From a virus: a DNA stretch of 41,005 nucleotides. Below the pieces are notes generated by a model that saw only the letters and a program-made list of their open reading frames with translations, had not been told where the DNA came from and did not search any database. The stretch covers positions 1 through 41,005 of the IMG/VR virus record IMGVR_UViG_3300008107_005534. The stretch is one strand, 5' to 3'. A program made the translations under genes and the position numbers. Below are positions 1 through 41,005 of the stretch, in pieces (within the stretch, counting starts at the first letter, position 1; every line of letters begins with the position of its first letter).

Positions 1-697
1 TATCGGCGGTTACAGCATAATTAGTTGGTCTTGTGATAATCTCACTAAACGGATCTATCTCAGTGAAGTCAATAATATCATCGCCTTCTTCTTCAAAGAA
101 TACGTTCTTTGCGATTGGATCTTTTTCTAGTAGTTTATTAAGATTGTTAACTTCAAGATCTTCAGTGTTTAAAACATCGAAGTGTGTATCTATATCTTCA
201 ATTCCGGTGTCGAATCTTTCGTTCGAGTATTCAAACAGTTCACACTTAAGATCAAATACTTGAAGAGCTCCGCTCTGATAGAAAACGCTTTCGTGCTCAA
301 CATGAGAGATCTCAAAGAATTTATTATTGAGAGGAAGATATATAAGGTCGCCTTCCTTCGGTCTTATGAGAGTAGTATTCAATCTAGTTGCGTATCTTTC
401 AAAAGTTCTCACCGCAACAGTAAAAGTAACTTGGTCACGAATCTGAAGACCAAACTTACTAAGAAAGTCACCATCTCCCTGAAAACCGTCCACGCTCTTT
501 ACGTATACTTCCATTAAGTAAGCCGCATTAAAGATTGAAAGATCGTCTTCATTGAGTATCTGGTCGGTCGCTTCTAACTTTCGAGTAACATAGTAAGTAT
601 CAACACCGTAGATCTGTATTGCTTCAATGACTAAGTCGTCAATGAGTTGCTGCTCATTGAAGTATCCATAGTTTTGAAAAAAGACGTTAGTCGCCAT
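1..697 (-). CDS. 14: T4-like neck protein gp14 (partial, C-terminus beyond window)
   Basis: The frame is open from an ATG at 697 to the left edge, giving 232 codons with no stop. The protein begins MATNVFFQNYGYF and contains GDGDFLSKFGLQIRDQ, then RPKEGDLIYLPL and DLKCELFEYSNE. I recognise these as the conserved core of gp14 neck proteins of T4-like marine phages. In T4, gp13 and gp14 form the collar that closes the filled head and docks the tail. The start lies 3 bases after the gp13 stop, so the two are probably translationally coupled, with GGAT upstream as a weak ribosome site. The gene order gp13 then gp14 is the standard one for this phage group. Family assignment is confident; the missing C-terminus cannot be judged. 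Confidence 0.88.
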   Translation of the reverse strand, partial: MATNVFFQNYGYFNEQQLIDDLVIEAIQIYGVDTYYVTRKLEATDQILNEDDLSIFNAAYLMEVYVKSVDGFQGDGDFLSKFGLQIRDQVTFTVAVRTFERYATRLNTTLIRPKEGDLIYLPLNNKFFEISHVEHESVFYQSGALQVFDLKCELFEYSNERFDTGIEDIDTHFDVLNTEDLEVNNLNKLLEKDPIAKNVFFEEEGDDIIDFTEIDPFSEIITRPTNYAVTAD

Positions 698-700
698 TTA

Positions 701-1444
701 TCATCCAACGAAATTGTAAACGAGTGGTTGAAGTGAAGTCTTCGCATTTTCTTCCATCTCTTTGCGGTCTGCTTTTGCTTCCGATAGGATCTGTTCGCCG
801 TTGAACTGAACACCTCCGATAAGTTGCATGTTTGTAAACTTAGTTAGGTTTACACCCCACTGCTCGCGTATTAAGATAGACGCATAGTTCTGAAGAAAGC
901 GATCGCTCCATACGTCGGAGTATGTGTTGCCATCAATAATGTCATATCCCTCTATAATGATAAACGACCCAGGATTCAATATGGCCTTATTTACATCTAC
1001 ATATAAACGGTTTACATGGCGATTGTATCTTATGAGAGGGCGGCCTACAAGTATTTCTTGCAGGAACTGTAGGTGAGATAGAGCCATGTAGTAATGCTGA
1101 ATGTTGTACCCAGTAATGTCTTCTAGGTTGTTCAAAACGAATTGGTATTGAACGTTGAAGAAGCCGGTACCGGTCGAGATAGAAGAGCTAAGATCAAAGA
1201 TACGAGTGATACCGAGAATGTTTTGTGGTACTTCGATATATCCCTGATCTATCTCTTGTTGTGTTAGAGCATGCTTAAGATATATCATCTGGCTACCATC
1301 ATAGTGGTAGTCTCTCCAGAATGCTATTGCCTCGTCAATACGATCTTCTATCTGTTCATCAGAAACGTTGATCTGAATGACTGGCGCACCGATCTTTCTA
1401 AGAACATAATCTTTGAATTCGCTTCTTGTTGAAGGACGTGCCAT
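701..1444 (-). CDS. 13: T4-like neck protein gp13
   Basis: A 247-residue protein starting MARPSTRSEFKDYVLRKIG, followed by GAPVIQINVSDEQIEDRIDE and an aromatic FWRDYHYDGS segment. These are hallmarks of gp13 neck proteins in T4-like marine phages, shorter than T4 gp13 itself. In T4 it acts with gp14 as a head-completion and connector protein. The start is well supported: AGGGTG lies about 8 bases upstream, and a perfect late promoter (TATAAATA) lies about 25 bases upstream. The gene is followed after 3 bases by gp14. It marks the return to core structural genes after the glycan block to its right. Confidence 0.88.
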   Translation of the reverse strand: MARPSTRSEFKDYVLRKIGAPVIQINVSDEQIEDRIDEAIAFWRDYHYDGSQMIYLKHALTQQEIDQGYIEVPQNILGITRIFDLSSSISTGTGFFNVQYQFVLNNLEDITGYNIQHYYMALSHLQFLQEILVGRPLIRYNRHVNRLYVDVNKAILNPGSFIIIEGYDIIDGNTYSDVWSDRFLQNYASILIREQWGVNLTKFTNMQLIGGVQFNGEQILSEAKADRKEMEENAKTSLQPLVYNFVG

Positions 1445-1468
1445 GTTTGATCACCCTACTTTTTGATC

Positions 1469-1476
1469 TATTTATA
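1469..1476 (-). promoter_or_regulatory. T4-type late promoter before gp13
   Basis: The minus strand reads TATAAATA, the exact T4 late-promoter consensus, preceded by CTTTTA. It lies about 25 bases before the gp13 ATG, so the transcript would have a short leader. The same CTTTTATAAATAGA string occurs at the other perfect intergenic site near 20755. In T4 such sites are read by host polymerase with gp55, gp33 and the gp45 clamp. Confidence 0.8.
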
Positions 1477-1501
1477 AAAGAAGATGAACCACATTTTTTG
1501 G

Positions 1502-1529
1502 TTGACATATGTGAAATATCTGATATAAT
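1502..1529 (+). promoter_or_regulatory. Sigma70-type promoter, plus strand (antisense to surrounding genes)
   Basis: TTGACA at 1502-1507 and TATAAT at 1524-1529 are both perfect consensus hexamers with a 16-base spacer. The -10 is preceded by TGA, giving an extended -10 (TGnTATAAT). It points right, away from gp13 and antisense to the 3' end of the nucleotidyltransferase-cupin gene. I see no convincing plus-strand gene downstream. The same arrangement with the same spacings recurs at 20785-20812, which argues against chance. Confidence 0.6.
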
Positions 1530-1563
1530 TAGATTTAACATCTATCAAGCCGGTAGTATATAC

Positions 1564-2310
1564 TTACTCGATGCGCTCGATATCTTCTTCGTAGCAGTTC
1601 TGTCCATACTGGATCTCAACAATCTTTAGTTCTTCAGAAGAATCGTTAATGAGTTGGTGCCAGTCAGAAACATATATGTTTACAAAGTCGCCTTTCTTTA
1701 AAGGCGACAACACTCCGTTTAGTTTGATAGCACCGGTACCATTTGTAACGTACCATAGTTCGTTTCTAAAACTATGTCTCTGAAGACTGAGAGACTTTCC
1801 TGGCTCGACTATGAGTTCTTTTACTTTTGTAGAAGGACCGTCCGAGTGTAGGACTCGATAGTATCCCCACTTTCTTTCCGTCTTAGGTGTCTTCCACTCA
1901 GTAAGGATCTTACTGCTAGAATTCATCTTATGAGTTCCACCGACTCCAAACACAAACGATAGTCGGCTGTCTACGATACTCATTTCCGGAATATTGCTAT
2001 CGGTTCTATCACCACCGTTCGCAAAAATGATTTCATCGTGTGGATACTTTCCTAGACACAGCTTAATCGCTTCGGACGCCCCGCCGTCACTATCGTCAAA
2101 TATCATGACACTATCGACCATATGAAGGCTCTCAACGATCGCAACTCTTTCTGATAGACTCATGAATGGCTGACCCTTTTTACGAGTCAGCCATTCGTCA
2201 CTATTTACTCCAACTATTAGAATATCTCCGAGTTCTTTTGCTTCATTAAAGTATGCAATATGACCGCTATGAAGGGGATCGAAACCACCAGTTACAAGTA
2301 CTATCTTCAT
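1564..2310 (-). CDS. Nucleotidyltransferase (HldE C-domain/RfaE-like) fused to a sugar-isomerase-type cupin
   Basis: A 248-residue two-domain protein. Residues 1 to about 135 form a cytidylyltransferase-fold domain: GGFDPLHSGH at 8-17 is the nucleotide-binding HxGH signature, and KKGQPFMSLSERV at 44-56 resembles RfaE/HldE C-terminal domains. Residues about 145-240 form a cupin of the type found at the C-terminus of mannose-6-phosphate isomerase/ManC proteins: KWGYYRVL, then PGKSLSLQRH with Q177 and H179, then E184 and H218. The likely role is activation of a sugar phosphate to a nucleotide sugar, with the cupin binding or isomerising the sugar. It is the last gene of the left glycan cassette and lies 1 base after the FkbM gene. 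The fold calls are firm, but the substrate is unknown. Confidence 0.75.
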   Translation of the reverse strand: MKIVLVTGGFDPLHSGHIAYFNEAKELGDILIVGVNSDEWLTRKKGQPFMSLSERVAIVESLHMVDSVMIFDDSDGGASEAIKLCLGKYPHDEIIFANGGDRTDSNIPEMSIVDSRLSFVFGVGGTHKMNSSSKILTEWKTPKTERKWGYYRVLHSDGPSTKVKELIVEPGKSLSLQRHSFRNELWYVTNGTGAIKLNGVLSPLKKGDFVNIYVSDWHQLINDSSEELKIVEIQYGQNCYEEDIERIE

Positions 2311-2311
2311 T

Positions 2312-3043
2312 CTACATTCCTTTCAAATTTGCATATACCATAAACTGACCCTTATATGGGTTATTAATTCTCCACCACTCTTCATAGGCACGCAAAAAGT
2401 TGTTATCGAAAATTTGTTCTGTTACGTCTTTTCCATCTCTTTCATATACACGCAGATGTTCTGTTCCTCTTAAATCTAACAGGTAGTTATCTCTAAATTC
2501 TATAAAGTTCTCTATAGAATTTGGAACTCCGACTATGTGATATTCACCAGCTATGTTCTTAACTATTTTTTTGATCATAGAAGAATTTTCTTTAGTGAAG
2601 ATAAAAGCTTCCCCGCCTTCGCAATCAAATTTTAAGAAATCTATCGTCTCTATGTTATAATCTTTTATTAACGTATCGAACCGAATAGTTGAAAACATAC
2701 TGCCGGCGTGATGATAGATATAATCTGACCCCGGTTTGATTATGTTGTAGTCGGTATCTACTCCAGATATACCTTTATTTATCAGTGTACACGAAAATAT
2801 TTCTAGATTTTTTTCCAGCGTTTTGAATACAATGTTTGATGGTTCTAAACAAAATGCGTGTTTAGGTTTAATATCCTTTAGAGAATATATGAAAGAACCA
2901 ACGTTTGCACCAATATCTACAACGACATCGATTTCTTTTATCTTATATAATAGTTCGTATGTTCTATCGATAAAATTTTCTTTAGTAAATAAGTTTGCAT
3001 ATTCTTTATCTGTTGGACCCCAATCAAAGTTTTCGTAATTCAT
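2312..3043 (-). CDS. FkbM-family SAM-dependent methyltransferase
   Basis: A 243-residue class I methyltransferase. VVDIGANVGSF at 41-51 is the SAM-binding motif I, FCLEPS near 64-69 gives the acidic ribose-binding residue, and IDFLKFDCEGGE is the conserved post-IV motif of FkbM proteins. FkbM enzymes usually O-methylate sugars or polyketides, so methylation of a glycan residue is likely. The start has GGAG five bases upstream (GGAGTAAAGATG). It lies between the GT17-oxygenase fusion (2 bases away) and the nucleotidyltransferase-cupin gene. It is one of three FkbM-type genes in the window, and these differ enough to suggest different targets. Confidence 0.8.
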   Translation of the reverse strand: MNYENFDWGPTDKEYANLFTKENFIDRTYELLYKIKEIDVVVDIGANVGSFIYSLKDIKPKHAFCLEPSNIVFKTLEKNLEIFSCTLINKGISGVDTDYNIIKPGSDYIYHHAGSMFSTIRFDTLIKDYNIETIDFLKFDCEGGEAFIFTKENSSMIKKIVKNIAGEYHIVGVPNSIENFIEFRDNYLLDLRGTEHLRVYERDGKDVTEQIFDNNFLRAYEEWWRINNPYKGQFMVYANLKGM

Positions 3044-3045
3044 CT

Positions 3046-4629
3046 TTACTCCGCGTCAAAAAAGAACATTTGCCACAAGCGAGAATTCTCGTTGTTATAT
3101 CCGAAGTATCCGGATGCTGCGTGAATCATACCTGCGTCAAATATGACGAGTCTGTTATAGACATTTCCAACTACGTCGACCGGTTCATATGGAGTTTTAT
3201 CGAGAGTAGTGTGCCCAGAGAAGGTGCTCATGATCTCTGGATGAGAATTGTGACGAATACGTGTTGCCTTATGCGCGTACATTGAAGTACCAGTCTCGAA
3301 TGGCGCGTCGGGTGTTAGGAATAACATACCAGCATATTTCTGATCGTCGCAGTGATAAACAAGAGCATCTCCTGCATAACATGTCTGGAACCTGCCATTC
3401 ATACCATGTTGTTCCCATTTTGTAATCTTCATTCCCATGATCTTTTCAAATTCTTCCTTCAGGCCTGGGAATAGAAACTGTTTAAAAGTTCTATTTCCCA
3501 TATATCCTTTTCCGAAGCCACCCTTATCGAATTCACGAGTTAGAGCATACTGTCTTACTTCATCTGGGTTATGATAGAAATCGTCTACGATCCATACTCT
3601 CTTTTTATACGGGCTTATTAGAGAAGAAGGATTTATAACAGCCCTTTCAAATACATCTAAACTATCTTCTTTGACATCTGGCAGAAAGTAGTTCTTTAAG
3701 TACTCGCTCTCAAGAATTTCTTTTGGTAGCCCACTAATAGAGTACTTCTTTAAGACGTGATTTTTATTTCCAGAAGGCGGAGTAGATCCTTCTTTCATTT
3801 CGTTCTCTGTTAAGAATGTCACGTATGTCTCGTCACGGTATGACTTTATCTCTTTAATGCTGTCTGTTTCATTTCCTCCTAACCACTCGAATGAGTCGTT
3901 ATAATGGGCCCATACTTGAGACTTCAGGGCTCGCTTTTCAGGCCCACCCATCCAAGAGAAGTGCCATCCAAGATCCTGAATAGCAGCACCGTTTTCCGTA
4001 ATATAATGAATTGGAAACGGGTTATTTACATTTGAACGTATCTGCGCTGGTGTAGCCCTTTTAAGTTGAGCTTTCGTAGCAAGAAACATTGCGCCGGACC
4101 ATTGAACCGGTGTGTTACTATCTCTGTGATAAAGACGAAGATCTGCTCTTCCTTCGAGATAAACGAGTGGAACCTTAATGATTATCTCTTGGTTTTCTCG
4201 GCAGACACGTGATAGATACGGAATTCCATCCGGCCGAATGATTTCATCAGCATCGCCGTGAATAAAGACAGTATCATCATCAAACGTGTCGAGGACTTTT
4301 AGGAGCGCGTCTTTCTGAAGGCGCTCACGAGCTCTTGCTCTTTGCGATTCAATCTTATCACGATTTCCATACGTGTTTTGAATATCAATAGGAAGGATCT
4401 CCAACTTGTCGTCGTCCGGTATATCGTGTGCTATATAGATGATCTTATTTGGATCCATCTCAAGTCTGCCTGCGATCTCAGGAAACTGTCTTTCAACTTT
4501 ATGACCAGCGTGAGTTTTATTTGACTCTGATATAACAAAATAATCTACATGATCCTTAAGTACTTCATATCTCAGCTTAAGTGTTTCTTCTCCGTATGGA
4601 GCAAAGAAAGGAAAGAAATCGACTATCAT
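3046..4629 (-). CDS. GT17-like glycosyltransferase fused to a 2-oxoglutarate/Fe(II) oxygenase-like domain (DUF6445-like)
   Basis: A 527-residue fusion. The N-terminal half starts MIVDFFPFFAPYGEETLKLR, followed by FVISESNKTHAG and HGDADEI at 124-130. This is the GT17 pattern with its DxD metal/nucleotide-sugar motif. The C-terminal part, from about residue 340, starts RVWIVDDFYHNPDEVR and carries an HxD pair (H426, D428), a distal H503 in GMIHAASG and R517, consistent with a double-stranded beta-helix oxygenase. The open frame extends to a TTG at 4647. I chose the ATG at 4629 because GAGAGG lies about 10 bases before it and the GT17 motif begins there. The reaction is unproven; it could glycosylate and hydroxylate the same glycan or protein. 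Confidence 0.72.
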   Translation of the reverse strand: MIVDFFPFFAPYGEETLKLRYEVLKDHVDYFVISESNKTHAGHKVERQFPEIAGRLEMDPNKIIYIAHDIPDDDKLEILPIDIQNTYGNRDKIESQRARARERLQKDALLKVLDTFDDDTVFIHGDADEIIRPDGIPYLSRVCRENQEIIIKVPLVYLEGRADLRLYHRDSNTPVQWSGAMFLATKAQLKRATPAQIRSNVNNPFPIHYITENGAAIQDLGWHFSWMGGPEKRALKSQVWAHYNDSFEWLGGNETDSIKEIKSYRDETYVTFLTENEMKEGSTPPSGNKNHVLKKYSISGLPKEILESEYLKNYFLPDVKEDSLDVFERAVINPSSLISPYKKRVWIVDDFYHNPDEVRQYALTREFDKGGFGKGYMGNRTFKQFLFPGLKEEFEKIMGMKITKWEQHGMNGRFQTCYAGDALVYHCDDQKYAGMLFLTPDAPFETGTSMYAHKATRIRHNSHPEIMSTFSGHTTLDKTPYEPVDVVGNVYNRLVIFDAGMIHAASGYFGYNNENSRLWQMFFFDAE

Positions 4630-4651
4630 ATTATTTGTACCTCTCAAATTA

Positions 4652-5368
4652 TTATAATGACTTGTTGCAGATGTAGATCATCCAACAGCTTCCCCAACCG
4701 AGAGGCCACTTTGAATTCAAATATGCATCGTCATACATTTTCTGTTGTGAATCTTCCTGAAGATATTTTATCTTACTTGCATCAAATTTTGATAAGAAGT
4801 TGTCTCTAAATTTTTTGAATAAAACTGGCGCATCTTCAAAGCAATCAAGATGCACTTCGACCGCAATGTGTTTAACATTATTTTTTATGAATTCAAGATT
4901 TTCTTCTGACAAGATATCATATTCGGCTCCTTCGGCATCTATCTTAAGATAGTCTATATGCGTGATATCATATTCCTTTATGATATCTTTAAACGAACGA
5001 ATAGGAACGGCCTTATCATATCCTTCGCCAAAAACATTTCTAGTATACATTGGGTCATTCCCTATAACGCAGTTAATAGGAACCAATGGAGATTCTTTTT
5101 TATTTATGATATGTGGTGACGCATTGTGTATTACTGTTTTTATGAGTTTAGAATTTCCCTCGATAGAATACACCTTTTTGGCGCCGTTGTCCAGAGCATG
5201 ACATGTGAACATTCCGTTACATGCACCTATGTCCACTACGATGTCGTTTGGTTGAACTTTATACCACCAATCGTAATCATTTCTTATAAAGAATTCGTGA
5301 TATAGCGTTGCTACAGTTTCTATAGAATCTATACCATCAAATGATATGTTGTCATTTAGACTATTCAT
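4652..5368 (-). CDS. FkbM-family SAM-dependent methyltransferase
   Basis: A 238-residue protein. VVDIGACNGMF at 44-54 is SAM motif I, VYSIEGN follows at about 66-72, and IDYLKIDAEGAEYDIL is the FkbM signature near residue 135. A methyltransferase acting on a sugar or small metabolite is likely. Its ATG overlaps the upstream stop by one base (TAATG), so the two are coupled. It is related to, but clearly distinct from, the FkbM genes at 2312 and 28454. The function within the glycan pathway is inferred from neighbours only. Confidence 0.8.
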   Translation of the reverse strand: MNSLNDNISFDGIDSIETVATLYHEFFIRNDYDWWYKVQPNDIVVDIGACNGMFTCHALDNGAKKVYSIEGNSKLIKTVIHNASPHIINKKESPLVPINCVIGNDPMYTRNVFGEGYDKAVPIRSFKDIIKEYDITHIDYLKIDAEGAEYDILSEENLEFIKNNVKHIAVEVHLDCFEDAPVLFKKFRDNFLSKFDASKIKYLQEDSQQKMYDDAYLNSKWPLGWGSCWMIYICNKSL

Positions 5369-6387
5369 TACGAAATTCTTTCTAGCACTGTGAGACCATT
5401 GTTGTTTGTAAGAAACATCTTAAATCTCCAATTTTGATTTTCAATAAGAAACTCTATAATCGCAGGAAGGAGCCCTTGTGTAAGTTGTTTGTTGTCTCCA
5501 CCTTCATTTTTTAGACCATATGTGTTCGTATCATGAAATGCGATGTACTTTCTTACTTTGTTAGCATGAAGAGATAGTTCTTTCTTTAGTTGTTCATATT
5601 CGTGCCATGTGTCTATAAACAAAAGATCTGTCTCCTCAATCTCGACATTAAGAACATCCGCTTCAATGAACTTTGTGTCTTTTCCAGCGGAACTAGCATT
5701 ATTCATGAGTTCAACTACTTTTTGATCTGTAACGATGTCATAAGAAATTAGTTTTGCGTTAGCTCTCAAGAATGCCCTAGTACTAACTCCAAACCTTACA
5801 CCCATCTCTGTTATATGATTGCATTCTTTGGCGAGTTCGTATAGAACCGGCAAGTGTTCATGAATGTCACTAGGAGTCGTAGCAGCCGCTGCAAACTCTT
5901 TCTCTATCATGTGTTTGAAATCTTTTTGTGGTTGGTCTTCGGAGTATCTAATAGTACCAATCGAAGGAATGTACTTCTTCATTATATCGTTCAAATTTAT
6001 CATATCATATATCTCGCTCTTAGTGGTTTCTTCTTTTAGTCGAAGAAAGACTGGGTGCATTTCCTCAAATGCTTGATCTTCTCCAATATATTTATAAGTT
6101 AGCAGCATAAGATAAAACGCGTCTATTCTTGACGTATCTATTGACATAGCATGCTTTAAAATCTTATCTACGATTGCGAAGCTGTCACCGTGCTCTATTA
6201 GAGACTTTGCGGCTGACACTAAAGAATTATAGACCAACTCGTTGTCGTCAGTTCTATCCGCAGCTCTTAAAAAGTATCCGCAGGCGGCAGAGTACTGTTT
6301 AAGTACTTCATACTCCTTTCCAAGATCGTAGTTGAACTGCGCGTTTTCTGGATCACTTACATAAGATTTAATCTTTTCTACAAGCAT
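5368..6387 (-). CDS. TPR-like N-terminal domain fused to a class I methyltransferase (Methyltransf_24/CmcI-like)
   Basis: A 339-residue protein. Residues 1 to about 140 are helical with TPR-like spacing (NYDLGKEYEVLKQYSAA, then YFLRAADRTDD). The C-terminal part has EMGVRFGVST at 194-203, LLFIDTWHEY at 255-264 and IAFHDT at 282-287, typical of family-24 methyltransferases that modify sugars or antibiotics. The N-terminal segment is paralogous to that of the next gene upstream (6389-7990), which carries an unrelated catalytic domain, so a targeting or scaffolding module appears to have been reused. The stop overlaps the downstream FkbM start. The substrate is unknown. Confidence 0.72.
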   Translation of the reverse strand: MLVEKIKSYVSDPENAQFNYDLGKEYEVLKQYSAACGYFLRAADRTDDNELVYNSLVSAAKSLIEHGDSFAIVDKILKHAMSIDTSRIDAFYLMLLTYKYIGEDQAFEEMHPVFLRLKEETTKSEIYDMINLNDIMKKYIPSIGTIRYSEDQPQKDFKHMIEKEFAAAATTPSDIHEHLPVLYELAKECNHITEMGVRFGVSTRAFLRANAKLISYDIVTDQKVVELMNNASSAGKDTKFIEADVLNVEIEETDLLFIDTWHEYEQLKKELSLHANKVRKYIAFHDTNTYGLKNEGGDNKQLTQGLLPAIIEFLIENQNWRFKMFLTNNNGLTVLERIS

Positions 6388-6388
6388 A

Positions 6389-7990
6389 TCAACCTCTCAA
6401 AACAAAATCGTCAAATACATTTTTTGGTATTCTTAGTATATATGATGTGTTATCCTCGTACCCATACGATATAAGCACATCGTTCTTATGATAAGCAATA
6501 CCTGAAACAAACTCAATAGATCCACTCATCATTGTAAAGTCACGAGTGGAACATACTATATTCCAGTCTCTGTCCCAAACTATAATTCTCTGAAAGTATC
6601 TTCTTCCGCTATCGTTGTTATTATACATGCATTCGTGAGTAATGCCAATGTAGTAGTCTTCGTTCCAAGGTATGATATGCGAACCACCTCTTAGATCACG
6701 AGGGAACCGATACTTTTTAGACTCCTCAAGATGTACGGTGTTAGTCTTTAGAGTTTTAGTATCGAATGAAACTATCTGAGTTGGGTTGGTCCACTTCACC
6801 CATTGGAACGGCTTGTCTAGAATAGGCATCCAGTTCTTTTCACAGTAGGTGTCGTCGTTTCCCGGCGCTGGAATTGAAAACCGTTCTACCTCAACCACGC
6901 CGTTCTTGGTTATCTCAATCTGTGAAAGATCCATCCTACCCTTACCTTCGAGTATATGATCCCTTCTTACTCCGCAGAGATACTTTTTACCTTCCCATTC
7001 TATGAGTCTTCCATCTTCCAACCCAATGTAGAACCAGTTAGGATCCTCATTAAGTTTCATATCAATTCTGTCCGCAGATATAACATTAAGACGATCGTCA
7101 AGTCTACATACAACGTTTTCGGACCTGATGTTAATATCACTATCAGGATAAAGATATTTTAAAGGCCCATCTTTATCTGGAAACTTATTACTATAATAAA
7201 GAGTATAGTTAGTTTCTCTGAGATTTACAAAGACTCTTTCTTGACTGTCAACAAATACAGACGCGTTTGTTGTCGCCATTCCTTTTGATACAGAGTGAGG
7301 TACAACAATAGGATGGATCGATCCGCCATTTGCTAATGCGTACTTTGCTAGACTAGATTGGTAAACATCTTTTAACGGAGTTTCGTTATGATAGTATTGA
7401 GACCTATGATTTTCTTTTTTGATCATCATTAGATTTTTCATAGCAGCTTTCTGATGATGTCTAGGGGCATCACTGCTGTTTATAATAGAAAGAAGTATCT
7501 CTCTAGATTCCTCTATGAACCCGCTATGAAAACCAGCATGAGCTTTCTGAAGTAAGAGAGAATACTTTCCATCATATGTGGTTTTTCTTCTCAACGATTT
7601 TAAACTATCTAAGTCTGGAATGCTTAGCGCGGTAGACACGAGTGAATAGGCAGTAAACCACCTCTCGTCATTCGTTTCGCTGCTCTCAATGAACTTGCTT
7701 AGAATTAAATATGCTTCTGGACGCGTTGGCATATGAGATATCGCAAAGTTTAGAAGGCCCTTTGTTGAATATTTCCGTCTTCCCAAAGATTGCATGCATG
7801 TTGCTAATCTTATTAGACTCTCATAAGATTTATTTCTATCATCGAATCTTTCTGCCGAGCGTAAGTAATAAGACCCTGCCGATGAGTACTGACCTAAATC
7901 CTCATAGTACGAACCGATCATAAAACTAACTTCTGGGTCACTAGGATTAAGAGCGAACATCGTGATCAACTGTTTTATTTCTTCCGTCAT
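6389..7990 (-). CDS. TPR-like domain fused to a GH130-like five-bladed propeller (glycoside phosphorylase/glycosyltransferase-like)
   Basis: A 533-residue protein. The first ~200 residues are TPR-like helices (GSYYEDLGQYSSAGSYYLRS). The rest is a beta-propeller of the GH130/DUF377 type: GLEDGRLIEW replaces the usual EDPR motif, and KNWMP, a RGGS turn, ITHECM and FVSGIAY follow. GH130 enzymes phosphorolyse beta-mannosides, and relatives can run in the synthetic direction. The open frame begins at 8005, but the ATG at 7990 has AAGG six bases upstream and its protein aligns with the N-terminus of the 5368 gene, so I chose it. It then lies one base after the stop of its propeller paralogue. Enzyme activity is not certain, because key residues differ from classical members. 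Confidence 0.7.
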   Translation of the reverse strand: MTEEIKQLITMFALNPSDPEVSFMIGSYYEDLGQYSSAGSYYLRSAERFDDRNKSYESLIRLATCMQSLGRRKYSTKGLLNFAISHMPTRPEAYLILSKFIESSETNDERWFTAYSLVSTALSIPDLDSLKSLRRKTTYDGKYSLLLQKAHAGFHSGFIEESREILLSIINSSDAPRHHQKAAMKNLMMIKKENHRSQYYHNETPLKDVYQSSLAKYALANGGSIHPIVVPHSVSKGMATTNASVFVDSQERVFVNLRETNYTLYYSNKFPDKDGPLKYLYPDSDINIRSENVVCRLDDRLNVISADRIDMKLNEDPNWFYIGLEDGRLIEWEGKKYLCGVRRDHILEGKGRMDLSQIEITKNGVVEVERFSIPAPGNDDTYCEKNWMPILDKPFQWVKWTNPTQIVSFDTKTLKTNTVHLEESKKYRFPRDLRGGSHIIPWNEDYYIGITHECMYNNNDSGRRYFQRIIVWDRDWNIVCSTRDFTMMSGSIEFVSGIAYHKNDVLISYGYEDNTSYILRIPKNVFDDFVLRG

Positions 7991-7991
7991 A

Positions 7992-9056
7992 TCAAACCTT
8001 CGCATTATTTACAAATTTTTCAATAGTCGCATACGGCACTTCGAGTAGATAAGCGGCGTTATCTTGAAACCCAAACGTAATAAGTATTCGTCCTTTATAA
8101 TGGCACATTCCGCATGTAAATTCGGTATGACCACCCATGATAGTAAAGTCGTCAGAGAACTTCACAATGTTCCAATTCTTATCCCATACGATAAAGCGAT
8201 GGCGATACACTCCGTCCTTTACCTTCTTTTCTCCCTTAAAAAGATCAACCTCGTGAGTTAACGCAATATAGTAATCACCAAAAGAAATGACTTGTGAACC
8301 GCCTCTAGGTTCAGTCAATCCCTTTGGATTTCTATTAAACATTCGAGTGTCGCCTAAAAACACGGTTTCTGCCTTGGCTTTTTCTATATCAGCAAGAACT
8401 ACTTCTGTCGGGTTACACCACTTAATGTACGTATAATCTTGATCTAGAACCGGCATCCAGTTCTTTTCACAATAAGATGTATCTTCGCCAGGAGCACCGA
8501 TACGCGTGCGAGATACTTCTATTACTTCATTATCGAGAACCTCTATCTCTGATAATTCCATTCTTCCTTGGCCTGTCGTATTCGTATCCCTACGAACTCC
8601 AGTCATGTAGAGTTTTTCGTTCCATTCAACAAGTCTTGCATCCTCAAGACCAACGAATTCCCATATCGGTTCTTTATCAAGTTTTGAAGTGTCTACGTGG
8701 TTTACTCGAGTGATGTTATAATTTCCATCCAACTCACAATAAAAATTCTCTGTGCGCAACTTCATATCATCTTCTGGGTGAAGATATGTAAGAGGTCCCC
8801 ATGGATGGATAAACTTCTTTTTCTCAGAATGATAAAAGAAATAGTTAGTGCATCTTACATTAACTATTAGTTTTCCTTTATGAACAAGAATTGACGGGTT
8901 CATAAGCCCGGTGCCGCCGGTGAGCTTTGATGGAACGATCAGTGGATGAATACTTCCACCATCTGTTAACGCTTGTTGTGCTAGAGTTGTAGAAGTTTCG
9001 TATCTATACGTTTGTTCTACTTGATGCGCGTCTTTGACGTGTTCAAAAAATGACAT
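7992..9056 (-). CDS. GH130-like beta-propeller (mannoside phosphorylase family)
   Basis: A 354-residue protein, the stand-alone paralogue of the propeller in the adjacent downstream gene. Both share GGSIHP, a variant of the EDPR motif (here EDAR at 138-141), SYCEKNWMP, a RGGS turn, ALTHEV and a HTEFTCGM or IEFVSGI segment. Known relatives cleave or form beta-mannosidic bonds using phosphate or GDP/phosphate leaving groups. It is the first gene of the left glycan cassette, behind a candidate late promoter (9107-9114) and a leader hairpin. The ribosome site is GAGGAA about 13 bases upstream, rather far. The tandem pair may act on consecutive linkages, or one may regulate the other; neither is shown. 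Confidence 0.72.
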   Translation of the reverse strand: MSFFEHVKDAHQVEQTYRYETSTTLAQQALTDGGSIHPLIVPSKLTGGTGLMNPSILVHKGKLIVNVRCTNYFFYHSEKKKFIHPWGPLTYLHPEDDMKLRTENFYCELDGNYNITRVNHVDTSKLDKEPIWEFVGLEDARLVEWNEKLYMTGVRRDTNTTGQGRMELSEIEVLDNEVIEVSRTRIGAPGEDTSYCEKNWMPVLDQDYTYIKWCNPTEVVLADIEKAKAETVFLGDTRMFNRNPKGLTEPRGGSQVISFGDYYIALTHEVDLFKGEKKVKDGVYRHRFIVWDKNWNIVKFSDDFTIMGGHTEFTCGMCHYKGRILITFGFQDNAAYLLEVPYATIEKFVNNAKV

Positions 9057-9082
9057 GATGTAATCAAATTCCTCATAATATG

Positions 9083-9106
9083 AATGTAAGTTCTGTCAAC
9101 TACATT
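9083..9106 (-). other. Stem-loop in the leader of the GH130-like gene
   Basis: The plus strand AATGTA(A)GTT at 83-92 and AACTACATT at 98-106 pair with one bulged base around a 5-base loop (CTGTC). The stem starts one base after the late-promoter octamer on the minus strand, so a late transcript would carry it at or very near its 5' end. It may stabilise the mRNA. It contains no obvious ribosome site and has no T tract, so it is not a terminator. Confidence 0.4.
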
Positions 9107-9114
9107 TATTTATC
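9107..9114 (-). promoter_or_regulatory. Candidate late promoter (GATAAATA) for the left glycan cassette
   Basis: The minus strand reads GATAAATA followed by AATG, one base off the T4 consensus and within a relaxed NATAAATA form that I recall for marine T4-like phages. It lies about 50 bases before the GH130-like start, in the 74-base gap after the fibre-tip gene. It is the only promoter-like signal found for the seven-gene block 9056-1564. Confidence 0.5.
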
Positions 9115-9130
9115 AATGAAATCGGTACTA

Positions 9131-9496
9131 TTAAATCCAACTACCGATAGCAAATACAATCACGCTCGTAGCAGTAGTGTTCGCGCGAGAAATATACACG
9201 TTTACGGCCGTTGTAGTAGCACCAGATGAAGACCAACCAGTAACTGTGGTTCCTGGAACAGTAGAGTTAACAGAAACATGAACATATGGTGCTGCAGCAA
9301 ATGCTATCGGAAAAGTCCATGCCCCTAGTGTCGGTGTGTTTGACGCGGACGGAGTTATTGAAAAGGTATGCCAGCACATCTGAGTTCCGCCAGCAAGACG
9401 CACGTAAAAACCATTAGCGTTGTTTCCAGTCTCTACTTCTACCGCCGGACCCGGCGGCAAATAAGCTGAAATCAAATCTGTTGCTAAGACTACCAT
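9131..9496 (-). CDS. Small tail-fibre tip-like protein
   Basis: A 121-residue beta-rich protein. It has TGNNANGFYVRLAGGTQMCW followed by HTFSITPS and FPIAFAAAPYVHVSVN. This combination of a G-T-Q-x-C-W turn and a F-P-x-x-F-x-x-x-P-Y-V motif is common at the C-terminal tips of phage tail fibres (gp53-like/H-type receptor-binding domains). It probably forms a stand-alone fibre tip or receptor-binding subunit, or a cap on a neighbouring fibre. AAGGGA lies upstream of the ATG, and it follows the 969-residue structural gene by 11 bases. The exact receptor and partner are unknown. Confidence 0.6.
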   Translation of the reverse strand: MVVLATDLISAYLPPGPAVEVETGNNANGFYVRLAGGTQMCWHTFSITPSASNTPTLGAWTFPIAFAAAPYVHVSVNSTVPGTTVTGWSSSGATTTAVNVYISRANTTATSVIVFAIGSWI

Positions 9497-9507
9497 ATTT
9501 TAATCCC

Positions 9508-12417
9508 TTATGCTTGAGCTTCTGACCAACGAAGAAGAACGTGACCCGTGCCAGTACCAGCGGTTAAACGAATATTAATCGCAAGAATGTCAGAGCCGTC
9601 TGGATATTGGAAATCTCCTCCTAGTGGAGCACCAGTCAATTCCTTCAGTTCCGTAAGTTCTAGTCTATCGTTCACTGCGCCAGATGCGGTAGAAGGAGCA
9701 GCAAACGCAAACACCTGTTCACCTGGTACCGCAACGGTGCCCGCACTATAAGTCACAGAAGTCGCAACCTGCGCGAGACTTGGCTGGCCACCCGCAGATT
9801 CTACGTTTAATGGAAGCCACGTCGCTGAAGAGAAATTCTTAGGATTCAACACGCCTTCAACAATACAAGCACCAGGGTTTGTACCACCTGAAACAGATAC
9901 ACCGACTGCTTGTAGAAGAAGCTGAGAACGATTCAATAGATCTCTTACTCCAAGACCACCAACCTGACTGTTTGAAACGGATGGAGCAAGACGAATGAGG
10001 AACGCTGTTTGGTTCGCGGTTGTAAGACTCAAACCGACTCTCTGATAGTTAAAGATGTATCCACGGTCCTTAGTAAATCCACCGTCCATGATTAACGCAG
10101 AACCCCAGTGACTTAGAGTTGGAGAACACGTATTACTTATTAGAATTACACCAGTGCCGGCCGTATGGCTTGCAGCAGCCGCAGCAGTAAATCCAGTCGA
10201 AGTACCTGCTTGCCACTGAGTGAGTGTTGCTGCACGAGTCGCACCGGTAAAGTTACCAGCTCCACTTGCCGCTGACTTACCTGTGTAACTGATAATTTCG
10301 TTATCTATGTACAATGTTCCTGCTGTTGGAAAGTGTTCCAGTGCTGCAACTGGAATTGTTGTAACTGAGCTGTCGATCGTAGAAGTTAGAGATGTTACTG
10401 GAGTATCGTTTTCGATAGAATAGCGAACCGGGAGGTTACCAGATCTCATATAAGCTTCATCATTCACGTTGTTATTTTTGATACGATGCACGAAAACCCA
10501 GTTACCATCACTACCACGAACCATAAAATCAACAAAGCCAGCGCCGTACCACGAATACTGTAGACCGACCATGTGCATCTTACTTAGGTTAATATTAAAC
10601 CCGCTTGGCCCGGTTCCGTCAATTGTATCAATGTTGAACTGCGACTGCCTAATTCTTGTTTCTTGAATTAAGTTACCCTTTACACCAGAAGCATTGATAC
10701 CTCTATAATCAGGAGACACAAATATAGAAGTATCACTCACTACTTGTATAACATGGTGAGTCATACCGCGGATAACGATTCTATCGCCTGCTTTTAATTG
10801 CTGAGTAAATCTTGTATTTACGCCAGTCACCGCATTTGAGTTTTGCGTAACAGATAGAGTTCCACTTAATTGTGCAGTAGAATTTCTTTTTACTACAGAT
10901 AAAATACTACCATCATATTCCCAGAATAATCCATTTTGTTCGTCAAACAACCCAGCTCTTACAGCTGCGCCATCCCATGTTATTACATACACCTTTGGCG
11001 TGATATTTAACACTGCAGTAGTTGCACCGAGTACACTGGTCGCTAATACTGTAAACTGATAGTCGCTTACGATAGATGCTACTGTATATGTGCCATTATA
11101 CCCAGAAGTTGTCGATCCTGCTATTTCTATAACTGCGCCGATCTGTAAACCATGATCAATGTCATCAGTTGTAACAGTAATCGTAGAACCGACGGTGGTT
11201 CCGGAAGCAGTTATACTCCGAATATCATAGTTTGGTCTAAATAACGTTCCAGTCGACCAAAGAAAACCTTTACCTGATTGATAACGAAAATATCTTTTAC
11301 TCTGACGAGCAACTGTTGCGCCATATGTTGGAGTTTTAGTTGAAAGAATAACTCCGCCGTCCTGTGGTCTGTGAACAATCGTAGAATTTGTAAACGCATA
11401 TAAAGTAACGGTCGCTGGAGACACAACAACAGCGCCACCTCGTGCAGTATATGTTAATGATGTTAAACTAGGAACACTCGTAACAACAAACGGCCCAGAA
11501 GCAAGCGCAGCCTGAGTACCAGATGCAACGATAGAGTGGATAGCAGTACCAGGAATTAATCCGTGTGGGTTGGTAAAGTTTAAAGTAATTACTGACGGGT
11601 TAGCACCATTGCTCGTTGCTGATGCTACTGGTATCGAAGCGCCTGAATAGATTGCTCCACGCTTTAGTGTGGTAGCATCTGTTAGTAATGATTGTCCATT
11701 GGTTCCAACTACACCCCTTGCAAAATATGTTAGCGTGCTAGTGTTAGGTACACCCACTGTGTTAACAATAAATGTTCCGTCAGCTCTACTAAATCCTGCA
11801 ATTCCAGAGTTTAGAGCTGAAATATTAATCGCTTGTCCCGCAGCGATACCGTGCGCGACAGACGTAGTGACTGTAATTAAACTATTTGTTGAAGCACCAT
11901 CTGTAGTAATAGCAGTTACAACTAAGTCAACACCCGGTAATTCATAAGCGGATGGATAGCCGCGAACAGTTCCATAACCTGCCCATTTTGTCGGCTGTAG
12001 ACCATATTCAAAGTCAGCATCGATGAGTGATTCGGGATTTGATACGCGCATTCTTTCGATAGCATCAGTACCAAAACTCCAAGGTCTTATAGTAGAGGCA
12101 GCGTTTTCGTTACCGTAAACAAAAATTTGAAGAGAATCACTAGCACTCTGACCAGTAGTGCTTACTCCCAATGTTATCGTTGTGAACCCATCTTCTCGCT
12201 GTGTGATAGTAGGAAAGTTAGTTGCGTCGTTTGCGGCAGTAAACGTTGCTGTAGTACCACCGTATGTAGAGTTACCAAATGTGTACAGGATAATATTATC
12301 TGTAACGTTAGTAATTAGCAGAAGCTGATCTAAAGTATATCTTCCAGGTATTTTTATTGTGCCAACGTTAGCACCGCCAGGAGAAAAAACGTAATCTCTT
12401 ATAATCTTCTTACCCAT
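9508..12417 (-). CDS. Large virion structural protein, beta-rich (969 aa), marine T4-like family
   Basis: The protein starts MGKKIIRDYVFSPGGANVGT and contains ERMRVSNPESLIDADFEYG and LQPTKWAGYG near residue 130. I recognise this signature from large structural proteins of marine T4-like phages. The middle region has several Ile/Val/Ser/Thr-rich modules of roughly 80-100 residues ending in similar strings (TSVAHGIAAGQAI, TNPHGLIPGTAI, DDIDHGLQIGAVIEI), which look like repeated beta-sandwich domains. No catalytic motif or membrane segment is visible. Low Cys and high Thr/Ser content are typical of extracellular virion proteins. It is probably part of the baseplate periphery or a fibre. AAGGA precedes the start. 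Confidence 0.68.
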   Translation of the reverse strand: MGKKIIRDYVFSPGGANVGTIKIPGRYTLDQLLLITNVTDNIILYTFGNSTYGGTTATFTAANDATNFPTITQREDGFTTITLGVSTTGQSASDSLQIFVYGNENAASTIRPWSFGTDAIERMRVSNPESLIDADFEYGLQPTKWAGYGTVRGYPSAYELPGVDLVVTAITTDGASTNSLITVTTSVAHGIAAGQAINISALNSGIAGFSRADGTFIVNTVGVPNTSTLTYFARGVVGTNGQSLLTDATTLKRGAIYSGASIPVASATSNGANPSVITLNFTNPHGLIPGTAIHSIVASGTQAALASGPFVVTSVPSLTSLTYTARGGAVVVSPATVTLYAFTNSTIVHRPQDGGVILSTKTPTYGATVARQSKRYFRYQSGKGFLWSTGTLFRPNYDIRSITASGTTVGSTITVTTDDIDHGLQIGAVIEIAGSTTSGYNGTYTVASIVSDYQFTVLATSVLGATTAVLNITPKVYVITWDGAAVRAGLFDEQNGLFWEYDGSILSVVKRNSTAQLSGTLSVTQNSNAVTGVNTRFTQQLKAGDRIVIRGMTHHVIQVVSDTSIFVSPDYRGINASGVKGNLIQETRIRQSQFNIDTIDGTGPSGFNINLSKMHMVGLQYSWYGAGFVDFMVRGSDGNWVFVHRIKNNNVNDEAYMRSGNLPVRYSIENDTPVTSLTSTIDSSVTTIPVAALEHFPTAGTLYIDNEIISYTGKSAASGAGNFTGATRAATLTQWQAGTSTGFTAAAAASHTAGTGVILISNTCSPTLSHWGSALIMDGGFTKDRGYIFNYQRVGLSLTTANQTAFLIRLAPSVSNSQVGGLGVRDLLNRSQLLLQAVGVSVSGGTNPGACIVEGVLNPKNFSSATWLPLNVESAGGQPSLAQVATSVTYSAGTVAVPGEQVFAFAAPSTASGAVNDRLELTELKELTGAPLGGDFQYPDGSDILAINIRLTAGTGTGHVLLRWSEAQA

Positions 12418-12427
12418 AATTTTTCCT

Positions 12428-12814
12428 TTAGAATCCTAATGCTATAGCGAAAGCTGCAGCTTCATCGCTAGAGCCTCTCGCACCAATATTTGAAATAAAT
12501 TGCCATGTAGTGCCGTCATAAACAAACTCTACGGTTGTTTGTGGTATGTTAACAGACAGTGTATCATTTATGCCTTCGATAGTCGCGCCGTTAAAGTTAA
12601 CTAGCAAGTTATTTATTAGCCAACTTCCACCGTCGGTAATCTGCACGGCATGCCCAGGAGAAGGTGAAAATGGCATAGTCACCGTAAAGGACCCGGCCGA
12701 CGTATCAGCAATGAGTTTATCACCATTCAGCGCCGTGTAGTTACTTGTTATTTTTACCCAGGATTTAACAACACCAACGTTAGGAGAAATAGCATTTTTT
12801 AGTGATATTGGCAT
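12428..12814 (-). CDS. Fibre beta-domain protein paralogous to a domain of the collagen-like fibre
   Basis: A 128-residue protein. Its core (WVKITSNYTALNGDKLIADT, then TVTMPFSP, GATIEGINDTLSV and VEFVYDGTTWQFI) matches almost motif for motif the globular domain near residues 1470-1560 of the 1727-residue fibre encoded next to it (RTTNYTAVSGDRILTNT, STIEGIADDI, VEFAYDGTTWEIF). The repeated YTAxxGDxxxxxT start and W-x-F/I end are common in phage fibre trimerisation domains. Its ATG overlaps the stop of the collagen-like gene by one base (TAATG). It probably assembles with that fibre or is a detached copy of its domain. Confidence 0.65.
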   Translation of the reverse strand: MPISLKNAISPNVGVVKSWVKITSNYTALNGDKLIADTSAGSFTVTMPFSPSPGHAVQITDGGSWLINNLLVNFNGATIEGINDTLSVNIPQTTVEFVYDGTTWQFISNIGARGSSDEAAAFAIALGF

Positions 12815-15800
12815 TAGTTATCTCTCTTTATGTTTTCTACGTCAGCTTTTAGTTTCTTAACTGCTTCAATCAAGATTGCAATAAGTGGAGTATATGTAAC
12901 TGTCTTTAAACCACTTCCGTTTGTTTTTACAAGCTCTGGCATGATCTTTTCTAGTTCTTGCGCAATCACACCGTAGCTCTTTGTCTTGTTATCTTTCCAA
13001 TCGAAACTATACGTATTTATTTGTTCTAGAATATCAAAGCTGTTATCGATAGACTTAAAGTTTTCTTTAAATGTTACGTCTGAAAGTGAGTTAAAGTTAG
13101 TTGCCGACAGATCTCCGGTCGAAGGATTGAAATATAGTCTAGTCGTAGAAACTTCTGCGAGTTGATTTGAACCAGCGGCTGTTACAAACACCGGGAAAAC
13201 TGTATCGTCATCTGATACGTCAACCGCGTTGATCGTAGTAGATGGGCCGGTAGGACCTTGTATACCCTGTGAGCCGGTTGTACCTTGCGCTCCTTGAAGA
13301 CCAATCGCAGTAAATATTTCCCAAGTTGTACCGTCATAAGCAAACTCTACAGAAAAGCCTTTAACGTCCATTGTAATATCATCAGCTATGCCTTCGATAG
13401 TGCTTCCGTTTCTTGCGACCGTTAGATTTATAGCTGACCAATCGTTAGCGTCAGCGATTACAACGAACGCTCCTGTGGCGGGTGTAGCTGGGAGTGTAAT
13501 TGTAAATGTTCCGCCGGCCGTGTTCGTGAGTATTCTATCACCAGAAACCGCAGTGTAATTGGTAGTTCTTAAGATCCAACTAGTAGATCCACCTGAAATA
13601 CCTTGTGCACCAGTCCCAGACGTTCCTTGAGTTCCGGTAGTTCCTTGAATACCTTGCGATCCAGTCGTACCTTGAAGACCTTGCGATCCAGTAGCACCTT
13701 GCGTTCCTGTTGTTCCTTGGGTACCGGTTGTTCCTTGCGTTCCTGTAGTTCCCTGAGTTCCAGTCGTGCCTTGTGTACCGGTAGTACCCTGAGTTCCAGT
13801 AATTCCTTGAATACCTTGCGATCCAGTAGTTCCTTGGGTACCGGTTGTTCCTTGTGTACCGATTGTTCCTTGAGTTCCGGTAGTTCCTTGAATACCTTGC
13901 GATCCAGTAGTTCCTTGGGTACCGGTTGTTCCTTGTGTACCAGTTGTACCTTGTGTACCAGTTGTACCTTGTGTACCAGTTGCCCCCTGAGTTCCCTGCT
14001 CACCTTGAAGACCCTGAGTTCCCTGCTCACCCTGAAGACCCTGAGTTCCCTGCTCACCCTGAAGACCCTGAGTTCCTTGTGTACCTTGAAGACCCTGAGT
14101 TCCTTGTGTACCTTGAAGACCCTGAGTTCCCTGTGTTCCCTGAAGACCCTGAGTTCCCTGCTCACCCTGAAGACCCTGAGTTCCCTGCTCACCTTGAAGA
14201 CCCTGAGTTCCCTGTGTTCCCTGAAGACCTTGAGATCCTGTAGTTCCCTGAGTTCCTGTAGTTCCCTGAGTTCCAGTCGTACCTTGTGTTCCTGTAGTTC
14301 CCTGTGTTCCCTGAAGACCTTGAGATCCTGTAGTTCCCTGTGTTCCCTGAAGACCTTGAGATCCAGTTGTACCTTGCGCACCGGTAGTACCTTGAATACC
14401 AGTTGTACCTTGTGTTCCCTGCTCACCCTGAAGTCCTTGAGTTCCTTGAGATCCAGTCGTACCTTGAGATCCAGTTGTACCTTGCGTTCCCTGAATACCT
14501 TGAGATCCTGTAGTTCCCTGAGTTCCAGTAGTACCTTGAGATCCAGTAGTACCTTGAGTTCCTTGAATACCTTGTTCACCCTGAGTTCCTTGTGATCCCT
14601 GAAGACCTTGAGATCCAGTAGTTCCTTGAACTCCGGTAGTACCTTGAATACCTTGTGTTCCAGTAGTACCTTGGGTACCAATCGTTCCCTGAATACCTTG
14701 AGTTCCGGTAGTACCCTGAGTTCCAGTTGTACCTTGAGTTCCCTGAAGACCTTGAGTTCCGGTAGTACCCTGAGTTCCTTGGAGGCCTTGAGATCCAGTA
14801 GTACCTTGAGATCCAGTAGTACCTTGAGTTCCTTGAATACCTTGTTCACCCTGAGTTCCTTGTGATCCCTGAAGACCTTGAGATCCAGTAGTTCCTTGAA
14901 CTCCCTGAGTTCCTGTTGTTCCTTGTGATCCAGTCGTGCCTTGAGTTCCCTGAAGACCTTGAGCACCGTCTAATCCGTCTACAGCAGCCGTACCTTGAGA
15001 TCCTTGAAGACCTTGCGATCCGGTTGTACCCTGAGCTCCCTGTAAATTAGTTGGATCTCCAACCCACGTACCGCTTGAGTTTATTACAGGTCCTATACTT
15101 TGTATTGTAACTCCACTTACTATAATATTCGCATCTGGATTAATAGAAAACTCAACACCATTGAGTTCTAATCCAGCGCCTGCTTTGTAAATCTGTGAAG
15201 AGCTTATCTGTGAGAAGTTTATGCCAGTGCTTCCAAATGTAATGACTCCTTCTGTGGTCAGTACATAGAGTTCGCCGGCTCCGGTGTTACCTTCTAGGAC
15301 GTAAAACGCGTCGCCTCTACCTATACTTCCAGAATCGCTTGGGCTGTAAGAATCTGTATCGGTTGAACGAGTAAGAACCCAATCAGTATTTGCAGAACCA
15401 GTATCTGTGACTGTATACACGCCGTTATGAGCCGTGTTAGCTTGTTGATATAAAAGAACACGGTTGTCAGTACTTAGCGTAATTCCATCTATAATAAGAC
15501 CTAGCTGAGTTCCGCCATTCGTTAATGTAGCGCCAACTCCTGATATTCCGTTATCATAAATAGCATTAAGAGAGATTGGTGACTCTACTCTAACTGGGTC
15601 GTGATAATGTATAGCCGCAGATACTAGTGTATCTACATACTGTTTTGTGACGGCTTGTAGATTACCAGATGGATCTTGTGCAAGAGTTAAGAAACCACCG
15701 GTCATCGTGGTGCTAACATCGGATCTTACGAATTGAAGACTATCCAATCCGTCTAGAGTTGCAGCATCTCCTGCGGTAGATCCTTGTATACCTTGTATAC

Positions 15801-17997
15801 CAAAATTACCTTGAAGACCTTGATCTCCCTGCAGACCCTGAGTTCCCTGCTCACCCTGAAGTCCTTGTGTACCTTGCTCACCCTGAAGTCCTTGTGTACC
15901 TTGCTCACCCTGCAGACCCTGAGTTCCCTGCTCACCCTGAAGTCCTTGTGTACCTTGCTCACCCTGAAGACCCTGAGTTCCCTGCTCACCCTGAAGACCC
16001 TGAGTTCCCTGCTCACCTTGAAGACCCTGAGTTCCCTGCTCACCTTGAAGACCCTGAGTTCCCTGCTCACCTTGAAGACCCTGAGTTCCTTGTAGAACAA
16101 ATAGTTCCCATTCAGTAGTATTAACCGCAGGGTCCTGATAAACAGACGTGATGACTTGCTTTGATACATAAGTGTTACCATCAACCGTGCTTACAGCAAC
16201 AGTATCTTTTACATAGCTAGCCTGCACCCATGATCCAATATAATTTAATACGAGCTCGATGCCTTGGAGACCTTGAATACCTTGTTCGCCTTGAAGACCT
16301 TGAGTACCTTGCGTGCCTTGAGTTCCCTGCGTTCCCTGAAGACCTTGTGTTCCTTGAGTGCCCTGCTCACCTTGAGTACCTTGAAGACCTTGTGTTCCCT
16401 GAGTTCCCTGCTCGCCTTGAAGACCTTGAGTACCTTGTTCGCCTTGAAGACCTTGAGTACCCTGCTCGCCTTGAAGACCTTGAGTACCTTGAGTACCTTG
16501 TTCGCCTTGGATACCTTGGGTACCTTGAGTTCCCTGAAGTCCTTGTTCACCTTGATTGCCTTGGAGTCCTTGTTCACCCTGAGTTCCCTGAAGTCCTTGT
16601 TCACCTTGATTGCCTTGGAGTCCTTGTGTTCCCTGTTCTCCTTGAAGACCTTGCGTGCCTTGAAAACCCTGTGTTCCAGTAGTGCCCTGTTCGCCTTGGA
16701 GACCCTGAGATCCGACAGTTCCTTGTGTACCCTGGAGACCTTGCGTACCCTGAGAACCTTCTGCTCCGTCTATGGCCGCGGTTCCCTGAATTCCCTGAAA
16801 TCCAGATGTTCCTTGAAAACCCTGCGTCCCGGTAATACCTTGAATACCTTGTTCGCCTTGGGTTCCCTGAGTACCTTGAATACCTTGTTCGCCTTGGGTT
16901 CCCTGTTCACCCTGTGTTCCTTGTAGACCTTGCGATCCATTATTTCCCTGCGTCCCAGTTGTACCTTGTGTACCAGTAGTACCCTGGGTACCTTGTGTTC
17001 CCTGAAGACCTTGTGTTCCAATAGTACCTTGGGTTCCAGTCGTTCCTTGAGTTCCGGTTGTGCCTTGAACGCCTTGTGGCCCAGTAGTACCTTGGAAACC
17101 TTGAGTGCCCTGCGTTCCTTGAAGACCTTGTTCGCCTTGAAGACCCCGAGTTCCCTGAACACCTTGCGCACCTTGCACGCCCTGTGGTCCAATATCTCCA
17201 ATATCTCCAGTTCTAGCAAATGTAATGATAATATCTTCGTTATCATTAAAGTTATTAACTGACCCAGATACATACCCACAGTTAACTAAGAAAAACCCTG
17301 CTTCTTCTGATATAGATGAAATTGTATAGAGAGCGAATCGTTGAGACGCAGTTCTGTTAGATACTCTAAAGTGTCCTTTAATCGTTGAAGTAGAATCATC
17401 GATTGTTCTTAAAAATGATTGAATATCAATACCGTTGTCATCTGTGTCATCGATGAACATTCTAATTGCAGTCGTTATGTCTGCATCATTGAACTTTAAT
17501 CTTCCGGTGCCTGGGTCAGATTGAATAATGGAAGTGCTATAGGTGTAATCAAACGATGCCCCGCCAAAGTTGCCATCCGTACCTTGTATACCAAAAGTAC
17601 CCTGTGCACCCTGAGATCCTTGTGTACCTTGCTCACCTTGTATACCAAGAGTACCCTGAAGACCTTGGTCTCCCCGTAGACCTTGCGTGCCTTGAGATCC
17701 CTGTGTACCTTGTTCGCCTTGTATACCAAGAGTACCCTGTGTACCCTGAGATCCTTCAACTCCTTGCGTACCTTGCTCACCTTGAAGGCCAGTTGTTCCT
17801 TGAACTCCACTCGTCTCTAACCAAAAGCGATTTCCTTCTGTATCAGACGCAAGAACATAGTTATTTGCTTCTGGAACACCGAGATCTGGTTCTGTTTCAG
17901 AAAGTTTAATATACTTGTATCTATCCGGAGACACTTCTGTAGGAGGTGTCTTTTTTACTTTACCTGATAAATTCATTCCTGATAAAAATTCTGTCAT
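12814..17997 (-). CDS. Collagen-like tail fibre with C-terminal S74 intramolecular chaperone domain
   Basis: A 1727-residue fibre. A 62-residue head is followed by four long Gly-x-y blocks, at about residues 63-141, 265-581, 636-740 and 986-1466. They are separated by globular domains at about 142-265, 581-636 (a carbohydrate-binding-like W...GNTYV...W pattern), 740-986 (LDGLDSLQFVRSD and TKQYVD fibre motifs) and 1466-1560. A short Gly-x-y stretch precedes the C-terminal S74 peptidase/chaperone domain: SDVTFKENFKSI, SYGVIAQELEKIMPELV, then a Lys-rich coil. The Gly-x-y units are nearly all GTQ, GLQ, GEQ, GTT or GSQ, with almost no proline. S74 domains trimerise fibres and then usually cleave themselves off. 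It is likely a long, flexible, host-contacting fibre. Confidence 0.88.
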   Translation of the reverse strand: MTEFLSGMNLSGKVKKTPPTEVSPDRYKYIKLSETEPDLGVPEANNYVLASDTEGNRFWLETSGVQGTTGLQGEQGTQGVEGSQGTQGTLGIQGEQGTQGSQGTQGLRGDQGLQGTLGIQGEQGTQGSQGAQGTFGIQGTDGNFGGASFDYTYSTSIIQSDPGTGRLKFNDADITTAIRMFIDDTDDNGIDIQSFLRTIDDSTSTIKGHFRVSNRTASQRFALYTISSISEEAGFFLVNCGYVSGSVNNFNDNEDIIITFARTGDIGDIGPQGVQGAQGVQGTRGLQGEQGLQGTQGTQGFQGTTGPQGVQGTTGTQGTTGTQGTIGTQGLQGTQGTQGTTGTQGTTGTQGNNGSQGLQGTQGEQGTQGEQGIQGTQGTQGEQGIQGITGTQGFQGTSGFQGIQGTAAIDGAEGSQGTQGLQGTQGTVGSQGLQGEQGTTGTQGFQGTQGLQGEQGTQGLQGNQGEQGLQGTQGEQGLQGNQGEQGLQGTQGTQGIQGEQGTQGTQGLQGEQGTQGLQGEQGTQGLQGEQGTQGTQGLQGTQGEQGTQGTQGLQGTQGTQGTQGTQGLQGEQGIQGLQGIELVLNYIGSWVQASYVKDTVAVSTVDGNTYVSKQVITSVYQDPAVNTTEWELFVLQGTQGLQGEQGTQGLQGEQGTQGLQGEQGTQGLQGEQGTQGLQGEQGTQGLQGEQGTQGLQGEQGTQGLQGEQGTQGLQGEQGTQGLQGDQGLQGNFGIQGIQGSTAGDAATLDGLDSLQFVRSDVSTTMTGGFLTLAQDPSGNLQAVTKQYVDTLVSAAIHYHDPVRVESPISLNAIYDNGISGVGATLTNGGTQLGLIIDGITLSTDNRVLLYQQANTAHNGVYTVTDTGSANTDWVLTRSTDTDSYSPSDSGSIGRGDAFYVLEGNTGAGELYVLTTEGVITFGSTGINFSQISSSQIYKAGAGLELNGVEFSINPDANIIVSGVTIQSIGPVINSSGTWVGDPTNLQGAQGTTGSQGLQGSQGTAAVDGLDGAQGLQGTQGTTGSQGTTGTQGVQGTTGSQGLQGSQGTQGEQGIQGTQGTTGSQGTTGSQGLQGTQGTTGTQGLQGTQGTTGTQGTTGTQGIQGTIGTQGTTGTQGIQGTTGVQGTTGSQGLQGSQGTQGEQGIQGTQGTTGSQGTTGTQGTTGSQGIQGTQGTTGSQGTTGSQGTQGLQGEQGTQGTTGIQGTTGAQGTTGSQGLQGTQGTTGSQGLQGTQGTTGTQGTTGTQGTTGTQGTTGSQGLQGTQGTQGLQGEQGTQGLQGEQGTQGLQGTQGTQGLQGTQGTQGLQGTQGTQGLQGEQGTQGLQGEQGTQGLQGEQGTQGATGTQGTTGTQGTTGTQGTTGTQGTTGSQGIQGTTGTQGTIGTQGTTGTQGTTGSQGIQGITGTQGTTGTQGTTGTQGTTGTQGTTGTQGTTGTQGATGSQGLQGTTGSQGIQGTTGTQGTSGTGAQGISGGSTSWILRTTNYTAVSGDRILTNTAGGTFTITLPATPATGAFVVIADANDWSAINLTVARNGSTIEGIADDITMDVKGFSVEFAYDGTTWEIFTAIGLQGAQGTTGSQGIQGPTGPSTTINAVDVSDDDTVFPVFVTAAGSNQLAEVSTTRLYFNPSTGDLSATNFNSLSDVTFKENFKSIDNSFDILEQINTYSFDWKDNKTKSYGVIAQELEKIMPELVKTNGSGLKTVTYTPLIAILIEAVKKLKADVENIKRDN
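13600..15045 (-). repeat. Collagen-like Gly-x-y coding repeat, block 4
   Basis: Tandem 9-base units encode Gly-x-y triplets, mainly GTT, GTQ, GLQ and GSQ. The block spans about 480 residues and is the longest of four. Higher-order units (27 and 18 bases) recur in near-identical form, for example around 13,990-14,220. Such repetition favours slippage and length variation. Frame-shifted and antisense reading frames across it are by-products of the repeat. Confidence 0.85.
15783..16092 (-). repeat. Collagen-like repeat, block 3 (27-base units)
   Basis: About nine successive 27-base units encode LQGEQGTQG with very few base changes. It is the most homogeneous block of the fibre gene and so the likeliest to have expanded recently or to vary in copy number between isolates. 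Confidence 0.85.
16255..17210 (-). repeat. Collagen-like repeat, block 2
   Basis: A Gly-x-y coding stretch of about 317 residues, mostly GTQ, GLQ and GEQ with scattered GTT, GFQ and GPQ. Units are more diverged than in block 3. An isolated break (GTAAIDGAEGSQ) interrupts the pattern near 16,770. Confidence 0.85.
17578..17812 (-). repeat. Collagen-like repeat, block 1
   Basis: The first Gly-x-y block after the fibre head, about 79 residues. Units alternate GIQGEQGTQG and GSQGTQG forms. It leads into the first globular domain. Confidence 0.8.
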
Positions 17998-18002
17998 CTA
18001 AC

Positions 18003-18467
18003 TTACACCACTCCGCTATGTTCGCTTGACAGTCTTTCTTCTGCGGCCACCATAACATCAAATACGCCGGACACTTCTGCTCTAACTTGAAGTCTATCGC
18101 CATTTGCATTAGATGCCGTTCTCTTAAACAAACTTCTGCCCTGAATAGGAATAAACGCAGTGTCACCAGCCGGAACTTCTATCTTTCCTATTTCAATAGT
18201 TGTACCACCTTCAGTTACAAAAACGACTTCAATCCACCTATCAACAGAATCTTTATTTCTAGCAGAGATTGGCGTAAGCAAAAAGATCTCTCCAGGGCGT
18301 ATAGCTCGTGAAGCGTCGGCCGGATCTCTTTCAGAATATTTGTTTGATGCGTCTGGAAGAGAGAAGTCAGGTGCTTCTGCAATTACTTGAAATGTGTTAG
18401 CTACACTATTCTGCGCTATTCTTAAAGGTTTTCCGGTTGATGGCGTTCTACATGTAATACGTGCCAT
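18003..18467 (-). CDS. Virion structural protein (marine T4-like family), 154 aa
   Basis: The protein starts MARITCRTPSTGKPLRIAQN and contains FSLPDASNKYSERDPADA, RWIEVVFVTEGG and VPAGDTAFIPIQGRSL. I recognise the N-terminus from small structural proteins of marine T4-like phages that sit beside fibre genes. It is beta-rich with no catalytic motif. The composition and the VPAGDTAFIPIQG loop suggest a baseplate or fibre-attachment subunit. It lies 2 bases after the 540-residue gene and 5 bases before the collagen-like fibre, so it may couple the fibre to the baseplate; that role is inferred from position. Confidence 0.6.
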   Translation of the reverse strand: MARITCRTPSTGKPLRIAQNSVANTFQVIAEAPDFSLPDASNKYSERDPADASRAIRPGEIFLLTPISARNKDSVDRWIEVVFVTEGGTTIEIGKIEVPAGDTAFIPIQGRSLFKRTASNANGDRLQVRAEVSGVFDVMVAAEERLSSEHSGVV

Positions 18468-18469
18468 GA

Positions 18470-20092
18470 TTAAAAACTCCTTGCGATTGCTGCTCTAGTT
18501 GCAATTCTATTAACTGATTGTTCAAATGGAGGACCCGTAAGTTCGCCAGTATCTGCATCGATCTTCATGCCACCAATGAAGAGAGCCGATCCTTGATCGT
18601 CTTGGCCAGACGCAATGACTATGCCATTATTTAACTCGAGTATACTTTCTTCGATGGTCGCAAAATTTCTAGCAGGTGGTATTTTTGTTAGCGCGACACC
18701 GGCCATGAGTGCTGTCCATGTGTGGCCTATCGCCGTGATCGTAGAAGGCTCGGAAACTCTATTCGTATCTTCGATCGTGTCTATTAATGCAGAGACCAGG
18801 TTAGTTACTATCGTGTCTGAAGCAGAATTAACGTTTGCTAATGCAATAATAGTGTTTCTCATAAACTCGAACGAGTGTATAATTGCGTTTTCTTTTGACT
18901 CTGCATACACCTTTTCGCCGATAGTATCAAACAGACCTTTTGCAAAATCTAGCATTGGTTTTTCATTCGCAGTCTGCAGAACCCACACAATTGACTGAAG
19001 AAATGCGGCAGCTTCTCTTCTGATAAATTCTTCGTCCTGTGCAGTCCACCCGTTAGTGTATCCACCAGACACGAGATTATTCCAAGTAGCATTTATAATT
19101 GTTGTTCTAGCCGCAGAGACGGCATTTGATGCAGCTGTCTGTATTGATAATGATCCCTCTGCTACTTCTGTAGGAACAACGATGTTTCTTGATCCGTCCG
19201 CGACCATAGTATAGTCGCCGAATTGAGTAGAGCAAGAAGATAAAATAATTTGCCCGCCATCAAGAGCAAGAAAATGTTTGTGTGCCCACATACTAACTGC
19301 ATTAACAGCATTAATGAGTCCACCGTTCCTTGCGACATACCCAATACCATTATGAGAGACTGGTGTAGCGCCCCAAGCCATAATGTTTGGGTAGATACTA
19401 TATGCTGAACATACGGACCCATCGGCTATAATAACACCGGCACCCCTACCAATAAGTGGATTTGCATTATCTCTGTCCAAAGGTGGCGCAACAGTATCCC
19501 AGAATGGAGTTGTTCTAACTACAACCTTATGAACGTATGGCGCTCTACGAATTACTGCACCTGGTCTAAAACAGAACGCAAAACCTTCTGTTGGATTATC
19601 CAAACTATCAAGACGCCAATTGTCGAATACTAAACCTTCAACAAAGCAACCAGAACCTAGGCGGAACACGTTTCTTTCTTCATACCCGGTGACAGGGCTT
19701 ATGAATGCGCTTCTATGAGCTGCTCGAATAACAACATTGTCTGGCACATCTAAATGACCCTGTGTCGTATACCTGCCTGGGCCTATTTCAATAAGAGTGA
19801 CTTCTTCTTCTTCTCTGTCTGCCGCGTCTTCGAGCGCCTTCTCTATTGTGGCATACGCGCCGTCCCAAGATGTTCCGCTGTTCGTATCATCACCGTTCTT
19901 TTGAACGTAAACAACATTTCTTACAGGATTGCTAGCAAGAAACGTTATGATGGCTTCATCACCATCCTGGTTTCTCTTTAAGAAAATGTTGCCATCATAG
20001 GTGTTGATGGCGAGTTCACCTAGTTCAAGATCCGATACTGTTGGGACTCTATCTGAAATAGAGCTTCTTTTATGCTTTATTATAGCGGCCAT
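18470..20092 (-). CDS. Tail adhesin/baseplate protein with beta-helix domain, 540 aa
   Basis: The N-terminus (KHKRSSISDRVPTVSDLELG followed by ELAINTYDG) is the attachment motif shared by many T4-like fibres and baseplate adhesins. Residues about 60-330 follow a right-handed beta-helix pattern: GTSWDGAYATIEKALEDA, IGPGRYTTQG, IRAAHRSAF, then many short N/G-rich turns, as in pectate-lyase-like fibre proteins. The last ~200 residues are helical, which is unusual for a fibre tip. No lyase catalytic set is recognisable, so binding rather than cleavage is more likely. AATAAATA 37 bases upstream may be its late promoter. Confidence 0.7.
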   Translation of the reverse strand: MAAIIKHKRSSISDRVPTVSDLELGELAINTYDGNIFLKRNQDGDEAIITFLASNPVRNVVYVQKNGDDTNSGTSWDGAYATIEKALEDAADREEEEVTLIEIGPGRYTTQGHLDVPDNVVIRAAHRSAFISPVTGYEERNVFRLGSGCFVEGLVFDNWRLDSLDNPTEGFAFCFRPGAVIRRAPYVHKVVVRTTPFWDTVAPPLDRDNANPLIGRGAGVIIADGSVCSAYSIYPNIMAWGATPVSHNGIGYVARNGGLINAVNAVSMWAHKHFLALDGGQIILSSCSTQFGDYTMVADGSRNIVVPTEVAEGSLSIQTAASNAVSAARTTIINATWNNLVSGGYTNGWTAQDEEFIRREAAAFLQSIVWVLQTANEKPMLDFAKGLFDTIGEKVYAESKENAIIHSFEFMRNTIIALANVNSASDTIVTNLVSALIDTIEDTNRVSEPSTITAIGHTWTALMAGVALTKIPPARNFATIEESILELNNGIVIASGQDDQGSALFIGGMKIDADTGELTGPPFEQSVNRIATRAAIARSF

Positions 20093-20128
20093 GTTGTTCT
20101 TCGACTCTTTTTATGTGGTCGTTTTCTT

Positions 20129-20136
20129 TATTTATT
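20129..20136 (-). promoter_or_regulatory. Possible late promoter (AATAAATA) before the 540-aa adhesin gene
   Basis: The minus strand reads AGTAAATAAATAAAG here, so AATAAATA (one mismatch to the T4 octamer) lies 37 bases before the ATG at 20092. The whole tract is A/T-rich, so this could be chance. There is only a 47-base gap between genes at this point. Confidence 0.35.
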
Positions 20137-20139
20137 TAC

Positions 20140-20385
20140 TCAGTAGGTGCCGCCATCTATGACCTGCTCGCTGAGTGTTGTTGTTGCGATAAATTTCTGT
20201 AAAGCAGAGTCGTAAACCAAAATAGAACCGTCAGCATTTGTATTCATATCTACATCTGCCAGATCTCTAAGTCTTCTTACTATTAAGTTTGTCTGGTTTG
20301 TAAAAACTCTAGGTTTTTCGTTGCCAACAACGGCATTAACTCTTAGTCTTTCACTTCCAACCGTAACTCTTACCGTTTCCGACAT
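20140..20385 (-). CDS. Small structural protein, 81 aa
   Basis: It starts MSETVRVTVGSERLRVNAVV and ends with LVYDSALQKFIATTTLSEQ and VIDGGTY. The C-terminal pattern (SILVYDSxxxKF.ATxxL) is a common short motif of phage fibre and baseplate proteins, often near a trimer cap. It sits 3 bases after the 112-residue gene and before the adhesin gene, in a run of small structural genes. Its role is probably as a connector or tip of a small fibre; there is no catalytic motif. Confidence 0.6.
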   Translation of the reverse strand: MSETVRVTVGSERLRVNAVVGNEKPRVFTNQTNLIVRRLRDLADVDMNTNADGSILVYDSALQKFIATTTLSEQVIDGGTY

Positions 20386-20388
20386 GTC

Positions 20389-20727
20389 TTATACCCTTGT
20401 GACCGTTGGCAAGATAAACATAAGACCTTCTAAAACTTTAACTCGAGTTCCGCCTTGACTCATCATGATTATATCATATGTATACTTACCAGGATCGAGA
20501 GCTTCGGATGTTTCTGGTGAAATGTATAATTCTATCATACCAGTATTCGCGCTAAGAAAACTAGCGATCTCAGCGTTTGCGGAAATTGAAGAAGAATATA
20601 ATTTCTTTATGTTACAGTAAAATGATTTATTCGAAGCGTCATACTCTTCACCGGCGGTTGTGGTGAGAAATAGGTCAATCGAATAATCGACGCCTTGGTC
20701 TACGTATAGGTTTGCTATAGTCGTCAT
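20389..20727 (-). CDS. Virion structural protein, 112 aa; translation probably gated by a hairpin
   Basis: The protein starts MTTIANLYVDQGVDYSIDLF and ends GLMFILPTVTRV. The N-terminal LYVDQGxDY, the central SFYCNIKKLYSSS and the closing YTYDIIMMSQGGTRVKVLEG pattern match a small beta-sandwich structural family of marine T4-like phages found upstream of fibre genes. It heads the structural block after the right glycan cassette. Two bases upstream of its ATG begins a perfect 15-bp hairpin (20730-20773) whose 3' arm holds the only purine-rich ribosome site (AAAAGAG) and whose loop holds a late promoter. Only transcripts starting at that promoter would leave the site free. Confidence 0.65.
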   Translation of the reverse strand: MTTIANLYVDQGVDYSIDLFLTTTAGEEYDASNKSFYCNIKKLYSSSISANAEIASFLSANTGMIELYISPETSEALDPGKYTYDIIMMSQGGTRVKVLEGLMFILPTVTRV

Positions 20728-20729
20728 TT

Positions 20730-20773
20730 GGCATACACTCTTTTTTGTTTCTATTTATAAAAGAGTGTATGCC
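20730..20773 (-). promoter_or_regulatory. RBS-sequestering hairpin with an embedded late promoter
   Basis: GGCATACACTCTTTT at 20730-20744 and its exact complement at 20759-20773 form a 15-bp stem with a 14-base loop. On the minus strand the 3' arm (AAAAGAGTGTATGCC) ends two bases before the ATG and contains the probable Shine-Dalgarno. The late promoter overlaps the 5' arm/loop junction, so a late transcript starts inside the loop and lacks the 5' arm. Read-through mRNA from the glycan cassette would fold and hide the site. This matches the arrangement known for T4 e, soc and I-TevI. Confidence 0.72.
20752..20759 (-). promoter_or_regulatory. T4-type late promoter before the 112-aa structural gene
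   Basis: The minus strand reads CTTTTATAAATAGA with an exact TATAAATA, 25 bases before the ATG at 20727. The flanks match the gp13 late promoter. It lies in the loop of the 20730-20773 hairpin. Confidence 0.8.
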
Positions 20774-20784
20774 TATTATTTTAG

Positions 20785-20812
20785 TTGACATTTTCAATAA
20801 TTCAGATATAAT
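20785..20812 (+). promoter_or_regulatory. Sigma70-type promoter, plus strand (antisense to surrounding genes)
   Basis: TTGACA at 20785-20790 and TATAAT at 20807-20812 are perfect hexamers with a 16-base spacer, as at 1502-1529. It points right into the 3' end of the HldD-like gene on the opposite strand. I see no plus-strand gene downstream. It could make an antisense RNA or a short regulatory RNA. Confidence 0.58.
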
Positions 20813-20839
20813 GAGATTTATCGGATAAGGATAATAGAA

Positions 20840-21640
20840 TTAGAGAAGCATATTTAATTTGTACATGTCCGCATGAGTATACTCCTGATAGTGAGATCTC
20901 AGATGATCAGGAAATGGTATTGTCTCTATACTAGCATTGTACATAAGAGCGACGTCTCTCGCAACGTCAAGAAAGCTGCGAGTAGATCCTGAGCCTAGGT
21001 TAAAGATACCACTCTCTTTCTTCTCAATCATTTTAAGATGTACGTCTACTACACGATCAACGTGTATGAAGTCTCTCTTATAGTTTTCAGAACCTTCAAA
21101 CACTCGAATGACGCCAGTCTCGCGAGCTTGTCTCGCGAATTGATTATACGGACTGGCCTGAGATCCTTTATGATCTTCGCACGGGCCGTATACATTGAAG
21201 TAACGAAATCCTTGCCATATAAATTTATGAGCTTTTGATCTCATATACTCTTCGAAGAAATACTTACTCATTGCGTATAGATTGAGAGGATACACAGTTT
21301 TGCTCTCGTCAACCGGACACTTATACTTGTTTCCGTAGACAGATGCGGACGAAGACCATTGCAAATTCACATTATGTTTCTCGCATTCTTCTGCGAGTTC
21401 GATGGACCACGCAAGGTTTAGGTCCATCACTCTTCTAGCATCCTTCTCAGTGGTTGAGCTTAGAGCTCCGAGGTGGATTACCCAGTCAAGATTGCTAAAA
21501 TCTAGATACTTTGGACGCGTGTCTGGATAGTCCTTAATATCAAACTTAACCAACTCCCAATCAGATGGTAATTTTTTGATTAGGTTCTGACCTATAAATC
21601 CGTTTGTTCCTGTAACGAGTACTTTCATGTCTTTAGCCAT
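20840..21640 (-). CDS. hldD: ADP-L-glycero-D-manno-heptose 6-epimerase-like SDR enzyme
   Basis: A 266-residue NAD(P)-dependent extended SDR. TGTNGFIG at 10-17 is the Rossmann motif, GALSSTTEKD at 58-67 is characteristic of HldD (RfaD), the active-site Y122xxxK126 is in LYAMSK, and the C-terminus has YQEYTHADM as in HldD. HldD converts ADP-D-glycero- to ADP-L-glycero-D-manno-heptose, the inner-core LPS sugar donor. Split HldE genes in the same cassette support this. The protein is shorter than bacterial HldD (about 310). The start may instead be the ATG at 21628 (MKVLVTG), which overlaps the RmlB-like stop as ATGA; 21640 has GAGAG immediately upstream. A different nucleotide sugar remains possible. 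Confidence 0.72.
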   Translation of the reverse strand: MAKDMKVLVTGTNGFIGQNLIKKLPSDWELVKFDIKDYPDTRPKYLDFSNLDWVIHLGALSSTTEKDARRVMDLNLAWSIELAEECEKHNVNLQWSSSASVYGNKYKCPVDESKTVYPLNLYAMSKYFFEEYMRSKAHKFIWQGFRYFNVYGPCEDHKGSQASPYNQFARQARETGVIRVFEGSENYKRDFIHVDRVVDVHLKMIEKKESGIFNLGSGSTRSFLDVARDVALMYNASIETIPFPDHLRSHYQEYTHADMYKLNMLL

Positions 21641-22650
21641 CTCTCATTTTCTAGAGTCCACTTCACTACTTCTGCAATTCTCTCACGAACTGATGTAGCA
21701 GGTTCCCATCCAAGATTCTTCATCTTGCTTCCATCTAGAGCATAACGAAGGTCGTGACCTGGGCGGCTCGAGTGGAAGTCAACAAACTCGTAGTTGAGTT
21801 CCTTACCCTGTGCATCGGCAATGATCTTTGCGAGTTCATAGTTATTGATCTCTTCTGCGCCGACGATGTTAAATTTAGGACACTTAGCTCCACCCCATTC
21901 TGTCTTTAAATCGAATTGGTTCTTAAGAAGGAATAGAACAGCGTCAGCAACGTCTTCTGCATGAATATAGTGACGGGATCCTGGGATCGTTTTTGTTCTA
22001 TCGCTGTGGATTGTAATCTTCTCACCATCACGAGCTCGCTTAATGCACATTGGTATGTACTTCTCTGGATGTTGTCTCTGACCGAAGACATTCATGGTAT
22101 GAGTGATATAGATCGGAAGACCGTATGTGTTCTCATACGCAACGGCAAGTTCTTCTCCGCCTGCTTTTGACGCACTATAAGGATTAGTAGAGTTATAGCG
22201 ATCGTTTTCACCATACTTAATTCCATCAGGCGCAGGACCAAAGACTTCATCCGTACTGAAGTATATAAATCTCTCAAGGTTACTCTTCTGCGATCTTGCA
22301 AACTCGAGTATATTACACGTTCCAACTACGTTATCGAGAACGAACTCCATCGGATAGTCGATTGAACGATCCACGTGCGATCCTGCCGCGAGGTGAGCGA
22401 TGTAGTTTACAGTTCCTACTTCTGAACGAACGAGCGGGTTCATATCAGCTTTAAGGTCGTGAAACACCACGCTTACTCTCTTGCGCGTTTCACTGTCGAA
22501 CTCTTGTAGTGAGTCGTGGAGGCGATTAAGATTGCCGCTGTAGTCCAATCTATCGAGAGTAACGATCTCCCAGTCTGTCTCTCTGAGCACTTTACATACT
22601 AGGTGGTGAGCAATAAATCCGGCTCCGCCAGTAATCAATATTCTTTTCAT
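21625..22650 (-). CDS. rmlB: dTDP-glucose 4,6-dehydratase-like enzyme
   Basis: A 341-residue extended SDR. ITGGAGFIAHH at 6-16 binds NAD, the T133-D134-E135 triad in YFSTDEVFG and Y158xxxK162 in NPYSASK are the RmlB active-site set, and THTMNVFGQRQHPEKYIP and SRHYIHAEDVADA follow the family. Such enzymes make dTDP-4-keto-6-deoxyglucose, the branch point to rhamnose and many deoxysugars. No RmlA, RmlC or RmlD is visible here, so either host enzymes supply and use the intermediate or the genes lie outside. Its start overlaps the cupin stop (ATGA). The length is about normal for the family. Confidence 0.85.
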   Translation of the reverse strand: MKRILITGGAGFIAHHLVCKVLRETDWEIVTLDRLDYSGNLNRLHDSLQEFDSETRKRVSVVFHDLKADMNPLVRSEVGTVNYIAHLAAGSHVDRSIDYPMEFVLDNVVGTCNILEFARSQKSNLERFIYFSTDEVFGPAPDGIKYGENDRYNSTNPYSASKAGGEELAVAYENTYGLPIYITHTMNVFGQRQHPEKYIPMCIKRARDGEKITIHSDRTKTIPGSRHYIHAEDVADAVLFLLKNQFDLKTEWGGAKCPKFNIVGAEEINNYELAKIIADAQGKELNYEFVDFHSSRPGHDLRYALDGSKMKNLGWEPATSVRERIAEVVKWTLENERWLKT

Positions 22651-23018
22651 AATGTAACTTCCTTTTGACTGTCGCCCGGCATTATTCTGTAATTATCCTC
22701 TACAGAATCCGGCGTTGAAACTTCAATAATAGTACCTTCTTGGAGACATTCTATCTGATGGGGTTGAAGCGGTGTATTTCTCCAAGTTGATCCGGTAGTA
22801 AGTACTAAAGAATGTCTCTTAGCGTTTTCTGTATCTATCCAATGAACTATAAATTCTCCAGATAGCACATACCAAGTCTCGTCTTTTTCTCTGTGAAAAT
22901 GCATTGAAAACTTTGCGCCAGCATTAAAGTTTAGAAGCTTTCCACAATACTTATCGTTAGTGGCCCAAATAAGTTCGTGGCCCCAACCCTTTTCTACAAA
23001 TCCGTTAAGTCTTGTCAT
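22647..23018 (-). CDS. Cupin (mannose-6-phosphate isomerase-type) protein
   Basis: A 123-residue single cupin. GWGHELIW opens the domain, the metal set is H40, H42, E47 and H87, and the glycine turns (FNAGAKFSMHFHREKDETWY) are typical. It resembles the stand-alone cupins and ManC C-terminal domains that act on sugar phosphates or nucleotide sugars. Being coupled to an RmlB-like gene, it may isomerise or epimerise a keto-sugar intermediate, but it lacks a clear RmlC or FdtA signature. The frame extends to 23045; I chose the ATG at 23018 because AGGAG lies 7 bases upstream and the earlier ATG falls inside the upstream gene. Confidence 0.68.
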   Translation of the reverse strand: MTRLNGFVEKGWGHELIWATNDKYCGKLLNFNAGAKFSMHFHREKDETWYVLSGEFIVHWIDTENAKRHSLVLTTGSTWRNTPLQPHQIECLQEGTIIEVSTPDSVEDNYRIMPGDSQKEVTL

Positions 23019-23022
23019 TTCA

Positions 23023-23661
23023 CTACTCCTTAATAGGATGATCATTTATAAATTGAATAGGTGTAATTAAGCCTAAGTCTAGAGTCATGTTGTTTTTAAA
23101 CTTTCCATATTCAAACCACGGATTATCTAGCTTTATTGGTGTTCCCTCAGAGTTCATCTCTATGACTCCAATTCCATAATCTATGTCGACGGTATAAGTC
23201 TTTAGGTATGTTTCAGTCCTAAACTTATAGAAAGCTTTCCATGTGGTTCCACACCACGCTCCGCCGTTTTCTTTGAAAAATTTATAGTCAGAATGCGCAT
23301 TATAAAAATTTTCTGGACCACAGTCGTGTAAAACTACAAATCCTTTACAGTGATTAATCGCATTTTGTATGTCACGATATACTTGATCTGCTAAGTGAAG
23401 GCCGTCTATAAAGATGATGTCCCACTTGTGATCGGGTTCAAACTCAGTCTTCTTATTACGCAACTTCTCAAAGAATTCGTCAGAAGTCATTTGATAGTCA
23501 ATATGAACTTCTGGTCTTGTCTTTTGCGGATCGACAGAACATTTTTTCGATGCGTTTATGAGATTAAAACAATTTTCGGGGTGCTCTACTCCAATCTCAA
23601 GATATGAACAATTATTGTCATAGTAAGCCGCGGCTAAATGATTAATCACATTATAACGCAT
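23023..23661 (-). CDS. Class I SAM methyltransferase (Methyltransf_24-like)
   Basis: A 212-residue protein. LEIGVE at 21-26 is a motif I variant, IIFIDGLHLADQVYRDI at 82-98 and VVLHDCGP at 109-116 match family-24 methyltransferases that modify sugars (and the C-terminal half of the 5368 gene, which has LLFIDTWHEYEQ and IAFHDT). The DGLH/D-T-W-H segment carries the acidic and histidine residues used for metal binding in this group. It lies between the PfkB-like kinase and the cupin, so it probably methylates a product of this cassette. There is no signal peptide, and the length is normal. Confidence 0.7.
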   Translation of the reverse strand: MRYNVINHLAAAYYDNNCSYLEIGVEHPENCFNLINASKKCSVDPQKTRPEVHIDYQMTSDEFFEKLRNKKTEFEPDHKWDIIFIDGLHLADQVYRDIQNAINHCKGFVVLHDCGPENFYNAHSDYKFFKENGGAWCGTTWKAFYKFRTETYLKTYTVDIDYGIGVIEMNSEGTPIKLDNPWFEYGKFKNNMTLDLGLITPIQFINDHPIKE

Positions 23662-23667
23662 TATATG

Positions 23668-24411
23668 TTATCCTTCTATCTCTTTTAAAGTTGGCGCATA
23701 TACACCGATCTTCTGAACAGTAACTGCCGCTGCTTTCATTGCGAATAATATTGCCGATTCCATATCGCAGTCCTTACGAAGGTATTCAAACACGAGGGCT
23801 GCAAGGAATGTGTCTCCGGCGCCGCATACATCATGTGCTTCTACTCTTGGTGAGAAGTATAATACATTATTCCATACCGCGCCATCATCGCCGCGAGTGA
23901 CGATAAGGTTTTCTGGTTTTGGCTCTGAAATTAAGTTCTTGTGTTCGTATTGGTTAATCTTAACAAAGCAGTTGCCTATATCTGCGAGGTACTTCTTTTT
24001 GGTATCTATAAAGACAGGACCTTTGAACTCTTGACGTATCCGCTTAATGTCGTCATAACTAACGAATCCCTTATCATAGTCAGAGATAACGATTGCATCG
24101 TATTCATTAAACTGAACGCCATCATATATGATAGTATCAATACCCTCTTCTTCAATCCTTTGATCTACACGAAGCAACTGTTGTTTTGATTTTACATCTA
24201 TATAACGATTCTTATTCTCAAAGAAATACGTCTGATAGTCAGGATTTACTCCAAGAGAACGAAAGTTCTCAAGAACGTTTGACATCATGCCAAGTTTCTT
24301 CTTGGTGTATACGTGATCAAAGATCGGAATAGGAGCTTCTGGACTAATACGGTTTACTTCACCGTAGTGATAGTAATCATAACAGCTGTCACCTAGTAAT
24401 AATATCTTCAT
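23668..24411 (-). CDS. PfkB-family sugar kinase, HldE N-terminal-domain-like
   Basis: A 247-residue PfkB kinase. DSCYDYYHYGEVNRISPEAP at 8-27 followed by IPI is the HldE (RfaE domain I) signature, and VCGAGDTFLAAL at 195-206 is the PfkB anion hole with D200 as the catalytic base. HldE phosphorylates D-glycero-D-manno-heptose 7-phosphate at C1. Here the nucleotidyltransferase half is a separate gene (25161-25580) two genes away. The usual GGAANVA segment reads LGMMSNVL, and the protein is about 60 residues shorter than bacterial domain I, so the substrate may have shifted. The gene overlaps its GT2-like neighbour by 23 bases. Confidence 0.72.
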   Translation of the reverse strand: MKILLLGDSCYDYYHYGEVNRISPEAPIPIFDHVYTKKKLGMMSNVLENFRSLGVNPDYQTYFFENKNRYIDVKSKQQLLRVDQRIEEEGIDTIIYDGVQFNEYDAIVISDYDKGFVSYDDIKRIRQEFKGPVFIDTKKKYLADIGNCFVKINQYEHKNLISEPKPENLIVTRGDDGAVWNNVLYFSPRVEAHDVCGAGDTFLAALVFEYLRKDCDMESAILFAMKAAAVTVQKIGVYAPTLKEIEG

Positions 24412-25192
24412 CTATAGAGTCCCATAATAATTTCCAATCAACATACGGATCACGCTCGTATTCACCTTGCATATGCAGAGCAATGCTTTCAAACGGACAT
24501 ACTGCGAGACAACCTCTTTCTACCATTATCTTATTGAGAGAGATCTTTTCAAGTTCAGGATCTCGAGGATCCAGATTTAAGAACTTCTCGAGTATATCAC
24601 TATTATTTATGAAATTTTGATGACTCGTTAAAAACGAACAAGACACGTCGTATATCTGAATCCAGTATCTCTTCTCTCCCATAAAGATCGTTCTCGGAGT
24701 AGTACTGTTTCGATATACGGCAGACCAAAGATACGGCGCATTATAGGGTGTTACGATTGGTTGCGTGTTTGTCTCAATCAGCATCCTAAAGTATGTATCA
24801 ATGACCTCGGTTATCGCAGATTTTTCAAAAAGATAATCGTCTTGAACTTGGTATACTAAATCCGTTCCATTACTCAATAGCCATTCGTAGCAAGAGCGGA
24901 TCGAATTCATTATGCCTAAGTTTTCTAGATGATACAGCTCAACCTGAACGTTTTCTTTTGAATATATTTTAACACATTCTTGAATAAAGTAAACTGTTTC
25001 TTGCGTAGAATGATCGTCGAATATTGCTATGCGATGATTAATAGATCTATCTCTTTTGGCTGCTTCGTGAACTGATTGAAAGAAAGAAGACACGCACTTT
25101 CGAATAAGCTCGTGTTTCGTGTCACAGCAGTATCTCTTGGTTACCTGGTTTGACGCGATATCACAAGTTTGCAGCGCATAGTGTACGTTCAT
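24389..25192 (-). CDS. GT2-like (GT-A fold) glycosyltransferase
   Basis: A 267-residue protein. IAIFDDHSTQET near 56-65 and LVYQVQDDYLFEKSAI near 112-125 are the two acidic motifs of GT-A family 2 enzymes, and the tail SIALHMQGEYERDPYVDW is shared with the paralogue at 27682 (SLALHMQFEQQKDPFIEW). The conserved RTCD/QTCD start is also common to both. A cytoplasmic transferase adding a sugar to a lipid, LPS-like or protein acceptor is likely. It overlaps both neighbours (25161 and 23668 genes). Donor and acceptor are unknown. Confidence 0.75.
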   Translation of the reverse strand: MNVHYALQTCDIASNQVTKRYCCDTKHELIRKCVSSFFQSVHEAAKRDRSINHRIAIFDDHSTQETVYFIQECVKIYSKENVQVELYHLENLGIMNSIRSCYEWLLSNGTDLVYQVQDDYLFEKSAITEVIDTYFRMLIETNTQPIVTPYNAPYLWSAVYRNSTTPRTIFMGEKRYWIQIYDVSCSFLTSHQNFINNSDILEKFLNLDPRDPELEKISLNKIMVERGCLAVCPFESIALHMQGEYERDPYVDWKLLWDSIDEDIITR

Positions 25193-25580
25193 CTCTTATC
25201 TTTTCTATCACTCGAGTCGAAGAGTATTCTTCTATTCTATCAAAGAATATCAGTTTCTTTGCATACTCGCTGCCTATCACTTTTTTATTTCTGTAGTCAG
25301 AACCGACAACCATATAGTCCGGTTCATACTCTCTGATAATATTTATCAGTTCTTCTTCACTGTCAAAGATAGAAATTTCGTCAACGCCTTTCACATGAAA
25401 AAGCATAGTTGCTCTCGTATCTTGGTTATTGATTGGTCGAGATGCGCCCTTTAGTTTTTTAACTCTACTATCTGAGTCTATGCCGATCTTTAGATAGTCT
25501 CCGTAGTTTGAGGCAAAAGTGATAAGCCGCATGTGACCAGGATGCAGTATATCAAAAGTTCCGTTTATGAATACTTTCAT
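25161..25580 (-). CDS. HldE C-terminal-domain-like nucleotidyltransferase (split heptose-1-phosphate adenylyltransferase)
   Basis: A 139-residue cytidylyltransferase-fold protein. NGTFDILHPGHM at 6-17 carries HxGH, KKLKGASRPINN follows, VVGSDYRNKKVIGSE and YSSTRVIEKI close it. This order matches HldE domain II (RfaE C-terminal), which joins AMP to heptose 1-phosphate. With the PfkB gene at 23668 and the HldD-like gene at 20840 it makes a nearly complete ADP-heptose branch; GmhA and GmhB are not visible. A glycerol- or other sugar-phosphate nucleotidyltransferase is the main alternative. Its start overlaps the GT-like gene stop as ATGA, and it overlaps the GT2-like gene by 32 bases. Confidence 0.75.
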   Translation of the reverse strand: MKVFINGTFDILHPGHMRLITFASNYGDYLKIGIDSDSRVKKLKGASRPINNQDTRATMLFHVKGVDEISIFDSEEELINIIREYEPDYMVVGSDYRNKKVIGSEYAKKLIFFDRIEEYSSTRVIEKIRDERTLCAANL

Positions 25581-26248
25581 TCTGATACCTTTTCATTCCA
25601 CATAGCAAGCATACCTTCACAATGCAATATATCTTTTTCTGCTATCAAGTTTTTATTTATGTTAACGAACATGGCTTCTTCTATGTTAACATTTTTTTCA
25701 AAAATCGTCTTAAGAGACTTTCTTAATAAGTCATTAGCGTCATCTAATAAAGTGTAACAAAAGGACCAAAGGCGTGTATGTAAGAAACACGCGGTTTCAT
25801 CGTGTCTCATGTTTTCTTCTCTTGACTTAAAACAGTATTTTCCTTTGAATGAGTCGTACTCTAACGGATCAAAACTTTCTGTAAGTCTGTATCTTCCGGA
25901 CACCTTGAATATTCTATTTACTTCGTTTCTAATTTCGTTACGAATAACATCAAAGGATACTAAAAGAATAAACGCTTCGCCGGCAGAACGAACTCCGTTC
26001 TTGTTGAATTCTATACATTGCTTTCTATCTCCGACGTATAGGTAATAGTCAGCCATACTCGATATTAAATTCTCTTCAGCATCCGGCAACTTAGACAAAG
26101 AGTTATCTATTAATATAACATATGAATCTTTGTCTTGTTTTCTTATACTCTTAATTGTTTCGATAGTTTCATAAAATCTAGTCTGCGGATCTATGTGGCC
26201 AATTCCTGTAACTATAGTTGAAGTAACCACATAAACGTTAATAGACAT
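25577..26248 (-). CDS. Putative GT-A type glycosyltransferase-like protein
   Basis: A 223-residue protein that I do not place in a named family. YETIETIKSIRKQDKDSYVI and LIDNS resemble the first strand-helix of GT-A transferases, and RIFKVSGRYRLTESFD resembles the K-x-x-GRY segment seen in some of these enzymes in sugar gene clusters. A clear DxD motif is not visible, so activity is uncertain. It is flanked by the 2OG-oxygenase-like gene and the nucleotidyltransferase (ATGA overlap), placing it inside the glycan operon. It could be an inactive paralogue or a distant GT family. Confidence 0.5.
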   Translation of the reverse strand: MSINVYVVTSTIVTGIGHIDPQTRFYETIETIKSIRKQDKDSYVILIDNSLSKLPDAEENLISSMADYYLYVGDRKQCIEFNKNGVRSAGEAFILLVSFDVIRNEIRNEVNRIFKVSGRYRLTESFDPLEYDSFKGKYCFKSREENMRHDETACFLHTRLWSFCYTLLDDANDLLRKSLKTIFEKNVNIEEAMFVNINKNLIAEKDILHCEGMLAMWNEKVSE

Positions 26249-26255
26249 TATGCAC

Positions 26256-26801
26256 TTACAATACTTTTAATTTGTAGTAGTGAAGTATGCCGTCTTGAAA
26301 TGAATGAAAGATCCATGGGCGATAGAATAAGACATCGTTTGGTTTCATTTTTATTGATGTCTCTACTTCCCATTCGTCATTATTAAGATAGTCGAGTTCT
26401 TTATCTTGACTCTCTTCATCTTTAATAAAATCAAGAACACTCTTATATCCATCTTTGTGTATATATGTCTTAAATTCATTTTCTTCGAGTGAAACGACGA
26501 ATCTCCAGTCGTTTAAGTCTGCAAAATCTTCGAAGTGTATTACTTCGTGTATTGTTCTACGAAGGGTTCCTGACGCTGCTCTATCTATCTCAACTATGTC
26601 GCCAACCATCTTACCGATTACAAGATCGATGTCGTTGAAGATGAGATTGAAATGCTCCATCTCTTTACCAAACTTTTTATCTACCCAATGCACATCTTGC
26701 ACAAGAGGCCGAAGTTGTTCTACTTCATCTTTCGGAAAGTAGTCTCTTGCGTGGATATAATTAATTACAGAACGATTTACAGAAAAATTTGTGTTACTCA
26801 T
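26256..26801 (-). CDS. 2-oxoglutarate/Fe(II) oxygenase-like protein
   Basis: A 181-residue protein with a likely double-stranded beta-helix. H115 and D117 in YIHKDGYK form the HxD pair, IKMKPNDVLFYRPWIFHSF carries the distal H166, and a basic YYKLKVL end could hold the 2-oxoglutarate-binding residue. The spacing fits the family. Hydroxylation of a sugar, lipid or protein side chain is plausible. Together with the oxygenase-like domain in the GT17 fusion, this is the second such domain in the window. Position inside the glycan operon, between a GT9-like gene and a GT-like gene, suggests sugar modification. Confidence 0.58.
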   Translation of the reverse strand: MSNTNFSVNRSVINYIHARDYFPKDEVEQLRPLVQDVHWVDKKFGKEMEHFNLIFNDIDLVIGKMVGDIVEIDRAASGTLRRTIHEVIHFEDFADLNDWRFVVSLEENEFKTYIHKDGYKSVLDFIKDEESQDKELDYLNNDEWEVETSIKMKPNDVLFYRPWIFHSFQDGILHYYKLKVL

Positions 26802-26812
26802 AGATTCTCCAA

Positions 26813-27685
26813 TTATTCGTCATATATGTCTTTAAGTATTACTTGGCAGGACTCGTTAATTTCGTTCGCAGAAAAATTCATGATTCCGTCATTCAATCTG
26901 TCCGTGAAGTCCGATTCTACTCCACCAAGGCGAATCGGACTGTAAACTGGATCTTGTCCCTGTTTTCTAAAGAATTTAAAATGGTCAGGATAACTTACGT
27001 TCTTTTCAAACGTACTACCCACGAAATAATCACACTCGCTTATTAGAGCCATGTACATTCTTAGTTCAGGATTAAAGTTAGTTAGATCCGCGCTAAAGTT
27101 ATCTCCAGGATGTTTGAGTTCTCTGTTACCAAAGAAGAAGATTAGACAGTCTTTATCGTTTAAAAACTTTCCGATCTTTAAGTAGTCATCGACATCTAAA
27201 CTTCTGTTTGAAATATCGTATGGTCTATTGTTTGAAATCGTCATAGTACTTCCATAAGGCTGAAATACCACTACTTTATTCTTCTTATGTATCTGCTTAA
27301 ACTCTTCAACAATTCTCTGAACAGATGTACGCTCATAGGTGCTGATGTATAGGTTAGGCTTTTCGAGATCCTTATGATCCGTCGTATTATTTATTTGACG
27401 GTCAAATGCTTCAGCTAGTGATATCTTTTGATTGTAGTAGTCGTGTATATAATAAGGTTCTGGGCACACTAGATTATAATTCTTTACGTACTCTTCAAAG
27501 ATATTCTTTTGATGAATTCCTATCGTTCTTGGTTGAAGAATAGGATGGCTCCAATATAAGTCTTGCCACCCGTGAACGATTACTCTAAAATCATTCTTTG
27601 GATTTAGTCTATGAAATTTTTCTAATGCAGGTATCGCTGCAATTACTCTTCCTGCACCGCCGTTAATAATAAATGTAGTGTTCAT
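26813..27685 (-). CDS. GT9-like (heptosyltransferase-like) GT-B glycosyltransferase
   Basis: A 290-residue protein. FIINGGAGRVIAAIPALEKF at 5-24 matches the N-terminal acceptor-side motif of ADP-heptose:LPS heptosyltransferases, and the C-terminal half has VVVFQPYGSTMT, IFFFGNRELKHPG and ISECDYFVGS, the GT-B nucleotide-side pattern. Being in the cassette with HldE and HldD parts, it probably transfers heptose. The open frame reaches 27715, but the ATG at 27685 overlaps the upstream stop as ATGA and begins exactly at the conserved motif, so I chose it. The acceptor could be LPS core or a phage product. Confidence 0.65.
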   Translation of the reverse strand: MNTTFIINGGAGRVIAAIPALEKFHRLNPKNDFRVIVHGWQDLYWSHPILQPRTIGIHQKNIFEEYVKNYNLVCPEPYYIHDYYNQKISLAEAFDRQINNTTDHKDLEKPNLYISTYERTSVQRIVEEFKQIHKKNKVVVFQPYGSTMTISNNRPYDISNRSLDVDDYLKIGKFLNDKDCLIFFFGNRELKHPGDNFSADLTNFNPELRMYMALISECDYFVGSTFEKNVSYPDHFKFFRKQGQDPVYSPIRLGGVESDFTDRLNDGIMNFSANEINESCQVILKDIYDE

Positions 27686-28464
27686 TTTGCGTAATCTTTC
27701 CACCATTGTTGCCATTCTATAAAAGGATCTTTCTGTTGCTCAAATTGCATATGTAATGCAAGACTTGGGATCGGATTGAATCTAATCGCTTTGTTGCTCT
27801 GCCATATCTTCCAGATCGTATTTGACTCTTCGTAGTGTTCCGTTCTCGGATTAAGATAGTCACCGTTATACTTAAGAGCAAGAACCTCGAAAAGTTCCCA
27901 GTTGTCACGAAACATTTTTGGAGTAGTCATCATGACGTTTGTTGTAAATATTCCAGTTCTCCAGTGACGAGCAGAGCCATGGACTATGAAGTCTGTTCTA
28001 GCAGGAGGATCGTATTCAGACGGCTCGTCGAATGGATATATCACTATGTCTTCTCGTTTCAATCTATCGCAAAACATATAAAACGAGTCAACCATTTCCT
28101 GTATTGCCGAGGGGCAGTGAAGATAGTCGTCTTCAACAGAATACACTAAGTCCGAATTGCTATCCCTACAAAGGATCCACTGCTGATGAGCAGAATGATT
28201 GTATCCACTTTGATCGAGTTGTATTAGTTTAGAATTTTCTACTTTCTGAATGATCTCTTTGATTCTTTGAACCGTATCTTCTGAAGAATGATCGTCGAGA
28301 ACCGTCAGATTAATATCCATTCCTTTAGTATTATTTATTGCGTTTACTAAAGATGATACACATCCTACAATAAGATCTGATTTTTCAATTCCGTGGTATC
28401 TAACTCGCCAATCAGTATGAACGTTTGTGACGTCGCAAGTTCGTAAAAATATATCAATTTTCAT
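27682..28464 (-). CDS. GT2-like (GT-A fold) glycosyltransferase, paralogue of the 24389 gene
   Basis: A 260-residue protein. LTVLDDHSSEDT at 53-64 and VYSVEDDYLHCPSAI at 107-121 are the GT-A motifs, and the RTCD start and SLALHMQ...DP...W end match the paralogue at 24389. The two probably add different sugars in sequence, or one modifies what the other makes. Start and stop overlap both neighbours (FkbM gene by 11 bases, GT9-like gene as ATGA). No membrane segment is visible, so it should be cytoplasmic. Confidence 0.75.
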   Translation of the reverse strand: MKIDIFLRTCDVTNVHTDWRVRYHGIEKSDLIVGCVSSLVNAINNTKGMDINLTVLDDHSSEDTVQRIKEIIQKVENSKLIQLDQSGYNHSAHQQWILCRDSNSDLVYSVEDDYLHCPSAIQEMVDSFYMFCDRLKREDIVIYPFDEPSEYDPPARTDFIVHGSARHWRTGIFTTNVMMTTPKMFRDNWELFEVLALKYNGDYLNPRTEHYEESNTIWKIWQSNKAIRFNPIPSLALHMQFEQQKDPFIEWQQWWKDYAK

Positions 28465-29080
28465 TTTTAAACATCATATCAGAACCGATTTGTTTCATTT
28501 GATTATATCCCATATCAAGCAGAAAGTTCATAATATCTTTTTTATCCCAACCATAATTTTTACCGTGATCCAGCCATTCTACTACAATTAATGGACGATG
28601 CAGTTTTATAGTGTTCTCTGCTCCGAGTAATGCATTCATTTCGTAACCTTCAACATCTAAATGTATACAATCTATGTCTGTCAATCCAAGACTGTCTATC
28701 GTTATTACAGGAATGTTTCCATCTTCCTTTACACGAAACGTACCGCAATTTTCTGGAGTGTCATTAGTGATAGAAACTTGCGATGCCTTACTACCTAGTG
28801 CTGCTCTAAACTGAAATACGTTTTCATGATCTGCAGTATTCATGCATAGACACTTGAAGTTTGTAACATCCGGTTCAAACACATAAACTGTCTCGAATGC
28901 TTCGGCAAATTTTAAAGTGTATGCTCCAACGTTTCCACCCGCGTGAATTATTGTGCGCTTATTCTTAAGAGATCCTACTATTGAATCTACGGTGTATAAT
29001 TCAACATTAGTCCATGTATAGCAAGAATCGACATCGATTTCTGGCCAATATAAACCATCTTCTCTTTTTATTATAGTCAT
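28454..29080 (-). CDS. FkbM-family SAM-dependent methyltransferase
   Basis: A 208-residue protein. IIHAGGNVGAYTLKFAEAFE at 44-63 is SAM motif I (with HAGGN instead of DIGAN), YVFEPD follows, and DCIHLDVEGYEMNALLGAE is the FkbM signature. O-methylation of a sugar is likely. The frame could begin with a TTG at 29092, but the ATG at 29080 overlaps the sulfotransferase stop as ATGA and is preferred. It is the third FkbM gene in the window and the most distant of them. Confidence 0.78.
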   Translation of the reverse strand: MTIIKREDGLYWPEIDVDSCYTWTNVELYTVDSIVGSLKNKRTIIHAGGNVGAYTLKFAEAFETVYVFEPDVTNFKCLCMNTADHENVFQFRAALGSKASQVSITNDTPENCGTFRVKEDGNIPVITIDSLGLTDIDCIHLDVEGYEMNALLGAENTIKLHRPLIVVEWLDHGKNYGWDKKDIMNFLLDMGYNQMKQIGSDMMFKNEN

Positions 29081-29853
29081 AGTTGTCGCCAAAATTCCAT
29101 ATTTGCGTGCTTATTAAGGATATCTGGTGGAAGTATAAACTTTCTTTCGCGGAATTCAACTTTCTTACGAACGTCGTGAAGTTTAATACCAATCTCTGCG
29201 TCGTACTCATCCCAAGAAGCTTCTACATTATTAAAATCATGTTCAAAATAAGGTTCTTCTATGAAGTTGTAAAGAGCTTTCATCATTTCTTTTGGCTGCT
29301 TGCACAACAAGTCGTATTCTAATAAGAACAGAAGTGGCTGATCATGACCAGTAAGAGCCTGCTTAATTCCAACGTATGGAAAACCTACAACCCCGTCTTC
29401 CTTCATAAGACTATCTACTCGTTGATACACTGAACTTCCTACGCCACCAGTCACCGTGTTTGTGGAGAATGGATTTCTGCGATGGGCAGACTCAAAGCTG
29501 TCTATTACCCAATTCAAATCCCTTACACAAACTATGTATTTTGATTTTGGATAGAGATCACGAGTAACATTTGTTAGGTATGTCCATGCTCTATTTGTAT
29601 TGAATACTACTGGCCTATCGACGTCTTCGTAGTAACCTTCGAATAAATGCCGCACAAGGTTCTTTCTGCGTTCAACAGGAACTTCAGATTTCATTCCAGG
29701 AGCGTCTTGACTATGTTCAATAACTCCCTTAACTAGACTTGCCAGTGGGTCAGTAATTGAAGCGTGAAACCTTGGGTTCTGACGAAGTATAGATGATAAC
29801 AGAGTTGAACCCGACCGAGGCAGACCTGTTATGAAGTGATATGTTTTGTTCAT
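29077..29853 (-). CDS. Sulfotransferase-family protein
   Basis: A 258-residue P-loop protein. FITGLPRSGSTLLSSIL at 7-23 is the 5'-phosphosulfate-binding loop, and SKYIVCVRDLNWVIDSF is the 3'-phosphate motif (R-D-x-x-x-x-x-x-S). Sulfotransferases move sulfate from PAPS to a hydroxyl or amine of a sugar, lipid or tyrosine. No PAPS-making genes are visible, so PAPS would come from the host. It lies between the TPR-GT9-like gene (2 bases) and the FkbM gene (ATGA overlap). It would give the glycan a negative charge. Family is clear; acceptor unknown. Confidence 0.8.
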   Translation of the reverse strand: MNKTYHFITGLPRSGSTLLSSILRQNPRFHASITDPLASLVKGVIEHSQDAPGMKSEVPVERRKNLVRHLFEGYYEDVDRPVVFNTNRAWTYLTNVTRDLYPKSKYIVCVRDLNWVIDSFESAHRRNPFSTNTVTGGVGSSVYQRVDSLMKEDGVVGFPYVGIKQALTGHDQPLLFLLEYDLLCKQPKEMMKALYNFIEEPYFEHDFNNVEASWDEYDAEIGIKLHDVRKKVEFRERKFILPPDILNKHANMEFWRQL

Positions 29854-29855
29854 AA

Positions 29856-31205
29856 TTATCCAATCAATTTCAAAAGTTGTTCATTTACGCATTGCAGAGG
29901 TTCGTCCCAGCTTCGAACTTTAGTCTGTTTGTGTACTTGAAAGTTATCTCCATACCAAGGAGACTTTGACGTCTTACTGGAAGTAGACCAAATGTAATAC
30001 TCCGCAATTGGAACTACAACAAAAGATGTTTTTCCGATAGCGCCAGCGGCATGAACCAAGCTCGTGCACGAACTTACGATACAGTCCATCTGTTCAATAA
30101 AGTCGAGTGTATCTTCCCAAGTTTCTATTCTTGACGATAGATCTATTACTCTAGGATTATTTATTGGCTGCTTGTCGATGTAATAGATCTCTGCGTTCTC
30201 TGGTAAGTATTCTAACATCTTTTCGATTGGTATCTTACGATACTCATCTTGCGAAAAGTATGGATTTCCTGAACACTTGATACCAATTTTAAACTTAGTG
30301 CTATTGATTTTATTCTTTGGATCATTCAAAGGTTTAAGATACGAACCATACCACAATTTAGATTCGTCGAGATTGAGATACCCTGGAAGACTCATCATCG
30401 GTGCCCATAGTTGTGTCCGATCAATTGAATAGTACTCAGTTATTACTTCAAACCCATTTCTACGAAACATATTCACGGTGTCTTCGCGATACTTAGACCA
30501 CGACGAGTAGAGTATTGGTCTCATTCCTAAGTCTTTAAGATATTTGAAAAAGCGAATGTTGATGATCTCGTCACCTATACCTCCCTCTCCCTCTATATAG
30601 ACAGTCTTACCTGGTTGAATTGCTCCGGTCCACCGCTTCATCTTAAGAGCATCATCAAACTTGCCACTCTTTGGCTTAAACGTCCCAAGGAACGACAAGA
30701 CTCCCTCTGCAAGTTTTCCTTCACGAAGCGTTTTACCCGACAGAGCACTTCTCATGTCCTCTCGCTTCTCTGGATGTTTTTCAAGTAAGTCTAACAGTAT
30801 CTTTTCTGACGCCGTTCTATCTCCCTTGAGTGCGATATTAAACGCTTTTTGAGTCTGAGTCTCAAAGTCATCCGGCGTGATCATCAGATTTAGATTAATA
30901 TAGAATAGAGCATCATCCGGCATATTCATTGCGTTATATGCTTTATAGAGGTTTGATCTGGCGATGTATAGTTGTTGAGGACTTTCGGCCTTCGTATATG
31001 CAGCTTCTGCACATTTCAGATACAAATCGCGGTGTTCTGCTTTTAGTGCCAGATATCCAAGAGCATCAAAGTCCCCTATACCCTCTGCTCTTTGAAAATA
31101 CATGTTAAGAATATCAAATACGATTTCGCGTTTTTCGTGAGATAGAAGATCCATTACAACGGGTTTTAGATCTTCTATCTTAAATTTATTTTCCGCCGTG
31201 TTCAT
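29856..31205 (-). CDS. TPR-domain GT9/GT41-like glycosyltransferase
   Basis: A 449-residue protein. Residues about 45-180 are helical repeats of TPR character (YLALKAEHRDLYLKCAEAAY, ALFYINLNLMITPDDFETQ, AFNIALKGDRTASEKILLDL). The C-terminal half opens with YIEGEGGIGDEIINIRFF at 203-220, the GxGxGD loop of heptosyltransferase-like GT-B enzymes, and ends with VSSCTSLVHAAGAIGKTSFV. TPR-GT proteins of this kind are common in bacterial and giant-virus sugar islands and often act on proteins or fibres. It overlaps the methyltransferase gene by 20 bases. Whether it glycosylates a protein or a lipid is open. Confidence 0.72.
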   Translation of the reverse strand: MNTAENKFKIEDLKPVVMDLLSHEKREIVFDILNMYFQRAEGIGDFDALGYLALKAEHRDLYLKCAEAAYTKAESPQQLYIARSNLYKAYNAMNMPDDALFYINLNLMITPDDFETQTQKAFNIALKGDRTASEKILLDLLEKHPEKREDMRSALSGKTLREGKLAEGVLSFLGTFKPKSGKFDDALKMKRWTGAIQPGKTVYIEGEGGIGDEIINIRFFKYLKDLGMRPILYSSWSKYREDTVNMFRRNGFEVITEYYSIDRTQLWAPMMSLPGYLNLDESKLWYGSYLKPLNDPKNKINSTKFKIGIKCSGNPYFSQDEYRKIPIEKMLEYLPENAEIYYIDKQPINNPRVIDLSSRIETWEDTLDFIEQMDCIVSSCTSLVHAAGAIGKTSFVVVPIAEYYIWSTSSKTSKSPWYGDNFQVHKQTKVRSWDEPLQCVNEQLLKLIG

Positions 31206-31746
31206 CTTTGATCACCACTAAATTCACCCAGAGTTCTTCAATAATGTTATTGTGTTCGCGAAGATACTTTTCAACAACATCTCTCGGTTCACCAACAAAC
31301 TGATCTCGGTATTGCTGAGATGGCATATAGTTGTAATCTAGGATCTCAAAGTCAACTTTAAAGTAATCACCGAGTCTGCTTGACGCAGCGCCTTGTTCCC
31401 TGCATAGTTTATTATGTTTCTTACTAAAAAGAAGAAGACCACCAACAGTAATTGGTCTACGATGTGTTGGGTCGTCGTAGAAGTAGTCGTGCCGATGATG
31501 CGGAACACGAATGTCTATCGTCGCTCCATGCTTACAGACTCGATAGATTTCTTTAAGGCAATGGAAATAACCAGGCCCAAGATGTTCGAGTATGTGATGA
31601 GCGATAACAACTTCAACTGTGCTATCTTCGAATGGCAGTGTGTCTTTTTCCAGATCTACGATATAGTCTGGATTTTCAAGCGGGTCGTAATCTAGAGTTA
31701 CAAAACCATCGAGCTTCGTTCCACCAGCGCCAAGATTAATCTTCAT
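31186..31746 (-). CDS. Methyltransferase type 11 (class I SAM), 186 aa
   Basis: NLGAGG at 4-9 is SAM motif I, VTLDYDPLENPDYIVDL gives the acidic motif, and HHILEHLGPG near 50-59 is the type-11 motif IV. Proteins of this sort, with a histidine-rich VPHHRHDYFYDDPTHRRPI segment, are common in LPS and capsule clusters. It is the first gene of the right glycan cassette, 108 bases after a late promoter, so it and the genes behind it should be expressed late. The ribosome site is AAAGGTG. Its substrate is not identifiable. Confidence 0.75.
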   Translation of the reverse strand: MKINLGAGGTKLDGFVTLDYDPLENPDYIVDLEKDTLPFEDSTVEVVIAHHILEHLGPGYFHCLKEIYRVCKHGATIDIRVPHHRHDYFYDDPTHRRPITVGGLLLFSKKHNKLCREQGAASSRLGDYFKVDFEILDYNYMPSQQYRDQFVGEPRDVVEKYLREHNNIIEELWVNLVVIKDEHGGK

Positions 31747-31853
31747 TTAAATCACCTTTCATATTAAAAGTTTGTAATATTAAAATTACTCAAAAAGTCT
31801 AAAATTTTATATAAGATCTTTTTGCGACGCTATGAGTTTAATAGCTTCTACTC

Positions 31854-31861
31854 TATTTATA
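31854..31861 (-). promoter_or_regulatory. T4-type late promoter for the right glycan cassette
   Basis: The minus strand reads TTTGTATAAATAGAGT with an exact TATAAATA. It lies in the 131-base gap between the last RCC1 gene (stop 31878) and the methyltransferase gene (start 31746). No other promoter or clear terminator is visible in this gap. It implies that the sugar genes are late-expressed. Confidence 0.72.
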
Positions 31862-31877
31862 CAAAAAAACTATGATG

Positions 31878-33212
31878 CTATACTGCTCTTACGGCTGTGC
31901 TGAACACTATGCCTGCGCTAACTTGACTCCAGCCGGTTAACCCACCAGCAACTGACACTGGAGAAGATCTAGCAACCAAAGTGCCGTGACCTAGTTGTCC
32001 AAAGGTGTTGTCACCCCAAGACCAGACAGTTCCGTTCTGTCGGACACCTATGCTGTGGGTGCAGCCTGTAGCCACCTGACACCAGTTCGTAAAGCCACCG
32101 ACGACTGACACTGGAGAAGATTTGGCAGCTACAGTGTTGTCACCGAGACGGCCGTCAGTTCCAAGACCCCAAGCCCAAGCGGTCCCGTTCTGTCGAACAC
32201 CTAGACTATGGCATCTTGCTGCGCTTACTTGACACCAGTCCGTGAACCCGCCGACGACTAACACTGGAGAAGATTTAGCAACTGTAGTGTAATCACCAAG
32301 ACGCCCGCATGCTCCATCCCCCCAAGCCCAGGCGGTGCCATTTTGGCGAACACCTAGACTGTGCACCGACGCACTTACTTGGCACCAGTCTGTAAAGCCG
32401 CCAACAACCGATACTGGTGATGATTTAGTCGCTGTCGTGTTGTCGCCAAGTTGTCCACCGCCAGTATTACATCCCCAACCCCATGCAGTTCCATTAGTAC
32501 GAACACCTAGACTGTGAGCGTTCCCAGCGCTCACTTGACACCAGTCTGTAAAGCCACCTACGACTGACACAGGAGAAGATTTACCACCACCGGTGTTATC
32601 ACCAATATTGCCAAAAGTGTTTGCGCCCCAACCCCATGCAGTTCCATTAGTACGAATACCCAAACTGTGAACACCACCACCGCTTACTTGACACCAGTCT
32701 GTAAAGCCACCAACGACTGACACTGGAGAAGATTTATCAACTGTTGTATTATCACCAAGTTCTCCAGAAGTACCAGCACCCCAAGCCCAAGCGATTCCAT
32801 TAGAACGTATGCCTAAGGCATGCGAGCCAGTGCCGCTTACTGCTTGCCAGTCATTAAACCCTCCAGCGACTAACACTGGAGAAGATTTAGACACAGTAGT
32901 ATTATCACCTAGGCGTCCTGAAGTAGGAAACCCCCACGCGTAAATTAAATTCGTATTAAAATCGCTTCTTAACTGACGGTTATCCAATCCGCTCCAGCAC
33001 CCGACTTGCGCAATTACTGGAACACCCAAACTTTCAACGTAAAATATAGTTCCTGGTATAATAGTATTACCGCTTAAGTCCGGAAGATCGTCTACGGTCG
33101 CAACAGAAATACTTCTATTCGTAGTATCAACGTATGTTTGTGCTGCTAGCTTTAAAAAGCATCCGACAGAATTACTAGAAGTAAAGTTGTTTATGTCATC
33201 TTGCGTAGCCAT
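31878..33212 (-). CDS. RCC1-type seven-bladed propeller fibre/adhesin (copy 1 of 6)
   Basis: A 444-residue protein. The first ~88 residues are a fibre N-terminal domain (ATVDDLPDLSGN, IIPGTIFYVE). It is followed by seven blades of about 50 residues with the RCC1 pattern: [AF]-W-x-WG-x(4)-G-x-LGD-x-T-x(3)-KSSPVxVxGGFxDWxxVSxGxxHSLGxRxNG. Seven is the blade number of a closed RCC1 propeller. Differences between blades fall mostly after the WG pair, after the LGD and around VSAG. It lies upstream of the right glycan cassette and 1 base after the next copy. It is most likely a virion receptor-binding propeller; a RanGEF role is not plausible in a phage. The sixth blade has VATG in place of VSAG. 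Confidence 0.78.
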   Translation of the reverse strand: MATQDDINNFTSSNSVGCFLKLAAQTYVDTTNRSISVATVDDLPDLSGNTIIPGTIFYVESLGVPVIAQVGCWSGLDNRQLRSDFNTNLIYAWGFPTSGRLGDNTTVSKSSPVLVAGGFNDWQAVSGTGSHALGIRSNGIAWAWGAGTSGELGDNTTVDKSSPVSVVGGFTDWCQVSGGGVHSLGIRTNGTAWGWGANTFGNIGDNTGGGKSSPVSVVGGFTDWCQVSAGNAHSLGVRTNGTAWGWGCNTGGGQLGDNTTATKSSPVSVVGGFTDWCQVSASVHSLGVRQNGTAWAWGDGACGRLGDYTTVAKSSPVLVVGGFTDWCQVSAARCHSLGVRQNGTAWAWGLGTDGRLGDNTVAAKSSPVSVVGGFTNWCQVATGCTHSIGVRQNGTVWSWGDNTFGQLGHGTLVARSSPVSVAGGLTGWSQVSAGIVFSTAVRAV

Positions 33213-34571
33213 TTAAAATCCTTTCCGTGATTGGCGAATAGCCATGCTAGAGCAAAGGTTAGCGCTTATTTGACACCAGCCAGTTAGTCCACCTACGATT
33301 GACACTGGCGAAGACTTAGCTGTAATAGTATTATCCCCTAGACGACCTTGGGTGTTAGAACCCCACGCCCACAGTGTTCCATTAGTTCTTAATCCTAGAT
33401 TATGAGTTTCGCCTGCGCTTACTTGACACCAGTCCGTGAACCCGCCGACGACTGACACTGGAGAAGATTTTGAAACTATCGTGTTGTCGCCAAGAACGCC
33501 GCAGAATGCAGTTCCCCAAGCCCAAGCGGTCCCGTTCTGTCGAACACCTAGACTATGATTTGCTCCGGCACTAACCTGACACCAGTCGGTAAAGCCGCCA
33601 ACGACTGATACTGGGGAAGATCTGTTGACTATTGTATTATTACCAAGGCGACCGCATGTTCCATCCCCCCAAGCCCATGCAGTTCCATTAGTACGAACAC
33701 CTAGACTGTGAGTGCCCAATATGCCGCGCCCAGCGCTTACTTGGCACCAGTCTGTAAATCCACCAACGACTGACACAGGAGAAGATTTAGCAACTGTTGT
33801 TCCGTCACCGAGACGCCCGCATGACCCATTCCCCCATGCCCAAGTCGTTCCATTTCGTCGAATACCTAGACTGTGACTGCCCCCAGCGCTTACTTGACTC
33901 CAGTCTGTAAAGCCGCCAACAACTGATACTGGAGATGATCTGGAAACTGTGCTGTTGTCACCGAGGCGACCGTATGTCCCAGGACCCCATGCCCAAGCAG
34001 TTCCATTAGTACGAACACCTAGACTATGAGCGTTCCCAGCGCTCACTTGACACCAGTCTGTAAAGCCGCCAACAACTGATACTGGAGAAGATTTATTCAC
34101 CGATGTGTTATCACCGAGACGCCCGCATGACCCACCACCCCATGCCCAAGCGGTTCCATTAGTACGAACACCTAAACCGTGGAGGTATCCGGCACTTACA
34201 TTACACCAATCTGTAAAGCCGCCAACGACTGATACTGGAGAAGATCTGTTGACTACGGTTCCGTCGCCAAGCCCACCTGTGGCATTATATCCCCAAGCAT
34301 AAATGTCTGGGCGATAGTTAAAAACTTCACTAGTGAGATTATTAAACCAATATCCGTCTACCGCGTGATAATAGCGGTTTTCATCATTAACATATATCAG
34401 TCTTCCTGCGTATGTTACTGCGTTTGGCAAGTTAGCAAAACTTGCTACGCTAGATACAGGATTACTTAGAATAGTTAGGGCACCGTTTGTTTGGCAAGTT
34501 TGTAACGCTGTAAGCCCGCCCCCGCTTATGCAAGCACAAATTTTATTTACGAGATTTTGTGAATTTATCAT
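33213..34571 (-). CDS. RCC1-type seven-bladed propeller fibre/adhesin (copy 2 of 6)
   Basis: A 452-residue protein. The N-terminal ~90 residues contain VASFANLPNAVTYAGRLIYV then NRYYHAVDGYW, a motif of phage fibre attachment domains. Seven RCC1 blades follow. After WG the blades read YNAT, GGSC, PGTY, NGSC, DGTC, TAFC and SNTQ, so this 4-residue loop is hypervariable while the flanks are nearly fixed. The fourth blade carries a longer loop (AGRGILGTHS). The gene is joined to copy 3 by an ATGA overlap (34568-34571). It ends with the short basic tail RQSRKGF. Confidence 0.78.
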   Translation of the reverse strand: MINSQNLVNKICACISGGGLTALQTCQTNGALTILSNPVSSVASFANLPNAVTYAGRLIYVNDENRYYHAVDGYWFNNLTSEVFNYRPDIYAWGYNATGGLGDGTVVNRSSPVSVVGGFTDWCNVSAGYLHGLGVRTNGTAWAWGGGSCGRLGDNTSVNKSSPVSVVGGFTDWCQVSAGNAHSLGVRTNGTAWAWGPGTYGRLGDNSTVSRSSPVSVVGGFTDWSQVSAGGSHSLGIRRNGTTWAWGNGSCGRLGDGTTVAKSSPVSVVGGFTDWCQVSAGRGILGTHSLGVRTNGTAWAWGDGTCGRLGNNTIVNRSSPVSVVGGFTDWCQVSAGANHSLGVRQNGTAWAWGTAFCGVLGDNTIVSKSSPVSVVGGFTDWCQVSAGETHNLGLRTNGTLWAWGSNTQGRLGDNTITAKSSPVSIVGGLTGWCQISANLCSSMAIRQSRKGF

Positions 34572-35932
34572 AAGCTTATTATCCCTAGACTATGGTCGTT
34601 ACCTGCACTAACCGCGCACCAGCTTGTAAAGCCACCAACGACTGATACTGGCGAAGATCTATTAGCGACAGCATTGTCTCCTAGACGACCACATGTCCCG
34701 ACACCCCAAGCCCAGACTGTGCCATTAGTTCTAACACCTATATTATGGCAGCATCCTGCGCTTACTTGGCACCAGTCTGTAAATCCTCCAGAGACTGACA
34801 CTGGAGATGATCTGGAAACTGTGCAGTTGTCTCCGAGGTTGCCGCAGCAACCATTCCCCCAGGCATATAAAGTTCCATCAGATCTGCGGCCAAGGCTGTG
34901 ACACCCACCAGCGCTTACCTCGCGCCAGTTATTAAAACCACCGACTACTTGTACTGGAGAAGATTTAGAAACTACCGTGTTATCACCGAGTTGACCGAAA
35001 GAGTTTCCTCCCCAAGCCCAAACGGATGAATTGGTACGCACTCCTAGTGCATGACCTCCGCCAGCACTAACCTGACACCAGTTATTAAATCCTCCAGAAA
35101 TTAGAGCAGGCGAAGATTTAGAAACTGTGGTACCATCCCCAAGACGGCCAGACCCGGCATTGCCCCAACCAAACGCTTCACCGTTTGCTCTAATTCCGAT
35201 ACTAAACAGTGTGCCTGCGCTTACACGACACCACCCTGTAATACCGCTAATTACTGATACTGGTGAAGACTTTGCGACTGTAGTGCAGTCACCTAGCTGC
35301 CCAAAAGTGTTTGCCCCCCAAGCCCAAGCCGTTCCATTAGTGCGAACACCTAGACTATGATAGTTCCCAGCACTAACTTGGCACCAGTCTGTGAAGCCGC
35401 CAACTACTGACACTGGAGAAGACTTGGTGACAGCAGTATTGTCACCAAGTTTACCTAAAAAGTTTGAACCCCAAGCCCATGCTGTACCATTTGTACAGAC
35501 GGCCAAACTATGACATTCGCCAGCGCTTAACTGACACCAACCAGATGGTGCAGTTGATACCGGAGACGATTTAGAAACTGCTGTACTATCACCTAGTTGG
35601 CCAAGATTGTTATTTCCCCAAGACCAAATTTTTCCGTATGTGGTATCCTGCCTTAGAAGCCTGCCGTCAAGTGTTAGCCACTTAAAATTAGAACTTACCG
35701 CAAATACGTCTATATCGTTAACGTAATAGATCATTGCGTTTGGCGAATCGTAATATTTAAGATTCGGCAATGAAAGTACGTCAGATACAGTGACAATATT
35801 AATCTCACTCAGTGCAGTCATAGATAAAGATGTTGCTAATACGTCTTCAACAAGATATGACCCGGTTTCATACGCAGTATTAACTACGGTCGTTAGTTTT
35901 GATACCAAACCTGGTTTATCGATTGGGGGCAT
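34568..35932 (-). CDS. RCC1-type seven-bladed propeller fibre/adhesin (copy 3 of 6)
   Basis: A 454-residue protein with seven blades. The N-terminal domain (VVNTAYETGSYLVEDVLATS, then VLSLPNLKYYDSP and MIYYVNDIDVFAV) is related to the others but more diverged. Blade loops after WG read NNNL, SNFL, ANTF, NAGS, GNSF, NGCC and VGTC. The first blade is shortened (STAPSGWCQLSAG lacks the VVGGF segment). The DUF4376-like gene lies one base upstream and may help to fold it. The ATG is confirmed by position and a TAA one base away. Confidence 0.75.
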   Translation of the reverse strand: MPPIDKPGLVSKLTTVVNTAYETGSYLVEDVLATSLSMTALSEINIVTVSDVLSLPNLKYYDSPNAMIYYVNDIDVFAVSSNFKWLTLDGRLLRQDTTYGKIWSWGNNNLGQLGDSTAVSKSSPVSTAPSGWCQLSAGECHSLAVCTNGTAWAWGSNFLGKLGDNTAVTKSSPVSVVGGFTDWCQVSAGNYHSLGVRTNGTAWAWGANTFGQLGDCTTVAKSSPVSVISGITGWCRVSAGTLFSIGIRANGEAFGWGNAGSGRLGDGTTVSKSSPALISGGFNNWCQVSAGGGHALGVRTNSSVWAWGGNSFGQLGDNTVVSKSSPVQVVGGFNNWREVSAGGCHSLGRRSDGTLYAWGNGCCGNLGDNCTVSRSSPVSVSGGFTDWCQVSAGCCHNIGVRTNGTVWAWGVGTCGRLGDNAVANRSSPVSVVGGFTSWCAVSAGNDHSLGIISL

Positions 35933-35933
35933 A

Positions 35934-36575
35934 TTATTCTACCATCTGTTCCGCTATTTGTTCACCAATAGATACCAATTCTTCTTTTGATGTCGCTGCA
36001 TTAATTTCATCATTAATTGTTTTCTCCCAGTCAAAGCAACTTTGAATATAACTCGAACCGGCAGAAACAATAGAACCAAGATCGCTCTTTGTAAGAGTGA
36101 GCCAACCTTCTGGGAATTTCCAATTTGCAACTTCTTCTTCCGTCATAATAGAATACTTCTGTATGAAAATATTTCTTCCGTCACGGCTAGTATCTAGACT
36201 AACTTCGGTACCTTGTATATTTATTTTCGTTCCAGCTGTTTCTTTTTTCCATCTTGCTTCGGCCGCTTTAGTTTTAAAATTATCGCGAGCGAAATCAACT
36301 AGTGTATCTACTACTTCATATACTGCGACCGCCTTGTCACCGGAAAGATCCCACTGTGGTCCATAGTAGTATTCTACCATAGGATTGATTTCTGGTCTCT
36401 GTTCTTCTACTAGTGCAATTCTTGTGTCTTCATTAATAATATATGGAAGAGTTTCTGGCGCTACTCTAGGAATGCCAGCCGTGACATTTTCTTTTTCTAG
36501 AGATCCTTGAAAAATTGCGCGGTTCCAATCCATTGGTCCGACAATTACTCTATCGTTATAAACTACTGCATACAT
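35934..36575 (-). CDS. DUF4376-like protein (putative tail-fibre assembly factor)
   Basis: A 213-residue protein. The N-terminal ~110 residues start MYAVVYNDRVIVGPMDWNRA and include YYYGPQWDLSG. The C-terminal half has FKTKAAEARWKKETAGTKI, VSLDTSRDGRNIFIQKYSIM and WEKTINDEINAATSKEELVS. RW..E......G..V.TDR.SR is the DUF4376 pattern, found in many phage tail-fibre regions and thought to be linked to fibre assembly or to be a minor component. It sits in the middle of the RCC1 array, with three propeller genes on each side. Shared operon position suggests a chaperone or attachment role for the propellers; this is inference. Confidence 0.6.
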   Translation of the reverse strand: MYAVVYNDRVIVGPMDWNRAIFQGSLEKENVTAGIPRVAPETLPYIINEDTRIALVEEQRPEINPMVEYYYGPQWDLSGDKAVAVYEVVDTLVDFARDNFKTKAAEARWKKETAGTKINIQGTEVSLDTSRDGRNIFIQKYSIMTEEEVANWKFPEGWLTLTKSDLGSIVSAGSSYIQSCFDWEKTINDEINAATSKEELVSIGEQIAEQMVE

Positions 36576-36599
36576 TTATTTTCTCCTTTGTAATTATCA

Positions 36600-37970
36600 T
36601 TATACGAAATTTGTTCTTCTTAGAGCTAAGCTGTGATAATTGCTAGCGCTTACTTGACACCAGTCTGTAAAGCCACCGACGACTGATACTGGAGAAGATG
36701 CATTGGCAGGCGCACCAGATCCTAAAACGCCGCAAGCAGCAATTCCCCATGCCCAAGCGGTTCCATTCTGGCGAACACCTAGACTATGATTTGCTCCGGC
36801 ACTAACCTGACACCAGTCAAAGAACCCACCGACGACTGATACTGGCGAAGATTTATTGACTGTTGTTCCGTCGCCTAGTTTCCCGCAGAAAGCCGCTCCC
36901 CACGCCCAAGCGGTTCCGTTAGTACGAACACCTAGACTGTGAGCGGACCCAGCGCTAACCTGACACCAGTCGGTAAAGCCTCCAACTACTGACACTGGAG
37001 AAGATTTATTAACTGTTGTTCCGTCACCAAGGCGACCATTGGAGCCGCAACCCCAACCCCATGCAGTTCCATTTTGGCGAACACCTAAGTTGCGACCGCC
37101 ACCTGCATCTACCTGACACCAGTCCGTAAAACCGCCGACGACTAATACTGGAGAAGACTTGCATACTGTAGTGCCATCGCCAAGAAGACCGTAACTACCG
37201 CATCCCCAAGCCCAAGCGGTCCCGTTCCGTCGAACACCTAGACTGTGACTGCCCCCAGCGCTCACTTGGCACCAGTCTGTAAAGCCACCAACGACTGACA
37301 CTGGAGAAGAGAAACCACCGGTTCCATCAATAACATTAATGGAACCGTTGAAGTTGTTACCTAGTACCCCATGGCACGGGTTTCCCCAACCCCATGCAGT
37401 TCCATTAGTACGAACACCTAAGTTGTGGTCATCCCCGGCACTTACATAACACCAGTCTGTAAAACCGCCGACTACTGATACTGGTGAAGATCTACCAGAA
37501 GAACTTGGTAGAACAGTGCAGTTATCACCGAGGCGGCCATATGCACTACACCCCCATGCCCAGACAGTTCCGTTAGAGCGAAGGCCAATACTGTGACTAC
37601 CACCGGCGCTTACTTGACACCAGTCTGTAAAGCTACCAATGACTGAAACTGGAGAAGATTTATTGACTTCTGTATTATCACCTAGTTTACCTCTGCCCCC
37701 ACCACCCCATGCATACGCAATTCCTTTATTTTCATCGATAAGATTATACCAGCCAGTTCCAGTACTCCAATAAATCCTTTCATCCGCCGTTACGAATACT
37801 AACAGTCCTTCGTTAGATGCAGCTGAAGGTAAGTTTGCGTATGTGGCAACTTCTCTTACCTGTCCTACGGCTAGAGTTTGGACTGCTCTTGATAGAAATA
37901 GGTAATCGAGTGTATTACTTGAACTGTCGATTGCTTTTTGGAGTAATATTTGAAATTGTGCTAAGTTCAT
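36600..37970 (-). CDS. RCC1-type seven-bladed propeller fibre/adhesin (copy 4 of 6)
   Basis: A 456-residue protein. The N-terminal domain (VATYANLPSAASNEGLLVFV, then RIYWSTGTGWYNL) is the classic phage fibre adapter motif. Seven blades follow. The second and third blades carry extra loops (TVLPSSSGRSSP and NNFNGSINVIDGTGGFSSP), so insertions are tolerated at the same loop after LGD. Loops after WG read GGGR, CSAY, NPCH, CGSY, CGSN, AAFC and IAAC. The stop is 24 bases before the DUF4376-like start. It is joined to copy 5 by an ATGA overlap. Confidence 0.78.
   Translation of the reverse strand: MNLAQFQILLQKAIDSSSNTLDYLFLSRAVQTLAVGQVREVATYANLPSAASNEGLLVFVTADERIYWSTGTGWYNLIDENKGIAYAWGGGGRGKLGDNTEVNKSSPVSVIGSFTDWCQVSAGGSHSIGLRSNGTVWAWGCSAYGRLGDNCTVLPSSSGRSSPVSVVGGFTDWCYVSAGDDHNLGVRTNGTAWGWGNPCHGVLGNNFNGSINVIDGTGGFSSPVSVVGGFTDWCQVSAGGSHSLGVRRNGTAWAWGCGSYGLLGDGTTVCKSSPVLVVGGFTDWCQVDAGGGRNLGVRQNGTAWGWGCGSNGRLGDGTTVNKSSPVSVVGGFTDWCQVSAGSAHSLGVRTNGTAWAWGAAFCGKLGDGTTVNKSSPVSVVGGFFDWCQVSAGANHSLGVRQNGTAWAWGIAACGVLGSGAPANASSPVSVVGGFTDWCQVSASNYHSLALRRTNFV

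Positions 37971-41005: not shown

Follow-up and report, generated by a model that had tools for sequence, protein, structure and literature searches.

Genomic context of the putatively gated gene

The window, by which we mean the whole 41,005-base stretch of viral DNA analysed here, belongs to a T4-like phage of the Kyanoviridae type. All of its family-assigned genes lie on the minus strand, and genes for tail, neck and virion proteins are mixed with sugar and methyl-transfer genes. Among the tail and neck genes at 1564-5368 and 20840-31746 (-) are sugar, heptose-adenylyltransferase, cysteine dioxygenase and methyltransferase-like genes. A gene at 31878-33212 (-) encodes a 444-residue RCC1-repeat protein (PF25390, E 7.5e-75), which is surprising for a structural region of a phage.

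The gene of interest encodes a 112-residue protein of tail or fibre assembly (Table 1). Its cyanophage/Kyanoviridae orthologues are often annotated as 'L-shaped tail fiber protein assembly' (T4-GC 211), and in Kyanoviridae they are usually placed between a small ORF and more tail genes. In cyanophages, the gene comes directly after structural genes, whereas in the window a metabolic cassette adjoins it instead. The original prediction had named a sugar cassette as the upstream neighbour, which agrees with the two nucleotide-sugar epimerases that we find directly before the gene.

Table 1. Features at and upstream of the hairpin, in window coordinates.
Feature	Position	Strand	Basis or remark
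Gated gene, 112-aa tail/fibre-assembly protein (phrog_1084/phrog_3304)	20389..20727	-	family matches, orthologues
Whole hairpin	20773..20730	-	15-bp perfect stem and 14-nt loop
Hairpin 5' arm, GGCATACACTCTTTT	20759..20773	-	sequence, stem search, fold
Hairpin 14-nt loop, ATAAATAGAAACAA	20745..20758	-	sequence, fold
Hairpin 3' arm, AAAAGAGTGTATGCC	20730..20744	-	sequence, fold
T4-type late promoter TATAAATA, exact consensus	20752..20759	-	motif search
Predicted late +1	20746	-	T4 promoter convention and sequence, TATAAATA at -13 to -6
Perfect sigma-70 promoter, TTGACA-16-TATAAT	20785..20812	+	points away from the gated gene and is antisense to it; 11 bp behind the hairpin
Cassette: two nucleotide-sugar epimerases and a cysteine dioxygenase-like protein	20840..23045	-	directly upstream of the gated gene
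Next exact late promoter upstream	31854..31861	-	motif search; likely read-through source

Architecture of the hairpin

Read on the minus strand, the element consists of GGCATACACTCTTTT / ATAAATAGAAACAA / AAAAGAGTGTATGCC / AA / ATG, with the ATG at 20727-20725. All 15 pairs of the stem are Watson-Crick, and the stem stops two bases short of the ATG at 20727, as had been proposed; judged by the orthologues, this ATG is the true start. The late promoter matches the consensus exactly and straddles the junction of 5' arm and loop, again in agreement with the proposal: the first T of TATAAATA closes the arm, and the loop contains the rest of the motif together with the predicted start point. The purine-rich ribosome site expected in the 3' arm is the stretch AAAAGAG (20744-20738), which forms the first 7 bases of that arm, although as a Shine-Dalgarno sequence it is weak and about 10 nt from the ATG. 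As the T4 late promoter consensus begins at -13 (PMC2988020), we place the +1 of the window at 20746, within the loop and 2 bases ahead of the 3' arm. The predicted late leader is 19 nt long and, since it starts in the loop, the predicted late RNA would lack the 5' arm.

The hairpin is the longest perfect stem of the window (loops of 3-30), the runner-up being 12 bp, and none of 6 first-order shuffles contained a stem of at least 11 bp. A simple composition model gives an expectation of about 0.0014 such stems per 41 kb, and of about 2e-6 for stems that enclose an exact TATAAATA site, of which there are four. The 15-bp hairpin is not a chance feature. Folded alone, the 47-nt element has an energy of -22.3 kcal/mol (z -9.6). 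Each of the four exact copies of TATAAATA in the window has the orientation of the coding strand, and those at 1476, 20759 and 31861 lie outside genes, 32, 32 and 115 bases ahead of an ATG, respectively; when one mismatch is allowed, the motif is not over-represented in the window. A gp55 homologue in the 218-kb relative (50% identity, E 5e-46), where gp45 is also found, makes a late promoter credible for the group. The near-identical 76-kb contig also carries gp45, and no gp55 was seen among the near-identical contigs, which are fragments.

Other structure searches gave no Rfam match, no tRNA or tmRNA and, ahead of the hairpin in the window, no third arm for pairing. An intrinsic terminator on the coding strand was considered and rejected, because AAAUGACG, and no U tract, comes after the 3' arm. 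The hairpin is absent from the output of the terminator scan, which accepts loops of at most 8 nt, compared with 14 nt here.

Predicted folding of the two transcripts

We define the gate as the extra cost of opening the region from -16 to the AUG in the read-through RNA, compared with the late RNA. The predicted opening cost is 20.2 kcal/mol for the read-through RNA, in line with the proposal that this RNA folds and closes the site, and 1.6 kcal/mol for the late RNA with its predicted +1 at 20746, in line with a site that is open when transcription starts in the loop. Folding of the two leaders thus gives a closed and an open form separated by a gate of 18.6 kcal/mol, against 3.1 +/- 2.2 kcal/mol when the upstream part is shuffled (none of 200 shuffles reached the window value). 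In a 260-nt read-through RNA that includes 200 nt of upstream sequence, the 3' arm is almost wholly paired, with a probability of about 0.97 or more; the stem does not extend to the AUG. The mean unpaired probability of the region from the Shine-Dalgarno to the AUG is 0.77 in the late RNA compared to 0.26 in the read-through RNA.

Across three related contigs, no other late promoter with an ATG close by has so large a gate (next 8.1); this comparison took in near-identical contigs and the 218-kb relative. The window gate is also the largest among 46 orthologous leaders (next 10.0). With the same script, T4 gene e gave 12.1 and 15.0 kcal/mol, one value for each of its two late promoters and both below the window value, and T4 soc gave 4.6 kcal/mol.

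Comparison with known T4 hairpins

Hairpins of this kind control several T4 genes, including e, soc, 49, 25 and I-TevI (PMC3014915, PMC2988022). The closest counterpart in layout is gene e, in which TATAAATA is also located at the junction of 5' arm and loop, the RBS is in the 3' arm, and the late RNA lacks the 5' arm. The window differs from gene e in that its product belongs to tail or fibre assembly rather than lysis, it has one late promoter rather than two, its Shine-Dalgarno sequence is weaker, and no early transcript has been identified across the element. The hairpins of T4 soc, 49, 25, I-TevI/II/III and segB, and of Aeh1 mobE, follow the same principle (PMC3014915, PMC2988022), although their genes and sequences are unrelated to those of the window and the predicted gate of soc is much weaker. 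The tail-associated product is consistent with the earlier suggestion that a structural gene is gated here; such a target is not new, however, since soc and gene 25 are also structural. By its sequence and predicted fold, the element is a well-formed further example of the T4 device. A classical mechanism whose usual illustrations are lysis and homing genes is thereby extended to tail assembly, in an uncultured phage with cyanophages among its relatives.

Orthologous leaders and recurrence in environmental viruses

Ten near-identical contigs encode an identical 112-residue protein, and the leader is unchanged in all of them; being identical, these leaders add no evidence on the pairing of the arms. 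In the next relative (L012, 74% identity), this late promoter is retained in the form TATAAATAGAAACAAAA, as is the CTCTTTT before it. The RBS hairpin is absent there, and a terminator-like stem, GAGGGACgaataGTCCCTCTTTTT, is located just ahead of the promoter. A terminator at this position, ahead of the promoter that the two orthologues share, is another way to exclude read-through.

Among the distinct orthologous leaders, 46 of 68 have an NATAAATA, and nearly all are without a strong gate. As most orthologues have a late promoter without such a hairpin, the hairpin is not needed in general. The leader of Methylophilales phage Melnitz-1 (L327) resembles that of the window in belonging to the same gene family and in having a late promoter in the loop of a stem, TACACAaTCCTT/AAGGAgaaTGTGTA. 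However, this stem is weaker and interrupted, its gate of 7.2 is not significant against shuffles (p 0.065), and the proteins share only about 26% identity. General conservation of the hairpin among orthologues of the 112-residue protein was therefore rejected, with a weaker form present only in Melnitz-like leaders. The RBS-hairpin device is sporadic at this gene.

The layout is nevertheless found elsewhere. We scanned 2.9 million viral contigs of IMG/VR with the pattern CTCCTTT-N0-3-ATAAATA-N3-15-AAAGGAG, using as a control the same pattern with the promoter letters rearranged to ATAATAA. The pattern matched 45 stretches with 33 distinct cores, and 24 had an ATG ORF of at least 50 residues starting 3-15 nt past the arm; the corresponding control counts were 9, 9 and 3. 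Genes downstream of the matches include those for the gp25 wedge, gp13 neck proteins, homing endonucleases and an endolysin, where the design is either already established or would be sensible, and one for a hinge-connector tail protein. RBS hairpins with a late promoter inside them thus recur across environmental phages. Like the window, these leaders (L114 for gp25; L199, L201, L215 and L323 for gp13; and those of homing endonucleases) have the late promoter in the hairpin and the Shine-Dalgarno sequence in the 3' arm; most carry AAAGGAG in the arm, and their stem sequences vary from phage to phage. The gp13 stems of L199, L201, L215, L323 and the relative G004 are distinct from one another, and this speaks for repeated origin.

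A probable translational filter and the likely source of read-through

We consider it probable, with good support from the sequence, that the element acts as a translational filter at the 112-residue gene, which distinguishes transcripts by their origin. RNA from the upstream sugar cassette would carry both arms, fold into the 15-bp hairpin and bury the Shine-Dalgarno region, such that this read-through RNA would be poorly translated for the 112-residue protein. RNA from the internal late promoter, if active, would begin in the loop without the 5' arm and would present an open site. The protein would then be made almost solely from its own gp55-type promoter; the gene would in practice be confined to late infection, and its dose would be uncoupled from that of the cassette. 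If read-through does occur, phages with cassettes in structural operons could in this way keep downstream structural genes on their own schedule.

The next recognised promoter upstream on the coding strand is the late one at 31861, and the terminator scan detected no good terminator on the coding strand between this promoter and 20773. On the coding strand upstream of the element, TTGACA/TATAAT with 0-1 mismatch occurs neither in the window nor in the near-identical 76-kb contig, and weaker early-promoter matches are about as numerous as expected by chance (35 found, 36.6 expected). Since no early promoter was found and a late promoter is located upstream, the element may filter by origin and not by time. 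The original prediction of a switch that blocks early translation is not upheld by this result, as the best candidate source of read-through is itself late.

The filter could take either of two narrower forms. In the first, which we regard as quite possible though still short of probable, the gene's own transcript and the upstream transcript are both late, and the hairpin only uncouples dose from the inserted cassette. This form is favored by the course of the coding strand from 31861 to the gene, with a late promoter and then no good terminator, by the terminator that takes the place of the hairpin at the same promoter in L012, and by the presence of the cassette at a position where cyanophages have structural genes directly before the gene. 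However, cyanophages lack MotA, and their early and late promoters often overlap or pair (PMC2984593), so that an early promoter may have been overlooked here and weak early promoters in particular could escape notice.

The second form is a strict timing switch of the kind that controls T4 e and I-TevI, by which early or middle read-through RNA across the sugar cassette would be silenced to prevent premature synthesis. Its layout and strength fit T4 gene e, and the published logic concerns late genes on long early or middle transcripts (PMC2988022, PMC3014915). Nevertheless, with the nearest recognised upstream promoter being late, no early promoter with 0-1 mismatch upstream in the window or the 76-kb contig, and weaker ones at chance level, we judge a strict timing switch to be rather unlikely.

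The perfect sigma-70 promoter behind the hairpin raises a different explanation. A second perfect TTGACA-16-TATAAT is found at 1502-1529 (+) of the window, behind the gp13 late promoter, and points away from it, antisense to the operon. The relative G004 has the same sigma-70 promoter with a conserved downstream block (G004:160004 (-), locus L061), which makes antisense RNAs plausible. The element could accordingly be a PeSL-like module, whose plus-strand stem-loop ends an antisense RNA or marks a recombination junction, with masking of the RBS as a by-product. The plus-strand stem-loop does have a U-rich tail followed at once by the promoter at 20785, similar promoters recur at 1502 and 160004, and PeSLs have been described for T4-like phages (work cited in PMC4503421). 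PeSL cassettes and the window have in common that a stem-loop and an early promoter adjoin each other where modules meet; in the window, by contrast, the early promoter faces away from the gene and the stem contains a late promoter and the RBS. Additionally, no plus-strand gene of at least 100 residues lies downstream of 20785 in the window or near the promoter at 1502, the promoters at 1502 and 160004 are without a perfect stem, and the module would leave unexplained why the 3' arm ends exactly at the RBS and ATG. Thus, we find a PeSL-like origin improbable.

It is more improbable still that the hairpin, as a stable stem between two units, protects the 3' end of the cassette mRNA or is cut by an RNase that sets the 5' end of the tail-gene mRNA, because the stem is not followed by a coding-strand U tract at which the RNA could end by the stem itself, and TATAAATA at the loop edge would be unexplained. 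A DNA palindrome bound by a repressor, for which the I-TevI operator that overlaps a late promoter offers a precedent (PMC2988022), is hardly credible here, since 15-bp arms that are 14 bp apart are unlike the usual dimer site and the contig has no second copy of the hairpin.

Late promoters as possible module borders

Beyond the translational filter at the 112-residue gene, the gp13 leaders offer a further view of late promoters. In the relative G004, the gp13 leader contains a 16-bp RBS hairpin around TATAAATA, and the 5' arm of this hairpin can also pair upstream, in a terminator-like stem (AAAGTAAGGC/GCCTTACTTT). In this three-arm leader (L061:6860-6930, about 165260-165330), GCCTTACTTTTT has two possible partners: pairing upstream would give a terminator-like stem, and pairing downstream would lock the RBS around TATAAATA. 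The gp13 leader of the window, 1439-1560 (-), is chimeric: the part up to TATAAATA matches G004 near 160,030, before another gene. Its hairpin is broken, and the leader resembles a recombination joint at a late promoter.

The chimeric gp13 leader, together with the exchange of terminator and hairpin at the 112-residue gene, suggests from two genomes that late promoters may be module borders at which read-through guards are swapped. In a broader and more tentative version, which we think is somewhat unlikely to hold as stated, the late genes of the group would be guarded by interchangeable devices at the promoter edge, exchanged when cassettes recombine at the promoter. The guards would be of three types. 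A terminator could have its T tract run on into TATAAATA, an RBS hairpin could enclose TATAAATA, or the two could occur together with one arm in common.

Terminator-like stems with a T-rich tail running into TATAAATA are found at G004:44949, G004:30305 and G004:144381, a repeated fusion of terminator and late promoter. A start-codon hairpin, CAGTTTCATAT/ATATGAAACTG, is also seen at the gene for a gp21-type head maturation protease, with its 5' arm upstream of the late promoter and a gate of 8.1. It is kept in both phages, at L045:12520-12590 of G001 (about 52120-52190) and at about 177800-177870 of G004.
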